From Mesorhizobium sp. SARCC-RB16n (GTDB lineage Bacteria; Pseudomonadota; Alphaproteobacteria; Rhizobiales; Rhizobiaceae): a stretch of 64,000 nucleotides of DNA. The stretch lies in the NCBI RefSeq assembly GCF_008520305.1, contig NZ_ML703253.1, positions 186,001 through 250,000 of the forward strand. Reading direction: 5' to 3'. The notes under the pieces are model-generated. The model saw nothing but the letters and a program-made list of their open reading frames with translations, did not search any database and was not told the DNA's origin. Made by a program: the position numbers and the translations under genes. Positions 1-64,000 of this stretch are shown piece after piece; positions within the stretch are counted from its first letter, which is position 1, and every line of letters starts with the position of its first letter.

Positions 1-112
1 GCGACGTCGCTTCATAGCCATGCTCCCAGAAAAGATGCATGGCGGCATCGAGCGCCTGCTCGAGGTCGAATGCGCGCGGCCTGCCGCCGCGTGCCTTGTT
101 TGAATTTTCCAT
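1..112 (-). CDS. TetR-family regulator, N-terminal part only
   Basis: The gene runs off the left edge, so only the first 37 codons are visible. It starts [15 protein letters not shown] and continues with a helix pattern ([23 protein letters not shown], quoted here in two parts: [12 protein letters not shown] and [11 protein letters not shown]) typical of the first helix of a TetR DNA-binding domain. It is divergent from the tautomerase/VOC pair, and the 119-bp gap holds a palindrome and a direct repeat, so repression of that pair is the natural inference. The ligand-binding domain is outside the window and the inducer cannot be guessed. Confidence 0.8.
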
Positions 113-132
113 AGTGATCGATACGAAACCTG

Positions 133-162
133 TTGACTCGCCCTTCCCGCATATCATATCAA
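133..162 (+). promoter_or_regulatory. Candidate sigma-70 promoter for the tautomerase operon
   Basis: A TTGACT box at 133-138 is followed 18 bp later by TATCAA at 157-162. The second box lies inside the palindrome at 151-174, so a repressor bound there would cover the -10 region. This is a visual match only. Confidence 0.4.
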
Positions 163-174
163 TTGATACGAAAC
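151..174. promoter_or_regulatory. Probable TetR operator palindrome
   Basis: The centre TATCAATTGATA (157-168) is a perfect 12-bp palindrome. The flanks extend it to an imperfect 24-bp dyad ending in GATACGAAAC (165-174). The same ten bases GATACGAAAC occur again at 120-129, next to the start codon of the divergent TetR gene. Two copies of one half-site between a TetR gene and its divergent neighbour suggest autoregulation plus control of the tautomerase pair. Confidence 0.55.
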
Positions 175-231
175 TAGGCAAACCGGAAGATGACTTCCCG
201 GCGAGGGCCGTGCAACCCGAGGAGAAAAGCA

Positions 232-654
232 ATGCCGATCACCGTGACCGCGCCGGAAGGCGTACTGACCTCTGGCGGAGAACACGAAATCCTGCCGCGC
301 CTGAGCGCCGCCCTCATCGAGGCCTCCGGCGCCACCGGCAATTCATTCTTGACCGCGATCGTCGGCGGCACGGTTCACATCCTGCCGTCGCACCACATCT
401 ATGCGGGCGGCGCCAACCGGCCCGTCGTCATGGTCGAGTTGAAGCTGCCCAATATCGGCCTTGACTCGGTCGAAGCCCGCAAGACCTTTATCAACGCCGC
501 CGCAAGAATTGTTGCCGAACTCTGCGTCCCGGAACACCAAGCTGAAAACACCTGGGTCAACATCGTCAACGCGCCCGATGGCGGCTGGGGCATCGGTGAT
601 CGGCAATATACAGGCGACGCGCTGATCGCGGCCGCTACCGCCGCCGCGCAGTGA
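232..654 (+). CDS. 4-oxalocrotonate-tautomerase-family protein
   Basis: A 140-residue protein starting Met-Pro-Ile. In the tautomerase superfamily the Met is removed and Pro1 is the catalytic base, so the MPI start supports both family and start site. A GGAG ribosome site precedes ATG 232. At about 140 residues it matches the longer single-chain tautomerases rather than the 60-residue 4-OT type. It overlaps the next gene (stop TGA 652-654, next ATG 654), so the two are translationally coupled. A role with enol or keto substrates is a family-level inference; the substrate is unknown. Confidence 0.7.
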
Positions 655-1082
655 TGAACAGAATGATGCGGCTCTCCCCTTCGCTGTTCTTCACCACCAA
701 CTGCGAGCCTGCGCTGGCCTTCTACGAACAATGCGGCCTTGGCCGGGGAACGATCCTGCGGCGCTGGGGTGATAACAACATGCCGGTGCGCACCGAAGCC
801 ATGCGCGGAAAGGTCCTGCATGCCCGTTTCGAAGGCCCGGGTGTCCTGTTCCACGCCTCGGACAATGACGACGCGGAGCCGATGAAGGGCTCCGCGATGA
901 TGCTGGAATTCGATGGGCCCGCCGCAGCGCCAGAGGTTTTCGCCCGCCAGCACCTTTTCGCCCGCATGGCCACGGACGGGCGGATCACCGTGCCGTTTGC
1001 CCGGCAATATTGGGGGACCAGCTTCGGCATGCTGGTCGACGCCTTCGGCGTACAGTGGATGTTCAGTTGCTCCAATGAATAG
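654..1082 (+). CDS. VOC / PhnB-like (glyoxalase-fold) protein
   Basis: A protein of about 142 residues with the beta-alpha-beta start SLFFTTNCEPALAFYEQCGLG found in PhnB-like VOC proteins (first part SLFFTTNCEPALAFY). It ends with the usual G-x-x-x-D-x-F-G-x-x-W pattern (GMLVDAFGVQW). The family includes metal-dependent dioxygenases, glyoxalases and resistance proteins, and no specific reaction can be assigned. ATG 654 shares a base with the upstream stop. A GTG at 651 is an alternative start. It is probably co-transcribed with the tautomerase under the divergent TetR regulator. Confidence 0.7.
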   Translation: MNRMMRLSPSLFFTTNCEPALAFYEQCGLGRGTILRRWGDNNMPVRTEAMRGKVLHARFEGPGVLFHASDNDDAEPMKGSAMMLEFDGPAAAPEVFARQHLFARMATDGRITVPFARQYWGTSFGMLVDAFGVQWMFSCSNE

Positions 1083-1195
1083 ACGTCAGCCGTTGACCGT
1101 TCGATCACAACCTTCTTACCGAAAACCAGCGCGGCGTCGCATTGCCGCCGCGCCACCGATATATACGGTGGCGCCAAATCGGGAGGAGGTTCGGA

Positions 1196-1759
1196 ATGCA
1201 GGTTGGACACGCCATCGCAGCGCTCTGGCTGTTCTGGGTGGTATCCTGGATCCTCGCCGCATCCTGGGCCGATCCGGCGCAGAAACGCGCCACCATCGGG
1301 GCGGAGGCCCGCTATCGCGTCTTCTGGCTGGCCGGCACCGTCCTGCTGTTCGTTCCAGCGCATGGCTATGAAGGCAGGCTGAGATTGTGGACGCCGACCC
1401 TTGCCGAAGCCTGGGCCTGCGTTGCCCTGATCGCGGTTGGTATCGCCTTCGCCTGGTGGGCGCGCCTGCATCTCGGGCGGTTGTGGTCCGCCACGGTCAC
1501 CGCCAAGGCGGATCACCGCGTGGTCGACACCGGTCCCTATCGTCTGGTCCGGCATCCGATCTATACCGGGCTGCTGTCGGTGCTCGCCACCATGGCGGCA
1601 AAGGGAACGATCTGGGGCATTGCAGGCACGGCTCTGCTCATCATCGGCGTCGTCGTGAAGGCGAGGCTGGAGGAGCGTTTCCTGCGCGGCGAACTCGGCC
1701 CCGCTTATGACGACTACGCCAAGCGGGTGCCGATGCTGGTTCCCTTCACGCCGGCCTGA
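1196..1759 (+). CDS. Isoprenylcysteine carboxyl methyltransferase-like membrane protein
   Basis: A 187-residue protein with about five hydrophobic segments. It carries the ICMT/PEMT signature: TGPYRLVRHPIYTG near residues 118-131 (RHPxY, the SAM-binding region) and a C-terminal ARLEERFLRGELGPAYDDYAKRV region (EERFL plus the YxxYxxxV pattern) that binds SAM in this superfamily. Bacterial members methylate unknown small or lipid substrates at the inner membrane. The start is fixed by a strong GGGAGGAGG ribosome site before ATG 1196. It lies 113 bp after the VOC gene on the same strand and may be in its transcript or alone. Confidence 0.75.
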   Translation: MQVGHAIAALWLFWVVSWILAASWADPAQKRATIGAEARYRVFWLAGTVLLFVPAHGYEGRLRLWTPTLAEAWACVALIAVGIAFAWWARLHLGRLWSATVTAKADHRVVDTGPYRLVRHPIYTGLLSVLATMAAKGTIWGIAGTALLIIGVVVKARLEERFLRGELGPAYDDYAKRVPMLVPFTPA

Positions 1760-1779
1760 CGGGGCGCAGCGTTCTCCAA

Positions 1780-2901
1780 TCAGAGCATGCGCAAGAGCGC
1801 GCCGCCGATCGAATACCCCGCGCCGAAAGCACAGATCAGGCCGAAATCGCCAGGTTTCATGTCGGCATGGTTCTCCGACAGCGCGATGATGGCGCCGGCG
1901 CCCGCCGTGTTGCCGAGCCGCTCCAGCACCATGGGCGCGCGGTCATGGCCGACATCGTGGCCGAATGCCAGCTTCAGGATCATCGCATTCATGCGCGCAT
2001 TGGCCTGATGCAGCCAGAAGCGTCTGATCGCCTCCGGCGTCAGCCCGTGTTCGGCCAGGAATTCGACGATGAATTTGTGGCCAGCGACGGTAACTTCCTT
2101 GAACACCTTGTTGCCGACCTGCTTGATGAGATTGCCCTCCAGGTCGATCATGTAGGGATCATCCTGGGCGGTGCGGGTGTGATAGCCGAGATTGGTGCGG
2201 ATGTTGTTCGACATCTGCGTCCAGATGCGCGTGTCCAGCACCTCGAAGCGGCTCGGGCGCTTCTCGCCCTGGGCGAGCCCCTCCACCACCATCGACACCG
2301 AAGCGTCCCCGAAGATGAAATGCGTCTGCCTGTCGCGGAAATTGAGATGGCCGGTGATGATCTCGGGCGTGGCCACCAGGATGCGCTTGTGTGCGCCCGA
2401 GCGCACCAAATTGACTGCCATGTGCAGCGCCGCCGCCGCGGACGAACAGCCAAGCCCCATGTCGAAGCCCGCGCCCTTCGTACCCAGCGCCTCCTGCATT
2501 TCGATGGCGATCGCTGGATACGGCCTCTGCTGATGCGAGGACGAGCAGATCACCAGATCGATGTCCGACGCCTCGATGCCGGCGTGCTCGATCGCCTTCC
2601 CAGCCGAAGCGACGCCGAATTCCGCCTGCAGCGAGAGCGCATCGTCGGGGCGCGCGGGAATGAGCGGCGTCATGCGGGTCGGGTCGAGAATGCCTTCCCG
2701 TTCGATCACGTGGCGGGCGCGCACGCCCGAGGCATGGACGATGAAGTCGGCATCCGATTTCTGCAGCAGCGTCTCGCCGGCAGCCTGGCGTCGCGCGTTC
2801 TCCGTGTCGACCCAGGCGTTGAAACTGGCGACCAGTTCCTCATTCGTGATGACAGGCTTGGGGATTTCAGCGCCGATGCCGCTGATGATGACGCGATGCA
2901 T
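1780..2901 (-). CDS. Beta-ketoacyl-ACP synthase III-like protein
   Basis: A 373-residue FabH-type thiolase-fold enzyme. The catalytic triad is visible: Cys152 in GLGCSSAAAALHM, His298 in FWLHQANARM and Asn331 in GNTAGAGA. It should condense an acyl-CoA or acyl-ACP with malonyl-ACP, or make an acyl product in a specialised pathway. It is longer than housekeeping FabH (about 320 residues), with extra sequence in the first 110 residues, and no fatty-acid genes (plsX, acpP) flank it. It is therefore likely a paralogue rather than the essential fabH. Its 3' end faces the methyltransferase-like gene 20 bp away. Confidence 0.8.
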   Translation of the reverse strand: MHRVIISGIGAEIPKPVITNEELVASFNAWVDTENARRQAAGETLLQKSDADFIVHASGVRARHVIEREGILDPTRMTPLIPARPDDALSLQAEFGVASAGKAIEHAGIEASDIDLVICSSSHQQRPYPAIAIEMQEALGTKGAGFDMGLGCSSAAAALHMAVNLVRSGAHKRILVATPEIITGHLNFRDRQTHFIFGDASVSMVVEGLAQGEKRPSRFEVLDTRIWTQMSNNIRTNLGYHTRTAQDDPYMIDLEGNLIKQVGNKVFKEVTVAGHKFIVEFLAEHGLTPEAIRRFWLHQANARMNAMILKLAFGHDVGHDRAPMVLERLGNTAGAGAIIALSENHADMKPGDFGLICAFGAGYSIGGALLRML

Positions 2902-2943
2902 GTTTCAGTCCGTCCCATCCGCAGGCGATGCGGCTTCATGTGG

Positions 2944-2963
2944 GCGCCGAAACGCTTCGGCGC
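2944..2963 (-). terminator. Stem-loop between tam and the FabH-like gene
   Basis: GCGCCGAA (2944-2951) pairs perfectly with TTCGGCGC (2956-2963) across a 4-base loop. A second, weaker GCCGG/CCGGC hairpin lies about 20 bp away. They sit in the 117-bp gap after tam. There is no U-run, so this may be a weak terminator or processing site. Confidence 0.4.
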
Positions 2964-3018
2964 AATACTTTTCTCACTGGGCCGGTTTACGCCGGCTTAA
3001 ACCAAGGTTTACGCAAGC

Positions 3019-3789
3019 CTAGCCGGCCTGCTTGGCGACAATGAAAATGCGGGGGAAACGCAGCAGCACCTTGCCGTCAGCCGTCTTGGGGTAGGCCTTG
3101 GCGATCTTGGCCGTATAGCTGTCGAGGAACAGCTTGCGCTCGTCAGCTTCCAGCGGATCGAGGAACGGCTTCAGCCCCGTGGCCTTGACCCATTCGACGA
3201 TCGCCTCGGCATCGGCCAGCGGATGGTTGTAGGTGGTGTGCCAGATATCGAGCCGAGCGGAGAGCGGCGACAACAGGTCGTAATAGAACGACACTGGCGG
3301 CAGCGGCGCACGCGCCGCGCCCTCCATCTTTGCCGCGAAAGGCACTTCCGCCGCGGTCTCCCGCATCAGGCGATGCGAATCCTCGGCCATATTGTCAGGC
3401 ATCTGAATGGCCAGCGCGCCGCCAGGCGCCAGAAAACCCATCAGCCGCTGGAACACCGCCGGATGCGTGGGCAGCCACTGGAACACGGCGTTGGCGAAGA
3501 TGACGTTGACAGGCTCGGCCGGCTGCCATGTCGACGCATCGGCAAGGTCGAAGCTGACATTGGGCAGGCGCGCCCTAGCCTTCTCGATCATGTCGGGAGA
3601 GGTGTCGAAGCCACTCACTTGCGCATCCGGCCAACGCTCGACCAGAAGTTCGGTCGAATTGCCGGGCCCGCAACCGATGTCGACGACGCGGCGTGGAAAG
3701 TCGACCGGCACTTGAGCTGCGAGATCACGCGCCGGCCGCGTGCGCTCGTCCTCGAATTTCAGATATTGGGCGGCGGACCAATCAGCCAT
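3019..3789 (-). CDS. tam: Trans-aconitate 2-methyltransferase
   Basis: A 256-residue class I SAM-dependent methyltransferase. Motif I ([12 protein letters not shown]) is near residues 37-48, and the start [20 protein letters not shown] is the characteristic Tam opening (first part [18 protein letters not shown]). The C-terminal half ends in [13 protein letters not shown], also Tam-like. The enzyme monomethylates trans-aconitate, a by-product that inhibits aconitase, in the cytoplasm. The frame is open further upstream, but ATG 3789 has a GGAGAG ribosome site and matches the family start. It follows ettA on the same strand by 47 bp. Confidence 0.88.
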
Positions 3790-3836
3790 TTGAGCTCTCC
3801 TCGTATCCCTGAGAAATTCGCCGCCCGATGAAGTCC

Positions 3837-5486
3837 TTACCGCGTCAGCCGCTTGTGCGTCATACGGTGCGGAGCCGCCGCTTCCGCGCCCATGCGGCGC
3901 AGCTTGTCCTTCTCGTATTCCTCGAAATTGCCTTCGAACCATTCGACATGCGCGTCGCCCTCGAAGGCGAGCATGTGGGTGGCCATGCGGTCGAGGAACA
4001 TGCGGTCGTGGCTGATGATGACCGCGCAGCCTGCATAGGCTTCCAGCGCGTCTTCCAGCGCGCCCAGCGTTTCGGTGTCGAGGTCGTTGGTCGGCTCGTC
4101 GAGCAGCAGCACATTGCCGCCGCCCTTCAGCATCTTGGCGAGGTGCACGCGGTTGCGCTGACCGCCCGAGAGATTGCCGACCTTCTGCTGCTGGTCGCCG
4201 CCACGGAAGTTGAAGGAGGAGCAGTAGGCGCGGCTGTTGATTTCATGCTTGCCGAGCTTGATGACCTCGGCACCGCCGGAGATCTCTTCCCACACCGTCT
4301 TGTTGGCATCGAGTGCGTCGCGGCTCTGGTCGACATAGCCGAGCTTGACCGTCTCGCCGATGCGGACGGTGCCCGCATCCGGCTTCTCCTGGCCGGTGAA
4401 CGTCTTGAACAGCGTCGTCTTGCCGGCGCCGTTCGGGCCGATGACGCCGACAATGCCGCCCGGTGGCAACCTGAACGACAGGTTCTCGATCAAAAGCTCG
4501 TCGCCGAAGCCCTTGTTGAGGCCTTCGACCTCGATGACGACATTGCCGAGACGCTCGCTCGACGGAATGACGATCTGCGTGTCGGTCGGCTTGCGGTTCT
4601 GTGACTGCTCGACCAGTTCCTCATAGGCCTTGATGCGCGCCTTGGACTTGGTCTGGCGGGCCTTAGGCGAGGATTGGATCCACTCGCGCTCGCGCCAGAT
4701 CGACTTCTGGCGGGCGTCGTCCTCGCGGCCTTCCTGGATCAGGCGCTTGGCCTTGGCGTCGAGATATCTGGTGTAGTTGCCCTCGTACGGGATGCCACGG
4801 CCACGATCGAGTTCGAGAATCCAGCCGGTGACGTTGTCGAGGAAGTAGCGGTCGTGGGTGATGATCAGCACCGAGCCCGGATAGTCGCGCAGATGCTTTT
4901 CCAGCCACGCCGTGGTCTCGGCGTCGAGATGGTTGGTCGGTTCGTCCAGCAGAAGCAGATGGGGCTGTTGCAGAAGCAGCCGGCACAGCGCGACGCGGCG
5001 ACGCTCGCCGCCGGACAGGTTGGTCACCTCGGAATCGGGCGGCGGACACTGCAGCGCGTCCATCGCCATCTCGACCTGCTGCTCAAGATCCCACAAATTG
5101 AGCCGGTCCATCTCGTCCTGGAGCTTGGCCGACTCGTCAGCCGTCTCGTCGGAATAGTTCATCATCAGCTCGTTGTAGCGCTCGATGATGGCAGTCTTCC
5201 TGGCAACGCCGTCCATGACGTTTTCCATCACGGTCTTGCTGTTGTCGAGCTGCGGCTCCTGCGCGAGGTAGCCGACGGTCGCGCCCTCTGCCAGCCAGGC
5301 CTCGCCCTGAAACTCTTTGTCGAGCCCGGCCATGATGCGCAGGATCGTGGACTTGCCCGAGCCGTTGGGGCCGAGGATGCCGATCTTGGCGTCCGGATAG
5401 AAGGACAAATGAACGTTATCGAGCACCTTCTTGGTGCCGTAGGCCTTCGACAGGCCGGACATGTGATAGATGAACTGGCGTGCCAC
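3837..5486 (-). CDS. ettA: Energy-dependent translational throttle protein EttA (ABC-F)
   Basis: A 549-residue ABC-F protein with two ATPase domains and no membrane segments. The first Walker A is GPNGSGKST (about 39-47); signature and Walker B follow as NLSGGERRR and [12 protein letters not shown]. The second domain has [18 protein letters not shown] and [11 protein letters not shown]. Between them is the charged PtIM arm typical of ABC-F factors. EttA binds the ribosomal E site and couples translation start to the ADP/ATP ratio. I chose GTG 5486, giving the family start (V)[16 protein letters not shown]; the open frame upstream of it has no homologous look. Confidence 0.92.
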
Positions 5487-5613
5487 GCGCGCTTTCCCTG
5501 AAAAACTGACTGGATTTGCCGAATTGAATGGAGGTTGGCCGCTATGTAGGCGATGCGGCGGCGAACGGCAATCGCTTTTGCCACGTCGAGCCAACCACAC
5601 GCCGCGGAGAGAG

Positions 5614-5789
5614 CTAAATCTGAGCGGACCTGGTCCAGGCAATGGCGGCGCCGGCCTCTTGCCCACCCGGTTCGCCGACGACGCGGTCGCGTCCGGTCGA
5701 TTTCGCCTTGTAAAGGCGCTGGTCGGCGAGCGCGAACAGGTCGGCCAGGCACTGCGTCGTTTCGCCGACGGTGGAAACGCCGCGCCGGC
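5614..5789 (-). pseudogene. Relic of a GGDEF (diguanylate cyclase) gene, C-terminal end
   Basis: The translated strand reads GVSTVGETTQCLADLFALAD then QRLYKAKSTGRDRV, the standard end of a GGDEF domain (SIGVS...LL..ADxALYxAKxxGRNRV). Only about 58 codons survive. There is no start, no GGDEF motif and no N-terminal domain. The homology begins right at the stop codon of the RNase T2 gene (5790-5792) in another frame, as if the RNase gene and the rest of the cyclase were joined by a deletion or insertion. It is not expected to make a working protein. Confidence 0.65.
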
Positions 5790-6797
5790 TTACTGGAAAC
5801 CGATCGGATCGACCGTGCCCGTCGGGCAACCGGCCTTGTTGGTCGGCACCGAGGCCAGCAGCAGGTCCTTGAGCGAGCTGTTGGGGCCGATCGGGCCGGC
5901 CAGACCGAGCGTCAGTTCGCCGATCAGCCGCCGGCCACTCGACGGATCGATAAGGCAGGACACACGCACCCGGTCCCCTGCCCCCGCGCCGAAGGCCTGA
6001 TCGAAGGCACTGCGGATCTGATCCGCGGTCAGCTTGCCACCGATATTTTTGGCGAAGAGGTCGCGCACGGGCGAGCTGTTGACCTCGCGCATCAAATGAA
6101 GGGCATCGGAAAAATACTCCTGCTGGCTTTTGCCATAGCAGGTGCCGTGCTTGATCCATTCATGCCGTTCCAGCTTCGAGGCGGTGCCCGGCATCACCTT
6201 GTCGAGCTCCGCGCGGGTATCGGCATCGAGGTTGACCGGTGGCAGGTTCTGCCAGTGGGCCGGATTGTCATTGGCCTTGTCGCTGGCCGAAGCCTGACAA
6301 TAGAAGTTGCCGTTCGGCTGCGGCCACAGACCGTGCAGCGTGAAATTGGTCGCATCGAATTCGCCAGGACTTTGCGCCTTGCATTCGGTCTTGTTCGACT
6401 TGGTCTCGCAGAAGGCCGGCTGCCAGCTCAGCGCGAAGACATATTCGGGTTTTCCCGAGGCGGCGGGCTTGCCTTGCCCATCCGGGGCCGCCGGCACGGT
6501 CGCGGCGCTGCTGCCCGAGAGGTGACCGCAGCTCACCTTCACCCAGCGGCGCTCGGGATCGGCGCCCGGCACCAGGATGAGGTAGTGGGTCGGTGTGTCC
6601 TTGTTGCTGGCAAGCAGTTGATAGCTCTGTCCGGCATCGGTCGAGACATTGCCGGGGTTCTTTCCGTTCTTGATCGCCTGCGTCGCCGGACAGGCCGCGT
6701 CGGCCACGAACGTGCCGCTCATCTTGACGTCGGCATGCGCCGCGCCTGCCAGCGATCCCGCCAGCAAGGCCAATCCGAAAACAACAGCAATGCGCAT
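5790..6797 (-). CDS. Secreted RNase T2 family ribonuclease
   Basis: A 335-residue protein with a cleavable signal peptide (MRIAVVFGLALLAGSLAGAAHA) and both T2 active-site blocks: CAS I FTLHGLWP (His155) and CAS II HEWIKHGTC (His212, Glu213, His217). It should cut single-stranded RNA non-specifically through 2',3'-cyclic intermediates in the periplasm or outside the cell, giving nucleotides for scavenging. Residues 23-120 before the catalytic core are extra compared with E. coli RNase I and are of unknown role. Start ATG 6797 is preceded by GGGG. It is divergent from the hydrolase at 6985. Confidence 0.88.
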   Translation of the reverse strand: MRIAVVFGLALLAGSLAGAAHADVKMSGTFVADAACPATQAIKNGKNPGNVSTDAGQSYQLLASNKDTPTHYLILVPGADPERRWVKVSCGHLSGSSAATVPAAPDGQGKPAASGKPEYVFALSWQPAFCETKSNKTECKAQSPGEFDATNFTLHGLWPQPNGNFYCQASASDKANDNPAHWQNLPPVNLDADTRAELDKVMPGTASKLERHEWIKHGTCYGKSQQEYFSDALHLMREVNSSPVRDLFAKNIGGKLTADQIRSAFDQAFGAGAGDRVRVSCLIDPSSGRRLIGELTLGLAGPIGPNSSLKDLLLASVPTNKAGCPTGTVDPIGFQ

Positions 6798-6984
6798 GGA
6801 GAATCCCCTGCTGGAAAGTGGGCGACAGACTGAAGCTGTCTCCATGTCAGAATTGCGATATTTTGCAGGCTCGTAGCAAGAAAGATCGTCGCGGAAAAGC
6901 AGGCAGGCCGGATTGACGCAAATCTGGCACCGGCGCACACAGTTTAGACATCACAAGGGCGGAACCAGGGGGAGACCAGCCGGC

Positions 6985-7917
6985 ATGACATTCAGCCAGC
7001 AGCGCGTGGTTCGCTCGCCGACCGGCGCCGACCTCAATCTGTATGTCCGGCAGGCCGACAGCCGTCCGCGCGCGGTGGTCCAGATCAATCATGGCCTGGC
7101 CGAACATGCCGCCCGCTACGATCGCTTCGCCGGTTTTCTGGCCGCCCGGGGCTTCCATGTCTATGCCCACGACCACCGCGGCCACGGCGCGACCAAGGCG
7201 CCCGACGCACCGCTCGGCCGGTTTGCGCGGGAAGACGGTCCTGCCAAGGTGATCGCCGACGTCGCCGCCGTCCACGATGTCATTGCCCGCGAGCAGCCTG
7301 ACCTGCCGGTGATCCTCTTCGGCCACTCGATGGGCGCATCCGTGGCGCTGAATTTCATGCTGCGCCATTCGAACCGCATCCATGCCGCCGCGATCTGGAA
7401 CGGTAACTTTTCGCAAGGCCTGCTCGGCCAGGTGGCGCTCGGTATCCTCGCCTGGGAACGGATGCGGCTGGGCTCCGATGTTCCGTCGCGCCTGCTGCCG
7501 AAACTCACCTTCCAGGCCTGGGGCAAGGCCGTGCCCAACCATCGCACGCTGTTCGACTGGCTGTCGCGCGACGAGGCGGAGGTGGCGAAATACATCGCCG
7601 ATCCACTCTGCGGCTGGGATGCCTCCATTTCGATGTGGCGCGATGTCGTCGCCATGGCGCTGAACGGCGGCAAGGATGCAGGCTTTGCCGACGTCCGTCG
7701 CGCCATCCCTGTCGCCGTCGTCGGCGGCGAAAAAGACCCTGCCTCGGACTATGGCAAGGGCATCACCCATCTCGCCAATCGCATGCGCAAGATGGGCTTT
7801 TCGAATCTGGTTTCAAAGGTTTACGCCGACACCCGCCACGAAAGCCTGAACGAGGTGAACCGTGACACCATCATGGCGGATTTCGCCAGTTGGGCGGACA
7901 CCGTCTTGAAAGCGTGA
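6985..7917 (+). CDS. Alpha/beta hydrolase, monoacylglycerol-lipase-like
   Basis: A 310-residue hydrolase with a likely Ser115 (GHSMGA), Asp251 (GGEKDPAS) and His285 (DTRHESLNE) triad and an oxyanion-type INHGLAEHAARY segment. The HGxxEHxxRY pattern and the DHRGHG turn place it in the lysophospholipase/monoglyceride lipase group (Hydrolase_4). It probably cleaves monoacylglycerol or lysolipid esters in the cytoplasm; no signal peptide is seen. A GGGGGAGA ribosome site supports ATG 6985 over an in-frame ATG at 6913. Confidence 0.8.
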   Translation: MTFSQQRVVRSPTGADLNLYVRQADSRPRAVVQINHGLAEHAARYDRFAGFLAARGFHVYAHDHRGHGATKAPDAPLGRFAREDGPAKVIADVAAVHDVIAREQPDLPVILFGHSMGASVALNFMLRHSNRIHAAAIWNGNFSQGLLGQVALGILAWERMRLGSDVPSRLLPKLTFQAWGKAVPNHRTLFDWLSRDEAEVAKYIADPLCGWDASISMWRDVVAMALNGGKDAGFADVRRAIPVAVVGGEKDPASDYGKGITHLANRMRKMGFSNLVSKVYADTRHESLNEVNRDTIMADFASWADTVLKA

Positions 7918-8016
7918 CGGGTTGGCCCATTGCAAGGACCGTGACAGCCGCTGCCGGGCTTGATAGAGGCTCTGCTTTCGCAGCAATCAGGACGATTGCA
8001 GCAACCACGGTGATTT

Positions 8017-9192
8017 ATGGCCGAACCCCCGCTGAAAGGCGTCCGCGTCGTCGAACTCGCCCGCATTCTTGCCGGGCCTTGGGCCGGGCAGTTGCTCGCC
8101 GATCTCGGCGCCGATGTCATCAAGGTCGAGAGCCCCGATGGCGGCGACGACACCCGCAAATGGGGTCCGCCCTTCGTCATGAGCCACGACGGCGAGAACC
8201 TGTCGGCCGCCTATTACCATTCCTGCAACCGCGGCAAGCGTTCCATCGCCATCGACTTCTCGACGCCGGAAGGCGCCGAGACGGTGCGCCGGCTGGTCGC
8301 GACGGCGGATGTGCTGATCGAGAACTTCAAGCTCGGCGGGCTGAAGAAATACGGGCTCGACTACGACAGCCTGAAGGAGATCAACCCTCGCCTGGTCTAC
8401 TGCTCCATCACCGGCTTCGGTCAGGACGGGCCCTATGCGCCGCGCGCCGGCTACGACTTCATCATCCAGGCCATGGCCGGCATGATGTCGATCACCGGCG
8501 AGGCCGGCCGCGAGCCGCAGAAGGCCGGCGTCGCCATCTCGGATATCTTCACCGGCCTTTATTCGGTCGTCGCCATCCAGGCGGCACTTCGCCATGCCGA
8601 ACAGGCCGGCGAGGGCCAGCACGTCGACATGGCGCTGTTCGACACCCAGATCTCGGCGCTCGGCAACCAGAACCTGAACTATCTCGTCTCCGGCAAGTCG
8701 CCGGTGCAAATGGGCAATGCGCATATGAACATTGCCCCGTACGAAGTGCTTCCGGTCAGGGACGGCCACATCATCCTGGCTGTCGGCAATGACGGCCAGT
8801 TCGCCAAATTCTGCGCCGCGGTCGGGCTGGACGATTTGCCGGCCAATCCCGATTTCACCACCAATCCCGCGCGTGTCGCCAATCGGGTCACGCTGCGCGC
8901 ACGCATCGTCGAGGCGCTGAAGACCTGGGATCGCGATCCGCTGCTGGCCAAGCTCGAAGCGGCCAGCGTGCCGGCGAGCCCGATCAATACGATCGGCCAG
9001 ATGTTCGCCGATCCGCAGACCATCGCGCGCGGCATGCGGCTCGACCTCGACGACGGCCATGGCAACCGCCTGCCATCGGTGCGCGCGCCGATGGTGATGT
9101 CGGGCACGCCGCTCACCTATGAACGCCCCTCGCCTCGCCTTGGCGAGCATACTGACGAAATCCTTGCCGAACTGGAGAAGCCTGGGAAATGA
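8017..9192 (+). CDS. CaiB/BaiF family (class III) CoA-transferase
   Basis: A 391-residue protein with the family opening LKGVRVVELARILAGPWAGQ, the RGKRSIAIDF and YCSITGFGQDGPYAPRAGYD blocks (second given in part: SITGFGQDGPY), and the active-site Asp in AISDIFTGLYS near residue 173, which carries the acyl anhydride intermediate in class III enzymes. It swaps CoA between acids, for example formyl/oxalyl or succinyl/hydroxyacyl; the substrate is not known. Its stop overlaps the next gene by four bases (ATGA, 9189-9192), so the two proteins are made together and probably act in sequence. Confidence 0.85.
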   Translation: MAEPPLKGVRVVELARILAGPWAGQLLADLGADVIKVESPDGGDDTRKWGPPFVMSHDGENLSAAYYHSCNRGKRSIAIDFSTPEGAETVRRLVATADVLIENFKLGGLKKYGLDYDSLKEINPRLVYCSITGFGQDGPYAPRAGYDFIIQAMAGMMSITGEAGREPQKAGVAISDIFTGLYSVVAIQAALRHAEQAGEGQHVDMALFDTQISALGNQNLNYLVSGKSPVQMGNAHMNIAPYEVLPVRDGHIILAVGNDGQFAKFCAAVGLDDLPANPDFTTNPARVANRVTLRARIVEALKTWDRDPLLAKLEAASVPASPINTIGQMFADPQTIARGMRLDLDDGHGNRLPSVRAPMVMSGTPLTYERPSPRLGEHTDEILAELEKPGK

Positions 9193-10838
9193 AGACCGGT
9201 GGACAACTGATCGTCGACGCCCTCGAAGCCAACGGCACCGACCGTATCTTCTGTGTGCCGGGCGAATCCTATCTTGCGGTGCTCGACGCGCTGCATGACT
9301 CCTCGATCCGCACCATCGTCTGCCGCCAGGAAGGCGGCGCTGCCATGATGGCCGACTGCCAGGGCCGGCTGACCGGCAAGCCCGGCATCTGCTTCGTGAC
9401 CCGCGGCCCCGGCGCCACCAACGCTTCGGCCGGCGTGCACATCGCCATGCAGGATTCGGTTCCGCTCATCCTGTTCATCGGCCAGGTCGCCAGCCACGCC
9501 AAGGAGCGAGAGGCTTTTCAGGAGGTTGATTACGTCAGGTTCTTCGGCGACATCGCCAAATGGGTGGTCGAGATCGACGACGCTTCGCGCATCCCCGAAT
9601 TCGTCACCCGCGCCTTCGCCGTGGCGACGTCGGGCCGTCCCGGCCCGGTCGTCATCTCGCTGCCGGAGGACATGCTGACCAGCATGGTCGATGCGCCGGA
9701 AGCACTTGCGCACACGCCGGTCGAGACCTATCCCGGCGAGGCCGAACTCGACGCACTGGAAATGCTGCTTGCCGGCGCGAAACGTCCCTTCGTCATCCTT
9801 GGCGGCACGCGCTGGAACGCGGACGCCGTGGCGCGAATGCATGAGATCGCCGAGGCCTGGTCGCTTCCTGTCGGCTGTTCCTTCCGCCGCCAGATGTTGT
9901 TCGACAATCTTCATCAAAACTATGCCGGCGATGTCGGCATCGGCATCAATCCGAAGCTGGCGGCGGCGATCAAGCAGGCCGACGTCGTTCTCTTGATCGG
10001 CGGCCGCATGGGCGAGATGCCGTCTTCGGACTACACGCTGCTGAAGAGCCCCTATCCCGACCAGGCATTGGTGCACGTCCATGCCGACGCCGGCGAACTC
10101 GGCCGGGTCTACCGCCCGACGCTGGCCATTAACGCCTCGCCGGCGGCTTTCGTCGAGGCTTTCGCCAAGCGCAAGCCGGCCGAAACGCCGGCATGGGCGG
10201 CCGAGACGCCAAAGCACCACGCGGCCTATCTCGAATGGTCGACGCCACCACAGACAGGCCCTGGCGCCGTGCAGATGGGTCCGATCATGGACTATCTGGA
10301 AAAAATGTTGCCCGAAGACGCCATCCTGACCAATGGCGCCGGCAACTACGCCACCTGGGTACATCGTTTCCACCGCTTCCGCCGTTTCGCCACGCAGGGC
10401 GCACCGACCTCGGGCTCGATGGGCTATGGCACGCCGGCGGCGGTCGCCGCCAAGGCGCTTTATCCGGATCGCACCGTGGTTGCATTTGCCGGCGACGGCT
10501 GCTTCCTGATGAATGGGCAGGAATTCGCCACCGCCGTGCAGTACGACCTGCCGATCGTCGTCATCGTCGTCAACAACGGCATTTACGGCACCATCCGCAT
10601 GCACCAGGAGCGCGAATATCCCGGCCGTGTCGTCGGCACCGATCTGAAGAACCCCGATTTTGCCGCGCTTGCCCGCGCCTATGGCGGCCATGGCGAGACG
10701 GTGGAGAAGACGGCGGAATTCGCAATGGCGTTTGAGCGTGCGCTCTCCAGCGGCAAGCCGGCGATCGTCGAGATCAGGCTCGATCCTGAAGCGATCACGC
10801 CGACCCGGACGATGACACAGATACGCGACAAGGCTTAA
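9189..10838 (+). CDS. Thiamine-diphosphate enzyme of the acetolactate-synthase-like group
   Basis: A 549-residue protein with three ThDP domains: N-terminal PYR with the cofactor-activating Glu in CRQEGGAAMM (about 49), a central domain with VILGGTRWN and VLLIGGRMGE, and a C-terminal PP domain with the GDG...NN motif (GDGCFLMNG ... VVNNGIYG). It resembles acetolactate synthase and 2-oxoacid decarboxylases, but no regulatory subunit gene follows and its reaction is unknown. Pairing with a class III CoA-transferase recalls frc-oxc of oxalate catabolism. Whether it acts on an acyl-CoA is an inference from context only. Confidence 0.75.
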   Translation: MKTGGQLIVDALEANGTDRIFCVPGESYLAVLDALHDSSIRTIVCRQEGGAAMMADCQGRLTGKPGICFVTRGPGATNASAGVHIAMQDSVPLILFIGQVASHAKEREAFQEVDYVRFFGDIAKWVVEIDDASRIPEFVTRAFAVATSGRPGPVVISLPEDMLTSMVDAPEALAHTPVETYPGEAELDALEMLLAGAKRPFVILGGTRWNADAVARMHEIAEAWSLPVGCSFRRQMLFDNLHQNYAGDVGIGINPKLAAAIKQADVVLLIGGRMGEMPSSDYTLLKSPYPDQALVHVHADAGELGRVYRPTLAINASPAAFVEAFAKRKPAETPAWAAETPKHHAAYLEWSTPPQTGPGAVQMGPIMDYLEKMLPEDAILTNGAGNYATWVHRFHRFRRFATQGAPTSGSMGYGTPAAVAAKALYPDRTVVAFAGDGCFLMNGQEFATAVQYDLPIVVIVVNNGIYGTIRMHQEREYPGRVVGTDLKNPDFAALARAYGGHGETVEKTAEFAMAFERALSSGKPAIVEIRLDPEAITPTRTMTQIRDKA

Positions 10839-10842
10839 GGGT

Positions 10843-10863
10843 CGCCAGGCCGAGTTCCTGGCG
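10843..10863. terminator. Stem-loop between convergent genes
   Basis: CGCCAGG (10843-10849) pairs with CCTGGCG (10857-10863) across a 7-base loop, just after the ThDP gene stop and before the 3' end of the opposing CHRD gene. It is followed by CCCCTCT rather than a clean U-run, so it is at best a weak two-way terminator. Confidence 0.45.
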
Positions 10864-10891
10864 CCCCTCTATATGCCGCCGGCCTCGGCTT

Positions 10892-11335
10892 CTACATCGC
10901 CTTTTCGATCTGCCCGCGGATCTCGCCGTCCTTGTTGGCAGCCGTGTGCACGTTGACGTAATATTTGCCGGCCTCCAAGTCAGCGGCCTGCGCATCCGTC
11001 AGCGTGGCCGATCCCTTGATCGGGCTCTTGAGCTTGCCTTTGAACGGGATCACGGGGTCGGCGTTTTCACCCATTGCCGCCGGGCCGTGGATGTGCGCGG
11101 CCGTCGCCGGACCGCTAAGGCCGGAATACTTCACGTTCCAGCTGAGCTTCTTCTTGGTGGTGTCGAAGGTGAACGTGGCCGTCCCCTTGCCTTTGGTTGT
11201 GACGGCCGGGCTCTGCTGGCCGCCATCGAGGGTCGCCTTGTATTTTACCATCTCGGCCATGGCCGGTGACGCGAACAGGAAAGCGGTGGAAATGGCGAGC
11301 GCCGATAGGGCCGGCAGGAAGGAGTGAGCGCGCAT
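10892..11335 (-). CDS. Secreted CHRD-domain protein
   Basis: A 147-residue protein with a signal peptide (about 1-27, ending SPAMA) and one CHRD domain over the rest. CHRD features visible are AHIHGPA, SATLTDAQAADL and YYVNVHTAANKDGEIRGQI (first part YYVNVHTAANKDGE). CHRD domains are beta-rich modules first seen in chordin; bacterial single-domain forms are exported proteins without a known reaction. Nothing in the neighbours points to a role. Confidence 0.8.
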   Translation of the reverse strand: MRAHSFLPALSALAISTAFLFASPAMAEMVKYKATLDGGQQSPAVTTKGKGTATFTFDTTKKKLSWNVKYSGLSGPATAAHIHGPAAMGENADPVIPFKGKLKSPIKGSATLTDAQAADLEAGKYYVNVHTAANKDGEIRGQIEKAM

Positions 11336-11452
11336 GAAGAACCTCCGATTGAATGCAGCATCCGTCGCGGCTCCCCGACGCGCGGATGCTTCAGTGCAAC
11401 GGCTGGGCGGCGCAATGTATCCCCGGACACGGTTTTGTGATCGGAGCGCATG

Positions 11453-11480
11453 AAAAAGGGGCAGTCGCCCGCCCCTTTTT
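11453..11480 (-). terminator. Rho-independent terminator of the importer operon
   Basis: AAAAAGGGGC (11453-11462) pairs with GCCCCTTTTT (11471-11480) with an 8-base loop, giving a GC stem with a U-run in either direction. It lies 46 bp past the stop of the binding-protein gene at 11527 and should end that minus-strand operon. It can also act on plus-strand transcripts. Confidence 0.85.
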
Positions 11481-11526
11481 GATGTCAGCCGCCGGTCGCA
11501 GGCGCTGTTGATTGCGTCTGCGAGGC

Positions 11527-12498
11527 TTACTTGACCGCCTTGTCGGTGATGGCGGTGGTATAGGCGCCTTTCGGTTCCTTGGTGATGATCTTCTGGTCGA
11601 GCAGCGCCTTGGCGGTGCGTTCGTAGGTCGCCGGGTCGAGCTTGCCGTCGGCATTGTCGATCAGCTTGGCGACTTCGCTCATCATCCGCTTCTGGTGGTT
11701 CTCGTCCTGGCCACCGCCGTCCATGACGATGCCTGCCGCCTCGTCATTGTGGTCGACCGCGTATTTCCAGCCCTTCATCGAAGCGCGCACGAAACGCACC
11801 ATCTTGTCCTCGAAGGCCGGGTCCTTGAGCTTGTCTTCCGACGCATAGAGGCCGTCCTCGAGCAGGTCGTTGCCCATCGCCGAGTAGTTGAACACGGTCA
11901 GCTGTTCGGGCTTGTAGCCGGCGTCGATCAGCTGCCAGTACTCGTTATAGGTCATGACCGAGATGCAATCCGCCTGCTTCTGGATCAGCGGCTGCACGTC
12001 GAAACTCTGCTTCAGCACGGTGACGCCATCGGGGCCGCCATCGGTCTTGAGGCCAAGCTTGTTCATCCAGGCATAGAACGGATATTCATTGCCGAAGAAC
12101 CAGACGCCCAGCGTATGACCCTTGAAGTCGGCTTCGCTCTTGATCGGGCCGTCCTTCGGGCAGACCAGCTCCATGCCGGCCTTCTTGAACGGCTGGGCGA
12201 TGTTGACCAGCGGCACGCCCTTTTCGCGTGCGGCCAGGGCGCCGCCCATCCAGTCGACGATGACGTCGGCGCCGCCGCCGGCGATCACCTGCTCGGGCGC
12301 GATGTCGGGACCGCCCGGCTTGATGTCGACGTCGAGACCCTCGGCGTCATAGAAACCCTTGGCCTTGGCGACATAGTAGCCGGCAAACTGAGCCTGCGTG
12401 ACCCATTTCAGCTGCAAGGTCACCTTGTCGGCGGCCATCGCCTGGAACGCGGCCAGCGACATCGCGCCGGCCAGAACTGGAATAATAAGTCTTTTCAT
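11527..12498 (-). CDS. NMT1/THI5-type ABC substrate-binding protein
   Basis: A 323-residue periplasmic protein: signal peptide (MKRLIIPVLAGAMSLAAFQAMA), then KVTLQLKWVTQAQFAGYYVA, the opening typical of the NMT1/THI5 family that binds HMP-type pyrimidines, riboflavin precursors and similar rings. The end of the family signature (EGLDVDIKPGGPDIAPEQV, part EGLDVDIKPGGPD) is present. It is the last gene of an ATPase-permease-permease-binding protein operon beside the uracil catabolic genes, so a pyrimidine or its reduced form is the likely cargo. No TPP-riboswitch-like leader is seen. ATG 12498 gives the signal peptide; the open frame upstream does not. Confidence 0.85.
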   Translation of the reverse strand: MKRLIIPVLAGAMSLAAFQAMAADKVTLQLKWVTQAQFAGYYVAKAKGFYDAEGLDVDIKPGGPDIAPEQVIAGGGADVIVDWMGGALAAREKGVPLVNIAQPFKKAGMELVCPKDGPIKSEADFKGHTLGVWFFGNEYPFYAWMNKLGLKTDGGPDGVTVLKQSFDVQPLIQKQADCISVMTYNEYWQLIDAGYKPEQLTVFNYSAMGNDLLEDGLYASEDKLKDPAFEDKMVRFVRASMKGWKYAVDHNDEAAGIVMDGGGQDENHQKRMMSEVAKLIDNADGKLDPATYERTAKALLDQKIITKEPKGAYTTAITDKAVK

Positions 12499-12538
12499 TT
12501 TTTTACCCTCTGAAGTTAGTGCCCTAAACCCACCGCCC

Positions 12539-13693
12539 CTATCCACCACGGACAGAGGGATGCCAAAACGTGACGGCCCTTTCGACAAGGGCGACCACGC
12601 CATAAAAGACCGAACCCGCAAGTGCTGCAACTGCGATTTCGGCCCAGACCATGTCGATGTTCATCCGCCCGACCTCGGTCGAAATGCGGAATCCCATGCC
12701 GACGACGGGCGTGCCGAAGAACTCGGCGACGATGGCGCCGATCAGCGCCAGCGTCGAGTTGATCTTCAGCGCGTTGAAGATGAAAGGCGCCGCCGCCGGC
12801 AGCCGCAGCTTGATGAGCGTCGGCCAATAGCCGGACGCATAGGTGCGCATCAGGTCGCGCTCCATATGGCCGGACGCGGCGAGCCCGGCGACCGTGTTCA
12901 CCAGCATCGGGAAGAAGGTCATGATGATGACGACAGCCGCCTTGGACTGCCAGTCGAAACCGAACCACATCACCATGATCGGCGCCACGCCGATGATCGG
13001 CAGCGCCGAGACCATGTTGCCGATCGGCAAGAGCCCGCGCCGCAGGAACGGAACGCGATCGGCGAGGATGGCGGTGATGAAGCCGGCGCCGCTGCCCACC
13101 ACATAGCCGAAGAGCACCGCCTTGAAGATCGTCTGCCGAACGTCGGCTCCGAGCACCGGCAGCGAATTGGCTATGCGCACGCCAATGGCGCTTGGCGGCG
13201 GCAGCAGGATGAAAGGAATGCCGGCGCCCCGCGTCACCGCTTCCCAGATGATCAGGATCCAGGCGCCGAAGATGGCCGGAATGATCAGGCGCAGCGCGGT
13301 CCGTGCCCAGCTTGCCGTCGGGCGCAGTCCAGACAAGACCGCGACACAACGCCAGCCAAGCAGCCAGGCGGACGCGAGCAGCAGGAAATATGGCGCCCGC
13401 GCCAGACCTTCGAAGCCGGCAATGCCCCTGATGAGCAACCAGGCTGCCAGATGCGCCCCGATAAAAAGCACGACAGCTTCGATCATGGGCGGTAATTTGG
13501 CCATGGAGATCAAAGCGGCGAGAAGCAGCGCGCCGAAGATGAGCCAAGTCGCCGCTCCATAGGGATAGATCAACGTCCCCACGGGCTGCGCCAGCGAATC
13601 AATTTTTGGCGCTGCGATCGCTCCGAGCGCAACCGCGATCAGGCAAAGCAAGATCGCCAGAACCGCCTGCCACGAAGGTTTCAGCCGATTCAT
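12539..13693 (-). CDS. ABC transporter permease, pyrimidine-type importer
   Basis: A 384-residue inner-membrane permease. Residues 1-170 hold four or five extra hydrophobic segments not usual for this family. The C-terminal part is a standard binding-protein-dependent permease domain with the EAA-type loop (GYWPTLIKLRLPAAAPFIF, part ASGYWPTLIKLRLPAA). It overlaps the upstream permease gene by four bases (ATGA at 13690-13693), and the binding-protein gene follows after 40 bp. It presumably forms a heterodimeric channel with its neighbour. Confidence 0.82.
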   Translation of the reverse strand: MNRLKPSWQAVLAILLCLIAVALGAIAAPKIDSLAQPVGTLIYPYGAATWLIFGALLLAALISMAKLPPMIEAVVLFIGAHLAAWLLIRGIAGFEGLARAPYFLLLASAWLLGWRCVAVLSGLRPTASWARTALRLIIPAIFGAWILIIWEAVTRGAGIPFILLPPPSAIGVRIANSLPVLGADVRQTIFKAVLFGYVVGSGAGFITAILADRVPFLRRGLLPIGNMVSALPIIGVAPIMVMWFGFDWQSKAAVVIIMTFFPMLVNTVAGLAASGHMERDLMRTYASGYWPTLIKLRLPAAAPFIFNALKINSTLALIGAIVAEFFGTPVVGMGFRISTEVGRMNIDMVWAEIAVAALAGSVFYGVVALVERAVTFWHPSVRGG

Positions 13694-14568
13694 GCCGTCC
13701 TCCCGCCCATGGCGCGATCGACGAGGCGCCCGGCAATGCCGACCACCATGACGAGAAGTGCCGCAACGATCGAACCTGCCACCAGCGCCGACCAGATGAC
13801 GATGGACTGGCTGTAATAGGCGCCGGCCAGCAGCTTGGCGCCGATGCCGGCGACCGCGCCGGTCGGCAGCTCGCCGACGATGGCGCCGACCAGGCTTGCC
13901 GCCACAGCCACCTTCATCGAGGTGAACAGGAACGGCACCGACGCTGGAACACGCAGCTTCCAGAAGGTCTGCGCGCGGCTGGCATTGTAGGTGTGCATCA
14001 GGTCGAGGTGCATGAGTTCGGGCGAGCGCAGTCCCTTCACCATGCCGACTGTCACCGGAAAGAACGACAGATAAGTCGAGATCATTGCCTTCGGGATCAG
14101 CCCGGTAATGCCGATCGCCGCTAGCACGACGATGATCATCGGCGCCACCGCAAGGATCGGAATGGTCTGCGAAGCGATGATCCACGGCATCAGGCTGCGG
14201 TCGAGCGTCGCCACATGGACGATGCCGACGGCAATGACGATGCCGAGCGCGGTGCCGAAGGCAAAGCCGAGCAGTGTCGAGGACAGCGTTATCCAGGCGT
14301 TGTAGACGAGACTGCGGTTCGAGTTGATGGGCCGCAGGAAAGTGTTCTCGAAGAAATTCACCGCCACCTGATGCGGCGCCGGGAGCGTCGGCTTCGGCTG
14401 CGATAGCGTCTTGCCGATGAACTCGACAGTGCCTGGCGTTTCGTTTGCGCGGGTGTCGAGATCGCGCTGGAACGGCGCGTTGAGGATGACGGCGAAAACA
14501 TACCAGAGCACGACCACGCCAGCCAGGATCGAGGTCACCGGGATGATCTTGTCACGGAAGCTATCCAT
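13690..14568 (-). CDS. ABC transporter permease, pyrimidine-type importer
   Basis: A 292-residue permease of the same BPD_transp_1 family, starting MDSFRDKIIPVTSILAGV. One N-terminal membrane span, a periplasmic stretch (about 35-85), then the five-helix core with the EAA loop (NASRAQTFWKLRVPASVPFLF, part ASRAQTFWKLRVPAS). I chose ATG 14568, which has GAGGG seven bases upstream; an in-frame GTG at 14589 would add seven residues. A large inverted repeat lies between this gene and the ATPase gene of the same operon. Confidence 0.83.
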   Translation of the reverse strand: MDSFRDKIIPVTSILAGVVVLWYVFAVILNAPFQRDLDTRANETPGTVEFIGKTLSQPKPTLPAPHQVAVNFFENTFLRPINSNRSLVYNAWITLSSTLLGFAFGTALGIVIAVGIVHVATLDRSLMPWIIASQTIPILAVAPMIIVVLAAIGITGLIPKAMISTYLSFFPVTVGMVKGLRSPELMHLDLMHTYNASRAQTFWKLRVPASVPFLFTSMKVAVAASLVGAIVGELPTGAVAGIGAKLLAGAYYSQSIVIWSALVAGSIVAALLVMVVGIAGRLVDRAMGGRTA

Positions 14569-14590
14569 GGCGTTGCCCTCGCGGGCCACA

Positions 14591-14819
14591 CGCCTTCGTC
14601 ATCCTAGGGCGAAGCAAGGAGCGAAGCGACGCGGCGCAGACCCTAGGATCCATGCCGTTACCTCTGCGCTCCGCGACGGTGCGGAATATGGCTCCCTTCG
14701 CCTCGCTCTGCCCGGTGGATATCCTGAACCGTTTGCGCCCCTCGGCCAATGTCACGGCATGGATCCTAGGGTCTGCGCAGGCGACTTCGCGCCTGCTTCG
14801 CCCTAGGATGACGAAGGCG
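14591..14819. repeat. Long palindromic intergenic repeat (RIME/MITE-like)
   Basis: The left arm (14591-14657) begins CGCCTTCGTCATCCTAGGGC and ends GGATCCATGCCG. The right arm (14755-14819) is its near-perfect reverse complement, from CGGCATGGATCC to GACGAAGGCG. About 97 bp lie between the arms. In RNA this would fold into a hairpin of about 60 bp. It fills the 278-bp gap between the ATPase and permease genes of the importer operon and has no coding content. Elements of this shape are scattered between genes in rhizobia; the name is by resemblance. Confidence 0.85.
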
Positions 14820-14846
14820 TTGTTGGCCGCTCCTTCGTGAAGGCGC

Positions 14847-15638
14847 TCAATCATCATAACTGTGCCCTGCCCTCAACCCATCCCGCACCCGCGCGGCGAT
14901 CGCCAGGAATTCCGGCGTCTCGCGGATGTCGAGCGGCCGCTCCTTCGGCAGCGTCGATTCGATGATGTCGCTGACCCGGCCAGGACGCGGTGACATGACG
15001 ACGATGCGCGTCGACAGATAGACCGCCTCGGGAATGGAGTGGGTGACGAAGCAGATGGTCTTGTTGGTCCGGCCCCACAGTTGCAGCAATTGCTCGTTGA
15101 GGTGGTCGCGCACGATCTCGTCCAGCGCGCCGAATGGCTCATCCATCAACAGGAGGTCGGCGTCGAAGGCCAGCGCACGGGCGATCGAGGCGCGCTGCTG
15201 CATGCCGCCGGAAAGCTGCCAGGGATATTTCTTCTCGAAGCCACTGAGATTGACGAGGTCGAGCGTGCGCTTGATGCGCTCCGCTTGCTCGGTCCTGGAC
15301 AGACCCATGATTTCCAGCGGCAGCGCGACATTGCGTTCGATGGTGCGCCAGGGAAACAGGGCGGCGGCCTGGAAGACATAGCCATAGGCGCGTTTCTCGC
15401 GCGCCTGTTCAGCTGTCATGCCGTTGACTGAAATCGCCCCCGAAGTCGGCCTTTCCAAGTCGGCGATGACGCGCAGCAAAGTGGTCTTGCCGCAGCCCGA
15501 CGGCCCGATGAAGGAGACGAACTCACCCTTGCCGATGGTCAGGTCGACATTGGACAGCGCCTGCACCGGGCCGTCATTGGTCTGGAAGGTGAGGCCAAGT
15601 TTGCTTGCCGAAACGACGGCTGGCGAAGGTCCCCTCAT
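14847..15638 (-). CDS. ABC transporter ATPase, pyrimidine-type importer
   Basis: A 263-residue ATPase of the SsuB/TauB/ThiZ group: Walker A GPSGCGKTT (about 43-51), Q-loop FQAAALFPWRT, signature LSGGMQQRASIARAL, Walker [13 protein letters not shown] and the switch His in CFVTHSIPEA. It would drive the two permeases. It is the first gene of the operon. I chose ATG 15638; a 24-codon upstream frame (15635-15709) ends on the same ATGA. The upstream 140 bp are shared with the divergent cupin gene and must hold both promoters. Confidence 0.87.
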   Translation of the reverse strand: MRGPSPAVVSASKLGLTFQTNDGPVQALSNVDLTIGKGEFVSFIGPSGCGKTTLLRVIADLERPTSGAISVNGMTAEQAREKRAYGYVFQAAALFPWRTIERNVALPLEIMGLSRTEQAERIKRTLDLVNLSGFEKKYPWQLSGGMQQRASIARALAFDADLLLMDEPFGALDEIVRDHLNEQLLQLWGRTNKTICFVTHSIPEAVYLSTRIVVMSPRPGRVSDIIESTLPKERPLDIRETPEFLAIAARVRDGLRAGHSYDD

Positions 15639-15777
15639 CGGTTGCGGCCTGCCTGTTCCCGCGGCGCCGTCCCGATTCCGATTGCTTTTATCGCGATATT
15701 GTTTTCCATTCGACCCGTCCCATTGGCCTTCAGTCCTGCTGACTTTGTTCCACTCAACCGACGCCCGGAGTTTCCCG

Positions 15778-16182
15778 ATGTCGCCTAAACCCACTTGTCA
15801 TCTTATCCGCCCTGAAAGCACTTATGAAGGCAAGCAGGGTCTGACCTATTTCGCCGGCATCGCCACGGAGTCCGTCGGCTCCTCCGGCATCTGTATGCAC
15901 GTGCTCACCATGCCCCCCGGCGCCCGCGCCAAGGCGCATCTGCATGAGAACCATGAAACGGCGATCTACGTGCTCTCCGGCGAGGTCCATACCTGGTATG
16001 GCGACCGGCTGGAGCACCACATCGTCGTCAAGGCCGGCGACCTCTTCTACATTCCTGCCGGCGTGCCGCATTTGCCGGCCAATCTGAGCAACGCTCCGTC
16101 TTCGGCCGTCATTGCCCGCACCGATCCCAACGAACAGGAAAGCGTCGTCCTGCTGCCGGAACTGGATGCGTTGGTCGCCTGA
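15778..16182 (+). CDS. Small cupin-domain protein
   Basis: A 134-residue single-domain cupin. Motif 1 is visible as PGARAKAHLHENHETAIYVLSGE (metal ligands in HLHENHE) and motif 2 as GDLFYIPAGVPHLPAN. Such proteins bind a divalent metal and act as isomerases, ureidoglycolate-type lyases, or sensors; the reaction here is not known. It is divergent from the importer operon and convergent with dihydropyrimidinase, so a link to pyrimidine or ureido metabolism is possible but unproven. The start has CGGAG seven bases upstream. Confidence 0.75.
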   Translation: MSPKPTCHLIRPESTYEGKQGLTYFAGIATESVGSSGICMHVLTMPPGARAKAHLHENHETAIYVLSGEVHTWYGDRLEHHIVVKAGDLFYIPAGVPHLPANLSNAPSSAVIARTDPNEQESVVLLPELDALVA

Positions 16183-16363
16183 GACCGGTGTTGGCGGGTG
16201 GCCAGTCCTGCTGAGGAACGCAGGCAGGACAATTGCCTCAGACCGACGCCGCCCCTCGGCAATCATTGGCACCGAGACAATTTCCCATGGGCATTGCCGT
16301 CCAAGACCTGCCTGGCGATCAGTATCGCGGTTGCCGCCATGGCGGGAGCAAGAGCCCGCATCC

Positions 16364-17815
16364 TCAAACCCCGGTCGCCGGAATGCCGGTGCGTTCCACC
16401 TTGCGCGGCGCGGTGATCTCTTTCCAGGTCGACAGCGCCCTGTTCACGGCCGCGTTCGGCTCACGGCCAACGAACTCACCGTGGCCGGGCTTCGCCTTGA
16501 CCTCGGCCTCCTCGATCGACAGCGCGCCGCGCGAGAACACGAAGCGCGGCAGGCCGGTCACCTCGACGCCTTCGAACACGTTGTAGTCGATGACCGACTG
16601 CTGCTTCTTGGCCGAGATTGTCTTCTTGCGCTTCGGATCCCAGACGATGATGTCGGCATCCGCACCTTCGACGATGGCGCCCTTTTTCGGATACATGTTG
16701 AGGATCTTGGCGATGTTGGTCGAGGTCACGGCGACGAACTCGTTCATCGTCAGCCGCCCAGTGTTGACGCCCCGGGTCCATAGCACCGGCAGCCGGTCCT
16801 CGAGACCGCCTGTGCCGTTGGGGATCTTGGTGAAATTGCCGACGCCGAAACGCTTCTGGTCGGTGGTGAAGGCGCAATGGTCGGTCGCCACCACCTGCAG
16901 CGATCCGGCCTGCAGGCCGGCCCACAGCGAATCCTGGTGCAGCTTGTTGCGGAAGGGCGGGCTCATCACGCGGCGCGCCGCATGGTCCCAGTCCTTGTCG
17001 AAATATTCGCTCTCGTCCAGCGTCAGGTGCTGGATCAGCGGCTCGCCGAACACGCGCATGCCCTTCTGGCGCGCCCGGCGGATCGCCTCATGGCTCTGCT
17101 CGCAGGAGACATGCACGACATAGAGCGGCACGCCGGCCATATCGGCGATCATGATGGCGCGGTTGGTTGCCTCGCCTTCCACTTCCGGTGGGCGCGAATA
17201 GGCATGGCCTTCCGGGCCATTGTTGCCGGCGGCGAGCAGCTTCTGCGACAGGGCCGCGACCACATCGCCGTTTTCGGCATGCACCAGCGGCAGCGCACCG
17301 AGATCGGCACAGCGCTGGAACGACGCGTACATCTCGTCGTCGTCGACCATCAGCGCGCCCTTGTAGGCCATGAAATGCTTGAACGAAGTGATGCCCTTGT
17401 CCACCACGGTGGCCATCTCGTCGAACACCTGCTTGCCCCACCAGGTGATCGCCATGTGGAACGAATAGTCGCACGCCGCCTTTGAGGTCTTGTTGTCCCA
17501 CATCTGCAAGGCTTCGAGTAGCGATTGCTGCGGCGCCGGCAGGCAGAAGTCGACCACCATCGTCGTGCCGCCGGCAAGGGCCGCGCGCGTGCCGGATTCG
17601 AAATCGTCGGCCGAATAGGTGCCCATGAACGGCATTTCGAGATGGGTGTGCGGATCGATGCCGCCCGGCATGATGTAGCAGCCCGTGGCGTCGAACTCAT
17701 GGTCGCCATGCAGGTTGGAACCGATGGCGACGATCTTGCCGTGCTGCATCAGCACATCGGCCTTCCACGTGCGGTCGGCGGTGACGATGGTGCCGTTCCG
17801 GATGACTTTGGTCAT
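16364..17815 (-). CDS. hydA: Dihydropyrimidinase (hydantoinase)
   Basis: A 483-residue cyclic amidohydrolase with all metal ligands of the family: His56 and His58 (GGIDPHTHLEMPF), the carbamylated Lys152 (FMAYKGA), His179 (PLVHAENGD), His235 (VVHVSCEQ) and Asp312 (VVATDHCAF). It opens dihydrouracil or dihydrothymine to N-carbamoyl-beta-alanine or its methyl form in the cytoplasm. It is the last gene of a minus-strand group with the aminotransferase and the carbamoyl amidohydrolase, which supports dihydropyrimidinase rather than an industrial-type hydantoinase role. It follows the immunity-like gene by 47 bp. Confidence 0.93.
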   Translation of the reverse strand: MTKVIRNGTIVTADRTWKADVLMQHGKIVAIGSNLHGDHEFDATGCYIMPGGIDPHTHLEMPFMGTYSADDFESGTRAALAGGTTMVVDFCLPAPQQSLLEALQMWDNKTSKAACDYSFHMAITWWGKQVFDEMATVVDKGITSFKHFMAYKGALMVDDDEMYASFQRCADLGALPLVHAENGDVVAALSQKLLAAGNNGPEGHAYSRPPEVEGEATNRAIMIADMAGVPLYVVHVSCEQSHEAIRRARQKGMRVFGEPLIQHLTLDESEYFDKDWDHAARRVMSPPFRNKLHQDSLWAGLQAGSLQVVATDHCAFTTDQKRFGVGNFTKIPNGTGGLEDRLPVLWTRGVNTGRLTMNEFVAVTSTNIAKILNMYPKKGAIVEGADADIIVWDPKRKKTISAKKQQSVIDYNVFEGVEVTGLPRFVFSRGALSIEEAEVKAKPGHGEFVGREPNAAVNRALSTWKEITAPRKVERTGIPATGV

Positions 17816-17862
17816 TTTCTTGTTCCCTTGTTCTTACACCTTATAGCCAGGCTTTTGCAGCG

Positions 17863-18279
17863 TCATCGGGCTCCATAAGGATTTGCAGCCATGAACTGGG
17901 CTCTATGTTCATTCACCGCTTCGACCGTCCGATCGAAGCCTTCCAAAACCTCGTTCAAGCGAAACCAAAGATCGGGATGCGTCGCCCAGAACGCGGCAGG
18001 AATTTTTTGACACATCGAAATCAAATCGCCGTCATAGAAATCACCATGCGCCAACGGATCCATTTCAATCAGGTCAATTGCTTTCTCGGCTAGAAACTCG
18101 AGTCCGATCTCCTGGCCGATGAGGAGCCGCAACTGTTCGGTCGAAAGTTGCCCTAAAGGTGTGTCGAGCGCCGCCTCGCATCTTTCTACCAGCGACGAAG
18201 GATAAGACGATTTGGCGTGAGGCCAACCGATAAGGACCCTCAGCTTTCGATCCTCGTCAAGGTTGCCTCTCGGCTTCAC
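17863..18279 (-). CDS. CDI-type immunity-like protein (CdiI_2 family), orphan
   Basis: An acidic protein of about 138 residues with LGQLSTEQLRLLIGQEIGLE, an FLAEKAIDLI helix and HGDFYDGDLI. This pattern is the hallmark of a family annotated as contact-dependent growth inhibition immunity proteins. No CdiA, CdiB or other toxin gene is nearby. The best start is GTG 18277-18279, which overlaps the stop of the amidohydrolase by four bases (GTGA); a GTG or ATG-like start at 18342 would overlap that gene by 67 bp. It is transcribed with the pyrimidine genes. Family recognition is from memory of the motif. Confidence 0.6.
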   Translation of the reverse strand: MKPRGNLDEDRKLRVLIGWPHAKSSYPSSLVERCEAALDTPLGQLSTEQLRLLIGQEIGLEFLAEKAIDLIEMDPLAHGDFYDGDLISMCQKIPAAFWATHPDLWFRLNEVLEGFDRTVEAVNEHRAQFMAANPYGAR

Positions 18280-19526
18280 TCCACGATCCCCGCCGTCTCC
18301 ACCACCGCGTGGAACAGAACGTCGGCACCCGCCGAAGCCCATTCCTTGGTGATCTCTTCAGCCTCGTTGTGTGACAACCCATCGACACAGGGGCACATCA
18401 CCATGGCGGTCGGCGCGACGCGATTGATCCAGCAGGCATCGTGGCCCGCACCCGAAACGATGTTGCGGTGCGTATAGCCAAGCCGCTCGGCGGCATCGCG
18501 GATCGCCTTGACGCAGTCCTTGTCGAAGGTCACCGGATCGAAATGGCCGACCTGCTCGATCTTGTATTTGATGTCGAGCGCATCGCAGATCGTGTCGATG
18601 CCTTCGCGGATGCGGCCATCCATGGCATCGAGCACTTCCTTCTCCGGCGAGCGGATGTCGATGGTGAAGACGGTGCGCCCGGCGATGATGTTGCGCGAGT
18701 TGGGGAACACTTCCATGTGCCCGACCGCGCCGACCGCGTCGGGCTGGTAGTCCATGGCGATCTCGTGCACCAGTTCGATCACCCGGGCCATGCCGAGCCC
18801 GGCATTGCGGCGCTTGGGCATCGGCGTCGAGCCGGTATGCGCCTCCTTGCCGGTCAGCGTCACCTGCAGCCATTTCAGGCCCTGGCCATGGGTGACGACG
18901 CCGATGTCGATGCCTTCGTCCTCGAGGATCGGGCCCTGTTCGATATGCAGTTCGAAGAAGGCGTGGATCTTGCGGTCGCCGACCTTCTCGGTGCCCTTCC
19001 AGCCGATGCGCTCCAGTTCCTCGCCGAACTTTTTGCCCTGCTTGTCGGTATGCTCGTACACGTCCGCCTGGTCGAGCACGCCGGCGAACACGCCGGAGGC
19101 CATCATCGCCGGGGCGAAGCGCGCGCCTTCCTCGTTGGTCCAGTTAGTGACGACGATCGGGTGTTTGGTCTTGATGCCGAGGTCGTTGAGCGAGCGCACG
19201 ACCTCCAGGCCACCGAGCACGCCGAGCACGCCGTCATATTTGCCGCCGGTCGGCTGCGTATCGAGATGGCTGCCGACATAGACCGGCGGCAGGCTGGGGT
19301 CGGTACCTTCGCGGCGGGCGAACATGGTGCCCATCTCGTCGACGCCCATTTCGAGCCCGGCCGCATCGCACCAGCGCTTGAACAGGTGCCGGCCCTCGCC
19401 GTCCTCGTCGGTCACGGTCTGGCGATTGTTGCCACCGGCAATGCCGGGGCCGATCTTCGCCATCTCCATGATGGAATCCCACAAGCGGTCTGAATTGATT
19501 CGCAGATTCTCGCCGGGTGCGGCCAT
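18276..19526 (-). CDS. N-carbamoyl-beta-alanine amidohydrolase (M20/ArgE family)
   Basis: A 416-residue Zn-dependent amidohydrolase of the HyuC/AllC type. Di-zinc ligands are in place: His87 (GSHLDTQP), Asp98 (GGKYDGVLG), Glu132-Glu133 (NEEGARF), His194 (HIEQGP) and His386 (LSHNEAEE). It cleaves N-carbamoyl-beta-alanine to beta-alanine, CO2 and ammonia, the third step of reductive pyrimidine breakdown. Related enzymes cut allantoate or N-carbamoyl-L-amino acids, but the neighbours (dihydropyrimidinase and omega-aminotransferase) favour the beta-ureidopropionase role. The start has AAGGA seven bases upstream. Confidence 0.88.
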   Translation of the reverse strand: MAAPGENLRINSDRLWDSIMEMAKIGPGIAGGNNRQTVTDEDGEGRHLFKRWCDAAGLEMGVDEMGTMFARREGTDPSLPPVYVGSHLDTQPTGGKYDGVLGVLGGLEVVRSLNDLGIKTKHPIVVTNWTNEEGARFAPAMMASGVFAGVLDQADVYEHTDKQGKKFGEELERIGWKGTEKVGDRKIHAFFELHIEQGPILEDEGIDIGVVTHGQGLKWLQVTLTGKEAHTGSTPMPKRRNAGLGMARVIELVHEIAMDYQPDAVGAVGHMEVFPNSRNIIAGRTVFTIDIRSPEKEVLDAMDGRIREGIDTICDALDIKYKIEQVGHFDPVTFDKDCVKAIRDAAERLGYTHRNIVSGAGHDACWINRVAPTAMVMCPCVDGLSHNEAEEITKEWASAGADVLFHAVVETAGIVE

Positions 19527-19596
19527 TCAAAGTCCTTCCATTTCATGTTCTGGGCGGGTGGCGGTTCCCATCGCCACCCGCCCAGGTAAGGCAAGT

Positions 19597-20925
19597 CTAG
19601 TCGATCGACCGCAGCAGTTCACGCACATGATCGACCAATTCGTTGATCTGGCCCTTGGTGATGATCAGCGGCGGCGACAGCGCGATGATGTCGCCGGTGG
19701 TGCGGATCAGCGCGCCGCGCTCGAACGCCTTGACGAAAGCGGAGAACGCCCGCTTGGTCGGGCTGCCGGCGATCGGCGCCAGCTCGATCGCGCCGATCAG
19801 GCCGATGTTCCTGATGTCGATGACATGCGGCTCGCCCTTCAGCGAATGCAGTGCGTCTTCCCAGTAAGGCGCCAGCTCCTCGCCGCGGGTGAGCAAGCCC
19901 TCTTCCTTGTAGGTATCGAGGGTGCCGAGTGCGGCGGCACAAGCGATCGGATTACCCGAATAGGTGTAGCCATGGAAGAACTCGATCATGTGCTCGGGGC
20001 CGGTCATGAAGGCGTCGTGGATTTCCTTCTTCACGAACACCGCGCCCATCGGGATGACGCCGTTGGAGACGCCCTTGGCGGTGGTCATGATATCAGGCGT
20101 GACGCCGAAATAGTCGGCGGCGAACGGCGCGCCGAGACGGCCGAAACCAGTGATGACCTCGTCGAAGATCAACAGGATGCCGTGCTTGGTGCAAATTTCA
20201 CGCAGCTTCTCGAGATAGCCCTTCGGCGGCAGGATGACGCCGGTGGAACCGGCGACCGGCTCGACGATGACAGCCGCGATGGTCGAGGCATCATGCAGGG
20301 CGACGATGCGCTCCAGCTCGTTGGCGAGCTCCGCACCATGCTCCGGCACGCCTTTCGAAAAGGCGTTCTTCTCCGGCAGATGCGTGTGCGGCATATGATC
20401 GACGCCCCCCAGGAGCGTGCCGAACATCTTGCGGTTAGAGACGATGCCGCCAACCGAGATGCCGCCGAAATTGACGCCGTGATAGCCGCGCTCGCGGCCG
20501 ATCAGACGGGTGCGCGATCCCTCGCCCCTCACGCGGTGATAGGCGATCGCCATCTTCAACGCCGTCTCGACCGACTCCGAACCGGAATTGGTGAAGAACA
20601 CATGGTCCATGCCCTTGGGCGCCAGGTCGACAAGGCGGTTCGCCAGTTCGAACACGATCGGATGGCCCATCTGGAAGGCGGGCGCATAATCCAGCTCGGC
20701 GGCCTGGTGCTGGATCGCCTCGGTGATCTTCGGTCGGCAATGGCCGGCATTGACGCACCAGAGGCCGGCGGTGCCGTCCAGCACCTTGCGGCCATCGCTG
20801 GTCGTGTAATGCATGTCCTTGGCGGACACGAACATGCGTGGCGCCTGCTTGAACTGCCGGTTTGCCGTGAACGGCATCCAGAATGCGCTGAGATCGTTCG
20901 GCGTGACTTTCAGCCGGTTGGACAT
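19597..20925 (-). CDS. Omega-amino acid (beta-alanine):pyruvate aminotransferase
   Basis: A 442-residue class III PLP aminotransferase. PLP lysine is Lys284 (TTAKGVSNG) and the cofactor Asp is in LLIFDEVITGFGR (Asp255). The opening LSAFWMPFTANRQFK with KVLDGTAGLWCVNAGH matches omega-amino acid:pyruvate transaminases. It would turn beta-alanine plus pyruvate into malonate semialdehyde and alanine, the last pyrimidine step in this window. ATG 20925 has AGGGGAAG upstream; a TTG two codons earlier is an alternative. It is the first gene of the operon and is divergent from rutR, with a RutR-like site between. Confidence 0.9.
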   Translation of the reverse strand: MSNRLKVTPNDLSAFWMPFTANRQFKQAPRMFVSAKDMHYTTSDGRKVLDGTAGLWCVNAGHCRPKITEAIQHQAAELDYAPAFQMGHPIVFELANRLVDLAPKGMDHVFFTNSGSESVETALKMAIAYHRVRGEGSRTRLIGRERGYHGVNFGGISVGGIVSNRKMFGTLLGGVDHMPHTHLPEKNAFSKGVPEHGAELANELERIVALHDASTIAAVIVEPVAGSTGVILPPKGYLEKLREICTKHGILLIFDEVITGFGRLGAPFAADYFGVTPDIMTTAKGVSNGVIPMGAVFVKKEIHDAFMTGPEHMIEFFHGYTYSGNPIACAAALGTLDTYKEEGLLTRGEELAPYWEDALHSLKGEPHVIDIRNIGLIGAIELAPIAGSPTKRAFSAFVKAFERGALIRTTGDIIALSPPLIITKGQINELVDHVRELLRSID

Positions 20926-21003
20926 GACCAAGACTTCCCCTTGTAACCTGTTTCGGTGCGTCCAACGCTTGGTCTTTGCCGCGCTTTCATGCTACGCAAA
21001 TTT

Positions 21004-21019
21004 TTGACCGATTGGACAA
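21004..21019. promoter_or_regulatory. RutR-like operator upstream of the aminotransferase operon and rutR
   Basis: TTGACCGATTGGACAA matches the E. coli RutR consensus TTGACCANNTGGTCAA at 12 of 14 defined bases (mismatches at positions 7 and 13). It lies 79 bp before the aminotransferase start and 134 bp before the rutR start, in the only gap between them. It can serve both genes. Confidence 0.7.
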
Positions 21020-21152
21020 ACGTTAGCACCGCCCTGTCGGCGGTCAAGGGATTACTAGCGGAAATGCGGCTCCTGAAGTGCGTTCCACAGGCTGGGGAAA
21101 AACTGGTCCAGAGAATTGGTCCAGATGACCTTGAATGCGAGGGCCCGCAACA

Positions 21153-21788
21153 GTGACCGACAGTACGGAAGCCCCTCGCCGCACCCGCATCCAGCAGGAA
21201 AAGCGCGAGCTGATCCTGGAGGCCGCGCTCGAAGTGTTCTCCACCAACGGCTTCCGTGGCTCGACCATCGACCAGATCGCCGAAGCCGCCGGCATGTCGA
21301 AGCCGAACCTCCTCTACTATTTCCGCCGCAAGGAGGACATTCACGAGACATTGATGGAGCGGCTGCTCGAAACCTGGCTGGCGCCGCTCAGGGAACTGGA
21401 CGATATCGGCGACCCGATGACCGAACTCAGGAGCTATATCAGGCGCAAGCTGGAAATGGCCCGCGACTTTCCGCGCGAGAGCCGGCTGTTCGCCAATGAA
21501 ATCCTTCAGGGAGCGCCGCGCATCATGCCGCTGCTGACGGGCGAACTGAAGACGCTGGTCGACGAGAAGGCCGCCGTCATCAAGGGCTGGATGCGCGCCG
21601 GCAAGATCGCCCGGACAGATCCCTGGCACCTGATCTTCGCGATCTGGGCGACAACGCAGCATTATGCCGATTTCGACGTCCAGGTCCGCGCCGTGCTAGG
21701 ACCAAACCGCGGCGGCGAAGGCCGCTTCGAGGATGCTGCCCGCTTCCTCGAGCAATTGTTCCTCGACGGGCTGAAGCCGAAGGGCTGA
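21153..21788 (+). CDS. rutR: RutR-type TetR regulator of pyrimidine metabolism
   Basis: A protein of about 211 residues with a TetR helix-turn-helix (STIDQIAEAAGMSKPNLLYYF) and a C-terminal domain strongly like E. coli RutR. Shared stretches include SRLFxxEIL.GAP, LTGELKTLVDEK and HLIFAIWATTQHYADF, the last being part of the uracil-binding pocket region in RutR. It should bind uracil or thymine and release DNA. The start is GTG 21153 with GAGGG ten bases upstream, or ATG 21135 with no clear ribosome site. In E. coli RutR controls the oxidative Rut pathway; here it sits with the reductive genes. Confidence 0.88.
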   Translation: MTDSTEAPRRTRIQQEKRELILEAALEVFSTNGFRGSTIDQIAEAAGMSKPNLLYYFRRKEDIHETLMERLLETWLAPLRELDDIGDPMTELRSYIRRKLEMARDFPRESRLFANEILQGAPRIMPLLTGELKTLVDEKAAVIKGWMRAGKIARTDPWHLIFAIWATTQHYADFDVQVRAVLGPNRGGEGRFEDAARFLEQLFLDGLKPKG

Positions 21789-21803
21789 CGCGTTAAAATG
21801 GTC

Positions 21804-22685
21804 TCAGGCGCTGCGCCGTTGGGCCGGCATCGCGTCCAGCAGTTGTTGCAACTTGGCGATCGAGTTCTGCTCGGCGAGCGGTGTGTAGACGATCAGCCGC
21901 ATGTCCGAGCCGTCGTCGATCGACAGGCTCATATGCTCGAAAGCCATCAAGCCTGCCTCGGGATGCCGAACGTGCTTCACGCCGGTCAGCCTTCGCGCCA
22001 CGTCGCGCCGGGGCCACCAGTCACGGAACTCGGGACTTGAGTTCATCATCAGCGCGATCAGCCGTTCGAAATCCGGATCGCCGACATATTTAGCGCTTTC
22101 GGCACGAAACGAAGCGAGCACCATGCGGGCGCGTTCTTCCCAGTCGACCAGCAGGCGGCGATGGTGCGGATTGGTGAAGACCAGGTGGACGATGTTTCTG
22201 CTATCGCCCTCCAGCAGGCCATAGTCGCCGAACACAGCTGCCGCGGCCGGGTTCCAGGCGAGCACATCCCAGCGCCGGCCGACCACTTGGGCCGGCTGCA
22301 GGACGAGGCTTTGCAGCATGTGCAACAGCGTGGCGTCCACCTTCTCGGGCGTCGCCCCGCGCCGTTCGGGCTGCTGGCGGCCGGCGAGGATGAACAGATG
22401 CCGCTTCTCGACGGCGTCGAGGCGCAGCGCCTCGCACAGCGCCGCCAGCACTTCCACCGAGGGCCGCACATCCCTGCCCTGTTCGAGCCAGGTATACCAG
22501 GTGGTGCCGACGCCGGCGATCATCGCCACTTCCTCGCGCCGCAGACCCGGCGTGCGCCGTCGCGGGCCGGTTGCGATGCCGGTGGCCGATGGCGTCAACC
22601 TTTCCCTGCGCGAACGCAGGAAAGCGCCGAGTTCGCGCCGGCGGCTCTCGTCGGCTGATTGGGTGGAGACAGCGGTAGCGTTCAT
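21804..22685 (-). CDS. XRE-family regulator with MmyB-like ligand domain
   Basis: A 293-residue protein. Residues 15-80 are a helix-turn-helix with RRTPGLRREEVAMIAGVGTT then WYTWLEQGRDVRPS, the signature of the MmyB-like group. The C-terminal 190 residues (VVGRRWDVLAWNPAAAAVFGD ... DWEERARMVLASFR) form the ligand-binding PAS-like domain of that family. In other bacteria these regulators repress a divergent short-chain dehydrogenase, and here two SDR genes start 104 bp away on the opposite strand. The start ATG 22685 is the only one that gives the usual N-terminus. Confidence 0.85.
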   Translation of the reverse strand: MNATAVSTQSADESRRRELGAFLRSRRERLTPSATGIATGPRRRTPGLRREEVAMIAGVGTTWYTWLEQGRDVRPSVEVLAALCEALRLDAVEKRHLFILAGRQQPERRGATPEKVDATLLHMLQSLVLQPAQVVGRRWDVLAWNPAAAAVFGDYGLLEGDSRNIVHLVFTNPHHRRLLVDWEERARMVLASFRAESAKYVGDPDFERLIALMMNSSPEFRDWWPRRDVARRLTGVKHVRHPEAGLMAFEHMSLSIDDGSDMRLIVYTPLAEQNSIAKLQQLLDAMPAQRRSA

Positions 22686-22788
22686 GTCGGCTATTATAGC
22701 AGTATTGATACCAGGATAAAGTTTGAACTGTTTGCCATGGGCGAAGCGCCCCATCTTGCGTTCAGGGCAGCAACAGGAGGCTCTGAAC

Positions 22789-23628
22789 ATGGAATTTAAA
22801 GACAAGACCGTCCTCATCACCGGGTCGACCGACGGCGTCGGCCGGGTCGTGGCACAAAGGCTGGGTGCCGCCGGCGCACGGGTGCTGGTGCATGGCCGCG
22901 ATGCCACACGCGGCAAGGCCGTTGTCGCCGAGATCGAAGCCGCCGGCGGCAAGGCCGAGTTTTTCGCGGCCGATCTCGCTTCGCTGGCGGAGGTACGACG
23001 CCTCGCCGAGGCCGTGCGTGCCAGAACGAACCGCCTCGACATCCTCATCAACAATGCCGGCGTCGGCACGGCTGGCGACAAGCGACAGACAAGCGCCGAC
23101 GGCCATGAACTGCGCTTTGCCATCAACTATCTCGCCGGCTTCCTGCTGACCTCGGAGCTGCTGCCGCTGCTGAAGGCAAGCGCGCCGGCGCGCATCATCA
23201 ATGTCGCGTCCGCCGGCCAGCAGGCGATCGATTTCGACGACGTCATGCTGACCCACGGCTATAGCGGCGTGCGCGCCTACTGCCAGAGCAAATTGGCGCA
23301 GATCCTGTTCACCATCGATCTGGCCGAGCAGTTGAAAGGCACCGGCGTCACCGTCAACGCGCTGCATCCGGCGAGCTACATGAACACGACCATGGTCCGA
23401 CAGGCGGGCGTGACGCCATGGAGCTCGGTCGAAACCGGCGCCGAAGCCATCGTCAACCTTGCCACCTCGTCAGCGTTCGAAGGCCGCAGCGGCCTCTATT
23501 TCGACGGCCTGCGTGAATCCCGCGCCGATGCCCAGGCTTACGACGCCAAGGCAAGACAGCAATTGCGAAGCCTGAGCCTCGACCTCGTCGGGCTGGCTTC
23601 GCCAAAATCGAAGGAAGAACAACCATGA
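22789..23628 (+). CDS. Short-chain dehydrogenase/reductase
   Basis: A 279-residue SDR of the retinol dehydrogenase-like type. NAD(P) motif TGSTDGVG (about 11-18), NNAG at about 90, catalytic Ser in NVASAGQ and the YxxxK pair in YCQSKLAQ are all present. The substrate is unknown. An AGGAGG ribosome site fixes ATG 22789. Its stop overlaps the start of the next SDR gene (ATGA at 23625-23628), and the regulator gene upstream is divergent, so the two SDRs form an operon probably controlled by that regulator. Confidence 0.85.
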   Translation: MEFKDKTVLITGSTDGVGRVVAQRLGAAGARVLVHGRDATRGKAVVAEIEAAGGKAEFFAADLASLAEVRRLAEAVRARTNRLDILINNAGVGTAGDKRQTSADGHELRFAINYLAGFLLTSELLPLLKASAPARIINVASAGQQAIDFDDVMLTHGYSGVRAYCQSKLAQILFTIDLAEQLKGTGVTVNALHPASYMNTTMVRQAGVTPWSSVETGAEAIVNLATSSAFEGRSGLYFDGLRESRADAQAYDAKARQQLRSLSLDLVGLASPKSKEEQP

Positions 23629-24347
23629 CCGGCAGAACCGAACACACAGTCATCATCGGCGGCTCATCCGGCATCGGCCTGGCGACCGCGCGCAAACTGC
23701 TTGGCCCGGGCATGAAGGTGACGATCACCGGGCGCAACCAGGACAAGCTCGTAAGCGCCTGGAAAAGCCTTGGCGGCGCCGCCGACAAGGCCGCCTTCGA
23801 CGCTTCGAAGCCGGATGAGGTGCGCCAGTTCTTCGCGCGGCTCGGCCCGTTCGATCACCTCGTCCTGGCGGCGAGCGGTGGCAAGGGCCTCGGCCCATTC
23901 GAAACCCTCGACCTTGCCGACATCGGCAGCGGAGTCGAAGAAAAGGTGCGGCCGCAACTGTCCTGCCTCCAGGCCGCACTGCCGACGCTCAACAAGAGCG
24001 GATCGGTGACCTTCATCTCGGCCGTGTCGGCTCAGGTCGCGATGCCAGGCATCGCCGGCATCGGCGCGATCAACGGCATGTTGCTGACCGTAGCGCCAAT
24101 CCTGGCGGTCGAACTGAAACCGCTACGCGTCAATGTCGTGGCGCCCGGCGTCATCGACACGCCGTGGTGGGACTTTCTGCCCGCTGAGCAGCGACAGGCG
24201 GTCTTTGCCGACTATGCAGGGAAAACTCCGGTCGGCCGCATCGGCCGCGCCGAGGACGTCGCCTCGGCAATCGCCTTCCTCGTCTCCAACAGCTTCATGA
24301 CCGGCCAGGTGCTGACCTGCGATGGCGGTCTGCGGTTCGCCGCCTGA
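23625..24347 (+). CDS. Atypical SDR protein lacking the YxxxK catalytic pair
   Basis: A 240-residue Rossmann-fold SDR. The cofactor motif GGSSGIG (about 12-18) and the VNVVAPGVIDTPWWD block after the active site are intact. Where the active-site Tyr and Lys should be (YxAxK), the sequence reads GIGAINGML, so Tyr is replaced by Ile and Lys by Asn. The Ser region (ISAVSAQ) remains. It may bind NAD(P) without normal SDR chemistry or act with its coupled neighbour. Related atypical SDRs with this change exist, so it is a subfamily trait, not damage. Confidence 0.8.
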   Translation: MTGRTEHTVIIGGSSGIGLATARKLLGPGMKVTITGRNQDKLVSAWKSLGGAADKAAFDASKPDEVRQFFARLGPFDHLVLAASGGKGLGPFETLDLADIGSGVEEKVRPQLSCLQAALPTLNKSGSVTFISAVSAQVAMPGIAGIGAINGMLLTVAPILAVELKPLRVNVVAPGVIDTPWWDFLPAEQRQAVFADYAGKTPVGRIGRAEDVASAIAFLVSNSFMTGQVLTCDGGLRFAA

Positions 24348-24359
24348 ACGGCGAAGGGA

Positions 24360-24854
24360 TCAATTGGAAATCAGGCCGGGCCAGAACGCGAGCGTCATCA
24401 GCCCGGCAACGATTGCAAACCAAACCGCCAGATGGGCCGCCTTCGTGAACGACCGGCCCGCTTCGCGCGCTCGCTTGGGGCGTAGAGGATCGTACATCAC
24501 CTCGACTGAAGCGCCGACCGATCCCGTGGTCCTATTGATCGGCAAATGCGATTCGAAACGCCAAGTCTTACCCACCCGATCGGCGAATTCGATAATCGGC
24601 GTATCCGGGCCATCGCTCGACTTATCGATGCCAACGACCTTGCCGGCGGCAAGGGCACCGCGCCGCCGGAGGACAATGTCGCCATAGGTCTGCGCACTGA
24701 CGAGCGCGAGGAAGAAGACGCCGCACAGGAAGCACCATATCTGCATATCGCCGGGATGCTGGCCGAAGGCTTCCGCGATTGCGCGGAACGGAAAAAGCGC
24801 CTGGTGGAAGGCCTCCGAAACGCGTGCCCAGAATGCAGTCCAGCTCTGCTCCAT
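24360..24854 (-). CDS. DUF3592-type membrane protein
   Basis: A protein of about 164 residues from ATG 24854 (GGAG five bases upstream); a TTG at 24956 would add 34 mostly hydrophobic residues. Hydrophobic spans are near residues 38-58 and 140-160. The soluble part between them (GKVVGI ... IIEFADRVGKTWRFESHLPI ... GASVEVMYDPLRPKRAR) matches the DUF3592 pattern of a strand-rich domain ending in V-x-YDPxxP. The function is unknown. The gene is convergent with the atypical SDR, 12 bp away. Confidence 0.6.
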   Translation of the reverse strand: MEQSWTAFWARVSEAFHQALFPFRAIAEAFGQHPGDMQIWCFLCGVFFLALVSAQTYGDIVLRRRGALAAGKVVGIDKSSDGPDTPIIEFADRVGKTWRFESHLPINRTTGSVGASVEVMYDPLRPKRAREAGRSFTKAAHLAVWFAIVAGLMTLAFWPGLISN

Positions 24855-24959
24855 GAACGCTCCGACGGGCGAACCTGCACGTCTAATAGAGGACAATCGC
24901 GACAGAGCGATTAACGCCGATCCAACAATTGCGCCGAATCCGCCGACGGAGATCAAGGA

Positions 24960-24986
24960 CGTGCGGGCCTTTAACAGACCCGCACG
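24960..24986 (-). terminator. Stem-loop after the AhpD-like gene
   Basis: CGTGCGGG and CCCGCACG pair across an 11-base loop just beyond the 3' end of the gene at 24999. There is no clear U-run, so its strength as a terminator is uncertain. Confidence 0.4.
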
Positions 24987-24998
24987 ACGGGAGAACGA

Positions 24999-25457
24999 TC
25001 AGGCAGCCTTGGCCGCCGGCATCGGATGAATGGCGTGGAACGGGATGCAGAGCCGGTTCCAGGTGTTGATCATGCCCAGCGCGACCGACAGCTTGACCAG
25101 TTCGTCTTCCGAGAAATGCTCGAGCGTGCTGGCATAGAGAGCGTCCGACACGCCATTGTTGGCGATCAGGGTCACGGCCTCGGTCCAGGCGAAGGCGGCA
25201 CGTTCACGCTCGGAAAACAACGGCGATTCCTTCCAGGCCGACACCAGATAGAGCCGCTGCTCGGTCTCGCCGTCGCGGCGCGCCTCGCGGCTGTGCATCT
25301 CGACGCAGAAGGAACAGCCATTGATCTGCGAAGCCCTGAGTTTGATCAGGTGCAGCAGGCTCACCTCCAGTCCGCATTCGTCGACCGCCTTGTTGAGCGC
25401 CGACACCGCCTTCATGATCTCGGGCGCCTTGGCGAAGAACTGCATCCTCTGTTTCAT
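24999..25457 (-). CDS. Carboxymuconolactone decarboxylase-family (AhpD-like) protein
   Basis: A 152-residue protein with the AhpD core: LLHLIKLRASQINGCSFCVEMH, where CSFCxxxH is the redox CxxC plus His of AhpD-type alkylhydroperoxidases. It likely reduces peroxides or transfers electrons rather than decarboxylating muconolactone. An AAAGGAAAG ribosome site supports ATG 25457. It starts 19 bp after the stop of the Rrf2 regulator gene on the same strand, so the regulator-target pair forms an operon. Confidence 0.85.
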   Translation of the reverse strand: MKQRMQFFAKAPEIMKAVSALNKAVDECGLEVSLLHLIKLRASQINGCSFCVEMHSREARRDGETEQRLYLVSAWKESPLFSERERAAFAWTEAVTLIANNGVSDALYASTLEHFSEDELVKLSVALGMINTWNRLCIPFHAIHPMPAAKAA

Positions 25458-25476
25458 CGTCTTTCCTTTCAGGGTT

Positions 25477-25995
25477 TTAGATTTGCTTGGTTGAACCGGA
25501 TTTCTGCGGCCGCTGGTGACGCTCGACAAAGGCGCAACTCGCGGCAAACGATCTGGGGTCGCCTTCCGCGGCATAATCCGCCACGATGTCGGACAGCTTC
25601 ACCTCGGCGAGCGCTGCCCGGTAGGCGCGCTCGGCTTTCAGCATCGCGGCATTGATGCCGCAGGGTTTGACATAGGCCGAGGCATCGATCTTGACCGGAC
25701 CATTGCGGCGGATCTCGCCGCAGCGAAACGCCGGCTCGCGCCCTTCGACGGCCAGCACGATGTCGAGCAGTGTGATGCGTTCCGCCGCCCGTGCCAGCCG
25801 ATAGCCGCCTGCCGGACCCGGCACCGATTCCAGGATGCGCGCCGCGCTCAACATATTGAGATGTTTCAGGAGGTAGCTCGGCGACAGGCCAAAGGATTCC
25901 GCCAGGGCCGCGCCCGGCATGGTGCTGTTGCCATCCACACTGGCCAGCGTGGCCGCGCAGTGAATAGCCGCCTCAACCCCCTCGCCCAGCTTCAT
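25477..25995 (-). CDS. Rrf2-family transcriptional regulator
   Basis: A 172-residue Rrf2 protein from ATG 25995 (GGAG nine bases upstream). The winged helix (LAESFGLSPSYLLKHLNMLSAA, part FGLSPSYLLKHLNMLSAA) and wing (VPGPAGGYRLAR) are clear. Cysteines occur at FRCGE, KPCGI and ASCAF; the first two sit where Rrf2 proteins place iron-sulfur or redox-sensing cysteines. With the AhpD-like gene directly downstream, an oxidant- or nitric-oxide-responsive switch is plausible. Confidence 0.85.
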   Translation of the reverse strand: MKLGEGVEAAIHCAATLASVDGNSTMPGAALAESFGLSPSYLLKHLNMLSAARILESVPGPAGGYRLARAAERITLLDIVLAVEGREPAFRCGEIRRNGPVKIDASAYVKPCGINAAMLKAERAYRAALAEVKLSDIVADYAAEGDPRSFAASCAFVERHQRPQKSGSTKQI

Positions 25996-26060
25996 GATGC
26001 CAATCTCCAATTCCTGGATATCTTTTATCGTGGATAATTCTTATCTGCAATAGGGAAATG

Positions 26061-26090
26061 AAAAAACGGCGCCCGAAGGCACCGCTTTTT
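26061..26090 (-). terminator. Rho-independent terminator after preA
   Basis: On the minus strand CGGTGCC, a TTCG tetraloop and GGCGCCG form a 7-bp stem (one G-U pair) flanked by A and T runs (TTTTTT after the stem). It lies 18 bp beyond the preA stop. The A/T runs make it usable in both directions, so it also insulates the Rrf2 promoter region. Confidence 0.9.
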
Positions 26091-26108
26091 TCGTCGAATG
26101 TCTGTTCC

Positions 26109-27428
26109 CTACTCCGCCGCCACCTTGGCCATCGGGTTGTTCGGGTGTGTGGTCCAGTTGGCGTAGACCGGAGACACGGGCTTGCCGGTGCGCTGGTCCA
26201 TCACACCGGCCGCCAGCGGCTCCATGGTGATGCAGTTCTCGACCGGGCAGACATTGACGCAAAGGTTGCAGCCGACGCATTCGGCCTCGATCACCTCGAA
26301 ATGCCTGACGCCGTTGACGACATTGGTGATCGCCTGGTGCGAGGTATCCTCGCAGGCGATGTGGCAGCGGCCGCATTTGATACAGGCGTCCTGGTCGATA
26401 TGCGCCTTGGCGACATAGTTGAGGTTGAGATATTGCCAGTCGGTGACGTTTGGCGTGGCGCGGCCGATGATGTCGTCGAGTGAGCGGTGTCCCTTCTCGT
26501 CCATCCAGTTTTCGAGGCCGGCGATCATCTCCTGCACGATCTTGAAGCCGTAGGTCATCGCCGCCGTGCAGACCTGCACATTGCCGGCGCCCAGCGCCAG
26601 GAACTCGGCGGCGTCCCGCCATGTGGTGATGCCGCCGATGCCGGAGATCGGCAGGCCGCGGGTTTCGGGGTCGCGGGCGATCTCGGCCACCATGTTCATG
26701 GCGATCGGTTTCACCGCCGGGCCGCAATAGCCGCCATGCGAACCCTTGCCGTCGATAGTCGGCTCCGGCGCGAAGCTGTCGAGATTGACGCCGGTGATCG
26801 AGTTGATGGTATTGATCAGCGACACCGCGTCGGTGCCACCGGCATGTGCTGCCCGCGCCGGCTTGCGGATGTCGGTGATGTTGGGCGTCAGCTTGGTGAT
26901 GACGGGCATGCGCGTATACTGCTTGCACCAGCGCACCACCATCTCGATATATTCCGGCACCTGGCCGACGGCCGCGCCCATGCCCCGCTCCGACATGCCG
27001 TGCGGGCAGCCGAAATTGAGCTCGATGCCGTCCGCACCCGTCTCCTCGACCAGCGGCAGGATGGATTTCCAGCTTTCCTCGACGCAAGGCACCATGATCG
27101 ATGCGATCAGCGCGCGGCCGGGCCAGTCCATCTTGACCTGCTTCATCTCGCGCAGATTGGTTTGCAAATCGCGGTCGGTGATCAGCTCGATGTTGTTGAG
27201 GCCGAGCAGGCGCCGGTCGGCGCCCCAGATCGCGCCGTAGCGCGGGCCGTTGACGTTGACCACCGGCGGCCCTTCCTCGCCGAGCGTCTTCCAGACGACA
27301 CCGCCCCAACCCGCCTTGAAGGCGCGGATGACATTGTAGGCCTTGTCGGTCGGCGGCGCCGAGGCCAGCCAGAACGGGTTGGGCGATTTGATGCCGACGA
27401 AATTATTGCGGATGTCTGCCATGCTCAT
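26109..27428 (-). CDS. preA: NAD-dependent dihydropyrimidine dehydrogenase subunit PreA
   Basis: A 439-residue protein: an FMN-binding TIM barrel of the dihydroorotate dehydrogenase type (residues 1-310, with CPHGMSERGMG at about 141 and SGIGGI at 262) and a C-terminal ferredoxin domain with two 4Fe-4S motifs (CIKCGRCHIAC near 349 and CVGCNLCVNVCP near 384). With PreT it reduces uracil and thymine to the dihydro forms. The position of mammalian DPD Cys671 (in GMGLACGQ) is Val154 here. It overlaps preT by four bases (ATGA at 27425-27428). Confidence 0.93.
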   Translation of the reverse strand: MSMADIRNNFVGIKSPNPFWLASAPPTDKAYNVIRAFKAGWGGVVWKTLGEEGPPVVNVNGPRYGAIWGADRRLLGLNNIELITDRDLQTNLREMKQVKMDWPGRALIASIMVPCVEESWKSILPLVEETGADGIELNFGCPHGMSERGMGAAVGQVPEYIEMVVRWCKQYTRMPVITKLTPNITDIRKPARAAHAGGTDAVSLINTINSITGVNLDSFAPEPTIDGKGSHGGYCGPAVKPIAMNMVAEIARDPETRGLPISGIGGITTWRDAAEFLALGAGNVQVCTAAMTYGFKIVQEMIAGLENWMDEKGHRSLDDIIGRATPNVTDWQYLNLNYVAKAHIDQDACIKCGRCHIACEDTSHQAITNVVNGVRHFEVIEAECVGCNLCVNVCPVENCITMEPLAAGVMDQRTGKPVSPVYANWTTHPNNPMAKVAAE

Positions 27429-28789
27429 GCCCTCCCGTTAAGGGTGAGTGCCCGGTTGATACTCTCGGCCGCATCGCGCCCCTGCGCTACCGCTGAAACC
27501 GTCAAATCATCACCACCGAAGATGCAGTCGCCGCCGGCCCAGACCTTGGCTAGCGAGGTGCGCCCTTCCGCATCGACCTTGATGCGGCCGGCTTCGAGGT
27601 CGATCGACGCGCCACTGCCATTGAGGGCGGAAGGAACAAAACTCTGGCCGATAGCCTTGAACACCTGGTCGGCAACCAGCGTCAGGGTCTCGCCGGTGCC
27701 GGTGAGTTTGTCGCCGTTGAGCGCGGTGTATTCAAGTTCGATGGCCGACACCTTGCCACCGTCAGCGATGACGCGCTTCGGCTGCAGCCAATGGCGGATG
27801 GTGACGCCATTCGCGGCGGCCAGGTCCTGCTCGAATTCGGAGGCGTTCATATGCTCCTGGCCGCGCCGGTAGCAGATCGTCACCTCCTCGGCGCCAAGCA
27901 GCTTCGACTGCACGGCGGCATCGATCGCCGTCATGCCGCCGCCGATGACGACGACGCGGCGGCCGACCGGCAGCCCTGAGAGGTCGCTGGCCTGGCGCAG
28001 TTCGGCAATGAATTCGACTGCGTTGGTGACGCCGGCCGCGTCCTCGCCATCGGCGCGCAGTGCGTTGACGCCGCCAAGCCCCATGCTGAGGAATACGGCG
28101 TCATAGTTGCGGGTCAGATCGGAGAGTTGGTAGTCGCGGCCGAGCGCCTTGCCGTTCTGGATGTCGATGCCGCCGATCGCGGTGACATAGTCGACCTCGG
28201 CCTGGGCGAAATTGTCGACGCTCTTGTAGGCGGCGATGCCATATTCGTTGAGGCCTCCGGCCTTCGGGCGCGCCTCCAGGATGGTCACGTCATGGCCATG
28301 ACGGGCGAGCCGATGCGCCGCGGCAAGACCGGCCGGCCCGGCGCCGACCACGGCTACGGTCTTCCCTGTTGGCTCGGCACGCGGATAAAACTGCTTGTTC
28401 TCGCTCATCGCGACATCGGTGGCGTAGCGCTGCAAACGGCCGATCTGCACCGGCTTGCCTTCCGCCACCTCGCGCACGCAAACTTCTTCGCATAGCGTCT
28501 CGGTCGGGCAGACGCGGGCGCACATGCCGCCCAGGATGTTCTGGTCGAAGATGGTCTTGGCGGAACCGATCGGGTTGCCGGTCGAGATCTGGCGGATGAA
28601 AAGCGGAATGTCGATCGAGGTCGGGCATGCATTCATGCACGGCGCGTCGTAGCAGAAATAACAGCGGTCGGATTCGACCAGCGCCTCGTGATGATCGAGC
28701 GGCGGATGCAGGTCGGAAAAATTCTCGGCATATTGGTCGGGCGACAGCCGGCCGCCGGCAATACCCTCTTTGAACTGGCCTTCTGGCAT
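27425..28789 (-). CDS. preT: Dihydropyrimidine dehydrogenase subunit PreT
   Basis: A 454-residue electron-transfer subunit. The N-terminal domain (about 40-105) has the cysteine set of DPD and GltD (CYFCYDAPCMNACP and CARVCPTETLCEEVC) for iron-sulfur clusters. FAD binding is at VAVVGAGPAGLAAA (about 145) and the NAD(P)H site at VVVIGGGMTAIDAA. It feeds electrons from NAD(P)H to PreA. ATG 28789 has GGGGA upstream; an in-frame start at 28828 lies between the RutR-like site and the ribosome site and is less likely. A RutR-like operator lies about 50 bp upstream. Confidence 0.92.
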   Translation of the reverse strand: MPEGQFKEGIAGGRLSPDQYAENFSDLHPPLDHHEALVESDRCYFCYDAPCMNACPTSIDIPLFIRQISTGNPIGSAKTIFDQNILGGMCARVCPTETLCEEVCVREVAEGKPVQIGRLQRYATDVAMSENKQFYPRAEPTGKTVAVVGAGPAGLAAAHRLARHGHDVTILEARPKAGGLNEYGIAAYKSVDNFAQAEVDYVTAIGGIDIQNGKALGRDYQLSDLTRNYDAVFLSMGLGGVNALRADGEDAAGVTNAVEFIAELRQASDLSGLPVGRRVVVIGGGMTAIDAAVQSKLLGAEEVTICYRRGQEHMNASEFEQDLAAANGVTIRHWLQPKRVIADGGKVSAIELEYTALNGDKLTGTGETLTLVADQVFKAIGQSFVPSALNGSGASIDLEAGRIKVDAEGRTSLAKVWAGGDCIFGGDDLTVSAVAQGRDAAESINRALTLNGRA

Positions 28790-28838
28790 CGTCAGTTCCC
28801 CATGTTTTGTTTTGAGGAAGGCTAGCACGTTTTATTTT

Positions 28839-28854
28839 TTTATCAATTGGTCAA
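28839..28854. promoter_or_regulatory. RutR-like operator upstream of preTA
   Basis: On the minus strand the sequence is TTGACCAATTGATAAA, matching the RutR consensus TTGACCANNTGGTCAA at 12 of 14 defined bases. A candidate promoter (TTGCGT, 17-bp spacer, ATAAAA on the minus strand) overlaps it, so binding should block preTA. The nearest other site of this type in the window is the one at 21004-21019. Confidence 0.7.
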
Positions 28855-28909
28855 TTTTTGACGCAAACTGCTGAAAAGGCTGAATTAAAAGATGACACTT
28901 GTATTCAAG

Positions 28910-29635
28910 TTAAGGTGACGGTGACGCAAGCATAGAGCCGCCGCCTATGCCGATGCCGTGGATCGACCTGATCTCTTCGGCGACCAATTGCTGCAACGTC
29001 CAAAGATTGCGGTCGCGGATGCCGAATTCCTCGAGGTGGCTGACCGTGTTGTAAAGATATTCCACGCCGGAACCGACATGGCCGCAAGCGCGCGCCAGCA
29101 CCCGTGCCACCGTCTCCAGAGGCTGCCCGAGTGAAGTGCCTCTGCCCGTCACCCCGACCCAGAAACCCAACGCCCGCAACGGCCCTTGCGCCGTACGCAC
29201 CGGAACCCACCTGACAGAAGCGACGCTCTCATGATCGTCGATCTCGCGCCGCAACAACCTTTCGATCTGCGCGGCCTTCTCCCGTTCCGGCAACCGATAG
29301 ATTACACCATCGCATCTTCCGCCGCGTTCGAGCGCCATCATCAGTCCTGGCTGCGCGACGCTGCCGCGCCAGCGCACCATGTCGATGCAGAAGGAGCGGT
29401 GCCAGCCATAGGCGGTGGCGCGCTGGCGTTCGACGGACTCGAAAACCGGTTTCCAGATCAGCGAGCCATAGGCGAACACCCACAGCGGCCCCGCGTCTGC
29501 TTCATCGGTCAGCCGCGCGGAGAGAGCCTGGAAATCCTCGTCGCTCAGTTGTGTCCAGCTACCGCTGGGCCCAGGATCGGCCTCCTCGCGATGGCACAGC
29601 GCGACAAGCTCGGCCGTAAGTGACATCTGCCGCAT
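28910..29635 (-). CDS. ChaC-like gamma-glutamylcyclotransferase
   Basis: A 241-residue protein with the BtrG/ChaC fold: substrate loop VFAYGSLIWKP (53-63) and RR-E at 129-131 in the conserved YLxxRE region that provides the catalytic Glu. C-terminal GHVGSGVEYLYNTVSHLEEFGIRD is typical of the bacterial ChaC family (part GSGVEYLYNTVSHLEE). It likely cleaves glutathione to 5-oxoproline and Cys-Gly in the cytoplasm. ATG 29635 has AAGGGG upstream. It is divergent from the VOC gene at 29810. Confidence 0.85.
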   Translation of the reverse strand: MRQMSLTAELVALCHREEADPGPSGSWTQLSDEDFQALSARLTDEADAGPLWVFAYGSLIWKPVFESVERQRATAYGWHRSFCIDMVRWRGSVAQPGLMMALERGGRCDGVIYRLPEREKAAQIERLLRREIDDHESVASVRWVPVRTAQGPLRALGFWVGVTGRGTSLGQPLETVARVLARACGHVGSGVEYLYNTVSHLEEFGIRDRNLWTLQQLVAEEIRSIHGIGIGGGSMLASPSP

Positions 29636-29809
29636 GGATCGGGTCCCCTTCTCGAGCCGAGCAAAGGCGAAAATCGCAAGGCATGCAAGATGCGGGGAGG
29701 CTGCGCCTTGCCGTTCCGGATTTTCAGCCCAGATGTCGGATTTCTGTCGTCAAGATCGTCCTAGGATGGATCGAACGACGATCGGCGCACAACGGTGAGG
29801 AGACCGACC

Positions 29810-30586
29810 ATGCCAAAATCCCCGATGCCCTTCTTCTGGTACGAACTGATGACGTCGGACCTCGACGCCGCAGAGGCTTTCTACACAAAAGTGGTCGGCT
29901 GGAGGGCCCAACCCTTCGACAAGGCCCCAGGCATGCCGCGCTATATCGTCATGAATGTCGGCGAGCGTGGCGTCGGCGGCTTGATGACGATGCCCGAGGA
30001 TGCGGCCAATATGGGCATGCCTCCAGCTTGGCTCGGCTACATCCACACCAAGGATGCCGATGCCGCGACGGCGTCGGTGGAAAAGGCAGGTGGTGCCGTT
30101 CACCGCCAGCCCGACGACATTCCAGGCGTCGGCCGCTTCGCCGTCGTCGCCGATCCGCAGGGCGCGACCTTCATGTTCCTGCAGCCTAACGGTCCGGACC
30201 AGCCCGTCGTGCCGGCCAGCACGCCTGGCCATATCGGCTGGCACGAACTCTACACGAGCGACTGGAAGGCCGCGTTCGATTTCTATTCCAGCCAGTTCGG
30301 CTGGGCCAATGCCGGCGAATTCGACATGGGGCCGATGGGTATCTACCAGACCTTCACGGCCGGTCCCGAATCCGGCGGCGGCATCATGAACAAGCCCGAG
30401 CAGATTCCGGTGCCGGTCTGGCAGTTCTATTTCAACGTCACCGGCATCGACGCCGCAGCAAAACGCGTCACCGACGGTGGCGGCAAGATCCTGATGGGAC
30501 CCATGGAGGTGCCCGGAGGCAGCTGGATCGTACAGTGCCAGGATCCGCAAGGCGCGCATTTCGCTTTGATGGCGCCGGTGCGATAG
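29810..30586 (+). CDS. Two-domain VOC (glyoxalase-like) protein
   Basis: A 258-residue protein made of two VOC modules, about 6-125 and 135-257. Each opens with FxWYELMTSDLDAAEAFY or GWHELYTSDWKAAFDFYS and ends in a DPQG(A)xF motif (DPQGATFMFLQP and DPQGAHFALMAP). This is the CFP-30B-like/glyoxalase-family hydroxylase type; no specific substrate is known. GAGGAG seven bases upstream fixes ATG 29810. Confidence 0.8.
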   Translation: MPKSPMPFFWYELMTSDLDAAEAFYTKVVGWRAQPFDKAPGMPRYIVMNVGERGVGGLMTMPEDAANMGMPPAWLGYIHTKDADAATASVEKAGGAVHRQPDDIPGVGRFAVVADPQGATFMFLQPNGPDQPVVPASTPGHIGWHELYTSDWKAAFDFYSSQFGWANAGEFDMGPMGIYQTFTAGPESGGGIMNKPEQIPVPVWQFYFNVTGIDAAAKRVTDGGGKILMGPMEVPGGSWIVQCQDPQGAHFALMAPVR

Positions 30587-30627
30587 CGCCCACGCCAACC
30601 GCTGATATCACGCTTGCTGGCGTCGGC

Positions 30628-31116
30628 TCACTCCGGCGCCAGCACCGCGACCTTGAGGGTCTCTTTCTTGGCACCGCTGAACTGGACGGTGGCCGTGCCT
30701 GCCGCAAGCTTGAAGCGCACGCTCTTGCGGATGCCGGGGCAAGTCTTGACGCCGCTATAACCTACCGATTTCACCGGATGGCCGTCCTGGATGACATCGA
30801 TCCAGGCCTCGCCCGACACGCTGATCTGGATGGCTCCCTCCGGCGGCACCGCCACGCTGGCGACGGCGCCAAACGTGCCCGCTGCCGGGGTGTGTTCGGG
30901 CGGCACCGCGAAGCCGGCCTTCTCGGCCGGCACCAAAACCAGATCCGCGGCCGAACCGACCGTCAGCGTTGCCCCTGATGGCGTTGCCGGCGCCGCGGCA
31001 AACAGCGCCTGCTCTCGCGTCACCGGCCATTTGAAGGCCTCGCAGCCGGCGTCCTCCGCCATGGCTAAACTGGTGCCTGCAAGGAGTGCGAATAGGCTGA
31101 TGATGACTTTTTTCAT
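30628..31116 (-). CDS. Small secreted protein of unknown function
   Basis: A 162-residue protein with a signal peptide (MKKVIISLFALLAGTSLAMA). The mature part begins EDAGCEAFKWPVTREQALF, contains two cysteines (GCEAF and KTCPG) that could form a disulfide, and is otherwise beta-rich (ADLVLVPAEKAGFAVPPEHT, VAVPPEGAIQISVSGEAWID). I do not recognise a named domain. It is likely periplasmic. It faces the VOC gene 41 bp away and is divergent from DoxX. Confidence 0.65.
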   Translation of the reverse strand: MKKVIISLFALLAGTSLAMAEDAGCEAFKWPVTREQALFAAAPATPSGATLTVGSAADLVLVPAEKAGFAVPPEHTPAAGTFGAVASVAVPPEGAIQISVSGEAWIDVIQDGHPVKSVGYSGVKTCPGIRKSVRFKLAAGTATVQFSGAKKETLKVAVLAPE

Positions 31117-31316
31117 GGCACGGAAATCCACACGTTCAGAATGCCCATGTCAATACAACCATAGAGACAAGAATGCAACCCAGGCGAGAATAATATGGGA
31201 GGGCATGCCGGGGAACATCTTCAATCACCGATTGTTGATGACATGCCAAGGGAAGTGAATGGTCCATCGCTGGGCGATAATCTATCGCCGGGCCGGGAGG
31301 GTGAAAAGGAGTTCAG

Positions 31317-31709
31317 ATGAAACTTTTTGAAGGCCTTGCCAGGTACCGGCCGCAAGCGCTTGGCGTGTTGCGCATCATGACCGCGCTGCAGTTCATCGAA
31401 CACGGCAGCCAGAAATTGTTCAACTTCCCGGTAAGCGCCCAACCCCACGCCCTTACCGGGCTGACCACGACCGCCGGCATCCTCGAATTCGCCGGTGGCA
31501 TCCTGCTGGCACTCGGCCTTTTCACCCGCCCGGTCGCGTTCCTCCTGGCCGGTGAAATGGCGATCGCCTATTTCTCGACGCACATGCCGCGCGACTTCTT
31601 CCCCGTCAACAACAGCGGCGACGCGGCGATCTCGTTCTGCTTCATCTTCCTCTATCTGGTCTTTGCCGGCGCCGGCGCCTTCGCGCTCGACAACCGACGC
31701 AACGCATGA
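31317..31709 (+). CDS. DoxX-family membrane protein
   Basis: A 130-residue protein with four hydrophobic segments. It shows the DoxX pattern LGVLRIMTALQFIEHGSQKL near the N-terminus, then GILEFAGGILLALGLFTRPVA and an IAYFSTHMPRDFFPVNNSGD loop (parts quoted). DoxX proteins are small quinone-linked inner-membrane proteins whose exact role is unsettled. An AAAAGGAG ribosome site supports the start. The 3' end faces the DMGDH-like gene 22 bp away. Confidence 0.8.
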   Translation: MKLFEGLARYRPQALGVLRIMTALQFIEHGSQKLFNFPVSAQPHALTGLTTTAGILEFAGGILLALGLFTRPVAFLLAGEMAIAYFSTHMPRDFFPVNNSGDAAISFCFIFLYLVFAGAGAFALDNRRNA

Positions 31710-31731
31710 TGCTCCATGCAGGGGTGCGCTC

Positions 31732-34173
31732 TCATCCCCGCATCCGTTCGAAATTCGCATCGAACAGCGGCGCCGCCTGCATGCGCGCCGCATGCCGCTT
31801 GCCCAGCAACTCGATCTCGAAGCCGTCGCTCTCGTCGGCGATCTCCTTCGGCACATAGCCGACGGCGACGGACTTCTTCGAATGGTGGGCATAACCGCCC
31901 GACGTCACCCAGCCACGCACCGCGCCGCCGAACCAGATCGGCTCGTCGCCGATGACATCGGCATCGTCGGCGTCGACGATAAAGGCGCGCAGCCGCAGCT
32001 TGCCGCCATGCTCGCGCTCGGCCAGTGCCGCTGCCTTGCCGATGAAATCCGCGTCCTTGCCATAGGCGACGAAGCGATCGAGGCCGGCTTCCAGCGGCCC
32101 GTAGATCGGCCGGTATTCGCGCCCCCATGAGCCATAGTTCTTCTCCAGCCGCAGCGCGTTGAGCGCGCGCGAGCCGAACAGGCCGATGCCGAACTCTTCG
32201 CCCGCCGCCATCAGGGCGTTGAACGCCGCACGCTGGTATTCCGGCGCCACCCATATCTCGTAGCCGAGATCACCGGTGTAGCTGACGCGGCCGACCAGGC
32301 ATGGCGCCATGCCGATATCCATCTTGCCAATGGCCATGAACGGAAACGCCGCATTCGATATGTCGGAGCGCGTGGCTTTCGCCAGCACGTCCCTCGCCTT
32401 GGGACCGGCGATCGACAGGCCGGTCAGCTTTTGCCCCAGCGCTTCGATGTGAACCGAGCCGTCATCAGGCAAATGCTGCTCGAACCAGCGCATATGATAT
32501 TGCTCGGCGATGCCGGAGCCGGCCAGGAACCAGCCCCCTTCTTCCCGATCTTGGGGCCCCAGATTGGCCAGCGTGAAATCGCCGATCAGCCTGCCGTCTT
32601 CCTTCAGCATCGGCGCCAGGGTCATGCGATCGGGCTTCGGCAGCTTGCAGGCGAGCATCCGGTCGAGCCAGGCCGCGGCCCGCTCGCCCGTCACCTTGTA
32701 TTTGGCGAAGCTCGATATCTCCGACAGGCCGACGCCCGAGCGCACCGCCGCGACTTCGGCGGCGACATGGGTGAAGTCGCTCGAGCGCCGCCATGAGAAC
32801 TCGTCCTTGATGCCCTCAGGCGCGTACCAGAGCGGCACCTCTAGCCCATAGGCGACCCCCCACTGCGCGCCGCTCGCCGACAACAGGTCGTAGACCGGCG
32901 TCGTCTTCAGCGGCCGCCCGGCGGGCAGTTCCTCGTTGGGGAAGCGGATCGAAAAGCGCCTGGAATAATTCTCGCGCACCTTGGCGTTGGTGTAGGCCAT
33001 CGTCGCCCAGTCGCCATAGCGCGCCACGTCCATCGCCCAGATATCGGCGCCTGGATCGCCCTCGATCATCCAGTTGGACAGGGCCAGGCCGACGCCGCCG
33101 CCCTGGCTGAAGCCGGCCATCACGCCGCAGGCGACCCAGAAGCCCGGCAGGCCGCGCACCGGCCCGACCAGCGGGTTGCCGTCTGGCGCGAAAGTGAAGG
33201 GCCCGTTGATGATCTGCTTGATGCCGGTGTTCTGGAAAGCCGGGAAATGCCGGAAGCCGACCTCGAGCGACGGCGCGATGCGGTCGATATCCGGCGCCAG
33301 CAGTTCATGGCCGAAATTCCAGGGCGTCTGGTATTCGGACCACGGTTTGTTGGCCTTCTCGTAGGTGCCCATCAGCATGCCGCCGCGCTCCTGGCGCAGA
33401 TAGAGCTCGCCGTCGAAATCGACCGCGTGGATGACCTCGGTGCCGGTTTTCTGGTTCCAGGCGGCGACCTCCGGCATGTCCTCGGTGATCAGGTACATAT
33501 GCTCCATGGCGAGCACCGGCAGTTCGAGCCCGACCATCCGGCCGACCTCGCGCGCCCACAGGCCGCCGGCATTGACGACGTGCTCGGCCACTACCTCGCC
33601 CTTGTTGGTGATGACGCGCCACATCCCGTCGGGACGGCGCACGATGTCCTCCACCTTGGTGAAGCGTTCGATCTCGGCGCCGAGCTTTCGCGCCGCCTTG
33701 GCATAGGCGTGCGTGACGCCCGACGGATCGAGGTGGCCGTCCTCCTTGTTGCGGACGGCGCCGACGAACTGCTTGGGATCGAGCAGCGGCATCAGCTCGG
33801 CCGCCTCTTTCGGCGAGATTTCCTCCAGTTCGATGCCGAGATAACGGCCCTTGGCGACGACGCCGCGCAGCCAGTCAAGCCGCGCCTCGGTGGCAGCCAG
33901 AAGCACGCCGCCGGTCAGGTGCACGCCGGTCGCCTGGCCGGAAAGCTCCTCTATCTCCTTGTAGAGATTGATGGTGTATTTCTGCAGCTTGGCTACGTTG
34001 GGATCGCCATTGATCGTGTGCATGCCGCCGGCCGCGTGCCAGGTCGAGCCGGAGGTCAGCTCGTCGCGCTCCAGCAGCACGATGTCGGTCCAGCCATGGC
34101 GGGCGAGGTGGAACAGCACGGAACACCCGACGACACCGCCGCCAATGACCACGACCTTTGCATGCGATTTCAT
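31732..34173 (-). CDS. FAD oxidoreductase with aminomethyltransferase domain (dimethylglycine dehydrogenase-like)
   Basis: An 813-residue two-part protein. Residues 1-370 form a DAO-type FAD domain (VVVIGGGVVGCSV at 7-19; the covalent-flavin-type His46 in GSTWHAAGG). A linker FAO_M domain follows (about 370-425), then GCV_T and its C-terminal barrel (about 430-810; GDLGYEIWV and ALRLEKNYGSWGREY are family blocks) that bind tetrahydrofolate. It should oxidatively demethylate an N-methyl compound such as dimethylglycine or sarcosine and pass the C1 unit to folate. It lies 57 bp after the MttB-like gene on the same strand. Confidence 0.87.
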   Translation of the reverse strand: MKSHAKVVVIGGGVVGCSVLFHLARHGWTDIVLLERDELTSGSTWHAAGGMHTINGDPNVAKLQKYTINLYKEIEELSGQATGVHLTGGVLLAATEARLDWLRGVVAKGRYLGIELEEISPKEAAELMPLLDPKQFVGAVRNKEDGHLDPSGVTHAYAKAARKLGAEIERFTKVEDIVRRPDGMWRVITNKGEVVAEHVVNAGGLWAREVGRMVGLELPVLAMEHMYLITEDMPEVAAWNQKTGTEVIHAVDFDGELYLRQERGGMLMGTYEKANKPWSEYQTPWNFGHELLAPDIDRIAPSLEVGFRHFPAFQNTGIKQIINGPFTFAPDGNPLVGPVRGLPGFWVACGVMAGFSQGGGVGLALSNWMIEGDPGADIWAMDVARYGDWATMAYTNAKVRENYSRRFSIRFPNEELPAGRPLKTTPVYDLLSASGAQWGVAYGLEVPLWYAPEGIKDEFSWRRSSDFTHVAAEVAAVRSGVGLSEISSFAKYKVTGERAAAWLDRMLACKLPKPDRMTLAPMLKEDGRLIGDFTLANLGPQDREEGGWFLAGSGIAEQYHMRWFEQHLPDDGSVHIEALGQKLTGLSIAGPKARDVLAKATRSDISNAAFPFMAIGKMDIGMAPCLVGRVSYTGDLGYEIWVAPEYQRAAFNALMAAGEEFGIGLFGSRALNALRLEKNYGSWGREYRPIYGPLEAGLDRFVAYGKDADFIGKAAALAEREHGGKLRLRAFIVDADDADVIGDEPIWFGGAVRGWVTSGGYAHHSKKSVAVGYVPKEIADESDGFEIELLGKRHAARMQAAPLFDANFERMRG

Positions 34174-34230
34174 GGATTTTTCTCTGATATCAATAAGTTG
34201 AATGGGTGAGTGGATTCAGGATGAGAGGCG

Positions 34231-35769
34231 TCACGGCTCGCCCTGCCCGATCGCCTCGCGCCGCTTGGCCATGTAAGCCTCGAGCTCTTCGCGCACGGCT
34301 ATGTCCATCGCCGGTTCGACATAGTCTTCCAGCGCCTTTTTCCACAGCCGCGTCGCGCGCGCGGTCGCGTCGAGGCCGCCGGCCTCCTGCCAGGCCTCGA
34401 AATTCTGCCAGTTGGAAAGCATTGGCTGGTAGAAAGCGGTGGCGTAGCGCTCAAGCGTGTGCGGCTCGCCGAAGAAATGGCCGCCGGTCGGTACCGCGCC
34501 CAGCGCCTCGACGGCAAGCTCCGCCTCGTCGACCACGATCGGGCGCAAAAACTCCATCATGTGCTGGATCATCTCGACGTCGATGATGAATTTCTCGAAC
34601 GATGCCGTCAGCCCGCCCTCCTGCCAGCCGGCGGCGTGGTAGACGAGATTGCCGTGGCCGAGCACCGCGCCCCACAGCGCCATCAGCGTCTCATAGGCGC
34701 CTTGCGCATCGGCGGCGTTGGAAGCCGAGCCGGGCGTCGTCCGGTATGGCAGGCCGTAGCACCGCGCCAATTGTCCGGAGGCGATGTTGGCCTTGGTATT
34801 TTCAGGCGTGCCGAAGGCCGGCGCACCCGACTTCATGTCGACATTGGACGTGAAGGCGCCATACATCACCGGCGCGCCCGGCCGCACCAGTTGCGTCAGC
34901 ACCACGCCGAACAGCGCCTCGGCATTCTGCTGCGCCAGGGCGCCGGCCAGCGTCACCGGGCTCATCGCTCCCATCAGCGTGAAAGGTGTCACCGCCACCG
35001 ACTGGCCATATTCGGCCATGGTCATCAGCCCTTCGGCCATCATCTCGTCGAAGCGGCGCGGCGAGTTGACCGAGATGATGGTGGCGATGCCGGGATCGTC
35101 CCGCATCTGATCGAGGGTGAGCCCGCGCGAAATCGCCATCATCTCGATGCCGTCCAGAGCCCTGCCCCGGCCGATCGCCGAAACATGAAAACTCTTGTCG
35201 GTCAGCGTCAGATTGGTGAAGTACGTATCGAGGTGGCGTGAATTGGCCGGCAGCTCGACCGGTGCGCAGACCTGGTTGCCGAGCATGTGGACGCAGTTGA
35301 AATGCTGCGCCAGCCTGGTGAGATCAGCATAGTCGTGCAGATTGCCGGCGCGGCGGCCGCGCTCCATGTCGTGCACATTGGGAGGACCGGCCACAAGCGT
35401 GAAATTGATGGTGTTGCCACCGAGGTGGACGGCATTGGCCGGGTTGCGTGGTGTCAGCGTATAGTCGGACCGCGTCGTCTTCAGCGCCTCGTCGACCATG
35501 CCGCGATCGATGCGCACATTGGCCGAGGCGTGATCGACCCTGGCGCCGGCCTTCTCGAACAGCGCCAGCGCACGAGGGCTCATCACCTCGATGCCGAAAT
35601 TCTCCAATATGTGCATCGACGCCTGGTGGATCGCCTCGATCTGGTCTGATGACAGCAACGCCATCGGCGGATAGGGATTGATCACCCGTCTGGGCGGCAG
35701 CTGCGCGATGGGCGCTGGCCCCCTGTTGCTGGTGCGCTCGGCGCCGCGCTTGCGTCTTGGTTCGGTCAT
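34231..35769 (-). CDS. MttB-family corrinoid methyltransferase without pyrrolysine
   Basis: A 512-residue trimethylamine-methyltransferase (MttB) superfamily protein (DYTLTPRNPANAVHLGGNTI, ... VLGHGNLVYHAAGWQEGGL, ... GHFFGEPHTLERYATAFYQP). No in-frame amber codon interrupts it, so it is a pyrrolysine-free member, a group that includes glycine betaine methyltransferases. It would move a methyl group from a quaternary amine to a corrinoid protein; no corrinoid protein gene is in the window. Its position before the DMGDH-like gene fits betaine to dimethylglycine to sarcosine. The first 30 residues are basic and probably not conserved, so the start (ATG 35769) is moderately sure. Confidence 0.85.
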   Translation of the reverse strand: MTEPRRKRGAERTSNRGPAPIAQLPPRRVINPYPPMALLSSDQIEAIHQASMHILENFGIEVMSPRALALFEKAGARVDHASANVRIDRGMVDEALKTTRSDYTLTPRNPANAVHLGGNTINFTLVAGPPNVHDMERGRRAGNLHDYADLTRLAQHFNCVHMLGNQVCAPVELPANSRHLDTYFTNLTLTDKSFHVSAIGRGRALDGIEMMAISRGLTLDQMRDDPGIATIISVNSPRRFDEMMAEGLMTMAEYGQSVAVTPFTLMGAMSPVTLAGALAQQNAEALFGVVLTQLVRPGAPVMYGAFTSNVDMKSGAPAFGTPENTKANIASGQLARCYGLPYRTTPGSASNAADAQGAYETLMALWGAVLGHGNLVYHAAGWQEGGLTASFEKFIIDVEMIQHMMEFLRPIVVDEAELAVEALGAVPTGGHFFGEPHTLERYATAFYQPMLSNWQNFEAWQEAGGLDATARATRLWKKALEDYVEPAMDIAVREELEAYMAKRREAIGQGEP

Positions 35770-35979
35770 GCCGGCATCAAAGCTTCGGCAGCGTTGCCGG
35801 TCTGTCAGAAATACGCCGTTTGCCGGCGTGATTTTAGCCAAGGCGGCATATCTGCAACGTCTGTTTAGAAAAAGCGACAATCGGCGTCGGAATACCGATA
35901 TGGCATTTTCTCGCCTGCCGACGAAGCGTTAACGGCGGCAGCAAGATTCCCTTTATGATTTCGGCCTATTGCTCATCCA

Positions 35980-36570
35980 ATGCACAGGTCGAGTTTTAGT
36001 AAAATTGTAGCGGTTGGCGTGCTGCTTGCACTTTCGGCCTGCGCGACTGCACCCAGTCACATCAACAATGTCTGCGCCGTCTTCGACCAGAATGACGGCT
36101 GGTTCGACAATTGGCAGTCGGCGGCCGAGCGCGCCTCCCAGAAATACGGCGTGCCGGTGCCGGTGCTGATGGCCACAGTGCGCAAGGAATCCGGCTTCAA
36201 GAGCAATGCCCGGCCGCCGCGCACCAAGCTGCTCGGCTTCATTCCGTGGAAGCACGTCTCCTCGGCCACAGGCTTCTCGCAGGCGCTGGACGGCACCTGG
36301 TCGCAATATCAGAGCGAAACCGGCAACTGGGCGGCGCGGCGCACGAAATTCGCCGACGCCGTCGACTTCGTCGGCTGGTATCATTCCAAGACATCAGACG
36401 CATACGGCGTCGCGCGCAACGACACCTACAACCTTTACCTCGCCTATTACCTCGGCTGGACCGCCTATGGCCGAGGCAATCGGGGCGATGCCGGCGTCCA
36501 GGGCTATGCACGGGCTACCGACAAAATGGCCCGCGACTATGAAGCGCAGCTGCGGCAGTGCGGAAGCTGA
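35980..36570 (+). CDS. Lytic-transglycosylase-like lipoprotein
   Basis: A 196-residue protein with a lipoprotein signal (VGVLLALSAC, lipobox LSAC, Cys at 23). The body has an SLT-type core: VPVPVLMATVRKESGFKSNA, where the Glu of KESGF is the expected catalytic acid, and a later LYLAYYLGWTAYGRG. It would cut or trim peptidoglycan glycan strands from a membrane-anchored site in the periplasm. No clear ribosome site precedes ATG 35980. It is convergent with the peptide-importer ATPase gene, 14 bp away. Confidence 0.75.
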   Translation: MHRSSFSKIVAVGVLLALSACATAPSHINNVCAVFDQNDGWFDNWQSAAERASQKYGVPVPVLMATVRKESGFKSNARPPRTKLLGFIPWKHVSSATGFSQALDGTWSQYQSETGNWAARRTKFADAVDFVGWYHSKTSDAYGVARNDTYNLYLAYYLGWTAYGRGNRGDAGVQGYARATDKMARDYEAQLRQCGS

Positions 36571-36584
36571 CACTCAACCCCAGG

Positions 36585-38918
36585 TTAGTGCCGCCTTGTC
36601 GTATCTTTCGGCTTTGAAACACCGGTTTCGGAAACCTCGTCGCGGACTTCGTGACGACGGGCCCGCAAGACGGCGTCCGCGTCCTCGGCAGCCTTTCCGG
36701 TCGCATCGGCTTCCGCATTGGCATTTTTGCCGCTCGGGCGCGCCGGCGGCGAACCGGCAAAGCCTGGACCTTCGCCATGCGCCGCATCATCCGGCACGCC
36801 CTCATGGGCGGCGTGTTCCTTGTCGAACTTGATCACCGGCTCCATGGTCTTGAGCACGTCGTCGGAAAGCCAGCACAGGCTCATATGGCCATCGCCGAGG
36901 TTCTTGACCGGCGGCACCTTGGTCTCGCACAGATTGTCCGGCACCAGCTTCTTGTAGCCGCAGCGCGTCTGGAACGGGCAGCCGGACGGCGGGTTCATCG
37001 CCGAGGGGATGTCGCCTTCCAGCACGATGTGTTTCTTGACCACGCTGGTGTCGGCAATCGGGATCGCCGACAGCAGCGCCTCGGTATAGGGGTGGTAGGG
37101 CGGCGCGAAGATCTGGTCCGTCGTGCCCTGCTCGACGATATAGCCGAGATACATCACGACGACGCGGTCAGCGATGTAGCGCACGACGGAGAGATCGTGG
37201 CTGATGAACAGCATCGTCGTCTTGTTCTTGCGCTGGATGTCCATCAGCAATTCGGTCACAGCCGCCTGCACCGAGACGTCGAGCGCCGAAACCGGCTCGT
37301 CGGCCACCACCACCTTGGCATCGCCGGCAAAGGCGCGGGCCACGCCGATGCGCTGCTTCTGGCCGCCGGAAAGCTGGCGCGGCTTGCGGGTCTCGAAGGC
37401 ACGCGGCAACTTCACCAGGTCGAGCAGCTCCAGCATGCGCTTGCGCCGGTCGGCGACCGTCTTGCCGACATTGAATTTTTCGAGCGTGCGGATGATCTGC
37501 GATCCGACCGAATGGCTGGGGTTGAGCGTGTCGAACGGATTCTGGAACACCATCTGGATCGACGACACGGTGTCGACGCTGCGGCTCTCGATGCCGGTCG
37601 ACTGGATTTCCTTGTTGCCCAGCGTCACGCTGCCGGAACTGGCCGTCTCCAGTCCGAGCAGCACCTTGGCCAGGGTCGACTTACCGCAGCCGGATTCGCC
37701 GACGATGGCGACCGTCTCGGATTCGCGCGCCATGAACGATATCGTCTCGTTGGCCTTGACGACACGGCCCTCGCTCGAGCCGAACACCTCGCTGCCGCCG
37801 ACCTTGTAGTATTTCCGGAGGTCCTCGATCTTGAGCACCGGCGCGCCGGGCACGACGCGCTCATTGACCTTCTTGGCGCCGGGCGGCAGCGCTTCCCAGT
37901 CGATCTCGTTGAAGCGTACGCAACGCGAGAAGTGGCCTTCGTGTCCCGCGACTTCGACCATCGGGATCTCGGCGGCGTTGCAGACGCCCTCGACGAAATG
38001 ATGGCAGCGCGGACCGAAATTGCAGCCCTTCGGCCGCTCGTGCGGCAGTGGCAATTGGCCGGGGATAGAGATCAGTGGCCGCGAGTTCTTGTCGGCGCCC
38101 GGCAGCGGGATCGAGCGGAACAGCCCCTGGGTATAGGGATGACGCATCCGGTCGAAAACGTCCTTGATCTTGCCGGTCTCCACCGCCTCGCCCGAATACA
38201 TCACCGTGATGCGGTCGCAGGTCTCAAGAATGAGGCCGAGATTGTGCGAGACGAAGATCATCGAGGTGCCGAATTTTTCGCCCAGCCCCTTGACCAGTTC
38301 GACGATGCCCGCCTCCACCGTCACGTCGAGCGCCGTGGTCGGTTCGTCGAGCAGAAGCAGCGCCGGCTTCGACAGCAGCGCCATGGCGATGACGATGCGC
38401 TGCTGCTGGCCGCCGGACAGCTGGTGCGGATAGGAGCGCATCATGCGCTCCGGGTCGGGAAGCTTGACCGAGCGCACCATTTCGAGCGCGCGTTTATAAG
38501 CCTCTTCCTTCGACACCTTGTCGTGGATCAGCGGCACTTCCATCAGCTGCTGGCCGATCTTCATCGCCGGATTGAGGCTGGCCATCGGCTCCTGGTAGAT
38601 CATGGCGATCTTGTTGCCGCGGATGGCGCGCAGCTCCTCCTCGGAGAGCTCGCCCATGTCCTTGCCCTGGAACTTGATCTTGCCGCCGACGATCTTTCCG
38701 ATGTTGGACAGGTCGCGCATGATGCCGAGCGACACGGTCGACTTGCCGCAGCCGGATTCACCGACGATGCCCATCGCCTCGCCCGGCATGACCGTGCAGG
38801 AAAAATCCATGACGGCCGGTATCTCGCCCTTGCGGGTGAAGAAGGAGATCGACAGGTTCTCGATCTCGATGATCGGCCCATTGGTCGGGTTGGCGGGATT
38901 TCGAACTGCCTCGTTCAT
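36585..38918 (-). CDS. Fused peptide-importer ATPase (DppD-DppF type)
   Basis: A 777-residue protein with two full ABC ATPase domains in one chain. Walker A GESGCGKST occurs at about 53-61 and again at about 405; each half has its signature (HQLSGGQQQR and RQLSGGQKQR), Walker B and the oligopeptide-type C-terminal cysteine motif (CNFGPRCHH and CPFQTRC) expected to hold an iron-sulfur cluster. The last 60 residues are a low-complexity charged tail. It powers the permease pair encoded upstream. ATG 38918 has GGAG eight bases upstream. Confidence 0.88.
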   Translation of the reverse strand: MNEAVRNPANPTNGPIIEIENLSISFFTRKGEIPAVMDFSCTVMPGEAMGIVGESGCGKSTVSLGIMRDLSNIGKIVGGKIKFQGKDMGELSEEELRAIRGNKIAMIYQEPMASLNPAMKIGQQLMEVPLIHDKVSKEEAYKRALEMVRSVKLPDPERMMRSYPHQLSGGQQQRIVIAMALLSKPALLLLDEPTTALDVTVEAGIVELVKGLGEKFGTSMIFVSHNLGLILETCDRITVMYSGEAVETGKIKDVFDRMRHPYTQGLFRSIPLPGADKNSRPLISIPGQLPLPHERPKGCNFGPRCHHFVEGVCNAAEIPMVEVAGHEGHFSRCVRFNEIDWEALPPGAKKVNERVVPGAPVLKIEDLRKYYKVGGSEVFGSSEGRVVKANETISFMARESETVAIVGESGCGKSTLAKVLLGLETASSGSVTLGNKEIQSTGIESRSVDTVSSIQMVFQNPFDTLNPSHSVGSQIIRTLEKFNVGKTVADRRKRMLELLDLVKLPRAFETRKPRQLSGGQKQRIGVARAFAGDAKVVVADEPVSALDVSVQAAVTELLMDIQRKNKTTMLFISHDLSVVRYIADRVVVMYLGYIVEQGTTDQIFAPPYHPYTEALLSAIPIADTSVVKKHIVLEGDIPSAMNPPSGCPFQTRCGYKKLVPDNLCETKVPPVKNLGDGHMSLCWLSDDVLKTMEPVIKFDKEHAAHEGVPDDAAHGEGPGFAGSPPARPSGKNANAEADATGKAAEDADAVLRARRHEVRDEVSETGVSKPKDTTRRH

Positions 38919-38966
38919 GGGTCGCTCCAATCCAAATTGTACCAGATACGGGTCAAGGCCCGTCAA

Positions 38967-40124
38967 TCAGTCTTTCATCGATTGCTCGCGCAGCGAATCG
39001 GCCAACAGGTTGAGCCCCAGCACGAACGACATCAGCGCGATCGTCGGCGGCAGTGCCGGGTGGATGAAGGAGCGCAGCAATCGGCTGGCGTCCTTGATCG
39101 CGGTGCCCCAGTCCGGGCTCTCGGGCGCAAGGCCGAGGCCGAAATAACCCAGCGTGCCGAGCAGGATGGTGGTGTAGCCGATGCGCAGGCAGGCATCGAC
39201 GATCAGGGGTCCGCGTGCATTGGGCAGGATCTCCCACAGCATGATGTACCAGGGCGATTCACCGCGCGTCTGCGCTGCCGCCACATAGTCGCGCGTCTTG
39301 ATGTCCATGGTCAGCCCGCGCACGATGCGGAACACGCCGGGGCTGGAGGCGAACACCACCGCCACGAAGATGTTGAGCTGGTTCGGATCGATATGCACGA
39401 TCTTCAGCGGATCCCTGTCGAAGACAAGGCCGAGATAGATCCAGCCGCCGACGATAAGCGTCAGGCCGAGCAGGATGTAGATCCGGTCCGGCCGGTTCTT
39501 GTAGCGTGTCCAGAACAGCACGCAGAAGAAGATGATCGGAAACAGGAAGAAGACGCCGGCCAGCGCATAAGGGATCGGCGTGTCCATGATGCCCGGCGTC
39601 ACCAGGAGGTAGAACAGCAGGATCACCGGGAAGGCCAGCACGAGGTTGGCCAGGAACGACAGGATGGAATCGATCTTGCCGCCGTAATAACCGGCCGGCA
39701 GGCCGAGCGTGATGCCGACCATCAGTGCGAAACCGGTCGCGGCGGGCGCGATGATCAGCACGATCTGGCTACCATAGACCATGCGCGAAAAGACGTCGCG
39801 TGCGAGCTTGTCGCCGCCGAACAGATAGACGAGCCCCGATTGCGGTTCGATGGCGCCCGGCAGCGTGTCCTTCATGATCGGGATCTGGCCGAGCGGATCG
39901 AAAGGCGAGATGGTTGAGGCGAAGATGGCCGTGAACAGCCAGAACAGGCAGATGAAGACGCCGGCAATGCCGACGCCGCTGTCGAACAGCTGGCCGTAGA
40001 GCGCGAGCTTCTTCTTGTAGATGAAGCTCGCGCCCATGACGATGGCGAGCGCGAGCCAGACCGGCCAGAAGCGCCAGAGCACTTCGAGGATGATGGCGGA
40101 GGCGCTGATATATTGGGCTTGCAT
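38967..40124 (-). CDS. Peptide-type ABC permease (DppC-like)
   Basis: A 385-residue inner-membrane permease. Residues 1-100 contain two spans; a large insertion (about 170-240) adds three further hydrophobic segments (FPVILLFYLLVTPGIMDT, VFFLFPIIFFCVLFW, IYILLGLTLIVGGWIYLGL) not found in standard DppC. The C-terminal EAA loop (YVAAAQTRGESPWYIMLWE) is typical. Its ATG (40124) follows the partner permease stop by 11 bp and has GGGAGAAGG upstream. Confidence 0.83.
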   Translation of the reverse strand: MQAQYISASAIILEVLWRFWPVWLALAIVMGASFIYKKKLALYGQLFDSGVGIAGVFICLFWLFTAIFASTISPFDPLGQIPIMKDTLPGAIEPQSGLVYLFGGDKLARDVFSRMVYGSQIVLIIAPAATGFALMVGITLGLPAGYYGGKIDSILSFLANLVLAFPVILLFYLLVTPGIMDTPIPYALAGVFFLFPIIFFCVLFWTRYKNRPDRIYILLGLTLIVGGWIYLGLVFDRDPLKIVHIDPNQLNIFVAVVFASSPGVFRIVRGLTMDIKTRDYVAAAQTRGESPWYIMLWEILPNARGPLIVDACLRIGYTTILLGTLGYFGLGLAPESPDWGTAIKDASRLLRSFIHPALPPTIALMSFVLGLNLLADSLREQSMKD

Positions 40125-40135
40125 GCGCCTTCTCC

Positions 40136-41170
40136 CTACTGAACGCGGATGCGCGGATTGAGGAACGCGTAGCCGACGTCGGAAATGAGCTGCGTGATCA
40201 GGACGATGAACACCGAGACCAGCGAACAGCCGAGCAGAAGATCGATGTCGTTGTTGCCCGCGGCCTCGACCAGCGTGTAGCCGAAGCCCTGGTAGCGGAA
40301 CATCACCTCGACGATGACGACGCCGGTGAGCAGCCACGGAAACTGCAGCATGATGACAGTGAAGGGCGCGATCAGAGCATTGCGCAGCGCATGCTTGACC
40401 ACCACGTTGCCAAACGAAAGGCCCTTCAATCGGGCGGTGCGGATATATTGCTGCGTCATCACCTCGACCATCGAGGCGCGTGTCATGCGCGCGATGTAGC
40501 CGATGCCGTAGATCGCCAGAGTGATCACCGGGAGCGTGAAGTTATAGAAGGTGATGCCCTGGCTCGCTGATGCCGCCGAGCCGTTCAGCCAGCCGAGCCA
40601 GGAGGCGAAGATGACGGTGAAGATGACGCCGGACACATATTCGGGCGTCGCCGTCGAGGCGATCGAGGCGACCGACAGCACGCGATCGGTGCGCGACCCC
40701 TCCCGCATGCCGGCAAGGATGCCGACCAGCAGCGAGACCGGCACCATGACCCCCAGCACGCAGAGCATCAGAATGCCGGTGGCGCCGAGCGCTGGAAACA
40801 GCTTGGCTCCGACCGTGGTCTTGAACTTGGTCGAGCAGCCGAAATCACCTTCGATCACGCCGGAGAAAGTCGGCACGACCGGGTCATTGCAGAACGAGAA
40901 GCGCTGTGTCGTCTTGCCGGTCGCCGGGTCCGTGATCGGCTGCTTGGGCACGACGCCGAGCCATTGGCCATAGCGGACGAAGAAGTTCTGGCGATAGCCG
41001 TGATTGACCAGCCAGCTTTCGAGCTGCTCGGCCGATGTGTGCATTTCTGTCTGGCTGATCGCCAGCTTCTTCAGATTGGGTTCGAGATTGACGAGGAAGA
41101 ACACGACCAGCGTCAGGCACAGCATCGTGAGCAGGATCGTGCCGATGCGTCTGATGATGAATGAGAACAT
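40136..41170 (-). CDS. Peptide-type ABC permease (DppB-like)
   Basis: A 344-residue permease opening MFSFIIRRIGTILLTMLCLT, the usual DppB start, with about six spans and the EAA loop YIRTARLKGLSFGNVVVKHA. Between spans 1 and 2 is a periplasmic stretch of about 90 residues with a Cys pair (FCNDP, FGCSTKF) that could form a disulfide. It is first of the permease genes after the binding-protein gene and is separated from it by two strong stem-loops. Confidence 0.85.
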   Translation of the reverse strand: MFSFIIRRIGTILLTMLCLTLVVFFLVNLEPNLKKLAISQTEMHTSAEQLESWLVNHGYRQNFFVRYGQWLGVVPKQPITDPATGKTTQRFSFCNDPVVPTFSGVIEGDFGCSTKFKTTVGAKLFPALGATGILMLCVLGVMVPVSLLVGILAGMREGSRTDRVLSVASIASTATPEYVSGVIFTVIFASWLGWLNGSAASASQGITFYNFTLPVITLAIYGIGYIARMTRASMVEVMTQQYIRTARLKGLSFGNVVVKHALRNALIAPFTVIMLQFPWLLTGVVIVEVMFRYQGFGYTLVEAAGNNDIDLLLGCSLVSVFIVLITQLISDVGYAFLNPRIRVQ

Positions 41171-41228
41171 TGTGCCCCCCTGCCGGCCGGGTTGGGGTCA
41201 GATATGGTCAACCCTGTTTCGAAAACCT

Positions 41229-41303
41229 TGTGACGTCACACCGTCGCTGCAAGGCATGCAGCGACGGAGATGCCGAAGAAGCGAAGGGCAACCCTTCGCT
41301 TCT
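41229..41303 (-). other. Palindrome plus two strong stem-loops between binding-protein and permease genes
   Basis: Three symmetric elements stand in a row in the 146-bp gap. TGTGACGTCACA (41229-41240) is a perfect 12-bp palindrome. CCGTCGCTGC/GCAGCGACGG (41241-41267) has a 7-base loop. AGAAGCGAAGGG/CCCTTCGCTTCT (41277-41303) has a 12-bp stem and 3-base loop. None is followed by a U-run on the minus strand. Such structures typically protect the 3' end of the binding-protein mRNA and reduce read-through. Confidence 0.7.
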
Positions 41304-41316
41304 ATCGAGCGATATG

Positions 41317-42975
41317 TCACGCCTGATCGAGCCAGACCTTGCCGAAGTCGTGCTCGTAGGTGGGGTGCATCGAGTGGTTCTTCACCTCGGGCTTGATGTT
41401 GATGTAGAGCTTGCGCCAGTAGGGCTGGATGATGATGCCGGAATCCTGCAGCATCTGCTCGACATCCTTCATCACCACCTTGCGCTTCTCCGCATCGGCT
41501 ATGCCGAGGGCCTCGTTGACCTTCTTGTCGAAGTCCGGATTGGCATAGGCCGTCTCGTTCCAGGCTTCGCCGGAGCGGTAGGCGATGGCGATGACCTGGA
41601 TGCCCAGCGGACGCATGTTCCAGTTGGTTTCCGAGAACGGATACTTTGTCCAATCATTCCAGAAGGTCGAGCTCGGCAGCACGGTGCGCTTCACCTTGAT
41701 GCCGGCTTCGCGCAGCTGGGCCGCGATCGCGTCCGTGGTGTTCTTGTGATAGTCCTCGTCATTGCTGATCAGCTCGTGCTCGAAATCGATCACGCCGGCT
41801 TCGGTCAGCATCTGCTTGGCCTTAGCCATATCGCGGGGGATCTTCGGAAGCGCGACATATTCCGGATGGATCGGCGCGACATGGTGGTTTTCCGCCGGTG
41901 TGCCGGCATTGCCGTAGCCGAGCTGCAGCACCACCGAATTGTCGACCGCCAGGCACATTGCCTGACGCACCTTCTGGTCGCCATAAGGCTTGGCGTTGAC
42001 ATTGAAGCGCGACACCACGGTTGCCGCCGTCACCACTTCCGAAACCGGAGCGCCGACACCTTCGATAATCTTGACGTAGTCGGCCGTCGTCTCGTGATTG
42101 GTCTGCACCTCGCCCGATTCGAAGGCCGAAACGGTTGCTGCCGGATCGGTGCCGTAGTCGATGAACTCGACGCCGTCGAGGAATGCCTCGCCCTGCCACC
42201 ACTTGCCGGTCGTGCGGCGCTTGTAGACCACCTTCTGGCCGACATCGTAGGAGACGAGCTCGAACGGACCGGTGCCGATCGGGCAGTTCTTGAAGTTGGC
42301 GCCCTTCTCGTCGAAGCTCTTGTGGACGACGAGGCCGGGATAGTCGCACAGGTTGGCGATGAGCGCGATGTCGGGCTTGGTGAGCTTCAGCTTGACCGTC
42401 ATGTCGTCGACCTTGACGATCGAGCCTTCGCTCAGCTTCTTGGTCTTTTCGTCGACGAGGCTGCCGAGGCGGCCCGGCATGGAATTGCCTGCTGCGTTCT
42501 TGTCGGCCCAGCGGGTGAAATTGTAGATCACGTCATCGGCGGTGAACTTGTCGCCATTGTTCCATTCGACGCCCGGCCGCACATGCAGTGTGTATTCGGT
42601 GGCGTCGTCGTTGATGTCCCAGCTTGCCAGGAGATAGGGCGCGAACGTGTACTCTTTGGTGTACTTCACCAGCGGCTCGAGCGCCTGGCGCTCGGCATTG
42701 GCAATTTCGGACCAGTCCGCCGTGCGCGGATCCTTGGGATCCTTGATCGACATCGCCACCTTCAGCACGCCGCCCTTCTTGCCCTTCACGTCCTCGGCCT
42801 TGGCCGGGGTCGGAGCGGCAAGGCCGAGCAGGCCATAAGCCATCGCCGTCGAAGCGCCGAAGATGCTGGCCAGCGCCAGGAATTCGCGACGATCGACCTT
42901 ACCCGACTTGGCTTCTTCGGCCATCGCCAGGATGTGATCCGGAACGCTGTCGCCATTGCTCTTGTAGATTGTCAT
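41317..42975 (-). CDS. Peptide-type ABC substrate-binding protein with Tat signal
   Basis: A 552-residue SBP_bac_5 protein. The N-terminus carries [15 protein letters not shown] at about 28-42, a Tat-type twin-arginine motif, followed by a hydrophobic stretch and an AKAE cleavage-like site near 60. The mature part shows the family blocks [20 protein letters not shown] and [13 protein letters not shown]. The cargo is unknown; the nearby MttB/DMGDH genes are not in the same operon, so betaine is only a guess. It is first in a four-gene minus-strand operon. Confidence 0.88.
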
Positions 42976-43131
42976 GACTAACTCCCATTGTTGGCTTTCC
43001 GCCGATTAACATTCCGCATCCGGGCCATGATGTCAAAGACGGCGTGGATTGGGAACATGTTAGCGAATGTGCAACTTTGGGAGGGGAGCGGTTCGCGCGA
43101 TAGCGACAGTCTTGGCGCAAAATTGCTAGTG

Positions 43132-43162
43132 CGCCCAGATTTCGCCAAAATCTCTTTGGGCG
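43132..43162 (-). terminator. Bulged stem-loop after tamB
   Basis: CGCCC-AGATTT pairs with AAATCT and, after a 4-base bulge, GGGCG. It lies about 66 bp past the tamB stop. There is no U-run, so this is only a candidate. The remaining 150 bp to the binding-protein gene should hold that operon's promoter. Confidence 0.35.
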
Positions 43163-43227
43163 ATTAAACTGGGACATTCGCACCGGTTACGACAGCGCCA
43201 GTTGCGGCCAGGACAAGGGCCAGACCC

Positions 43228-46200
43228 TCAATATTCCTTCTCGTAGAATATGCCGCCCTTGGCTTCGCCGGCGTCCGTAGCCTCACCGCGAAGTTTGGCG
43301 CCGCGCCCGACATTGAGGTCGACGGTCGCCTTGCCGGAACCCGGCTTGTCGCCCTTCTGGATGGTCACATAGGTGCGGTCGTTGAGATACTTCCCGGCAG
43401 AGACCGCCGTGCCGCCCTTGTCATCGGTGGTGACATCGAGATCGTCGACACCAATGGCGCTGCGCAGATTCTCCAGCAGCGACGTCGAGCCACCGACACC
43501 AGCCAGTTGCCCGGCCGCTTCGGCCAGTTGCGCAATCTGCAGCGGCGACAGGTTCGACATCGATCGCCCGAAGATCAGTTGCGCCAGCACCTCGTCCTCG
43601 GGCAGTGCCGGCACCGAACTGAAGGTGAATTTCGGATTGGTCGCCTCGCCCGACACCACGATGGTGACCGTGGCGCCGGTCGTGGTCGTCGTCGCCGTCA
43701 GATTGAGGTAAGGCACCAGCGAGCCCGAGAAGCCGACCGTGCCTTCGGTGAAGGTGAGCCGCTTGCCAAGGATCGACAGGCGGCCACGCTGCAAGGTGAA
43801 GGTGCCGACGGCTTGCGGCGACGAGGCCGGGCCCGTCAGTTTGAGCGAACCGCCGAATTCGGCGTCGACACCCCTGCCCTGGATGAAAATCTGGTTCGGC
43901 GCATTGACCGTGACGTCGAGCGCAAGGCCGCTGCCGCCGCTCTTGCCGCTGGTCGTCGCCGGGCGCAGCGCCTTGTCCTGCGCCTTGACCGGGCCCGGCG
44001 CATTCTTGTGCTTGACGTCGAGTGCCGAGAGCGAGCCCGGCAATTTGTCCGGAACCGTGATGACGGTCTTGGCTAGGTTGACGGTGCCGGCAATCGCCGG
44101 TGACGAAGTCAGCGGCCCCTTGATCGTCAGGTCGCCGCCAAGGTTGGCGGTCACCACGCGTCCATCCGTGTAGCGGCCATCGGTGAGCTTGATCGACAGG
44201 TCGGCCGGGAACCCCTGCGCCGGATTGATGCCGACCGTACCGCTGGCCGACAGGCTGCCGCGCGTCGACAGCGTTCCCGTCAACCGGTTGATCCTGGCGA
44301 CGCCGTTGCCTATCGAGACATCGGCCGCGATATCGTTGGCGGCAAGGCCCGAGCGTGCATCGACCAGCCGCGCGCCCGAGGTTTTGACGCTGCCGCCGAT
44401 CACGGGCGATGTCGCCGGACCGCGCACCTGCACATTGACGTTGGCGTTGCCGGTCAACGACAGGCCCTGCGCGGCAAGCTTCTCGCTAAGCAGGCCGAAT
44501 GGCACGGCACCGTTGAAATCGAGTGCCAGCGCCGGCGTGCCCGCCGTCATCACCGTGCCGCCGCCCTTGAGGCCAAGTCCAGCTCCATCGCTGATATTGG
44601 CGTCGAAGGTCAGCTTGTTGCCGGCAAAGGTACCCGCCGAGGAAACAGCGACCGCGCCGACGCCCGCGCCACGGGTCTGCGACGTCTGCACTCCGGCCGC
44701 GTCTATCTTGAAGGCAACGGCGGGGCTCGCCGGTGCGCCCGTCACCTTTACCGTGCCGGAGATGGAACCCGCGGCGTCGAGCCCGGGCGAGAAACTGTTG
44801 GCGAGTGACATCGGCACGCGCGCCAGTGCCGCATTGATCTCGAGCGCCTGCCCGACCTTGCCGGTTACCGTCGCGGTGCCGCCGCCAAGGTTGAGCACCA
44901 GCCTGTCCAGCGTCGTCTTGCCATTGGCGATGCTGACGGTCGAGGCCTGGGCGATGGCCGCCTTGACGCCCTGAACGGTCGCCTCTCCCGAAGCGAGCTC
45001 GATGGTGGTGGTGCCGCCGGCCACCTTCACGCGGCCGGCCGCCTTGGCCGGAATGCCCTTGACCGTGGCGCCGCCGGAGAAGCCGGTCCAGTCGCCGTCG
45101 CGCTTGAGGTCGACGTCGATGCCGCTGATCACGGTGCCGCCCGATGTGACGGTGTCGGCGCGGATCTTGCCGGAGATGACTGGCGCGGCGAGATAATTGG
45201 CGATCAGCGCATCGACGGAAACGGCCTTTGCCTGGAGGTCGCCACGCGTGATCGAGGCGGTAGTCGCCTTGATGGCGACCTGGGGTGCTGCGCCATTCCT
45301 GGCGAAGGCGATCGTGCCGCGCACGTCGCCTTCCGCCTTTTCCAGCGCCAGCGCGGCGAGCGGCCCGATATCGGGCAGGTCGAGCGAGATGGTGCCTTCG
45401 GGCACGAACTTGTCGTCCAGCGCCAGATCGCCGGAGATCCTGTTCTTGCCCAGCGACAGGAGCAGGCCGTTGATGGCGCTCTTGCCGTCGGCCGTTGCCA
45501 GCACGGCACTCCCCTGCAACGCCTGGCCGGCGACATTGCCGGTCAACTGGACATTGGCCGCCGGATTGGTGGCATCGGCCTTGCCGGTGGCGGTGAGCTT
45601 CAATCCGGTGATCTCGCGCGATGCCACAGAGAGCTTGTCGCTGTTGACGGTAAGCGACAGGTCGGGCGCCATGGCCGGCCCTTGCGCGCTCAGCGCGAAG
45701 GCGATGGCGCCCGTGGCATCCTTCGACAATGGCGAGATGTCGCTCAGCGCCCCCCTGATGTCGGCGGTCACCTTGTTGTCGGCGAGGCTTGCCTGTCCAT
45801 CGGCGCTCAGCGCGCCTGACGTCAGCTTCAATCCGCCTATGTTGAGATTGCCGTTGGGCTCGCGCTTCAGCGTGGCGCTTATTTGAGCGCGGTCGCCAAG
45901 CATGCCGCGTGCCGCCGCCGGCAAGGCCGACGATGGCGCATCCGCCTTGAGGTTGAGATCGATGGCGCCGTCACGCAGCGATACCTGGCCGGCGACCTGG
46001 CTGCTGAGCGCATCGCTTTTCAGCGAGCCGCTGTCGATGGCGACGGCGTCGGCGCTTAGCCGGGCGTTGAGCGCGGCCGTTACCTTGCCCGCGATGAGCG
46101 GCGCGATCGTCGGATTGTCGAGCCCAACCTTGTCCACCGACACCGTTCCGGAAACCGGCCCGGCGCGGTTCCTGAGATCGAACGAATCCGAATGCAGCGT

Positions 46201-49200
46201 CAGGGTAAGTCCGTCCACCTTCGCCGGGCCGGTGACGACCGAGGGCAGGATCGCGGAAAGGTCCAGCCGGGCATGCGTGCTTTCGCCCGCAATCTTGGCC
46301 GACACTGATCGGACATCGATCTTGACCGGGCTCTGGGCGCTTCCGACCGTCAGCGGCAGGCTGGGGCCGGACGAGGTCAGGTCGATCGCGAAATCGCTGG
46401 CCCCGTTCGGGTTGATGGTGCCGGCGGCCTGGCCGGAGACCTTGTCGCCGGAGAGGGTAGCGTGGTCAACGGCAACGCCGCCGGCAATCGTGTAGCTGCC
46501 GGCCGCGTCGACCGCGACTGGCCCGAGCCCTGCCTGTCGGGTCTGGCTCGTCTCGGCGCCGGCCAGTTTCGCGTTGAACCGGATGTCGGGAGCCGCCGGC
46601 GCTCCGCTCCCTTCGGCGATACCGTCAAGCGTTCCCGCTGCATCGAGGCCAGGCGAAAACGCGTTGGCAAGGGCGGCAGGCAAGGCCGAGACCTGCACCG
46701 CAAGATCGAGCGTCTCGCCGGCGCTGCCCGACAGCGCCACCTTGCCGCCGCCAATATCGAGCGCCAGCTTCTCGATATTGGCCGTGCCGTTGGCTATGGT
46801 CAGAGCCGACGGTTCGGCAATCGCCGCCTTGATGCCGCGAACGGTGGCGTCGCCCGAGGCAATCTCGACACTGGTGGTGCCCTCGGCGATCTTCACCCGG
46901 CCGGCAGCGGTTGCCGGAATGCCCGCGATTGTGGCGCCGCCAGTGAAACTGGTCCAGTCGCCGTCGCGCTTGAGGTCGACGCCGATACCGCCGATCTCGG
47001 TGCTTCCCGAGGTGACCGCATCGGCCTTGATGGTGCCGGAGATCGCCGGCGCCTTGAGATAATTGGCGATCAGCGCATTGATGGCGATCGCTTTGGCCGT
47101 CACCTCTCCACGCGCGACCGACGTGCTCTTCGCATCGATGGCAATGGACGGCGCGTCGCCGTCCTTGGCGAATAGGATGGTGCCGTTGATGTCGCCGGTC
47201 ACCGCCTGGCCGGCGAGCGCGGCCAACTGGTCGATTGCCGGCGCGGCGAGCGTCAGCGTCCCCAGGGGCATGAACTTGTCGTCGAGCGCCAGGTCGCCCG
47301 AGACCTTGTTGTCGCCCAGCGACACCAGGAAGCCGTTGATCGAACGCTTGCCCTCGCTGGTCACCAGGGCCGCCTTGATGTCGAGCGGCTGGTCGTTGAC
47401 GGCGCCGGTCAGCGAAACGTTTGCGGAAGGGCTTGTTATGTCGGCCTTGCCGCTCGCGGTCAGCTTGATGGCCTTCACCGTGCGGCCCGAAGCGGTCAGG
47501 CTGTCGCTGTCGGCGCTAACAGTGAAATCCGGCGCGGTGATCGCGCCGGTTGCCGAGAGCGCGAAATCGACCCCGCCGGCAACCGGCACGCCGACCGTCG
47601 GCGACAACACCGAAACGTCGCCCAATTTGCCCTTGATGTCGGCTTGAATGTCCGTGCCTTGCATGCTGGCCGTGCCGCTGGCGCTGAGCGATCCCGACGT
47701 GAGTTCGATGGAGTTCGCGGCGAAGGAGCCTTGCGGGTCGCGGGATGCCGTGGCCGAGAATTTCACCCGCCCGCCGAGCACCGAAGCGATCTGCTGCGGG
47801 AACGCGGTCGCCACGGCATCGGCATTCATTTTGAGCTGCATCGACATGTCGGCGAGCGCCACCGTCGCCGTCAGCGACGCATTGAGCGCATCGGAGCGCA
47901 ACGTACCTTGATCGATGGCAATAATGGCGTCCTTGCTGATTGAACCGGCCAGATCGACGTCGACCTTGCCGGTGACCAACGGCGCCAAGGTCGCGACGTC
48001 GGTTTTCAGGCCACCGGCCGCCAGCTTGACGGCAACCGGGCCGGCGCGATTCTGGATATCGAAACCATCGGAATGGATTTGCGCCGCCAGATCGTCCAGC
48101 CGCGTGCCGCCGGCGACGATCGAAACGAAGGAGGCGCCGATGTCGACGATCGGCGACTTACCGTCGCCGAAGGCGCGCGCGGTGGCGTTCTTGATCGCGA
48201 GCGTGATCGGCTGCGCCTTGCTGCCGACGCTGATCACCACGGGCGGGCCCTTGGCGGCGAGTTCGACCGACAGGTCGCTGGCACCGGCAGGGTCGGCAAT
48301 GCCGGAGGCGGTGCCGTGCACTGCATCGCTCTCGATGCTGGCCCGGTCGATGCTGATGCCGCCAGCCGATGTGGCGGTGCCCGCGACATCGAAGCTGGTC
48401 TTGCCGGCGAACAGCGGCTTCAGGTTTTCCGGCAGGAAGCGCGCAAAATCGCCGTCGCCCTTTGCCTCGATATGATTGCCCTTGTCGGTGAGTTGGTGGC
48501 GGCCGGTGAGTTGGGTGACGATCCGATGGTCGACGAGGAAGGTGCCGACACCACTCCAGTTGGCAAGGGGGCCGCTGCCCGAAACCACGATATCGACCGG
48601 TGGCGCATCCGGCAGCGTGAGCAGATTGGCGATGATGCCGCCGGCCGGCTCCGACGCCTTCAGGCCGAGGTCCAGCTTGTCGTCGGCGGGTGCGAAATGG
48701 ATCTTGGCATCGACATTGCCCTGCTTGCCGTCGTGGCGGGTGACGTTGAGCACTGTCTGGACCGCCAGTGGCGCGGCATCGGCCTTGAGCATTCCCTTGG
48801 CCGCAAGCTCGGCGATGCCGCTGCCGGCCAGTTGCTCGCCAAGCGCGATTTCCGGCAGGTCGATCTGCTTGATGTCGATGGAGACCGGCAGCGTCGTCGT
48901 GCCGCTCTGCGCCGGCGGCTGCGTGCCGGCCACCGGCAGGCGTGCCAGTTCGATGCGCTCCGCCGCGATGTGGTCGGCGCTGAAGCTTTTCGACAGAAGC
49001 GCCGTCGGTGACCAGTCGACTGCCACCTTGCGCGCCACCAGCCAGGCGCCCTCGCGATCCTCGAGCACGACATGGTCGACGCTGAGCGCGCCCGACCAGA
49101 TGCCGTCGATGCCGCTGACCGTGACCTTGCGGTCGTCAGTAGAGGCCAGCCGGGAAATGATGCCGGCGAGGTTGTCGCGTCCGCGCTCGGTCTTGGTCAG

Positions 49201-49284
49201 GACGACGATCGCGCCGATCGCGCCCGCGACCACGATCAGCAGCGTGTAGAGGACAATGCGAAGGATGCGCCGGACCGTCTTCAT
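43228..49284 (-). CDS. tamB: TamB inner-membrane translocation and lipid-transport protein, enlarged
   Basis: A 2018-residue AsmA/TamB-type protein. A single N-terminal span (about 5-31) anchors it in the inner membrane; the rest is a long beta-repeat periplasmic body ending in the DUF490/TamB domain (about 1650-2018; TFTLQRGRLSILGKRLTFTE and GGIFYEKEY at the end). TamB bridges inner and outer membrane with TamA, for outer-membrane protein and phospholipid delivery. E. coli TamB has about 1260 residues. The excess is due mainly to a tandem duplication covering about residues 309-935 and 936-1557. It starts 2 bp after tamA, so the two form one operon. Confidence 0.92.
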   Translation of the reverse strand: MKTVRRILRIVLYTLLIVVAGAIGAIVVLTKTERGRDNLAGIISRLASTDDRKVTVSGIDGIWSGALSVDHVVLEDREGAWLVARKVAVDWSPTALLSKSFSADHIAAERIELARLPVAGTQPPAQSGTTTLPVSIDIKQIDLPEIALGEQLAGSGIAELAAKGMLKADAAPLAVQTVLNVTRHDGKQGNVDAKIHFAPADDKLDLGLKASEPAGGIIANLLTLPDAPPVDIVVSGSGPLANWSGVGTFLVDHRIVTQLTGRHQLTDKGNHIEAKGDGDFARFLPENLKPLFAGKTSFDVAGTATSAGGISIDRASIESDAVHGTASGIADPAGASDLSVELAAKGPPVVISVGSKAQPITLAIKNATARAFGDGKSPIVDIGASFVSIVAGGTRLDDLAAQIHSDGFDIQNRAGPVAVKLAAGGLKTDVATLAPLVTGKVDVDLAGSISKDAIIAIDQGTLRSDALNASLTATVALADMSMQLKMNADAVATAFPQQIASVLGGRVKFSATASRDPQGSFAANSIELTSGSLSASGTASMQGTDIQADIKGKLGDVSVLSPTVGVPVAGGVDFALSATGAITAPDFTVSADSDSLTASGRTVKAIKLTASGKADITSPSANVSLTGAVNDQPLDIKAALVTSEGKRSINGFLVSLGDNKVSGDLALDDKFMPLGTLTLAAPAIDQLAALAGQAVTGDINGTILFAKDGDAPSIAIDAKSTSVARGEVTAKAIAINALIANYLKAPAISGTIKADAVTSGSTEIGGIGVDLKRDGDWTSFTGGATIAGIPATAAGRVKIAEGTTSVEIASGDATVRGIKAAIAEPSALTIANGTANIEKLALDIGGGKVALSGSAGETLDLAVQVSALPAALANAFSPGLDAAGTLDGIAEGSGAPAAPDIRFNAKLAGAETSQTRQAGLGPVAVDAAGSYTIAGGVAVDHATLSGDKVSGQAAGTINPNGASDFAIDLTSSGPSLPLTVGSAQSPVKIDVRSVSAKIAGESTHARLDLSAILPSVVTGPAKVDGLTLTLHSDSFDLRNRAGPVSGTVSVDKVGLDNPTIAPLIAGKVTAALNARLSADAVAIDSGSLKSDALSSQVAGQVSLRDGAIDLNLKADAPSSALPAAARGMLGDRAQISATLKREPNGNLNIGGLKLTSGALSADGQASLADNKVTADIRGALSDISPLSKDATGAIAFALSAQGPAMAPDLSLTVNSDKLSVASREITGLKLTATGKADATNPAANVQLTGNVAGQALQGSAVLATADGKSAINGLLLSLGKNRISGDLALDDKFVPEGTISLDLPDIGPLAALALEKAEGDVRGTIAFARNGAAPQVAIKATTASITRGDLQAKAVSVDALIANYLAAPVISGKIRADTVTSGGTVISGIDVDLKRDGDWTGFSGGATVKGIPAKAAGRVKVAGGTTTIELASGEATVQGVKAAIAQASTVSIANGKTTLDRLVLNLGGGTATVTGKVGQALEINAALARVPMSLANSFSPGLDAAGSISGTVKVTGAPASPAVAFKIDAAGVQTSQTRGAGVGAVAVSSAGTFAGNKLTFDANISDGAGLGLKGGGTVMTAGTPALALDFNGAVPFGLLSEKLAAQGLSLTGNANVNVQVRGPATSPVIGGSVKTSGARLVDARSGLAANDIAADVSIGNGVARINRLTGTLSTRGSLSASGTVGINPAQGFPADLSIKLTDGRYTDGRVVTANLGGDLTIKGPLTSSPAIAGTVNLAKTVITVPDKLPGSLSALDVKHKNAPGPVKAQDKALRPATTSGKSGGSGLALDVTVNAPNQIFIQGRGVDAEFGGSLKLTGPASSPQAVGTFTLQRGRLSILGKRLTFTEGTVGFSGSLVPYLNLTATTTTTGATVTIVVSGEATNPKFTFSSVPALPEDEVLAQLIFGRSMSNLSPLQIAQLAEAAGQLAGVGGSTSLLENLRSAIGVDDLDVTTDDKGGTAVSAGKYLNDRTYVTIQKGDKPGSGKATVDLNVGRGAKLRGEATDAGEAKGGIFYEKEY
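44614..48360 (-). repeat. Internal tandem duplication in tamB (two units of about 1.87 kb)
   Basis: Unit 1 (48360-46480, residues about 309-935) and unit 2 (46479-44614, about 936-1557) align along their whole length in the same order. Matched pairs include FDIQNRAGPV/FDLRNRAGPV, SGDLALDDKF in both, ALIANYL in both, VDLKRDGDWT in both, GIPATAAGRVK/GIPAKAAGRVK and NAFSPGLDAAG/NSFSPGLDAAG, at a steady spacing of about 622-627 residues. Divergence is too great for a recent event. Confidence 0.88.
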
Positions 49285-49286
49285 CG

Positions 49287-51215
49287 TCAGAACGCCTGGC
49301 CAATGCCGGCATAGATGCCGAAATGCGGGTCGCCGGGATCACGGTTGAGCGGCACGGCCGCGTCGATGCGCAGCGGGCCGAATGGCGTGACATAGCGCAG
49401 GCCGACGCCGGCGCCGACCTTGACGTCGGAGAAGTTGGGAACCGACCTGGTCGACACCGTGCCGGCATCGACGAACGGCACGATGCCGATCGTGTCGGTG
49501 ACGGCGATGCGCATCTCCACCGAAGTTTCGAAGAAGGACAGGCCGCCGATCGGCTGGCCGGTGAAATCCTTGGGCCCAATGCCCTGATAGGCATAGCCGC
49601 GCACCGAACCGCCGCCGCCGGAATAGAAGCGCCGGTCGGCCGGAACGTTCTGCAGCCCGGTACCAACGATCGAGCCGATAGAGACACGCTCGGCCAGTAC
49701 GAACTTCGAGGCGGTGTCCAGCGACTGATAGGCCGATCCCTCGCCCTTCAGTTTGAGGAAGGCGGCACCACTCAATATGTCGTAGCTTGGCTCGGCATAG
49801 GCGAGCACCCTGAAGCCCCTGGTCGGGTTCAACCTGCTGTCCCTGTTGTCATAGACATATTGCAGCGGAATGCTGGCGATCAGGTAGGTGTGCTTGCCGA
49901 AGGCGTCGTGGATGCGCGAATAATCGAGCGCCACCTCGGCCGATACGGTCTGCTTCTTGTCGAGTTCATAGGACAGGCCGGTGCTGCCCTTGACCGAGAA
50001 ATGGTCATAGGCGTCCGGATGCTCGAGCACGGTCTTCACGCTGGCGAAGAACTTCGACGCCGGTCCGATGACGCCGGGTTTCTCGAACATGATGCCCGCA
50101 TTGTAGTTCAGCTCGGACAGGTTATTGCTGCCGATGCCGCTGATGGCGCCGTCGATGCGCAGCTTTTCCGCGTGACCAAACAGGTTGCGATGGCCCCAGT
50201 AGCCTTCCAGACCAAGCCCCTCGGTGTTGGAAAAGGTGCCGCCGAGACCGTAATAGCGCGGCTTGCGCTCGCTGACCTGGACGCCGATCGGGATGTTGCC
50301 GTCGGCGTCGAGCTTGTCGGCTTCCTTGAAGGTCACGCTGTTGAAGACCTCGAGCGCCAGCAACCTGTCACGCGCGTCGCTCATCTCCTGCGGCGAATAT
50401 TGGCGGCCGCGCTTCAGCCCGGTCATGTATTCGGTGAAGTCGCGGTCGACCTTTTCGGTACCTTCCACGGTGGTCGCGCCATAGCCGGCTACCGGCCCGG
50501 CAGCGACCGTCAGCGTCACGTCGAGCGTCGAGGTGGCATGGTCGGCGACGATCTGCCGGTCGGTCACCTTGGCCAGCGGCCTGCCCTGCTCCTTCAGCGT
50601 CCGCACGATCAGCGCCTCGGCCTTGAGCACCGCGCCCGATCCGGCGTCGCCACCTGATATCAGGCCGTAATCGGCGCTCATCAGCTCCGCCGCATCGCCC
50701 TTCAGCCTGATATTGCCAAGGGTGAATTTGGGGCCGGCCGAGATGGTGATCGCCACTGGAATGGGCTGCGGCCCCTTGAACTCTGCGTCCGGCGGCAGTT
50801 CGTCGAGTGGCTTGCCGTCGATGGTGATGGTGACGACGCCTTCATAGCGGGCATCGGCATAAAGCGCCGCGACCAGCTGTTCGCGGTCGCTGCGCGCCTT
50901 GGTCATCAGCCCAAGCGAGCCCGAAACCGGCCGGTCCTCGTCGCCTTTCAGTGTCGAGGCATTTTCGAGCTTCTTGACGAGATCCTTGTCGGCATCGGGT
51001 GCGGAGATGGTCACCGCGTAGCGCAGGGGATCGACAATGTCAGCGTCCTCGTCTTTAGACGATCCCCACAGCTTGATGCCGAAAATCTCGAAGGCGCCGG
51101 CATGCCGCGCCTCGGCGAGCAGCGCCATCGAGCATATTATGGCCACAAGCAGGGCGTGCGGAAGCACGCGCCCTGGCGCGGTCCCTCCTGACATCTGCTT
51201 TTCATGCGCCGGCAT
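49287..51215 (-). CDS. tamA: TamA outer-membrane assembly protein (Omp85 family)
   Basis: A 642-residue Omp85 protein: signal sequence (hydrophobic at about 17-36), POTRA domains (about 60-310; TFLGNIRLKGD-type strands and the GRPLAKVTDRQIVAD segment), then a 16-strand barrel with the conserved GGGGSVRGYAYQGIGP loop near residue 545 and a terminal Phe. It pairs with TamB in the outer membrane. Starts at 51215 or 51194 are both possible; the later one (MSGGTAPGRVL) gives a shorter signal sequence. It is divergent from the alpha-2-macroglobulin gene 281 bp away. Confidence 0.9.
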   Translation of the reverse strand: MPAHEKQMSGGTAPGRVLPHALLVAIICSMALLAEARHAGAFEIFGIKLWGSSKDEDADIVDPLRYAVTISAPDADKDLVKKLENASTLKGDEDRPVSGSLGLMTKARSDREQLVAALYADARYEGVVTITIDGKPLDELPPDAEFKGPQPIPVAITISAGPKFTLGNIRLKGDAAELMSADYGLISGGDAGSGAVLKAEALIVRTLKEQGRPLAKVTDRQIVADHATSTLDVTLTVAAGPVAGYGATTVEGTEKVDRDFTEYMTGLKRGRQYSPQEMSDARDRLLALEVFNSVTFKEADKLDADGNIPIGVQVSERKPRYYGLGGTFSNTEGLGLEGYWGHRNLFGHAEKLRIDGAISGIGSNNLSELNYNAGIMFEKPGVIGPASKFFASVKTVLEHPDAYDHFSVKGSTGLSYELDKKQTVSAEVALDYSRIHDAFGKHTYLIASIPLQYVYDNRDSRLNPTRGFRVLAYAEPSYDILSGAAFLKLKGEGSAYQSLDTASKFVLAERVSIGSIVGTGLQNVPADRRFYSGGGGSVRGYAYQGIGPKDFTGQPIGGLSFFETSVEMRIAVTDTIGIVPFVDAGTVSTRSVPNFSDVKVGAGVGLRYVTPFGPLRIDAAVPLNRDPGDPHFGIYAGIGQAF

Positions 51216-51496
51216 TAAGACAACCTAGTTCGTAAACCTAAAATTGGAATGAAGTTCTGAAGCGCTCGTAAAGGGGCCACAATCCAATTGTCTGAAATAG
51301 GACGGGCTTGGAATTCACACCTTCTGCGTGTCCGCAAGAAAGCGTGATCTCCTGTCCTATGGAGGTTACTGTCCGCATACCGGTCCTTGGCCGGAAAATA
51401 AACCGTTGGCAGGCGGCACCTGCCGCGTTCGCGCGTTGACAAGCCTGACTGAAGCTTGATCATGCCCGGACGTCTGCAATTGTCTGGAGGGGTGTT

Positions 51497-54400
51497 ATGG
51501 CAATGCGCGCGGCTCGTGGTCTGTCGATCCTCATCCTTCTCTTCTTCGCCTGGGCCAACGCCTTAGCCTGGAACGGGGTCGCGCTAGCGGCCGAGGCCCG
51601 GCGAATCGCAACGACCGACAATTCCGACTATTTCGGTTTCGACCTCAGGTCGGACCAGAACGTCACGCTCGACCAGTGCAAGACGACATGTCTCGGCGAT
51701 CCGGCCTGCCGCGCCTTCACCTACAACACCAAGGCCAAATGGTGCTTTCTCAAATCCGACTATAACCAGTTGAAATCCTTCAACGGCGCGATCGCCGGCA
51801 AGGTCGTCAATATCGACGGCGATCCCGATATCGGTGCGCCGCCGGAACTCGCCTTCTTCCCCAACTGGATGGCCGACCAAGCCCAGCAATACCGCAACAA
51901 GCTGCTCGGCCCGGCCTTTGACAAGCCGACCGAGGGCATCGCGGCGCTGATCAACTCGGCCGAACAAGCGGTACAGACTGGCGACCATCGCTCCGCCATG
52001 CAGAAATATGAAGCCGCGGTCTCGGTCATGCCGGATGACGGCCAGCTCTGGCTCAAGCTGGCGCGCGAAACGCTGGCCGTGCAGCCTGCCGCGAACACCT
52101 CCGAAGCCTCGACTTTGCCGGCAAACGGCACCTCGGCCGCCTTTAACGCCTACAAGCTGCTTCGCACCACCAAGACGCGCGCCGAAGTGCTGGCGCTCCT
52201 CGGCAATGGTCTCGACAAGCGCGATCTCTACCGGCCGGCGCTCCAGGCCTATGAGGCCAGCCTTGCGCTGGAAAGCTCGCCCGCGGTGCAAGCCGACTAT
52301 GCCGATCTGAAGGCCCGCAAGGGTTTCCGTGTCATCGATCACTCTGTCGATGCCGACACCAGCGCGCCGCGCATCTGCGCCCAATTCTCCGAGGATCTGG
52401 TCAAGACCGGCGTCGACTACGCGCAGTTCGTCACTGTCGACAACGCGCCGCCCAAGGGCGTCGAGGCCAAGGACAAGCAGATCTGCGTCGAGGGGCTCGA
52501 ACACGGCCAGCATTATGACGTCACCTTCCGCGCCGGCCTGCCGGCCGCGATCGGCGAAGTGACCGCGGGCCCCGTGGTGCTTTCGATCTACGTGCAGGAC
52601 CGCGCGCCGTCCGCCCGCTTCACCGGCGACAGCTTCGTGCTGCCCGCAGGCGCGCGCCGCGGCATACCGGTCGTCACCGTCAACATGAATGCCGCCGAAA
52701 TGAAGCTCTACCGCATCGGCGACCGTTCGCTGGCGCAGCTTCTGTCGGGCTACCAGTTCCTGCACCAGCTCGACGGCTATGACATTTCCAACATTTCCGA
52801 GCAGATGGGCGCGCCGGTCTGGCACGGCCAACTCGACATCGTCAACGACCTCAACAAGGAAGTCACCACCTCTTTCCCGGTCGACGAAGCGCTGCCGCAG
52901 CGCAAGCCCGGCGTCTATGTGCTGACCGCCAAGGCCGTCAACGACAAGAGCGACGACTACGGTTCGCTGGCCACCCAGTGGTTCGTCGTCTCCGACATCG
53001 GCCTGTCGACCTATACCGGCCAGGACGGGCTCAATGTCTTTGCCCGTTCGCTGGGCAGCGCCAAGCCGATTGCCGGTGCGGAGCTGACACTGGTTGCCCG
53101 TAACAACGAGGTCCTCGGAACCGCGACGTCGGATGCGAACGGCCATGCCGTCTTCAACCCCGGCCTGACGCGCGGTGACGGCGGCATGGTGCCGGCCGTT
53201 TTGATGGCCAAGCAGGGCGACAATGATTTCGTCTTCCTCGACATGGCCAAGGCCGGCTTCGACCTGTCCGACCGTGGCGTCACCGGACGCGCCGCACCGG
53301 GCGCGCTCGACGTCTATGCCTGGACCGAGCGCGGCATCTACCGCGCCGGCGAGGACGTCCATGTCGCAGCCCTTGCCCGCGACGGTGCGGCCAAGGCGGT
53401 CGAGAACCTGCCGCTGACCTTCATCTTCTCGCGTCCAGATGGCGTCGAGGACCGCCGCATCGTCAGCGACGGTGCATCCGCCGGCGGCCACGCCGTCGAC
53501 CTGCCGCTCGAACCCAATGCCATGCGCGGCACGTGGTCGGTGTCGATCCACACCGACCCCAAGCAGCCGGCGGTTGCTAGCCAGATGTTCCTGGTCGAGG
53601 ACTTCGTGCCGGATCGCATCGAATTCGACATGAAGGCCGACAAGCAGGGGATTGCTCGGGGCGAAACCGCCAACATCGACATTGACGGCCGCTTCCTCTA
53701 TGGCGCGCCGGCGGCGGGCCTGGCGCTGGAGGGTGAACTGACGCTGTCGACGTCGCGCGACTGGGACCGCTTCCCCAACTTTTCCTTCGGCCTCGCCGAC
53801 GAGCAGTCGGCGCAGCCCACGGTCACGCCGCTCACCGATCTGCCTGTGGTTGGCGATAACGGCAAGGCGACCTTCCCTGTTAGCGTCGACCAGTTGCCAT
53901 CGACCACCAAGCTGGTCAACGGCAAGGTGACGGTGCGCATGCGCGAAACCGGTGGCCGCGCCATCGAGCGCTCGCTCAACATCGGCATCCGCCCGCAAGG
54001 CCATATGATCGGCATCCGTCCGGATTTCGCCGACGGTGAAGTGCCGCAGGGGGGCACCGCCAAGTTCAGCCTGATCGCCGTCGATCCCGACGGCAAGCGC
54101 GAGGCGCTGAAAGGCGCGCAGTGGACGCTGGTCAAGGTCGAACGCAATTACCAGTGGTACCGCTCCAACAACTCCTGGAACTACGAGCCGGTCAGTTTCA
54201 CCAAATCGATCGCCAACGGTCAGGTCGACCTCGGCGCCGACGGCGATGCGACCGTCTCCGTACCGGTCGATTGGGGCCAGTACAGGCTCGAGGTCGAGAC
54301 ATCGGACCCCGAGGGGCCGGCGACCAGTTACGAGTTCGACGCCGGCTGGTATGTCGCTTCGACCACCACCGAAACGCCTGACGGTCTGGAGATTGCCCTC

Positions 54401-56995
54401 GACAAGGACAATTATGCCGCGGGCGAAGTGGCCAAGCTGAAAATCTCGCCGCATTTTGCCGGCGAACTTCTCATCAACATCGGCTCCGACAAGCTGCTGA
54501 AGACCATCACGGCGACCGTTCCGGCCGGCGGCAGCACCGTCGATATCCCGGTCGGCGACGATTGGGGCGCCGGCGCCTATGTGACGGCCACCCTGTTCCG
54601 GCCGGGCGATGCGCAGGAAACACGCATGCCCGCCCGTGCCATCGGCGTGAAATGGCTGACGGTCGATCCGGGCGCCAAGAAACTCGCCGTCACCCTGACG
54701 CCGCCGGACAAGACAATGCCGCGCCAGCAGCTGTCGATCCCGGTTTCCGTGGCCGGCGTGCAGCCAGGCATCAACGCCTATGTCATGGTAGCAGCCGTCG
54801 ATGTCGGCATCCTCAACCTGACCAACTACAAGGCGCCGGACCCGGAGAACTGGTTCTTCGGCCAGCGCATGCTGGGCATGGAGATCCGCGACATTTACGG
54901 CCGCCTGATCGATGGCTCGCTGGGAACCACCGGCAAGCTCAGGACCGGCGGTGACGGCGCCAACATGCAGGCGCAAGGCAGCCCGCCCATCGAAAAGCTG
55001 GTCGCCTTCTTCTCCGGCCCGGTTCAGCTCGATGCCGACGGCAAGGCGCGGATCGACTTCGACATCCCGCAGTTCAACGGCACCGTGCGCGTCATGGCTG
55101 TCGCCTGGACCAAGGAGGCTGTCGGCCATGCACAGACCGACGTCATCGTGCGCGATCCCGTCGTTATCACCGCGGGTCTACCGCGCTTCCTGGCGCCCGG
55201 CGACAACGCCGTCATGCGCCTTGATGTCGCCGATACCGACGGCCCTGCCGGCGACTATGCGCTGTCGATCGACACGACGGGGGATCTGTCGACGGGCGAA
55301 AAGCCCCTGCCCCAGAAGCTGACGCTCGCCCAGGGCAAGCGCCAGACCTTGACCGTGCCGCTGATCGCAAAGACGGCGGGCAACGCCTCGCTCACCATCA
55401 AGCTGGCGCATGCCGACGGCACCAAGGTCGAGCAGACGCTCTATGTACCGGTGCGCCCGGCGCAATTGCCGGTCACCACGCGTCTTGTAGTCGACCTCAA
55501 GGGCAATGGCGGCGCGCTGCGCGTCGACAAGGAACTGCTGGCCGCCAGCCTGCTTGAAGGCGCTTCGGTCAGCGTCGGCGTTTCGCAGGCGGCTGCCTTC
55601 GACGTGCCTTCGCTGCTGATGACGCTTGACCGCTACCCCTATGGCTGCGCCGAGCAGACCACCAGCCGTGCCATGCCGCTTCTCTACGTCAACGAGATGG
55701 CATCCGGCATCGGCATGGAAAGCGACCCTGACCTGCACGGCCGCATCCAGGATGCGATCTACAAGGTCCTGAGCTACCAGTCCTCGAGCGGCAGCTTCGG
55801 TCTGTGGGGTCCGGGCTCCGGCGATCTGTGGCTCGACGCCTATGTCAGCGAGTTCCTGACCAGGGCGCGGGAGCAGAAATACGACGTGCCGGCTCTCGCG
55901 ATGAACCAGGCCCTGAACAACCTTCAGAACTCGCTCGGCTACGATCAGAGCGTACAGGACCGCGGCAGCGAGATCGCCTACGCCCTGTACGTGCTGGCCC
56001 GCAACAAGAAGGCCTCGATCGGCGATCTGCGCTACTACGCCGACACCCAGCTCGAAGCCTTCTCGAGCCCGATGGCCGTTGCCCAGCTGGCCGCGAGCCT
56101 GGCGCTCTATGGCGATGCACAGCGGTCGGAGGCGACGTTCAAGACCGCGCTGCAGCTCGCCAAATCGAGCACCGACTACGACTGGTACCGCTCCGACTAC
56201 GGCTCGGCGTTGCGTGACGGCGCGGCGATGCTGTCGCTGGCGGCGGAATCGAAGCCGGTATCGACGATCGTGCCCGAGCTGATCAAACTGGTGACCAGGG
56301 AACGCGCCGAGGCCCGCTGGACCAGCACCCAGGACGATTCCTGGATGCTGCTGGCGGCCCGCGCGCTGAAGGAGGGCAATGATTCGATCGCGCTGACCGT
56401 CAATGGCGCGCCGCATTCCGGCGGCTATTCCAACCAGGTCAACGGCCGTGAACTGGTCGACAGCCCGCTCGAAATCGCCAACACCGGCAAGGCCCCGCTG
56501 CAAACCGTCGTCACCACCGTGGCTTCGCCAATCCAGCCCTTGCCGGCCGGCGGTGACGGCTTCACCATCGCTCGCACCTACTACAAGCTCGACGGCACCG
56601 AAGCCAATGTGACGGAGGCAACCCAGAACGAACGCTATGTCGTCGTGCTGAAGGTCACCGAGCAGAACAGTTGGCCTTCACGCCTGCTGGTCACCGACCT
56701 GTTGCCGGCCGGCTTCGAGATCGACAATCCAGGCCTGGTCTCCAGCGCCCAGCTGTCGAATTTCTCCTGGTTGGCCCAGACCGACGCAGCCCATCTCGAA
56801 TTCCGCGACGACCGGTTCGTCGCGGCATTCAATCCGGCCGACGGCGACCACGACCACAATCTGACGCTTGCCTATGTCGTGCGCGCGGTGACGCCGGGCA
56901 CGTACGCCCATCCGGCGGCAACGGTTGAGGACATGTACCGGCCGCAATATTCGGCCCGCACCGCCACCGGCATGATGGAGATCAAGGCGCCGTAA
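51497..56995 (+). CDS. Bacterial alpha-2-macroglobulin with N-terminal PAN domain
   Basis: An 1832-residue periplasmic protease trap. It has a non-lipoprotein signal peptide (to about residue 34, ending ALAAEA), then a PAN/apple-like module (about 38-95; four Cys in QCKTTCLGDPACRAF ... WCFLK). Macroglobulin domains follow, then the A2M block near 1135-1230 and the thioester motif GCAEQ (Cys1384 to Gln1387), so the covalent trap is intact. The lack of a lipobox differs from the E. coli protein, which is a lipoprotein. It is next to pbpC as in many bacteria, consistent with a role guarding the cell wall after protease attack. Confidence 0.9.
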   Translation: MAMRAARGLSILILLFFAWANALAWNGVALAAEARRIATTDNSDYFGFDLRSDQNVTLDQCKTTCLGDPACRAFTYNTKAKWCFLKSDYNQLKSFNGAIAGKVVNIDGDPDIGAPPELAFFPNWMADQAQQYRNKLLGPAFDKPTEGIAALINSAEQAVQTGDHRSAMQKYEAAVSVMPDDGQLWLKLARETLAVQPAANTSEASTLPANGTSAAFNAYKLLRTTKTRAEVLALLGNGLDKRDLYRPALQAYEASLALESSPAVQADYADLKARKGFRVIDHSVDADTSAPRICAQFSEDLVKTGVDYAQFVTVDNAPPKGVEAKDKQICVEGLEHGQHYDVTFRAGLPAAIGEVTAGPVVLSIYVQDRAPSARFTGDSFVLPAGARRGIPVVTVNMNAAEMKLYRIGDRSLAQLLSGYQFLHQLDGYDISNISEQMGAPVWHGQLDIVNDLNKEVTTSFPVDEALPQRKPGVYVLTAKAVNDKSDDYGSLATQWFVVSDIGLSTYTGQDGLNVFARSLGSAKPIAGAELTLVARNNEVLGTATSDANGHAVFNPGLTRGDGGMVPAVLMAKQGDNDFVFLDMAKAGFDLSDRGVTGRAAPGALDVYAWTERGIYRAGEDVHVAALARDGAAKAVENLPLTFIFSRPDGVEDRRIVSDGASAGGHAVDLPLEPNAMRGTWSVSIHTDPKQPAVASQMFLVEDFVPDRIEFDMKADKQGIARGETANIDIDGRFLYGAPAAGLALEGELTLSTSRDWDRFPNFSFGLADEQSAQPTVTPLTDLPVVGDNGKATFPVSVDQLPSTTKLVNGKVTVRMRETGGRAIERSLNIGIRPQGHMIGIRPDFADGEVPQGGTAKFSLIAVDPDGKREALKGAQWTLVKVERNYQWYRSNNSWNYEPVSFTKSIANGQVDLGADGDATVSVPVDWGQYRLEVETSDPEGPATSYEFDAGWYVASTTTETPDGLEIALDKDNYAAGEVAKLKISPHFAGELLINIGSDKLLKTITATVPAGGSTVDIPVGDDWGAGAYVTATLFRPGDAQETRMPARAIGVKWLTVDPGAKKLAVTLTPPDKTMPRQQLSIPVSVAGVQPGINAYVMVAAVDVGILNLTNYKAPDPENWFFGQRMLGMEIRDIYGRLIDGSLGTTGKLRTGGDGANMQAQGSPPIEKLVAFFSGPVQLDADGKARIDFDIPQFNGTVRVMAVAWTKEAVGHAQTDVIVRDPVVITAGLPRFLAPGDNAVMRLDVADTDGPAGDYALSIDTTGDLSTGEKPLPQKLTLAQGKRQTLTVPLIAKTAGNASLTIKLAHADGTKVEQTLYVPVRPAQLPVTTRLVVDLKGNGGALRVDKELLAASLLEGASVSVGVSQAAAFDVPSLLMTLDRYPYGCAEQTTSRAMPLLYVNEMASGIGMESDPDLHGRIQDAIYKVLSYQSSSGSFGLWGPGSGDLWLDAYVSEFLTRAREQKYDVPALAMNQALNNLQNSLGYDQSVQDRGSEIAYALYVLARNKKASIGDLRYYADTQLEAFSSPMAVAQLAASLALYGDAQRSEATFKTALQLAKSSTDYDWYRSDYGSALRDGAAMLSLAAESKPVSTIVPELIKLVTRERAEARWTSTQDDSWMLLAARALKEGNDSIALTVNGAPHSGGYSNQVNGRELVDSPLEIANTGKAPLQTVVTTVASPIQPLPAGGDGFTIARTYYKLDGTEANVTEATQNERYVVVLKVTEQNSWPSRLLVTDLLPAGFEIDNPGLVSSAQLSNFSWLAQTDAAHLEFRDDRFVAAFNPADGDHDHNLTLAYVVRAVTPGTYAHPAATVEDMYRPQYSARTATGMMEIKAP

Positions 56996-57028
56996 GTGTT
57001 GATGGTCAAAATGAAAATGGCGATGGTG

Positions 57029-57203
57029 CTGCCCCTCATCCGCCTGCCGGCACCTTCTCCCCGTATAGAGACGGGGAGAAGGGAAGCATCGCGATCGCCG
57101 GCACCAGTTCTGCAACCTAGGAAATTGGCGAAAGCCTCTGCGCAGGCCTCTTTCTCCCCGTCTCTATACGGGGAGAAATGCCCGGCAGGGCAATGAGGGG
57201 CAG
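57029..57203. repeat. Palindromic intergenic repeat with TTCTCCCCG arms
   Basis: The left arm (57029-57080) contains CTGCCCCTCATCCGCCTGCC and TTCTCCCCGTATAGAGACGG. The right arm (57152-57203) is its reverse complement with small changes and ends GGGCAATGAGGGGCAG. Each arm also holds an inner hairpin (TTCTCCCCGT.../...ACGGGGAGAA). The whole element is 175 bp and looks like the RIME/REP-type repeats common in rhizobia. Its right end reaches into or against the start region of pbpC. Confidence 0.85.
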
Positions 57204-57207
57204 CGCC

Positions 57208-59298
57208 GTGCTCTCCAAGAAATTTCGTCGTCACACTGCCATCGCGATAGCTTCTATCGCTGGCCTCACGGCAATCGCCGTCGCCTCCCTCTGGGAACTC
57301 GACCGCGCCTTCCCGCCCCCGCTTCCTGAAAAGCTCACCGTCTCCACCGAAGTCCAGGACCGCGACGGCCAGCTGTTGCGCGCCTTCGCCACGCCCGACG
57401 GCTACTGGCGGCTCGAAACCCGGCTCGACCAGGTCGACAAGCAGTTCGTCGACATGCTGGTCACCTATGAAGACAAGCGCTTCTGGGATCATGAGGGCGT
57501 CGACGTGTTGGCGCTCGGCCGCGCCGCCGGCCAGTTCGCCGCCAGCGGCCATATCGTTTCGGGCGGCTCGACCCTGTCTATGCAGCTCGCCCGCCTGATC
57601 GAGCCGCGCGAAAGCCGCAGCCTCGGCTCCAAGATCAAGCAGATGCTGCGCGCCATCCAGATCGAGCGGCGACTGTCGAAGCGCGAGATCCTCGAACGCT
57701 ACCTGACGCTGGCGCCCTATGGCGGCAATCTGGAAGGCGTGCGCGCCGCCTCGCTCGCCTATTTCGGCAAGGAGCCGAGGCGGCTCACCGTTTCCGAGGC
57801 CGCGCTTCTGGTGGCCTTGCCGCAGCTGCCGGAGAAACGCCGCCCTGACCGCAACCTGCAGATTGCCCATGCCGCCCGCGACCGTGTGCTCAATCGCATG
57901 GTCTCGTCAGGCCTGATCGGCCAACGAGAGGCGGCACGCGCAGCACTCGACGATGTGTCGGGGCTGCGCCGCACCTTGCCGGCGCTGGCCGCGCATGCCT
58001 CCTATGCGATGCTTCCCAAGGCCGTTCCCGGCCAGCCGCTCAAGCTGACGATCCGCAAAAGCGTCCAGCAGGGACTGGAACAGGTGGCGCGCAATGCCGC
58101 GACAAAGCTCGGGCCGCGACTGTCCGTCGCCATGGTGCTGGCCGACGCCCGCACCGGCAACATTCTGGGCGAAGTCGGCTCGGCCAATTTCTTCGATTCC
58201 AGCCGTTCTGGCTGGATCGACATGACCAAGGTCGTGCGCTCGCCCGGCTCGACGCTGAAGCCGTTCATCTACGGCCTCGCCTTCGAGCAGGGACTGGTGG
58301 CGCAGGAGATGCTGATCGAGGACAGTCCGGTCGATTTCGGTGGCTATAGGCCGAAGAACTTCGACATGGGCTATCAGGGCGACGTCAGCATCCGCCAGGC
58401 GCTGCAACTGTCGCTCAACGTGCCGGCGATACGCGTACTCGGCGCGGTCGGCCCGGCGCGACTGACCGCGCGGTTCCGTCAGGCCGGCGTCAACCCGATC
58501 CTGCCGGTCAACGAAGCGCCGGGCCTGGCCATCGGCCTCGGCGGCGTCGGCGTCACGCTGCGCGACCTGGTCCAGCTCTACACAGGGCTCGCCAATGGCG
58601 GCAAGACGCACTCGCTGCATGATGGCACCGAGCCGGCCAACACGGTGAGTTCGACCACCACCATCCTCAACGATCAGGCCAACTGGCAGATCATCGACAT
58701 TTTGTCAGGTGTGAAGCCACCCGAAGGCGCCTTGCAACGCGGCATTGCCTACAAGACCGGCACTTCTTACGGCTACCGTGACGCCTGGTCGGTCGGCTTC
58801 GACGGCCGCTATGTGCTGGGTGTCTGGGTTGGCCGGCCCGACGCCGGCGCGGTGCCAGGTCTTTCCGGCTATGTCTCGGCCGCCCCGATCCTGTTCGAGG
58901 GCTTTGTCCGCTCGGGGCTGGTGACCGTACCGCTGCCGGGCAAGCCGCCAGGCGCCTTCACCCCCAAGCGGCAGGACCTACCAGTGACGCTCGCCCGCTT
59001 CGGCGCCGGCGCGGATGGCCTGGTGCAGGCGACGCCGACCGAACCGGCGCCGACCATCATCTTCCCGCCGGATGGCGCCCGCGTCGATCTGGCCACCAAT
59101 TCGGCCGACGCCTCGCCACTGGTGCTGAAGCTGCAAGGCGGCCGCGCGCCGTTCCGCTGGCTGGCCAATGGCAAGCCCCTCATCGGCCTCGACCGCCGCC
59201 GCACCGCCACCTGGCAGCCCGACGGCGCGGGTTACTCAACGCTGACCGTCATCGACGCGGCTGGACGGGCGGCGAGCGTGAAAGTGTTCGTTGAGTAG
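57208..59298 (+). CDS. pbpC: Penicillin-binding protein 1C
   Basis: A protein of about 696 residues with a single N-terminal span, a GT51 transglycosylase domain (about 45-230; catalytic Glu88 in TYEDKRFWDHEG and the GGSTLSMQLAR block), a transpeptidase domain (Ser348 in SPGSTLKPF; SLN in LQLSLNVPA; Lys516 in YKTGTS) and the C-terminal BiPBP_C domain (about 610-696). It builds peptidoglycan at the inner membrane. GTG 57208 has GAGGGG seven bases upstream; ATG 57193 and ATG 57178 are in-frame alternatives lying inside the repeat. It follows the alpha-2-macroglobulin gene in the same direction. Confidence 0.9.
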   Translation: MLSKKFRRHTAIAIASIAGLTAIAVASLWELDRAFPPPLPEKLTVSTEVQDRDGQLLRAFATPDGYWRLETRLDQVDKQFVDMLVTYEDKRFWDHEGVDVLALGRAAGQFAASGHIVSGGSTLSMQLARLIEPRESRSLGSKIKQMLRAIQIERRLSKREILERYLTLAPYGGNLEGVRAASLAYFGKEPRRLTVSEAALLVALPQLPEKRRPDRNLQIAHAARDRVLNRMVSSGLIGQREAARAALDDVSGLRRTLPALAAHASYAMLPKAVPGQPLKLTIRKSVQQGLEQVARNAATKLGPRLSVAMVLADARTGNILGEVGSANFFDSSRSGWIDMTKVVRSPGSTLKPFIYGLAFEQGLVAQEMLIEDSPVDFGGYRPKNFDMGYQGDVSIRQALQLSLNVPAIRVLGAVGPARLTARFRQAGVNPILPVNEAPGLAIGLGGVGVTLRDLVQLYTGLANGGKTHSLHDGTEPANTVSSTTTILNDQANWQIIDILSGVKPPEGALQRGIAYKTGTSYGYRDAWSVGFDGRYVLGVWVGRPDAGAVPGLSGYVSAAPILFEGFVRSGLVTVPLPGKPPGAFTPKRQDLPVTLARFGAGADGLVQATPTEPAPTIIFPPDGARVDLATNSADASPLVLKLQGGRAPFRWLANGKPLIGLDRRRTATWQPDGAGYSTLTVIDAAGRAASVKVFVE

Positions 59299-59655
59299 AC
59301 TGAACCAAGCGATTCATAGAACTAGCTTTCGAGAAGGTCAGCGGACAATCGGGATACTCTCCCCATGCCTGTTCCGAAGCACCCCCTCTGCCCTTTCGTT
59401 GCCTGCGCCGATCCTCCCCGGGTAGCGCTTCGATTTCACGGTCACCGCCGAGTAACCTGCCAACGCAGCCTTGCCCGGCAACCACGCAACCCTAGATTGG
59501 CCGATTGGCGGCGCGGAGCGGCTGCACGGAAAATATTTCCCATTGCCGCGACAGATCGCCAGAGGATTTTCTTCAGGAGGACAAAAAAGGCAAGATTCAA
59601 TGCATCTTAATTCTATCAATTTGGTAGATTGGGCGCGGGTTCAACGGAGGCAGAA
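59299..59655 (+). other. Non-coding gap upstream of the sulfate operon
   Basis: 357 bp without a gene I can support. Short open frames on both strands lack ribosome sites and domain likeness. The right end holds the dyad at 59612-59628 and the GGAGG ribosome site of the next gene. The middle is unremarkable. Confidence 0.6.
59612..59628 (+). promoter_or_regulatory. Imperfect palindrome upstream of the sulfate importer
   Basis: TCTATCAATTTGGTAGA pairs arm to arm (TCTA...TAGA with C/G and A/T pairs between). It lies 27 bp before the start of the binding-protein gene, in the place of an operator or activator site for sulfur control. The protein that binds is unknown; no regulator is next to it. 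Confidence 0.45.
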
Positions 59656-60684
59656 ATGACCAAACCTCATTTCCGGAAACTGCTCGGCGCACTGGTCGCC
59701 ACATCTGTCCAGTTCGGAACGCTCGGTTTCGCGTTTGCCGACACCACCATTCTCAACGTGTCCTACGATCCGACGCGTGAGCTCTACAAGGCTTATGACG
59801 AGGCCTTCGCCGCGCATTGGAAGGCACAGACCGGCGAGACGGTCACCATCCAGCAGTCACATGGCGGATCGGGCGCCCAGGCCCGCGCCGTGATCGACGG
59901 CCTCGACGCCGATGTGGTGACGCTGGCGCTCGAAGGCGACATCAACGCCATCGTCTCCAAATCGAAAAAGATCAATCCCGACTGGCGCACGAAATTCGAA
60001 AACAATTCAGCGCCTTACACTTCGACGATCATCTTCCTTGTTCGCAAGGGCAATCCCAAAGGCATCCGTGACTGGAACGACCTCGTCAAGGACGGCGTCC
60101 AGGTGATCACGCCCAACCCCAAGACCTCGGGCGGTGCGCGCTGGAACTATCTTGCGGCCTGGGCCTATGCCAACGCCAATGATGGCGGCGACGAAGCCAA
60201 GACCAAGGAATTCATCGGCAAGCTCTACGCCAATGCGCCCGTGCTCGACACCGGCGCGCGCGGCTCGACGGTGACCTTCGCGCAAAAAGGCCTCGGCGAC
60301 GTGCTGATCGCCTGGGAAAACGACGCCTATCTGGCGCTCGACGAGTTTGGCGCCGACAATTTCGACGTCGTCCATCCGCCGACCTCGATCCTGGCCGAGC
60401 CGCCAGTGGCCGTGGTCGATGCCAATGTCGACGCCAGGGGCACGCGCAAGGTGGCCGAGGCCTATCTGGGCTACCTCTATTCCAAGGAAGGCCAGACCAT
60501 CATCGCCAAGAACCACTACCGGCCGTCCAAGCCCGAACTGGTTCCGCCGGAGGATCTCGCCAAGCTGCCGCCGATCAAGTTGATCACCATCGACGACCCG
60601 CTTTTCGGTGGCTGGAAGAAGGCACAGCCTTATCATTTTGGCGACGGTGGTATATTCGACCAGATATACAAGCCGGCCCAGTGA
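59656..60684 (+). CDS. sbp: Sulfate ABC transporter substrate-binding protein
   Basis: A 342-residue periplasmic protein with a signal peptide (about 1-28) and the classic opening [20 protein letters not shown], then [20 protein letters not shown] and the [11 protein letters not shown] block. All are typical of Sbp/CysP sulfate and thiosulfate binders. GGAGG six bases upstream of ATG 59656 fixes the start. First gene of the cysTWA-type operon; distinguishing sulfate from thiosulfate is not possible here. Confidence 0.92.
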
Positions 60685-60705
60685 GCTAATCCAGATCGGG
60701 ACGAC

Positions 60706-61557
60706 ATGACCACAGCACCCGCGCAGGCGGGGTGGCGGTTCAGGCAGCCGAGCGTCATTCCGGGTTTCGGATTGACGCTCGGCTTCTCGCTTGCCTACCT
60801 CACCCTTATCATCCTCATTCCGCTATCCGGGCTGATCTGGCGCTCGGCCGCCCTCGGTTGGACCGATTTCTGGGCCATCGCCACCGATCGCCGCACAGTC
60901 AACGCACTGCAAATCAGCTTCGGCACGGCGTTCGTCGCGGCTGCCGTCAATGTCGTTTTCGGCACGCTCGTCGCCTGGGTGCTGGTGCGCTACCGCTTTC
61001 CCGGCCGCCGCATCGTCGATGCCATGGTCGACCTGCCCTTCGCGCTGCCGACGGCTGTGGCCGGTATCGCGCTGACCACGCTCTATGCGCCGAATGGCTG
61101 GATCGGCAAGCTGCTGATGCCGCTCGGCATCAAGGTCGCCTACACGCCGCTTGGCATCGTCATCGCGCTGATCTTCATCGGCCTGCCCTTCGTCGTGCGC
61201 ACGGTGCAGCCGATCATGGAAGAGATCGACAAGGAAGTGGAGGAAGCCGCCGCCACGCTCGGCGCCAGCCGCTTCCAGATCATCACCCGCGTGCTGTTTC
61301 CGGGCTTGGCGCCGGCCATCATCACCGGCTTCTCGCTCGCCTTCGCGCGCGGCGTCGGTGAATACGGCTCGGTCATCTTTATCGCCGGCAATCTGCCCTA
61401 CAAATCCGAGATCGCGCCGCTTTTGATCGTCATCCGGCTCGAGGAATACAACTACCCGGCGGCGACCGCGATCGCGGCAATCATGCTGGCGTTGTCCTTC
61501 CTCATGCTGTTGATCGTCAATCTGGTGCAGACATGGAGCCGCAAGCGCTATGGCTGA
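60706..61557 (+). CDS. cysT: Sulfate ABC transporter permease CysT (CysU)
   Basis: A 283-residue permease with about six spans. The sequence shows the CysT-type blocks [20 protein letters not shown] and the EAA loop [20 protein letters not shown]. It forms the channel with CysW. It starts 21 bp after the binding-protein stop and its own stop overlaps the cysW start by 8 bp. Confidence 0.92.
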
Positions 61558-62434
61558 CCCCGAGATCAAATCCTACGAACCGTTCCATGAAAGCCACTCG
61601 GCGGCGGTGACCGAAAGCCGGCCGGCACGGGCCGTGCTGATGGCCATCGTCTTCGTCTTTCTCGTCGTCTTCCTGTTGCTGCCGCTGATCATCGTTTTCA
61701 AGGAAGCCCTCGCCAAGGGCGTTGGCACCTATCTGGAATCGCTGAGCGATGCGGACACCCGTTCGGCGATCCGCCTGACCTTGCTGGTGGCGGCGATCTC
61801 GGTGCCGCTCAACATCATCTTCGGCATCTCGGCAGCCTGGGCGATCGCGAAGTTCGAGTTCAAGGGCAAGGCCTTCCTGACCACGCTGATCGACCTGCCC
61901 TTCTCGGTCTCTCCAGTCATTTCGGGTCTGGTCTACGTGCTTCTGTTCGGTGCCCAGGGGTTGCTCGGCGCATGGCTGAAGACACACGGCATCGTCATCC
62001 TGTTCGCCGTGCCGGGCATTGTGCTCGCCACCGTCTTCGTCACCTTCCCCTTCGTCGCGCGCGAGCTTATCCCGCTGATGCAGGAACAGGGTAATGGCGA
62101 CGAGGAGGCCGCCCTTTCGCTTGGCGCCAATGGCTGGCAGACCTTCTGGTACGTGACCTTGCCCAACGTCAAATGGGGCCTGCTCTACGGCGTTCTTTTG
62201 TGCAATGCGCGCGCCATGGGCGAGTTCGGCGCGGTTTCGGTGGTGTCGGGCCACATACGCGGCCTGACCAATACCATGCCGCTGCATGTCGAAATCCTCT
62301 ACAACGAATACAATGCCGTCGGCGCCTTCGCCGTCGCCTCGTTGCTTGCCGGGCTGGCGCTCGTCACGCTGGTCTTGAAAACGTTGCTCGAGATGCGCTA
62401 CGGCGCCGAGCTCGCCGCAACGCGCGGGCACTGA
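61550..62434 (+). CDS. cysW: Sulfate ABC transporter permease CysW
   Basis: A 294-residue permease with about six spans and CysW-type blocks [20 protein letters not shown] and the EAA loop [20 protein letters not shown] (part). The C-terminal [15 protein letters not shown] is highly typical. It overlaps cysT by 8 bp and precedes cysA by 12 bp, so all three are co-translated or tightly coupled. Confidence 0.92.
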
Positions 62435-62446
62435 AGAGGGAACAGT

Positions 62447-63487
62447 ATGGAAGTTCGCGTTGCCAATGTGCGCAAGGAGTTCGAGCGGTTTCCGGCGCTT
62501 CACGACGTGTCGCTCGACATCAAGTCGGGCGAACTGATTGCGTTGCTGGGGCCGTCCGGCTCCGGCAAGACGACCTTGCTCAGGCTGATCGCCGGGCTGG
62601 AGCGGCCGACACGCGGAAAGATCTTCTTCGGTGACGAGGACGCTTCGCAGAAATCGATCCAGGAGCGCAATGTCGGCTTCGTCTTCCAGCACTACGCCCT
62701 GTTCCGCCACATGACGGTGGCCGACAATATCGGCTTCGGCCTCAAGGTGCGGCACGGGCCGACGCGGCCGCCGGCAGCGGAAATCCGCCGCCGTGCGTCC
62801 GAGCTTATCGATCTCGTCCAGCTTTCAGGGCTGGAGAAGCGCTATCCGGCGCAGCTTTCGGGCGGCCAGCGCCAGCGCGTGGCGCTGGCGCGTGCTATGG
62901 CCATCGAACCCAAGGTGCTGCTGCTCGACGAGCCGTTCGGCGCGCTCGACGCGCAGGTGCGCAGGGAATTGCGCCGCTGGCTTCGCGAAATCCATGACCG
63001 CACCGGCCACACCACCGTCTTCGTCACCCACGACCAGGAAGAGGCGCTGGAACTGGCCGACCGTGTCGTGGTGATGAGCCAGGGCCGCATCGAGCAGGTT
63101 GGCACCGCCGACGACATCTACGACACGCCGAACTCCCCCTTCGTCTACGGCTTCATCGGCGAATCGAGCTCCCTTCCGGTCAAGGTCGAGAATGGCGAGA
63201 TCTGGCTCGCCGACCGTCCGATCGGATTGCAGGCGCCGCACGCGTCCGAGGGCGATGCGACGCTCTACTTCCGCCCGCACGATGTCGAACTTCTGGACGG
63301 CTGCAGCGGCTGCATCGCCGGCACCGTGGTCGCCAGCCGCCGGGTCGCCGGCACACGGCGCGTCGAGCTTGAGATCGGCGGCGAACGCCAGCGGGTCGAG
63401 ATAGAGTTGCCGGTCGATCATCCGGCGGCGCAAAAGAGCCGCGTGGCGTTCCGGCCAGGGCGCTGGAAGCTGTTTCCGCCCGCTTGA
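62447..63487 (+). CDS. cysA: Sulfate ABC transporter ATPase CysA
   Basis: A 346-residue ATPase: Walker [10 protein letters not shown] (35-43), Q-loop [14 protein letters not shown], signature [15 protein letters not shown], Walker [13 protein letters not shown], switch His in [11 protein letters not shown]. The C-terminal 110 residues form the CysA-type regulatory domain ([10 protein letters not shown]). It completes the importer. A sulfate reduction gene set is not in the window. Confidence 0.93.
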
Positions 63488-63504
63488 TTCCAGGCTCGAG
63501 CGCG

Positions 63505-63903
63505 CTACTCCAGCCAGTTCTCGACCTTAAGGTTCCGTATCCAGGTGAACTCTCCTCTATTGGCGGTCACCAGAGTCGTTCCCAGTGCGCAAGCGTGGGC
63601 TGCAATGAAAAGGTCATTGTGGCCAATCGTCTGGCCCGCGCCTTCCAACTCGGCGCGAAGTTCGCCGTACTTGGCATCCGCGGGCACATCGAGCGGCAAG
63701 ACAGGAATCTCTGCCAGCAGTTCCTCGACCTTCTTGAGCAGCTTGGCTGATCCCTTCTTGGCGCAGCCATATCGCAATTCCCCAGCGACGACGATGCTGG
63801 TGCACACAGCGGCGTCACCTTCGCGCGCCACGGCACTGGCAGCTTTGCCGGCCGGATTTCGGATCATGTCGCTGATTATGTTCGTGTCCAGCATGAACCG
63901 CAT
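63505..63903 (-). CDS. vapC: VapC-type PIN-domain toxin
   Basis: A 132-residue PIN nuclease with the acidic residues in place: Asp6 (MLDTNIISD), Glu42 (VAGELRYG) and Asp97 (GHNDLFIAAHA). VapC toxins cut tRNA or rRNA. The start ATG 63903 shares a base with the stop of the antitoxin gene (TGATG), so the pair is translationally coupled. It is convergent with cysA, 17 bp away. Confidence 0.88.
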   Translation of the reverse strand: MRFMLDTNIISDMIRNPAGKAASAVAREGDAAVCTSIVVAGELRYGCAKKGSAKLLKKVEELLAEIPVLPLDVPADAKYGELRAELEGAGQTIGHNDLFIAAHACALGTTLVTANRGEFTWIRNLKVENWLE

Positions 63904-64000
63904 CAAAAAATGTCCTCGGATTCGACAGGGGCATCGTTGATCTCGGGGAAACCGTCTTCGGGGCCAAGCTGCGGCTCTTTCGCCCACTGGGCCAGCAGTG
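63903..64000 (-). CDS. vapB: VapB-type antitoxin, C-terminal part
   Basis: Only the last 32 codons are visible; the gene runs off the right edge. The sequence LLAQWAKEPQLGPEDGFPEI and a short acidic tail fit the toxin-binding end of a VapB antitoxin. The DNA-binding part is outside the window, so the class (AbrB or ribbon-helix-helix) cannot be told. Confidence 0.7.
   Translation of the reverse strand, partial: LLAQWAKEPQLGPEDGFPEINDAPVESEDIF

Follow-up and report, generated by a model that had tools for sequence, protein, structure and literature searches.

A TamB protein with a tandemly doubled middle unit in Mesorhizobium, and one to three such units across the genus

The window analysed here, 64,000 nucleotides of contig NZ_ML703253.1 from Mesorhizobium sp. 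SARCC-RB16n, contains a tamB gene next to a gene for a TamA-like Omp85 protein (Table 1). TamB is thought to carry lipid across the cell envelope. The encoded protein scores 184.1 bits against PF04357 (cut-off 22.4) and covers profile positions 2-381 of 381; this match and the adjoining tamA-like gene bear out the identification as TamB made in an earlier note on this DNA. Its score against the TamB equivalog NCBIfam NF047952 is 139.3 bits, below the 825 required, and we therefore do not assign the protein to it. The tamA-like gene shows Omp85 and POTRA matches; among NCBIfam models it matches BamA best and TamA second, both below cut-off. The N-terminal part of TamB, which we take to be the inner-membrane anchor, and the C-terminal part are single, and the middle consists of two units in tandem, about 621 residues each and 48% identical.

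Table 1. Features of the tamA-tamB locus, in window coordinates.
Feature	Position	Strand	Extent	Basis
tamB	43228..49284	-	2018 aa	ORF; PF04357 at residues 1667-2018, E 6.2e-54
N-terminal part, single	48391..49284	-	residues about 1-298	aligns with single-unit relative ahead of repeated span
Copy 1 of repeated unit	46525..48390	-	residues about 299-920	self-alignment and breakpoint fit
Copy 2 of repeated unit	44662..46524	-	residues about 921-1541	self-alignment and breakpoint fit
C-terminal part with TamB/DUF490 domain, single	43231..44661	-	residues about 1542-2018	Pfam; relatives' C-terminus aligns
tamA-like gene, two bases upstream of tamB	49287..51215	-	642 aa	PF01103 E 1.6e-58; PF07244 E 2.1e-4

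Local alignment of residues 309-935 with residues 936-1557 gives 623 columns with 297 identities, 5 gap columns and a score of 1526, compared with a mean of 110 (sd 14.6, maximum 149) for 100 shuffled controls, which excludes chance or low-complexity similarity between the units. The three highest-ranking ungapped off-diagonals of the whole protein (top score 1042) lie at offsets of 622 (residues 570-931, 55% identical), 627 and 626, in agreement with the off-diagonal near +625 residues expected earlier; the offset ranked next scores 71. Self-BLAST returned no off-diagonal pieces, and split alignment was used in its place. The banded self-alignment overran the unit ends, which were taken instead from a two-piece fit to L217, a single-unit TamB of 1392 aa from the same genus. 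Two overlapping pieces score 6155 and an end-to-end alignment 4115; the fit places the junction after residue 919-931 of the window protein, with 621 residues repeated (L217 residues 295-915), which yields the unit limits in Table 1. The doubled middle described in the earlier note is thus confirmed, while the ends it gave, 309-935 and 936-1557, were off by about 10-15 residues. Its estimate that the protein less one unit is of near-ordinary length also holds, at about 1397 aa; the 12 single-unit TamB proteins fetched from Mesorhizobium measure 1389-1394 aa. The note had named close relatives of ordinary size as a possible objection. They do exist, but they can be fitted only when their one unit is used for both copies.

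One-, two- and three-unit forms of TamB coexist inside Mesorhizobium. Two units were found in 110 of 146 genomes of the genus, three in 8 and one in 16, and the locus is cut, split or frame-broken in 12. The 16 single-unit genomes comprise the 12 fetched and translated, L253-L255 (1392-1394 aa) and L256 (1275 aa, incomplete at a contig end). Among 80 named loci, 70 encode a protein of 1990-2040 aa, five have three units and five are cut or frame-broken. L228, whose contig is as long as that of L063, is probably the same record. The three-unit protein is about 2638 aa long. There is next to no chance that the extra units reflect misassembly. The units of L140 are identical in DNA over about 1.7 kb of a draft contig, so that this one case could be artefactual or very recent, but the copies in the window have diverged to the identity given above, contigs of 5.69-7.32 Mb carry the three-unit loci L225-L227, and two units are present in chromosomes or sequences recorded as complete (L011, L030, L038, L055). 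For Mesorhizobium, divergent copies, megabase contigs and complete chromosomes refute an assembly artefact.

A structure model of residues 300-1489 consists mostly of strands (mean pLDDT 76.8, pTM 0.43), with 37 strands of at least 5 residues per copy and a secondary structure that repeats best at lag 626; of copy 2 it includes no more than 569 residues, and both copies contain low-confidence stretches. The model suggests, with moderate confidence, that beta strands continue through both units; whether the groove is doubled was a check proposed in the earlier note. Hydrophobic alternation in copy 2 (0.413) is above all of 500 shuffles (maximum 0.364), and in copy 1 (0.350) it only equals the shuffled maximum (0.352). 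A model of residues 930-2018 reached a pLDDT of 45.6. Searching the PDB by fold gave best query-normalised TM-scores of at most 0.18; the matches, each with a low TM-score, include ApoB100 and LptD-like sheets and, in ninth place, a bridge-like complex, LPD-3 (E 2e-3, probability 0.13). The E. coli TamB fragment 5VTG is a weak sequence match only (E 0.093). Given the pTM, the partial copy 2 and the low TM-scores, an unbroken groove is not proven.

The earlier note took the repeat for a tandem duplication. Copy 2 groups with single-unit Mesorhizobium, and the first third of copy 1 (residues 300-520) falls with single-unit TamB of other lineages. For this third the test rejects an origin inside the genus (p 1.1e-5), and for residues 570-910 it does not (p 0.28); both values are uncorrected, with the grouping chosen after viewing the unit tree and L122, L125 and L229, whose rows were long or uneven, left out. 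On these comparisons the first third of copy 1 is of different ancestry from copy 2, and the test rules out a clean within-lineage duplication for the whole of copy 1. Further signs of exchange come from three-unit proteins, whose second and third units show a mosaic of similarity, from the apparent loss or exchange of a unit in L021, and from the mixed ancestry of the single-unit L253 and L254. Pairing the window with each of 32 of the 80 named loci gave dN/dS of 0.08-0.30 for copy 1 and 0.12-0.27 for copy 2. Judged by these ratios, purifying selection acts on both Mesorhizobium copies, and on copy 1 much as on copy 2 and the N-terminal part.

Copy 1 sits on a long branch in the unit tree, which, with its limited identity to copy 2, would suit a unit that, instead of lengthening a lipid path, has a separate job, for instance with outer-membrane protein substrates or in partner binding. 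We regard this as improbable: a similar strand pattern is predicted for both copies, and the units of relatives differ in their ends, which suits a change of length more than one special function.

Lengthening recurs outside the genus, an observation that, like the three-unit forms, goes beyond the earlier note. The family sample consists of 100 genomes fetched out of at least 138 with a match, and took every frame of at least 1700 among the matches listed, save those of Mesorhizobium G001 and G076. The counts do not draw on the order-level list, whose stop-to-stop frames run too long (for example 2082 versus 1429 aa). Single-unit TamB in this sample measures 1367-1402 aa, and lengthened forms are interleaved with single-unit relatives. 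They carry either long units of 478-617 aa or, in a second mode, arrays of ~104-aa units. We dropped the idea of a built-in ~104-residue period of which the long units would be multiples: spans of 621, 617, 519, 517, 516 and 513 are near such multiples and those of 571, 534, 497 and 478 are off, and the period is absent from 48 single-unit proteins, in which the best ungapped lag is within the shuffled-column range.

The two-piece fit on 16 doubled proteins (L144 left out) yields ten lineage groups with about seven distinguishable sets of ends, Mesorhizobium included. On a tree of TamA and the TamB ends (32 of 127 branches weakly supported; L215, without TamA, left out), the fewest changes are 11, losses counted among them. 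In L115 and L120 the protein's own two copies are each other's closest and stand apart from Mesorhizobium; by this grouping the two lengthenings arose separately. Copies of one protein group together only in these two and in L140. Ends agree within about 20 residues across three groups (L130/L149, L132/L136, L134/L143), and those of L158 are near those of L147/L153; since the ends nearly match and own copies do not group, some lineages may descend from one older duplication followed by losses. The survey of TamB length suggested earlier, now made for genus and family, finds several lengthenings, and we are unsure how many of the long-unit gains were independent.

The several sets of ends, the mosaic second and third units, L021 and the mixed-ancestry L253 and L254 are what a near-neutral length ratchet would leave behind, in which repeats recombine, unit number rises and falls, and the slack is tolerated by TamB but of no use to it. 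This is possible and deserves weight, although we think it rather unlikely, as most genomes of the genus retain two units and purifying selection on copy 1 resembles that on copy 2 and the N-terminal part.

The earlier note proposed that TamB grew to span a larger gap between the membranes. At a beta-strand spacing of 4.8 Å, 37 added strands amount to up to about 18 nm extra. In one study the presumed span of TamB is about 26 nm, and a model of the E. coli protein, 17.8 nm long, must stretch to 24.6 nm (PMC11014939). Other long proteins of the same genomes are slightly longer too. YhdP-like frames measure 1162-1220 aa in seven of eight two- or three-unit Mesorhizobium (all matches below the curated cut-off, and none in G262) and 1132-1152 aa in single-unit ones; long AsmA-like frames measure 1331-1364 aa in all eight and 1273-1306 aa in single-unit ones. 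These stop-to-stop lengths exceed the single-unit values by 10-88 and 25-91 residues, respectively, against 620 or 1240 in TamB. TamA, matched in 196 of 200 loci, is constant at 636-665 aa (the other four, L069, L072, L073 and L215, are cut by a contig edge), and a single genus contains all three TamB forms, with one, two and three units. On the lengths of TamA and of the YhdP-like and AsmA-like proteins, which lack a comparable gain, we reject a wider periplasm as the main reading and give it little credence.

We favour, with some reserve, the reading that the TamB beta-groove was extended by one whole in-frame unit of ~621 residues, adjoining its counterpart, and that this lengthens the bridge with slack instead of spanning a wider periplasm. 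The added unit would lengthen the hydrophobic track from the inner-membrane anchor to the TamA end, so that the bridge may hang with slack, take an oblique course or carry more lipid at a time. Unequal recombination, whether of one tamB allele with another or of one unit with another, would add and remove units. A repeated beta-groove may tolerate insertion of whole units, which would make TamB length unusually changeable here.

The protein shares with E. coli TamB the C-terminal TamB domain, the adjoining TamA-like Omp85 gene and a predicted long run of antiparallel beta-strands, but E. coli TamB has 1259 aa and lacks the one or two whole units added in the middle. YhdP and other AsmA-family proteins are also long and thought to cross the same periplasm, without comparable gain where TamB has two or three units. 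The Deinococcus radiodurans homolog DR_146T, from a distant lineage without TamA, is set apart by description. Heinz et al. (2015, PMC4494059) describe TamB lengths as relatively consistent, with few very long exceptions, a view that the lengthened forms qualify. In Sinorhizobium meliloti, insertions in putative tamA and tamB lower competitiveness under NCR247 and polymyxin B (PMC5539429). The literature searched contains no report of unit-wise lengthening of rhizobial TamB, in line with the novelty claimed earlier; a eukaryotic counterpart has been described.

In VPS13C and VPS13D a groove of ~500 residues was duplicated internally in two independent events, with a suggested link to the width bridged, and the relation of bridge length to gap is noted as yet to be studied (both from PMC7613979). 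These are eukaryotic repeating-beta-groove bridges, and the likeness to TamB would lie in the process of lengthening, not in membership. Duplication of a groove unit in separate events is seen in L115 and L120 and is less sure in other lineages. The present case differs in being bacterial, in its graded series of one, two and three units inside a single genus and in offering sister proteins as internal controls.

Tentatively, and with somewhat less assurance than for the window protein itself, TamB may be a bacterial lipid bridge of changeable length, extended by whole units several times in the family to which Mesorhizobium belongs, partly through recombination of divergent tamB alleles, its length set by a TamB-specific factor and not by the whole periplasm. 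If so, relatives with one, two and three units would form a natural series for the effect of bridge length, open to direct comparison because they are close and their sister proteins show no comparable change, and TamB would be a bacterial counterpart of unit-by-unit bridge growth.

The TamB of the window has 2018 residues, with an N-part and a C-part present once and a middle unit present twice. Alignment of residues 309-935 with 936-1557 gives 297 identities (48%) over 623 columns with five gap columns, and its score of 1526 compares with a mean of 110 and a maximum of 149 in 100 shuffles, bearing out the tandem middle blocks claimed in an earlier note. The constant offset of 622-627 residues claimed there holds as well, the top three self-offsets being 622, 627 and 626 (next offset 71 vs 1042). 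Rather than aligning end to end (score 4115), the single-unit L217 from the same genus (1392 residues) fits the window protein as two overlapping pieces (6155), which place the junction after window residue 919-931 and set the repeated span at 621 residues, numbered 295-915 in the single form. The protein carries the C-terminal TamB domain, and its TamA partner, encoded by an Omp85 gene that also matches POTRA, lies upstream with two bases between the genes. The NCBIfam TamB model scores 139 bits, under its cut-off of 825; the identification as TamB therefore relies on Pfam and on gene order. Among named relatives, Mesorhizobium sp. M8A is closest (96% identical in a match over residues 1-2018), and on this similarity the window is assigned to Mesorhizobium.

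Features of the window around tamB, and repeated spans of doubled TamBs from two-piece fits to single-unit relatives (L numbers denote tamB loci)
Feature	Position	Strand	Remark
tamB	43228-49284	minus	encodes 2018 residues
PF04357 domain	window residues 1667-2018		E 6.2e-54
Alpha-2-macroglobulin gene	51497-56995	plus	large, bacterial, with PAN domain; divergent from and adjoining tamA
Family-5 solute-binding protein (PF00496)	within 38967-42975	minus	downstream of tamB
Two ORFs resembling transporter permeases	within 38967-42975	minus	downstream of tamB; judged by eye
Repeated span, Mesorhizobium	295-915		two-piece fit
Repeated span, L115	218-751		two-piece fit
Repeated span, L120	192-762		two-piece fit
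Repeated span, L140	220-836		two-piece fit
Repeated span, L146	376-892		two-piece fit
Repeated span, L147 and L153	449-926		two-piece fit
Repeated span, L158	432-928		two-piece fit
Repeated span, L130, L149, L132, L136, L134, L143 (cluster)	~329-351 to ~847-866		two-piece fit

Two units are the usual state in Mesorhizobium. TamB has 1990-2040 residues in 70 of 80 named loci and three units (2636-2638 residues) in five (L058, L059, L063, L064, L068); the remainder have a broken frame (L065) or stop at contig edges (L069, L071, L072, L073). Among 146 genomes of the genus, 110 have a single match across both units, 8 have three units and 16 one, and in 12 TamB is cut, split or frame-broken. The 12 single-unit proteins fetched (1389-1394 residues) lack a strong internal repeat; further single-unit forms comprise three of 1392-1394 residues and one that is incomplete. 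The contigs carrying three-unit genes L225, L226 and L227 (2638-2640 residues) are 5.69, 6.65 and 7.32 Mb long.

Heinz et al. 2015 (PMC4494059) report that TamB is of fairly uniform length, very long cases being few. A family search of 151 genomes gave a TamB match in at least 138, and 100 of these 138 were fetched, including every listed frame of at least 1700 residues except those of Mesorhizobium genomes G001 and G076. Thirty of the 100 reach at least 1700 residues, all with strong internal repeats, and 36 have at most 1410; long TamBs thus occur in at least 32 of the 138 matching genomes. Sixteen doubled proteins, three from Mesorhizobium, were each fitted against a near single-unit relative. 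Their repeated spans of 478-621 residues all fall within residues 192-928, never include either protein end, and form about seven distinguishable sets of ends, or ten groups by lineage. A second mode of lengthening consists of arrays of ~104-residue units, many around residues 900-1100. Such arrays occur in many of L151, L152, L161-L178, L187-L212, L233-L236, L238-L242, L245-L247, L249 and L252; L151 and L152 are very close relatives, yet their TamBs differ in length and repeat. Of 20 longer frames fetched from an order sample, six (L238, L239, L240, L242, L246, L247) have 1753-2262 residues and repeats at lags of ~205-410. TamB was found in 64 of 190 genomes in a class sample, and among these only the Mesorhizobium centre genome has a frame above 1700 (next longest 1695). 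The family sample thus contains many long TamBs, and in the class sample none was seen besides that of Mesorhizobium; bounds on the trait drawn from these samples are provisional.

The long-unit forms require a minimum of 11 changes, gains and losses together, on a FastTree phylogeny of TamA and the TamB ends (repeated part excluded; 130 rows, one operon), in which 32 of 127 branches are weakly supported. Several long forms have single-unit sisters: L121 beside L120 (support 99), L137 beside L147/L153 (100), L148 beside L146 (90) and L135 beside L134 (84). In L115 (100/99) and L120 (99/96) a protein's own copies are mutually closest, so these duplications arose apart from that of Mesorhizobium. 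The copies of L140 are identical across the compared part. In DNA, its units (genome G103) are identical over ~1.7 kb, with 19 consecutive 90-base windows at 100%. This identity, in a draft contig of 186,765 bases, may reflect a very recent duplication, gene conversion or an assembly artefact. Copies of one protein fail to group together in L146, L147, L153, L158 and the cluster with similar ends, some of which may share an older duplication followed by losses.

Over residues 300-520 of the single form, copy 1 of Mesorhizobium clusters with the units of the single-unit TamBs L117, L119, L151 and L152 (100/98). It also clusters with L253 and L254, which are single-unit TamBs from within the genus (98), and copy 2 groups with the genus's other single-unit TamBs. 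A constraint that unites all Mesorhizobium rows is rejected for this segment (p 1.1e-5) and not for residues 570-910 (p 0.28), in a test picked after a tree had been inspected. L253 and L254 themselves are copy-1-like in their first part and fall among copy-2-like singles in their second. Two histories fit copy 1: either an old duplication was followed by reciprocal losses, or unequal recombination brought divergent alleles together in tandem. The three-unit state arose either twice or once with subsequent exchange: the second units of L058, L059, L063, L064, L068, L226 and L227 cluster (100/100), and the second unit of L225 falls with copy 2 from other species (100/99). Copy 2 of the two-unit L021 is placed with those seven second units (100/100), suggesting a lost unit or exchange. 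The second and third units resemble each other in a mosaic pattern, e.g. 56-100% across 90-base windows in L227; mosaics were also seen in the other three-unit loci examined (L058, L059, L068, L226). Together with the grouping of L021, they suggest exchange or loss of units. In comparisons of L005, L038, L051 and L062 with the window, dN is 0.105-0.118 for copy 2 and 0.065-0.074 for copy 1, an excess that may mark recombination within copy 2.

Purifying selection acts on both copies. Against 32 relatives, by simple counting in pairs always formed with the window, dN/dS is 0.08-0.30 for copy 1 and 0.12-0.27 for copy 2; the N-part gives 0.10-0.27 and the C-part 0.05-0.14. In a structure model of residues 300-1489 (40 sequences; mean pLDDT 76.8), strands succeed one another across both copies, with 37 strands of at least five residues per copy (copy 2 being modelled over 569 residues), and low-confidence stretches begin at matching places. 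The modelled secondary structure matches itself best at lag 626 (70.7%, against a mean over lags of 52.4%). In copy 2, hydrophobic alternation is stronger than in any of 500 shuffles; in copy 1 it falls narrowly short of the highest shuffle. A doubled β-groove is therefore likely, though short of proof: the model has a pTM of 0.43, and its top PDB matches, ApoB100 and LptD sheets, have query-normalised TM-scores of at most 0.18. Internal duplications of ~500 residues, from two independent events, are reported for VPS13C and VPS13D in passages of PMC7613979. For rhizobial TamB we found no report of unit duplication among the papers listed in searches of the open-licence literature.

The earlier note had proposed that a longer groove spans a wider periplasm or extends the lipid path; were the periplasm wider, other spanning proteins should lengthen too. 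Of 40 genomes whose TamB class is known, 32 gave a YhdP-like match, which exceeded the cut-off in 13. All seven matches from two- and three-unit Mesorhizobium are below cut-off and have frames of 1180, 1178, 1203 and 1162 residues (two-unit) and 1181, 1220 and 1181 (three-unit; none found in genome G262). Single-unit Mesorhizobium have 1147, 1147, 1132 and 1152 (genome G183 has only another match, of 1076). Other lineages span 1138-1164 with long-unit TamB (seven genomes; G083 has no match and G014 a 677-residue piece) and 1138-1203 with single units (G034, G137, G074, G078, G072, G020). Long AsmA-like frames in two-unit Mesorhizobium have 1346, 1331, 1349 and 1351 residues. The corresponding lengths are 1364, 1356, 1336 and 1336 in three-unit genomes, and in single-unit genomes 1306, 1291, 1273 and 1283 (G245 has no such long frame). 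The gap between unit classes in these sister proteins, ~10-91 residues, contradicts a strict absence of change, yet is far below the 620 or 1240 residues gained by TamB, and TamA has 636-665 residues in all 196 loci where it was found. These lengths argue against the wider-periplasm reading.

β-strands are spaced at 4.8 Å per strand, and on the structure model 37 extra strands would add up to ~18 nm. For E. coli, parts of PMC11014939 give a TamB model of 17.8 nm that is required to stretch to 24.6 nm, and a periplasm of ~26 nm. Up to 15 lipids were placed in the E. coli groove in simulations described in part of PMC12800296, and additional lipids could thus fit into a longer groove. The main rival explanation is that the added length is near-neutral slack. 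We favour a reading specific to TamB, in which the extra unit would provide slack or lengthen the track.
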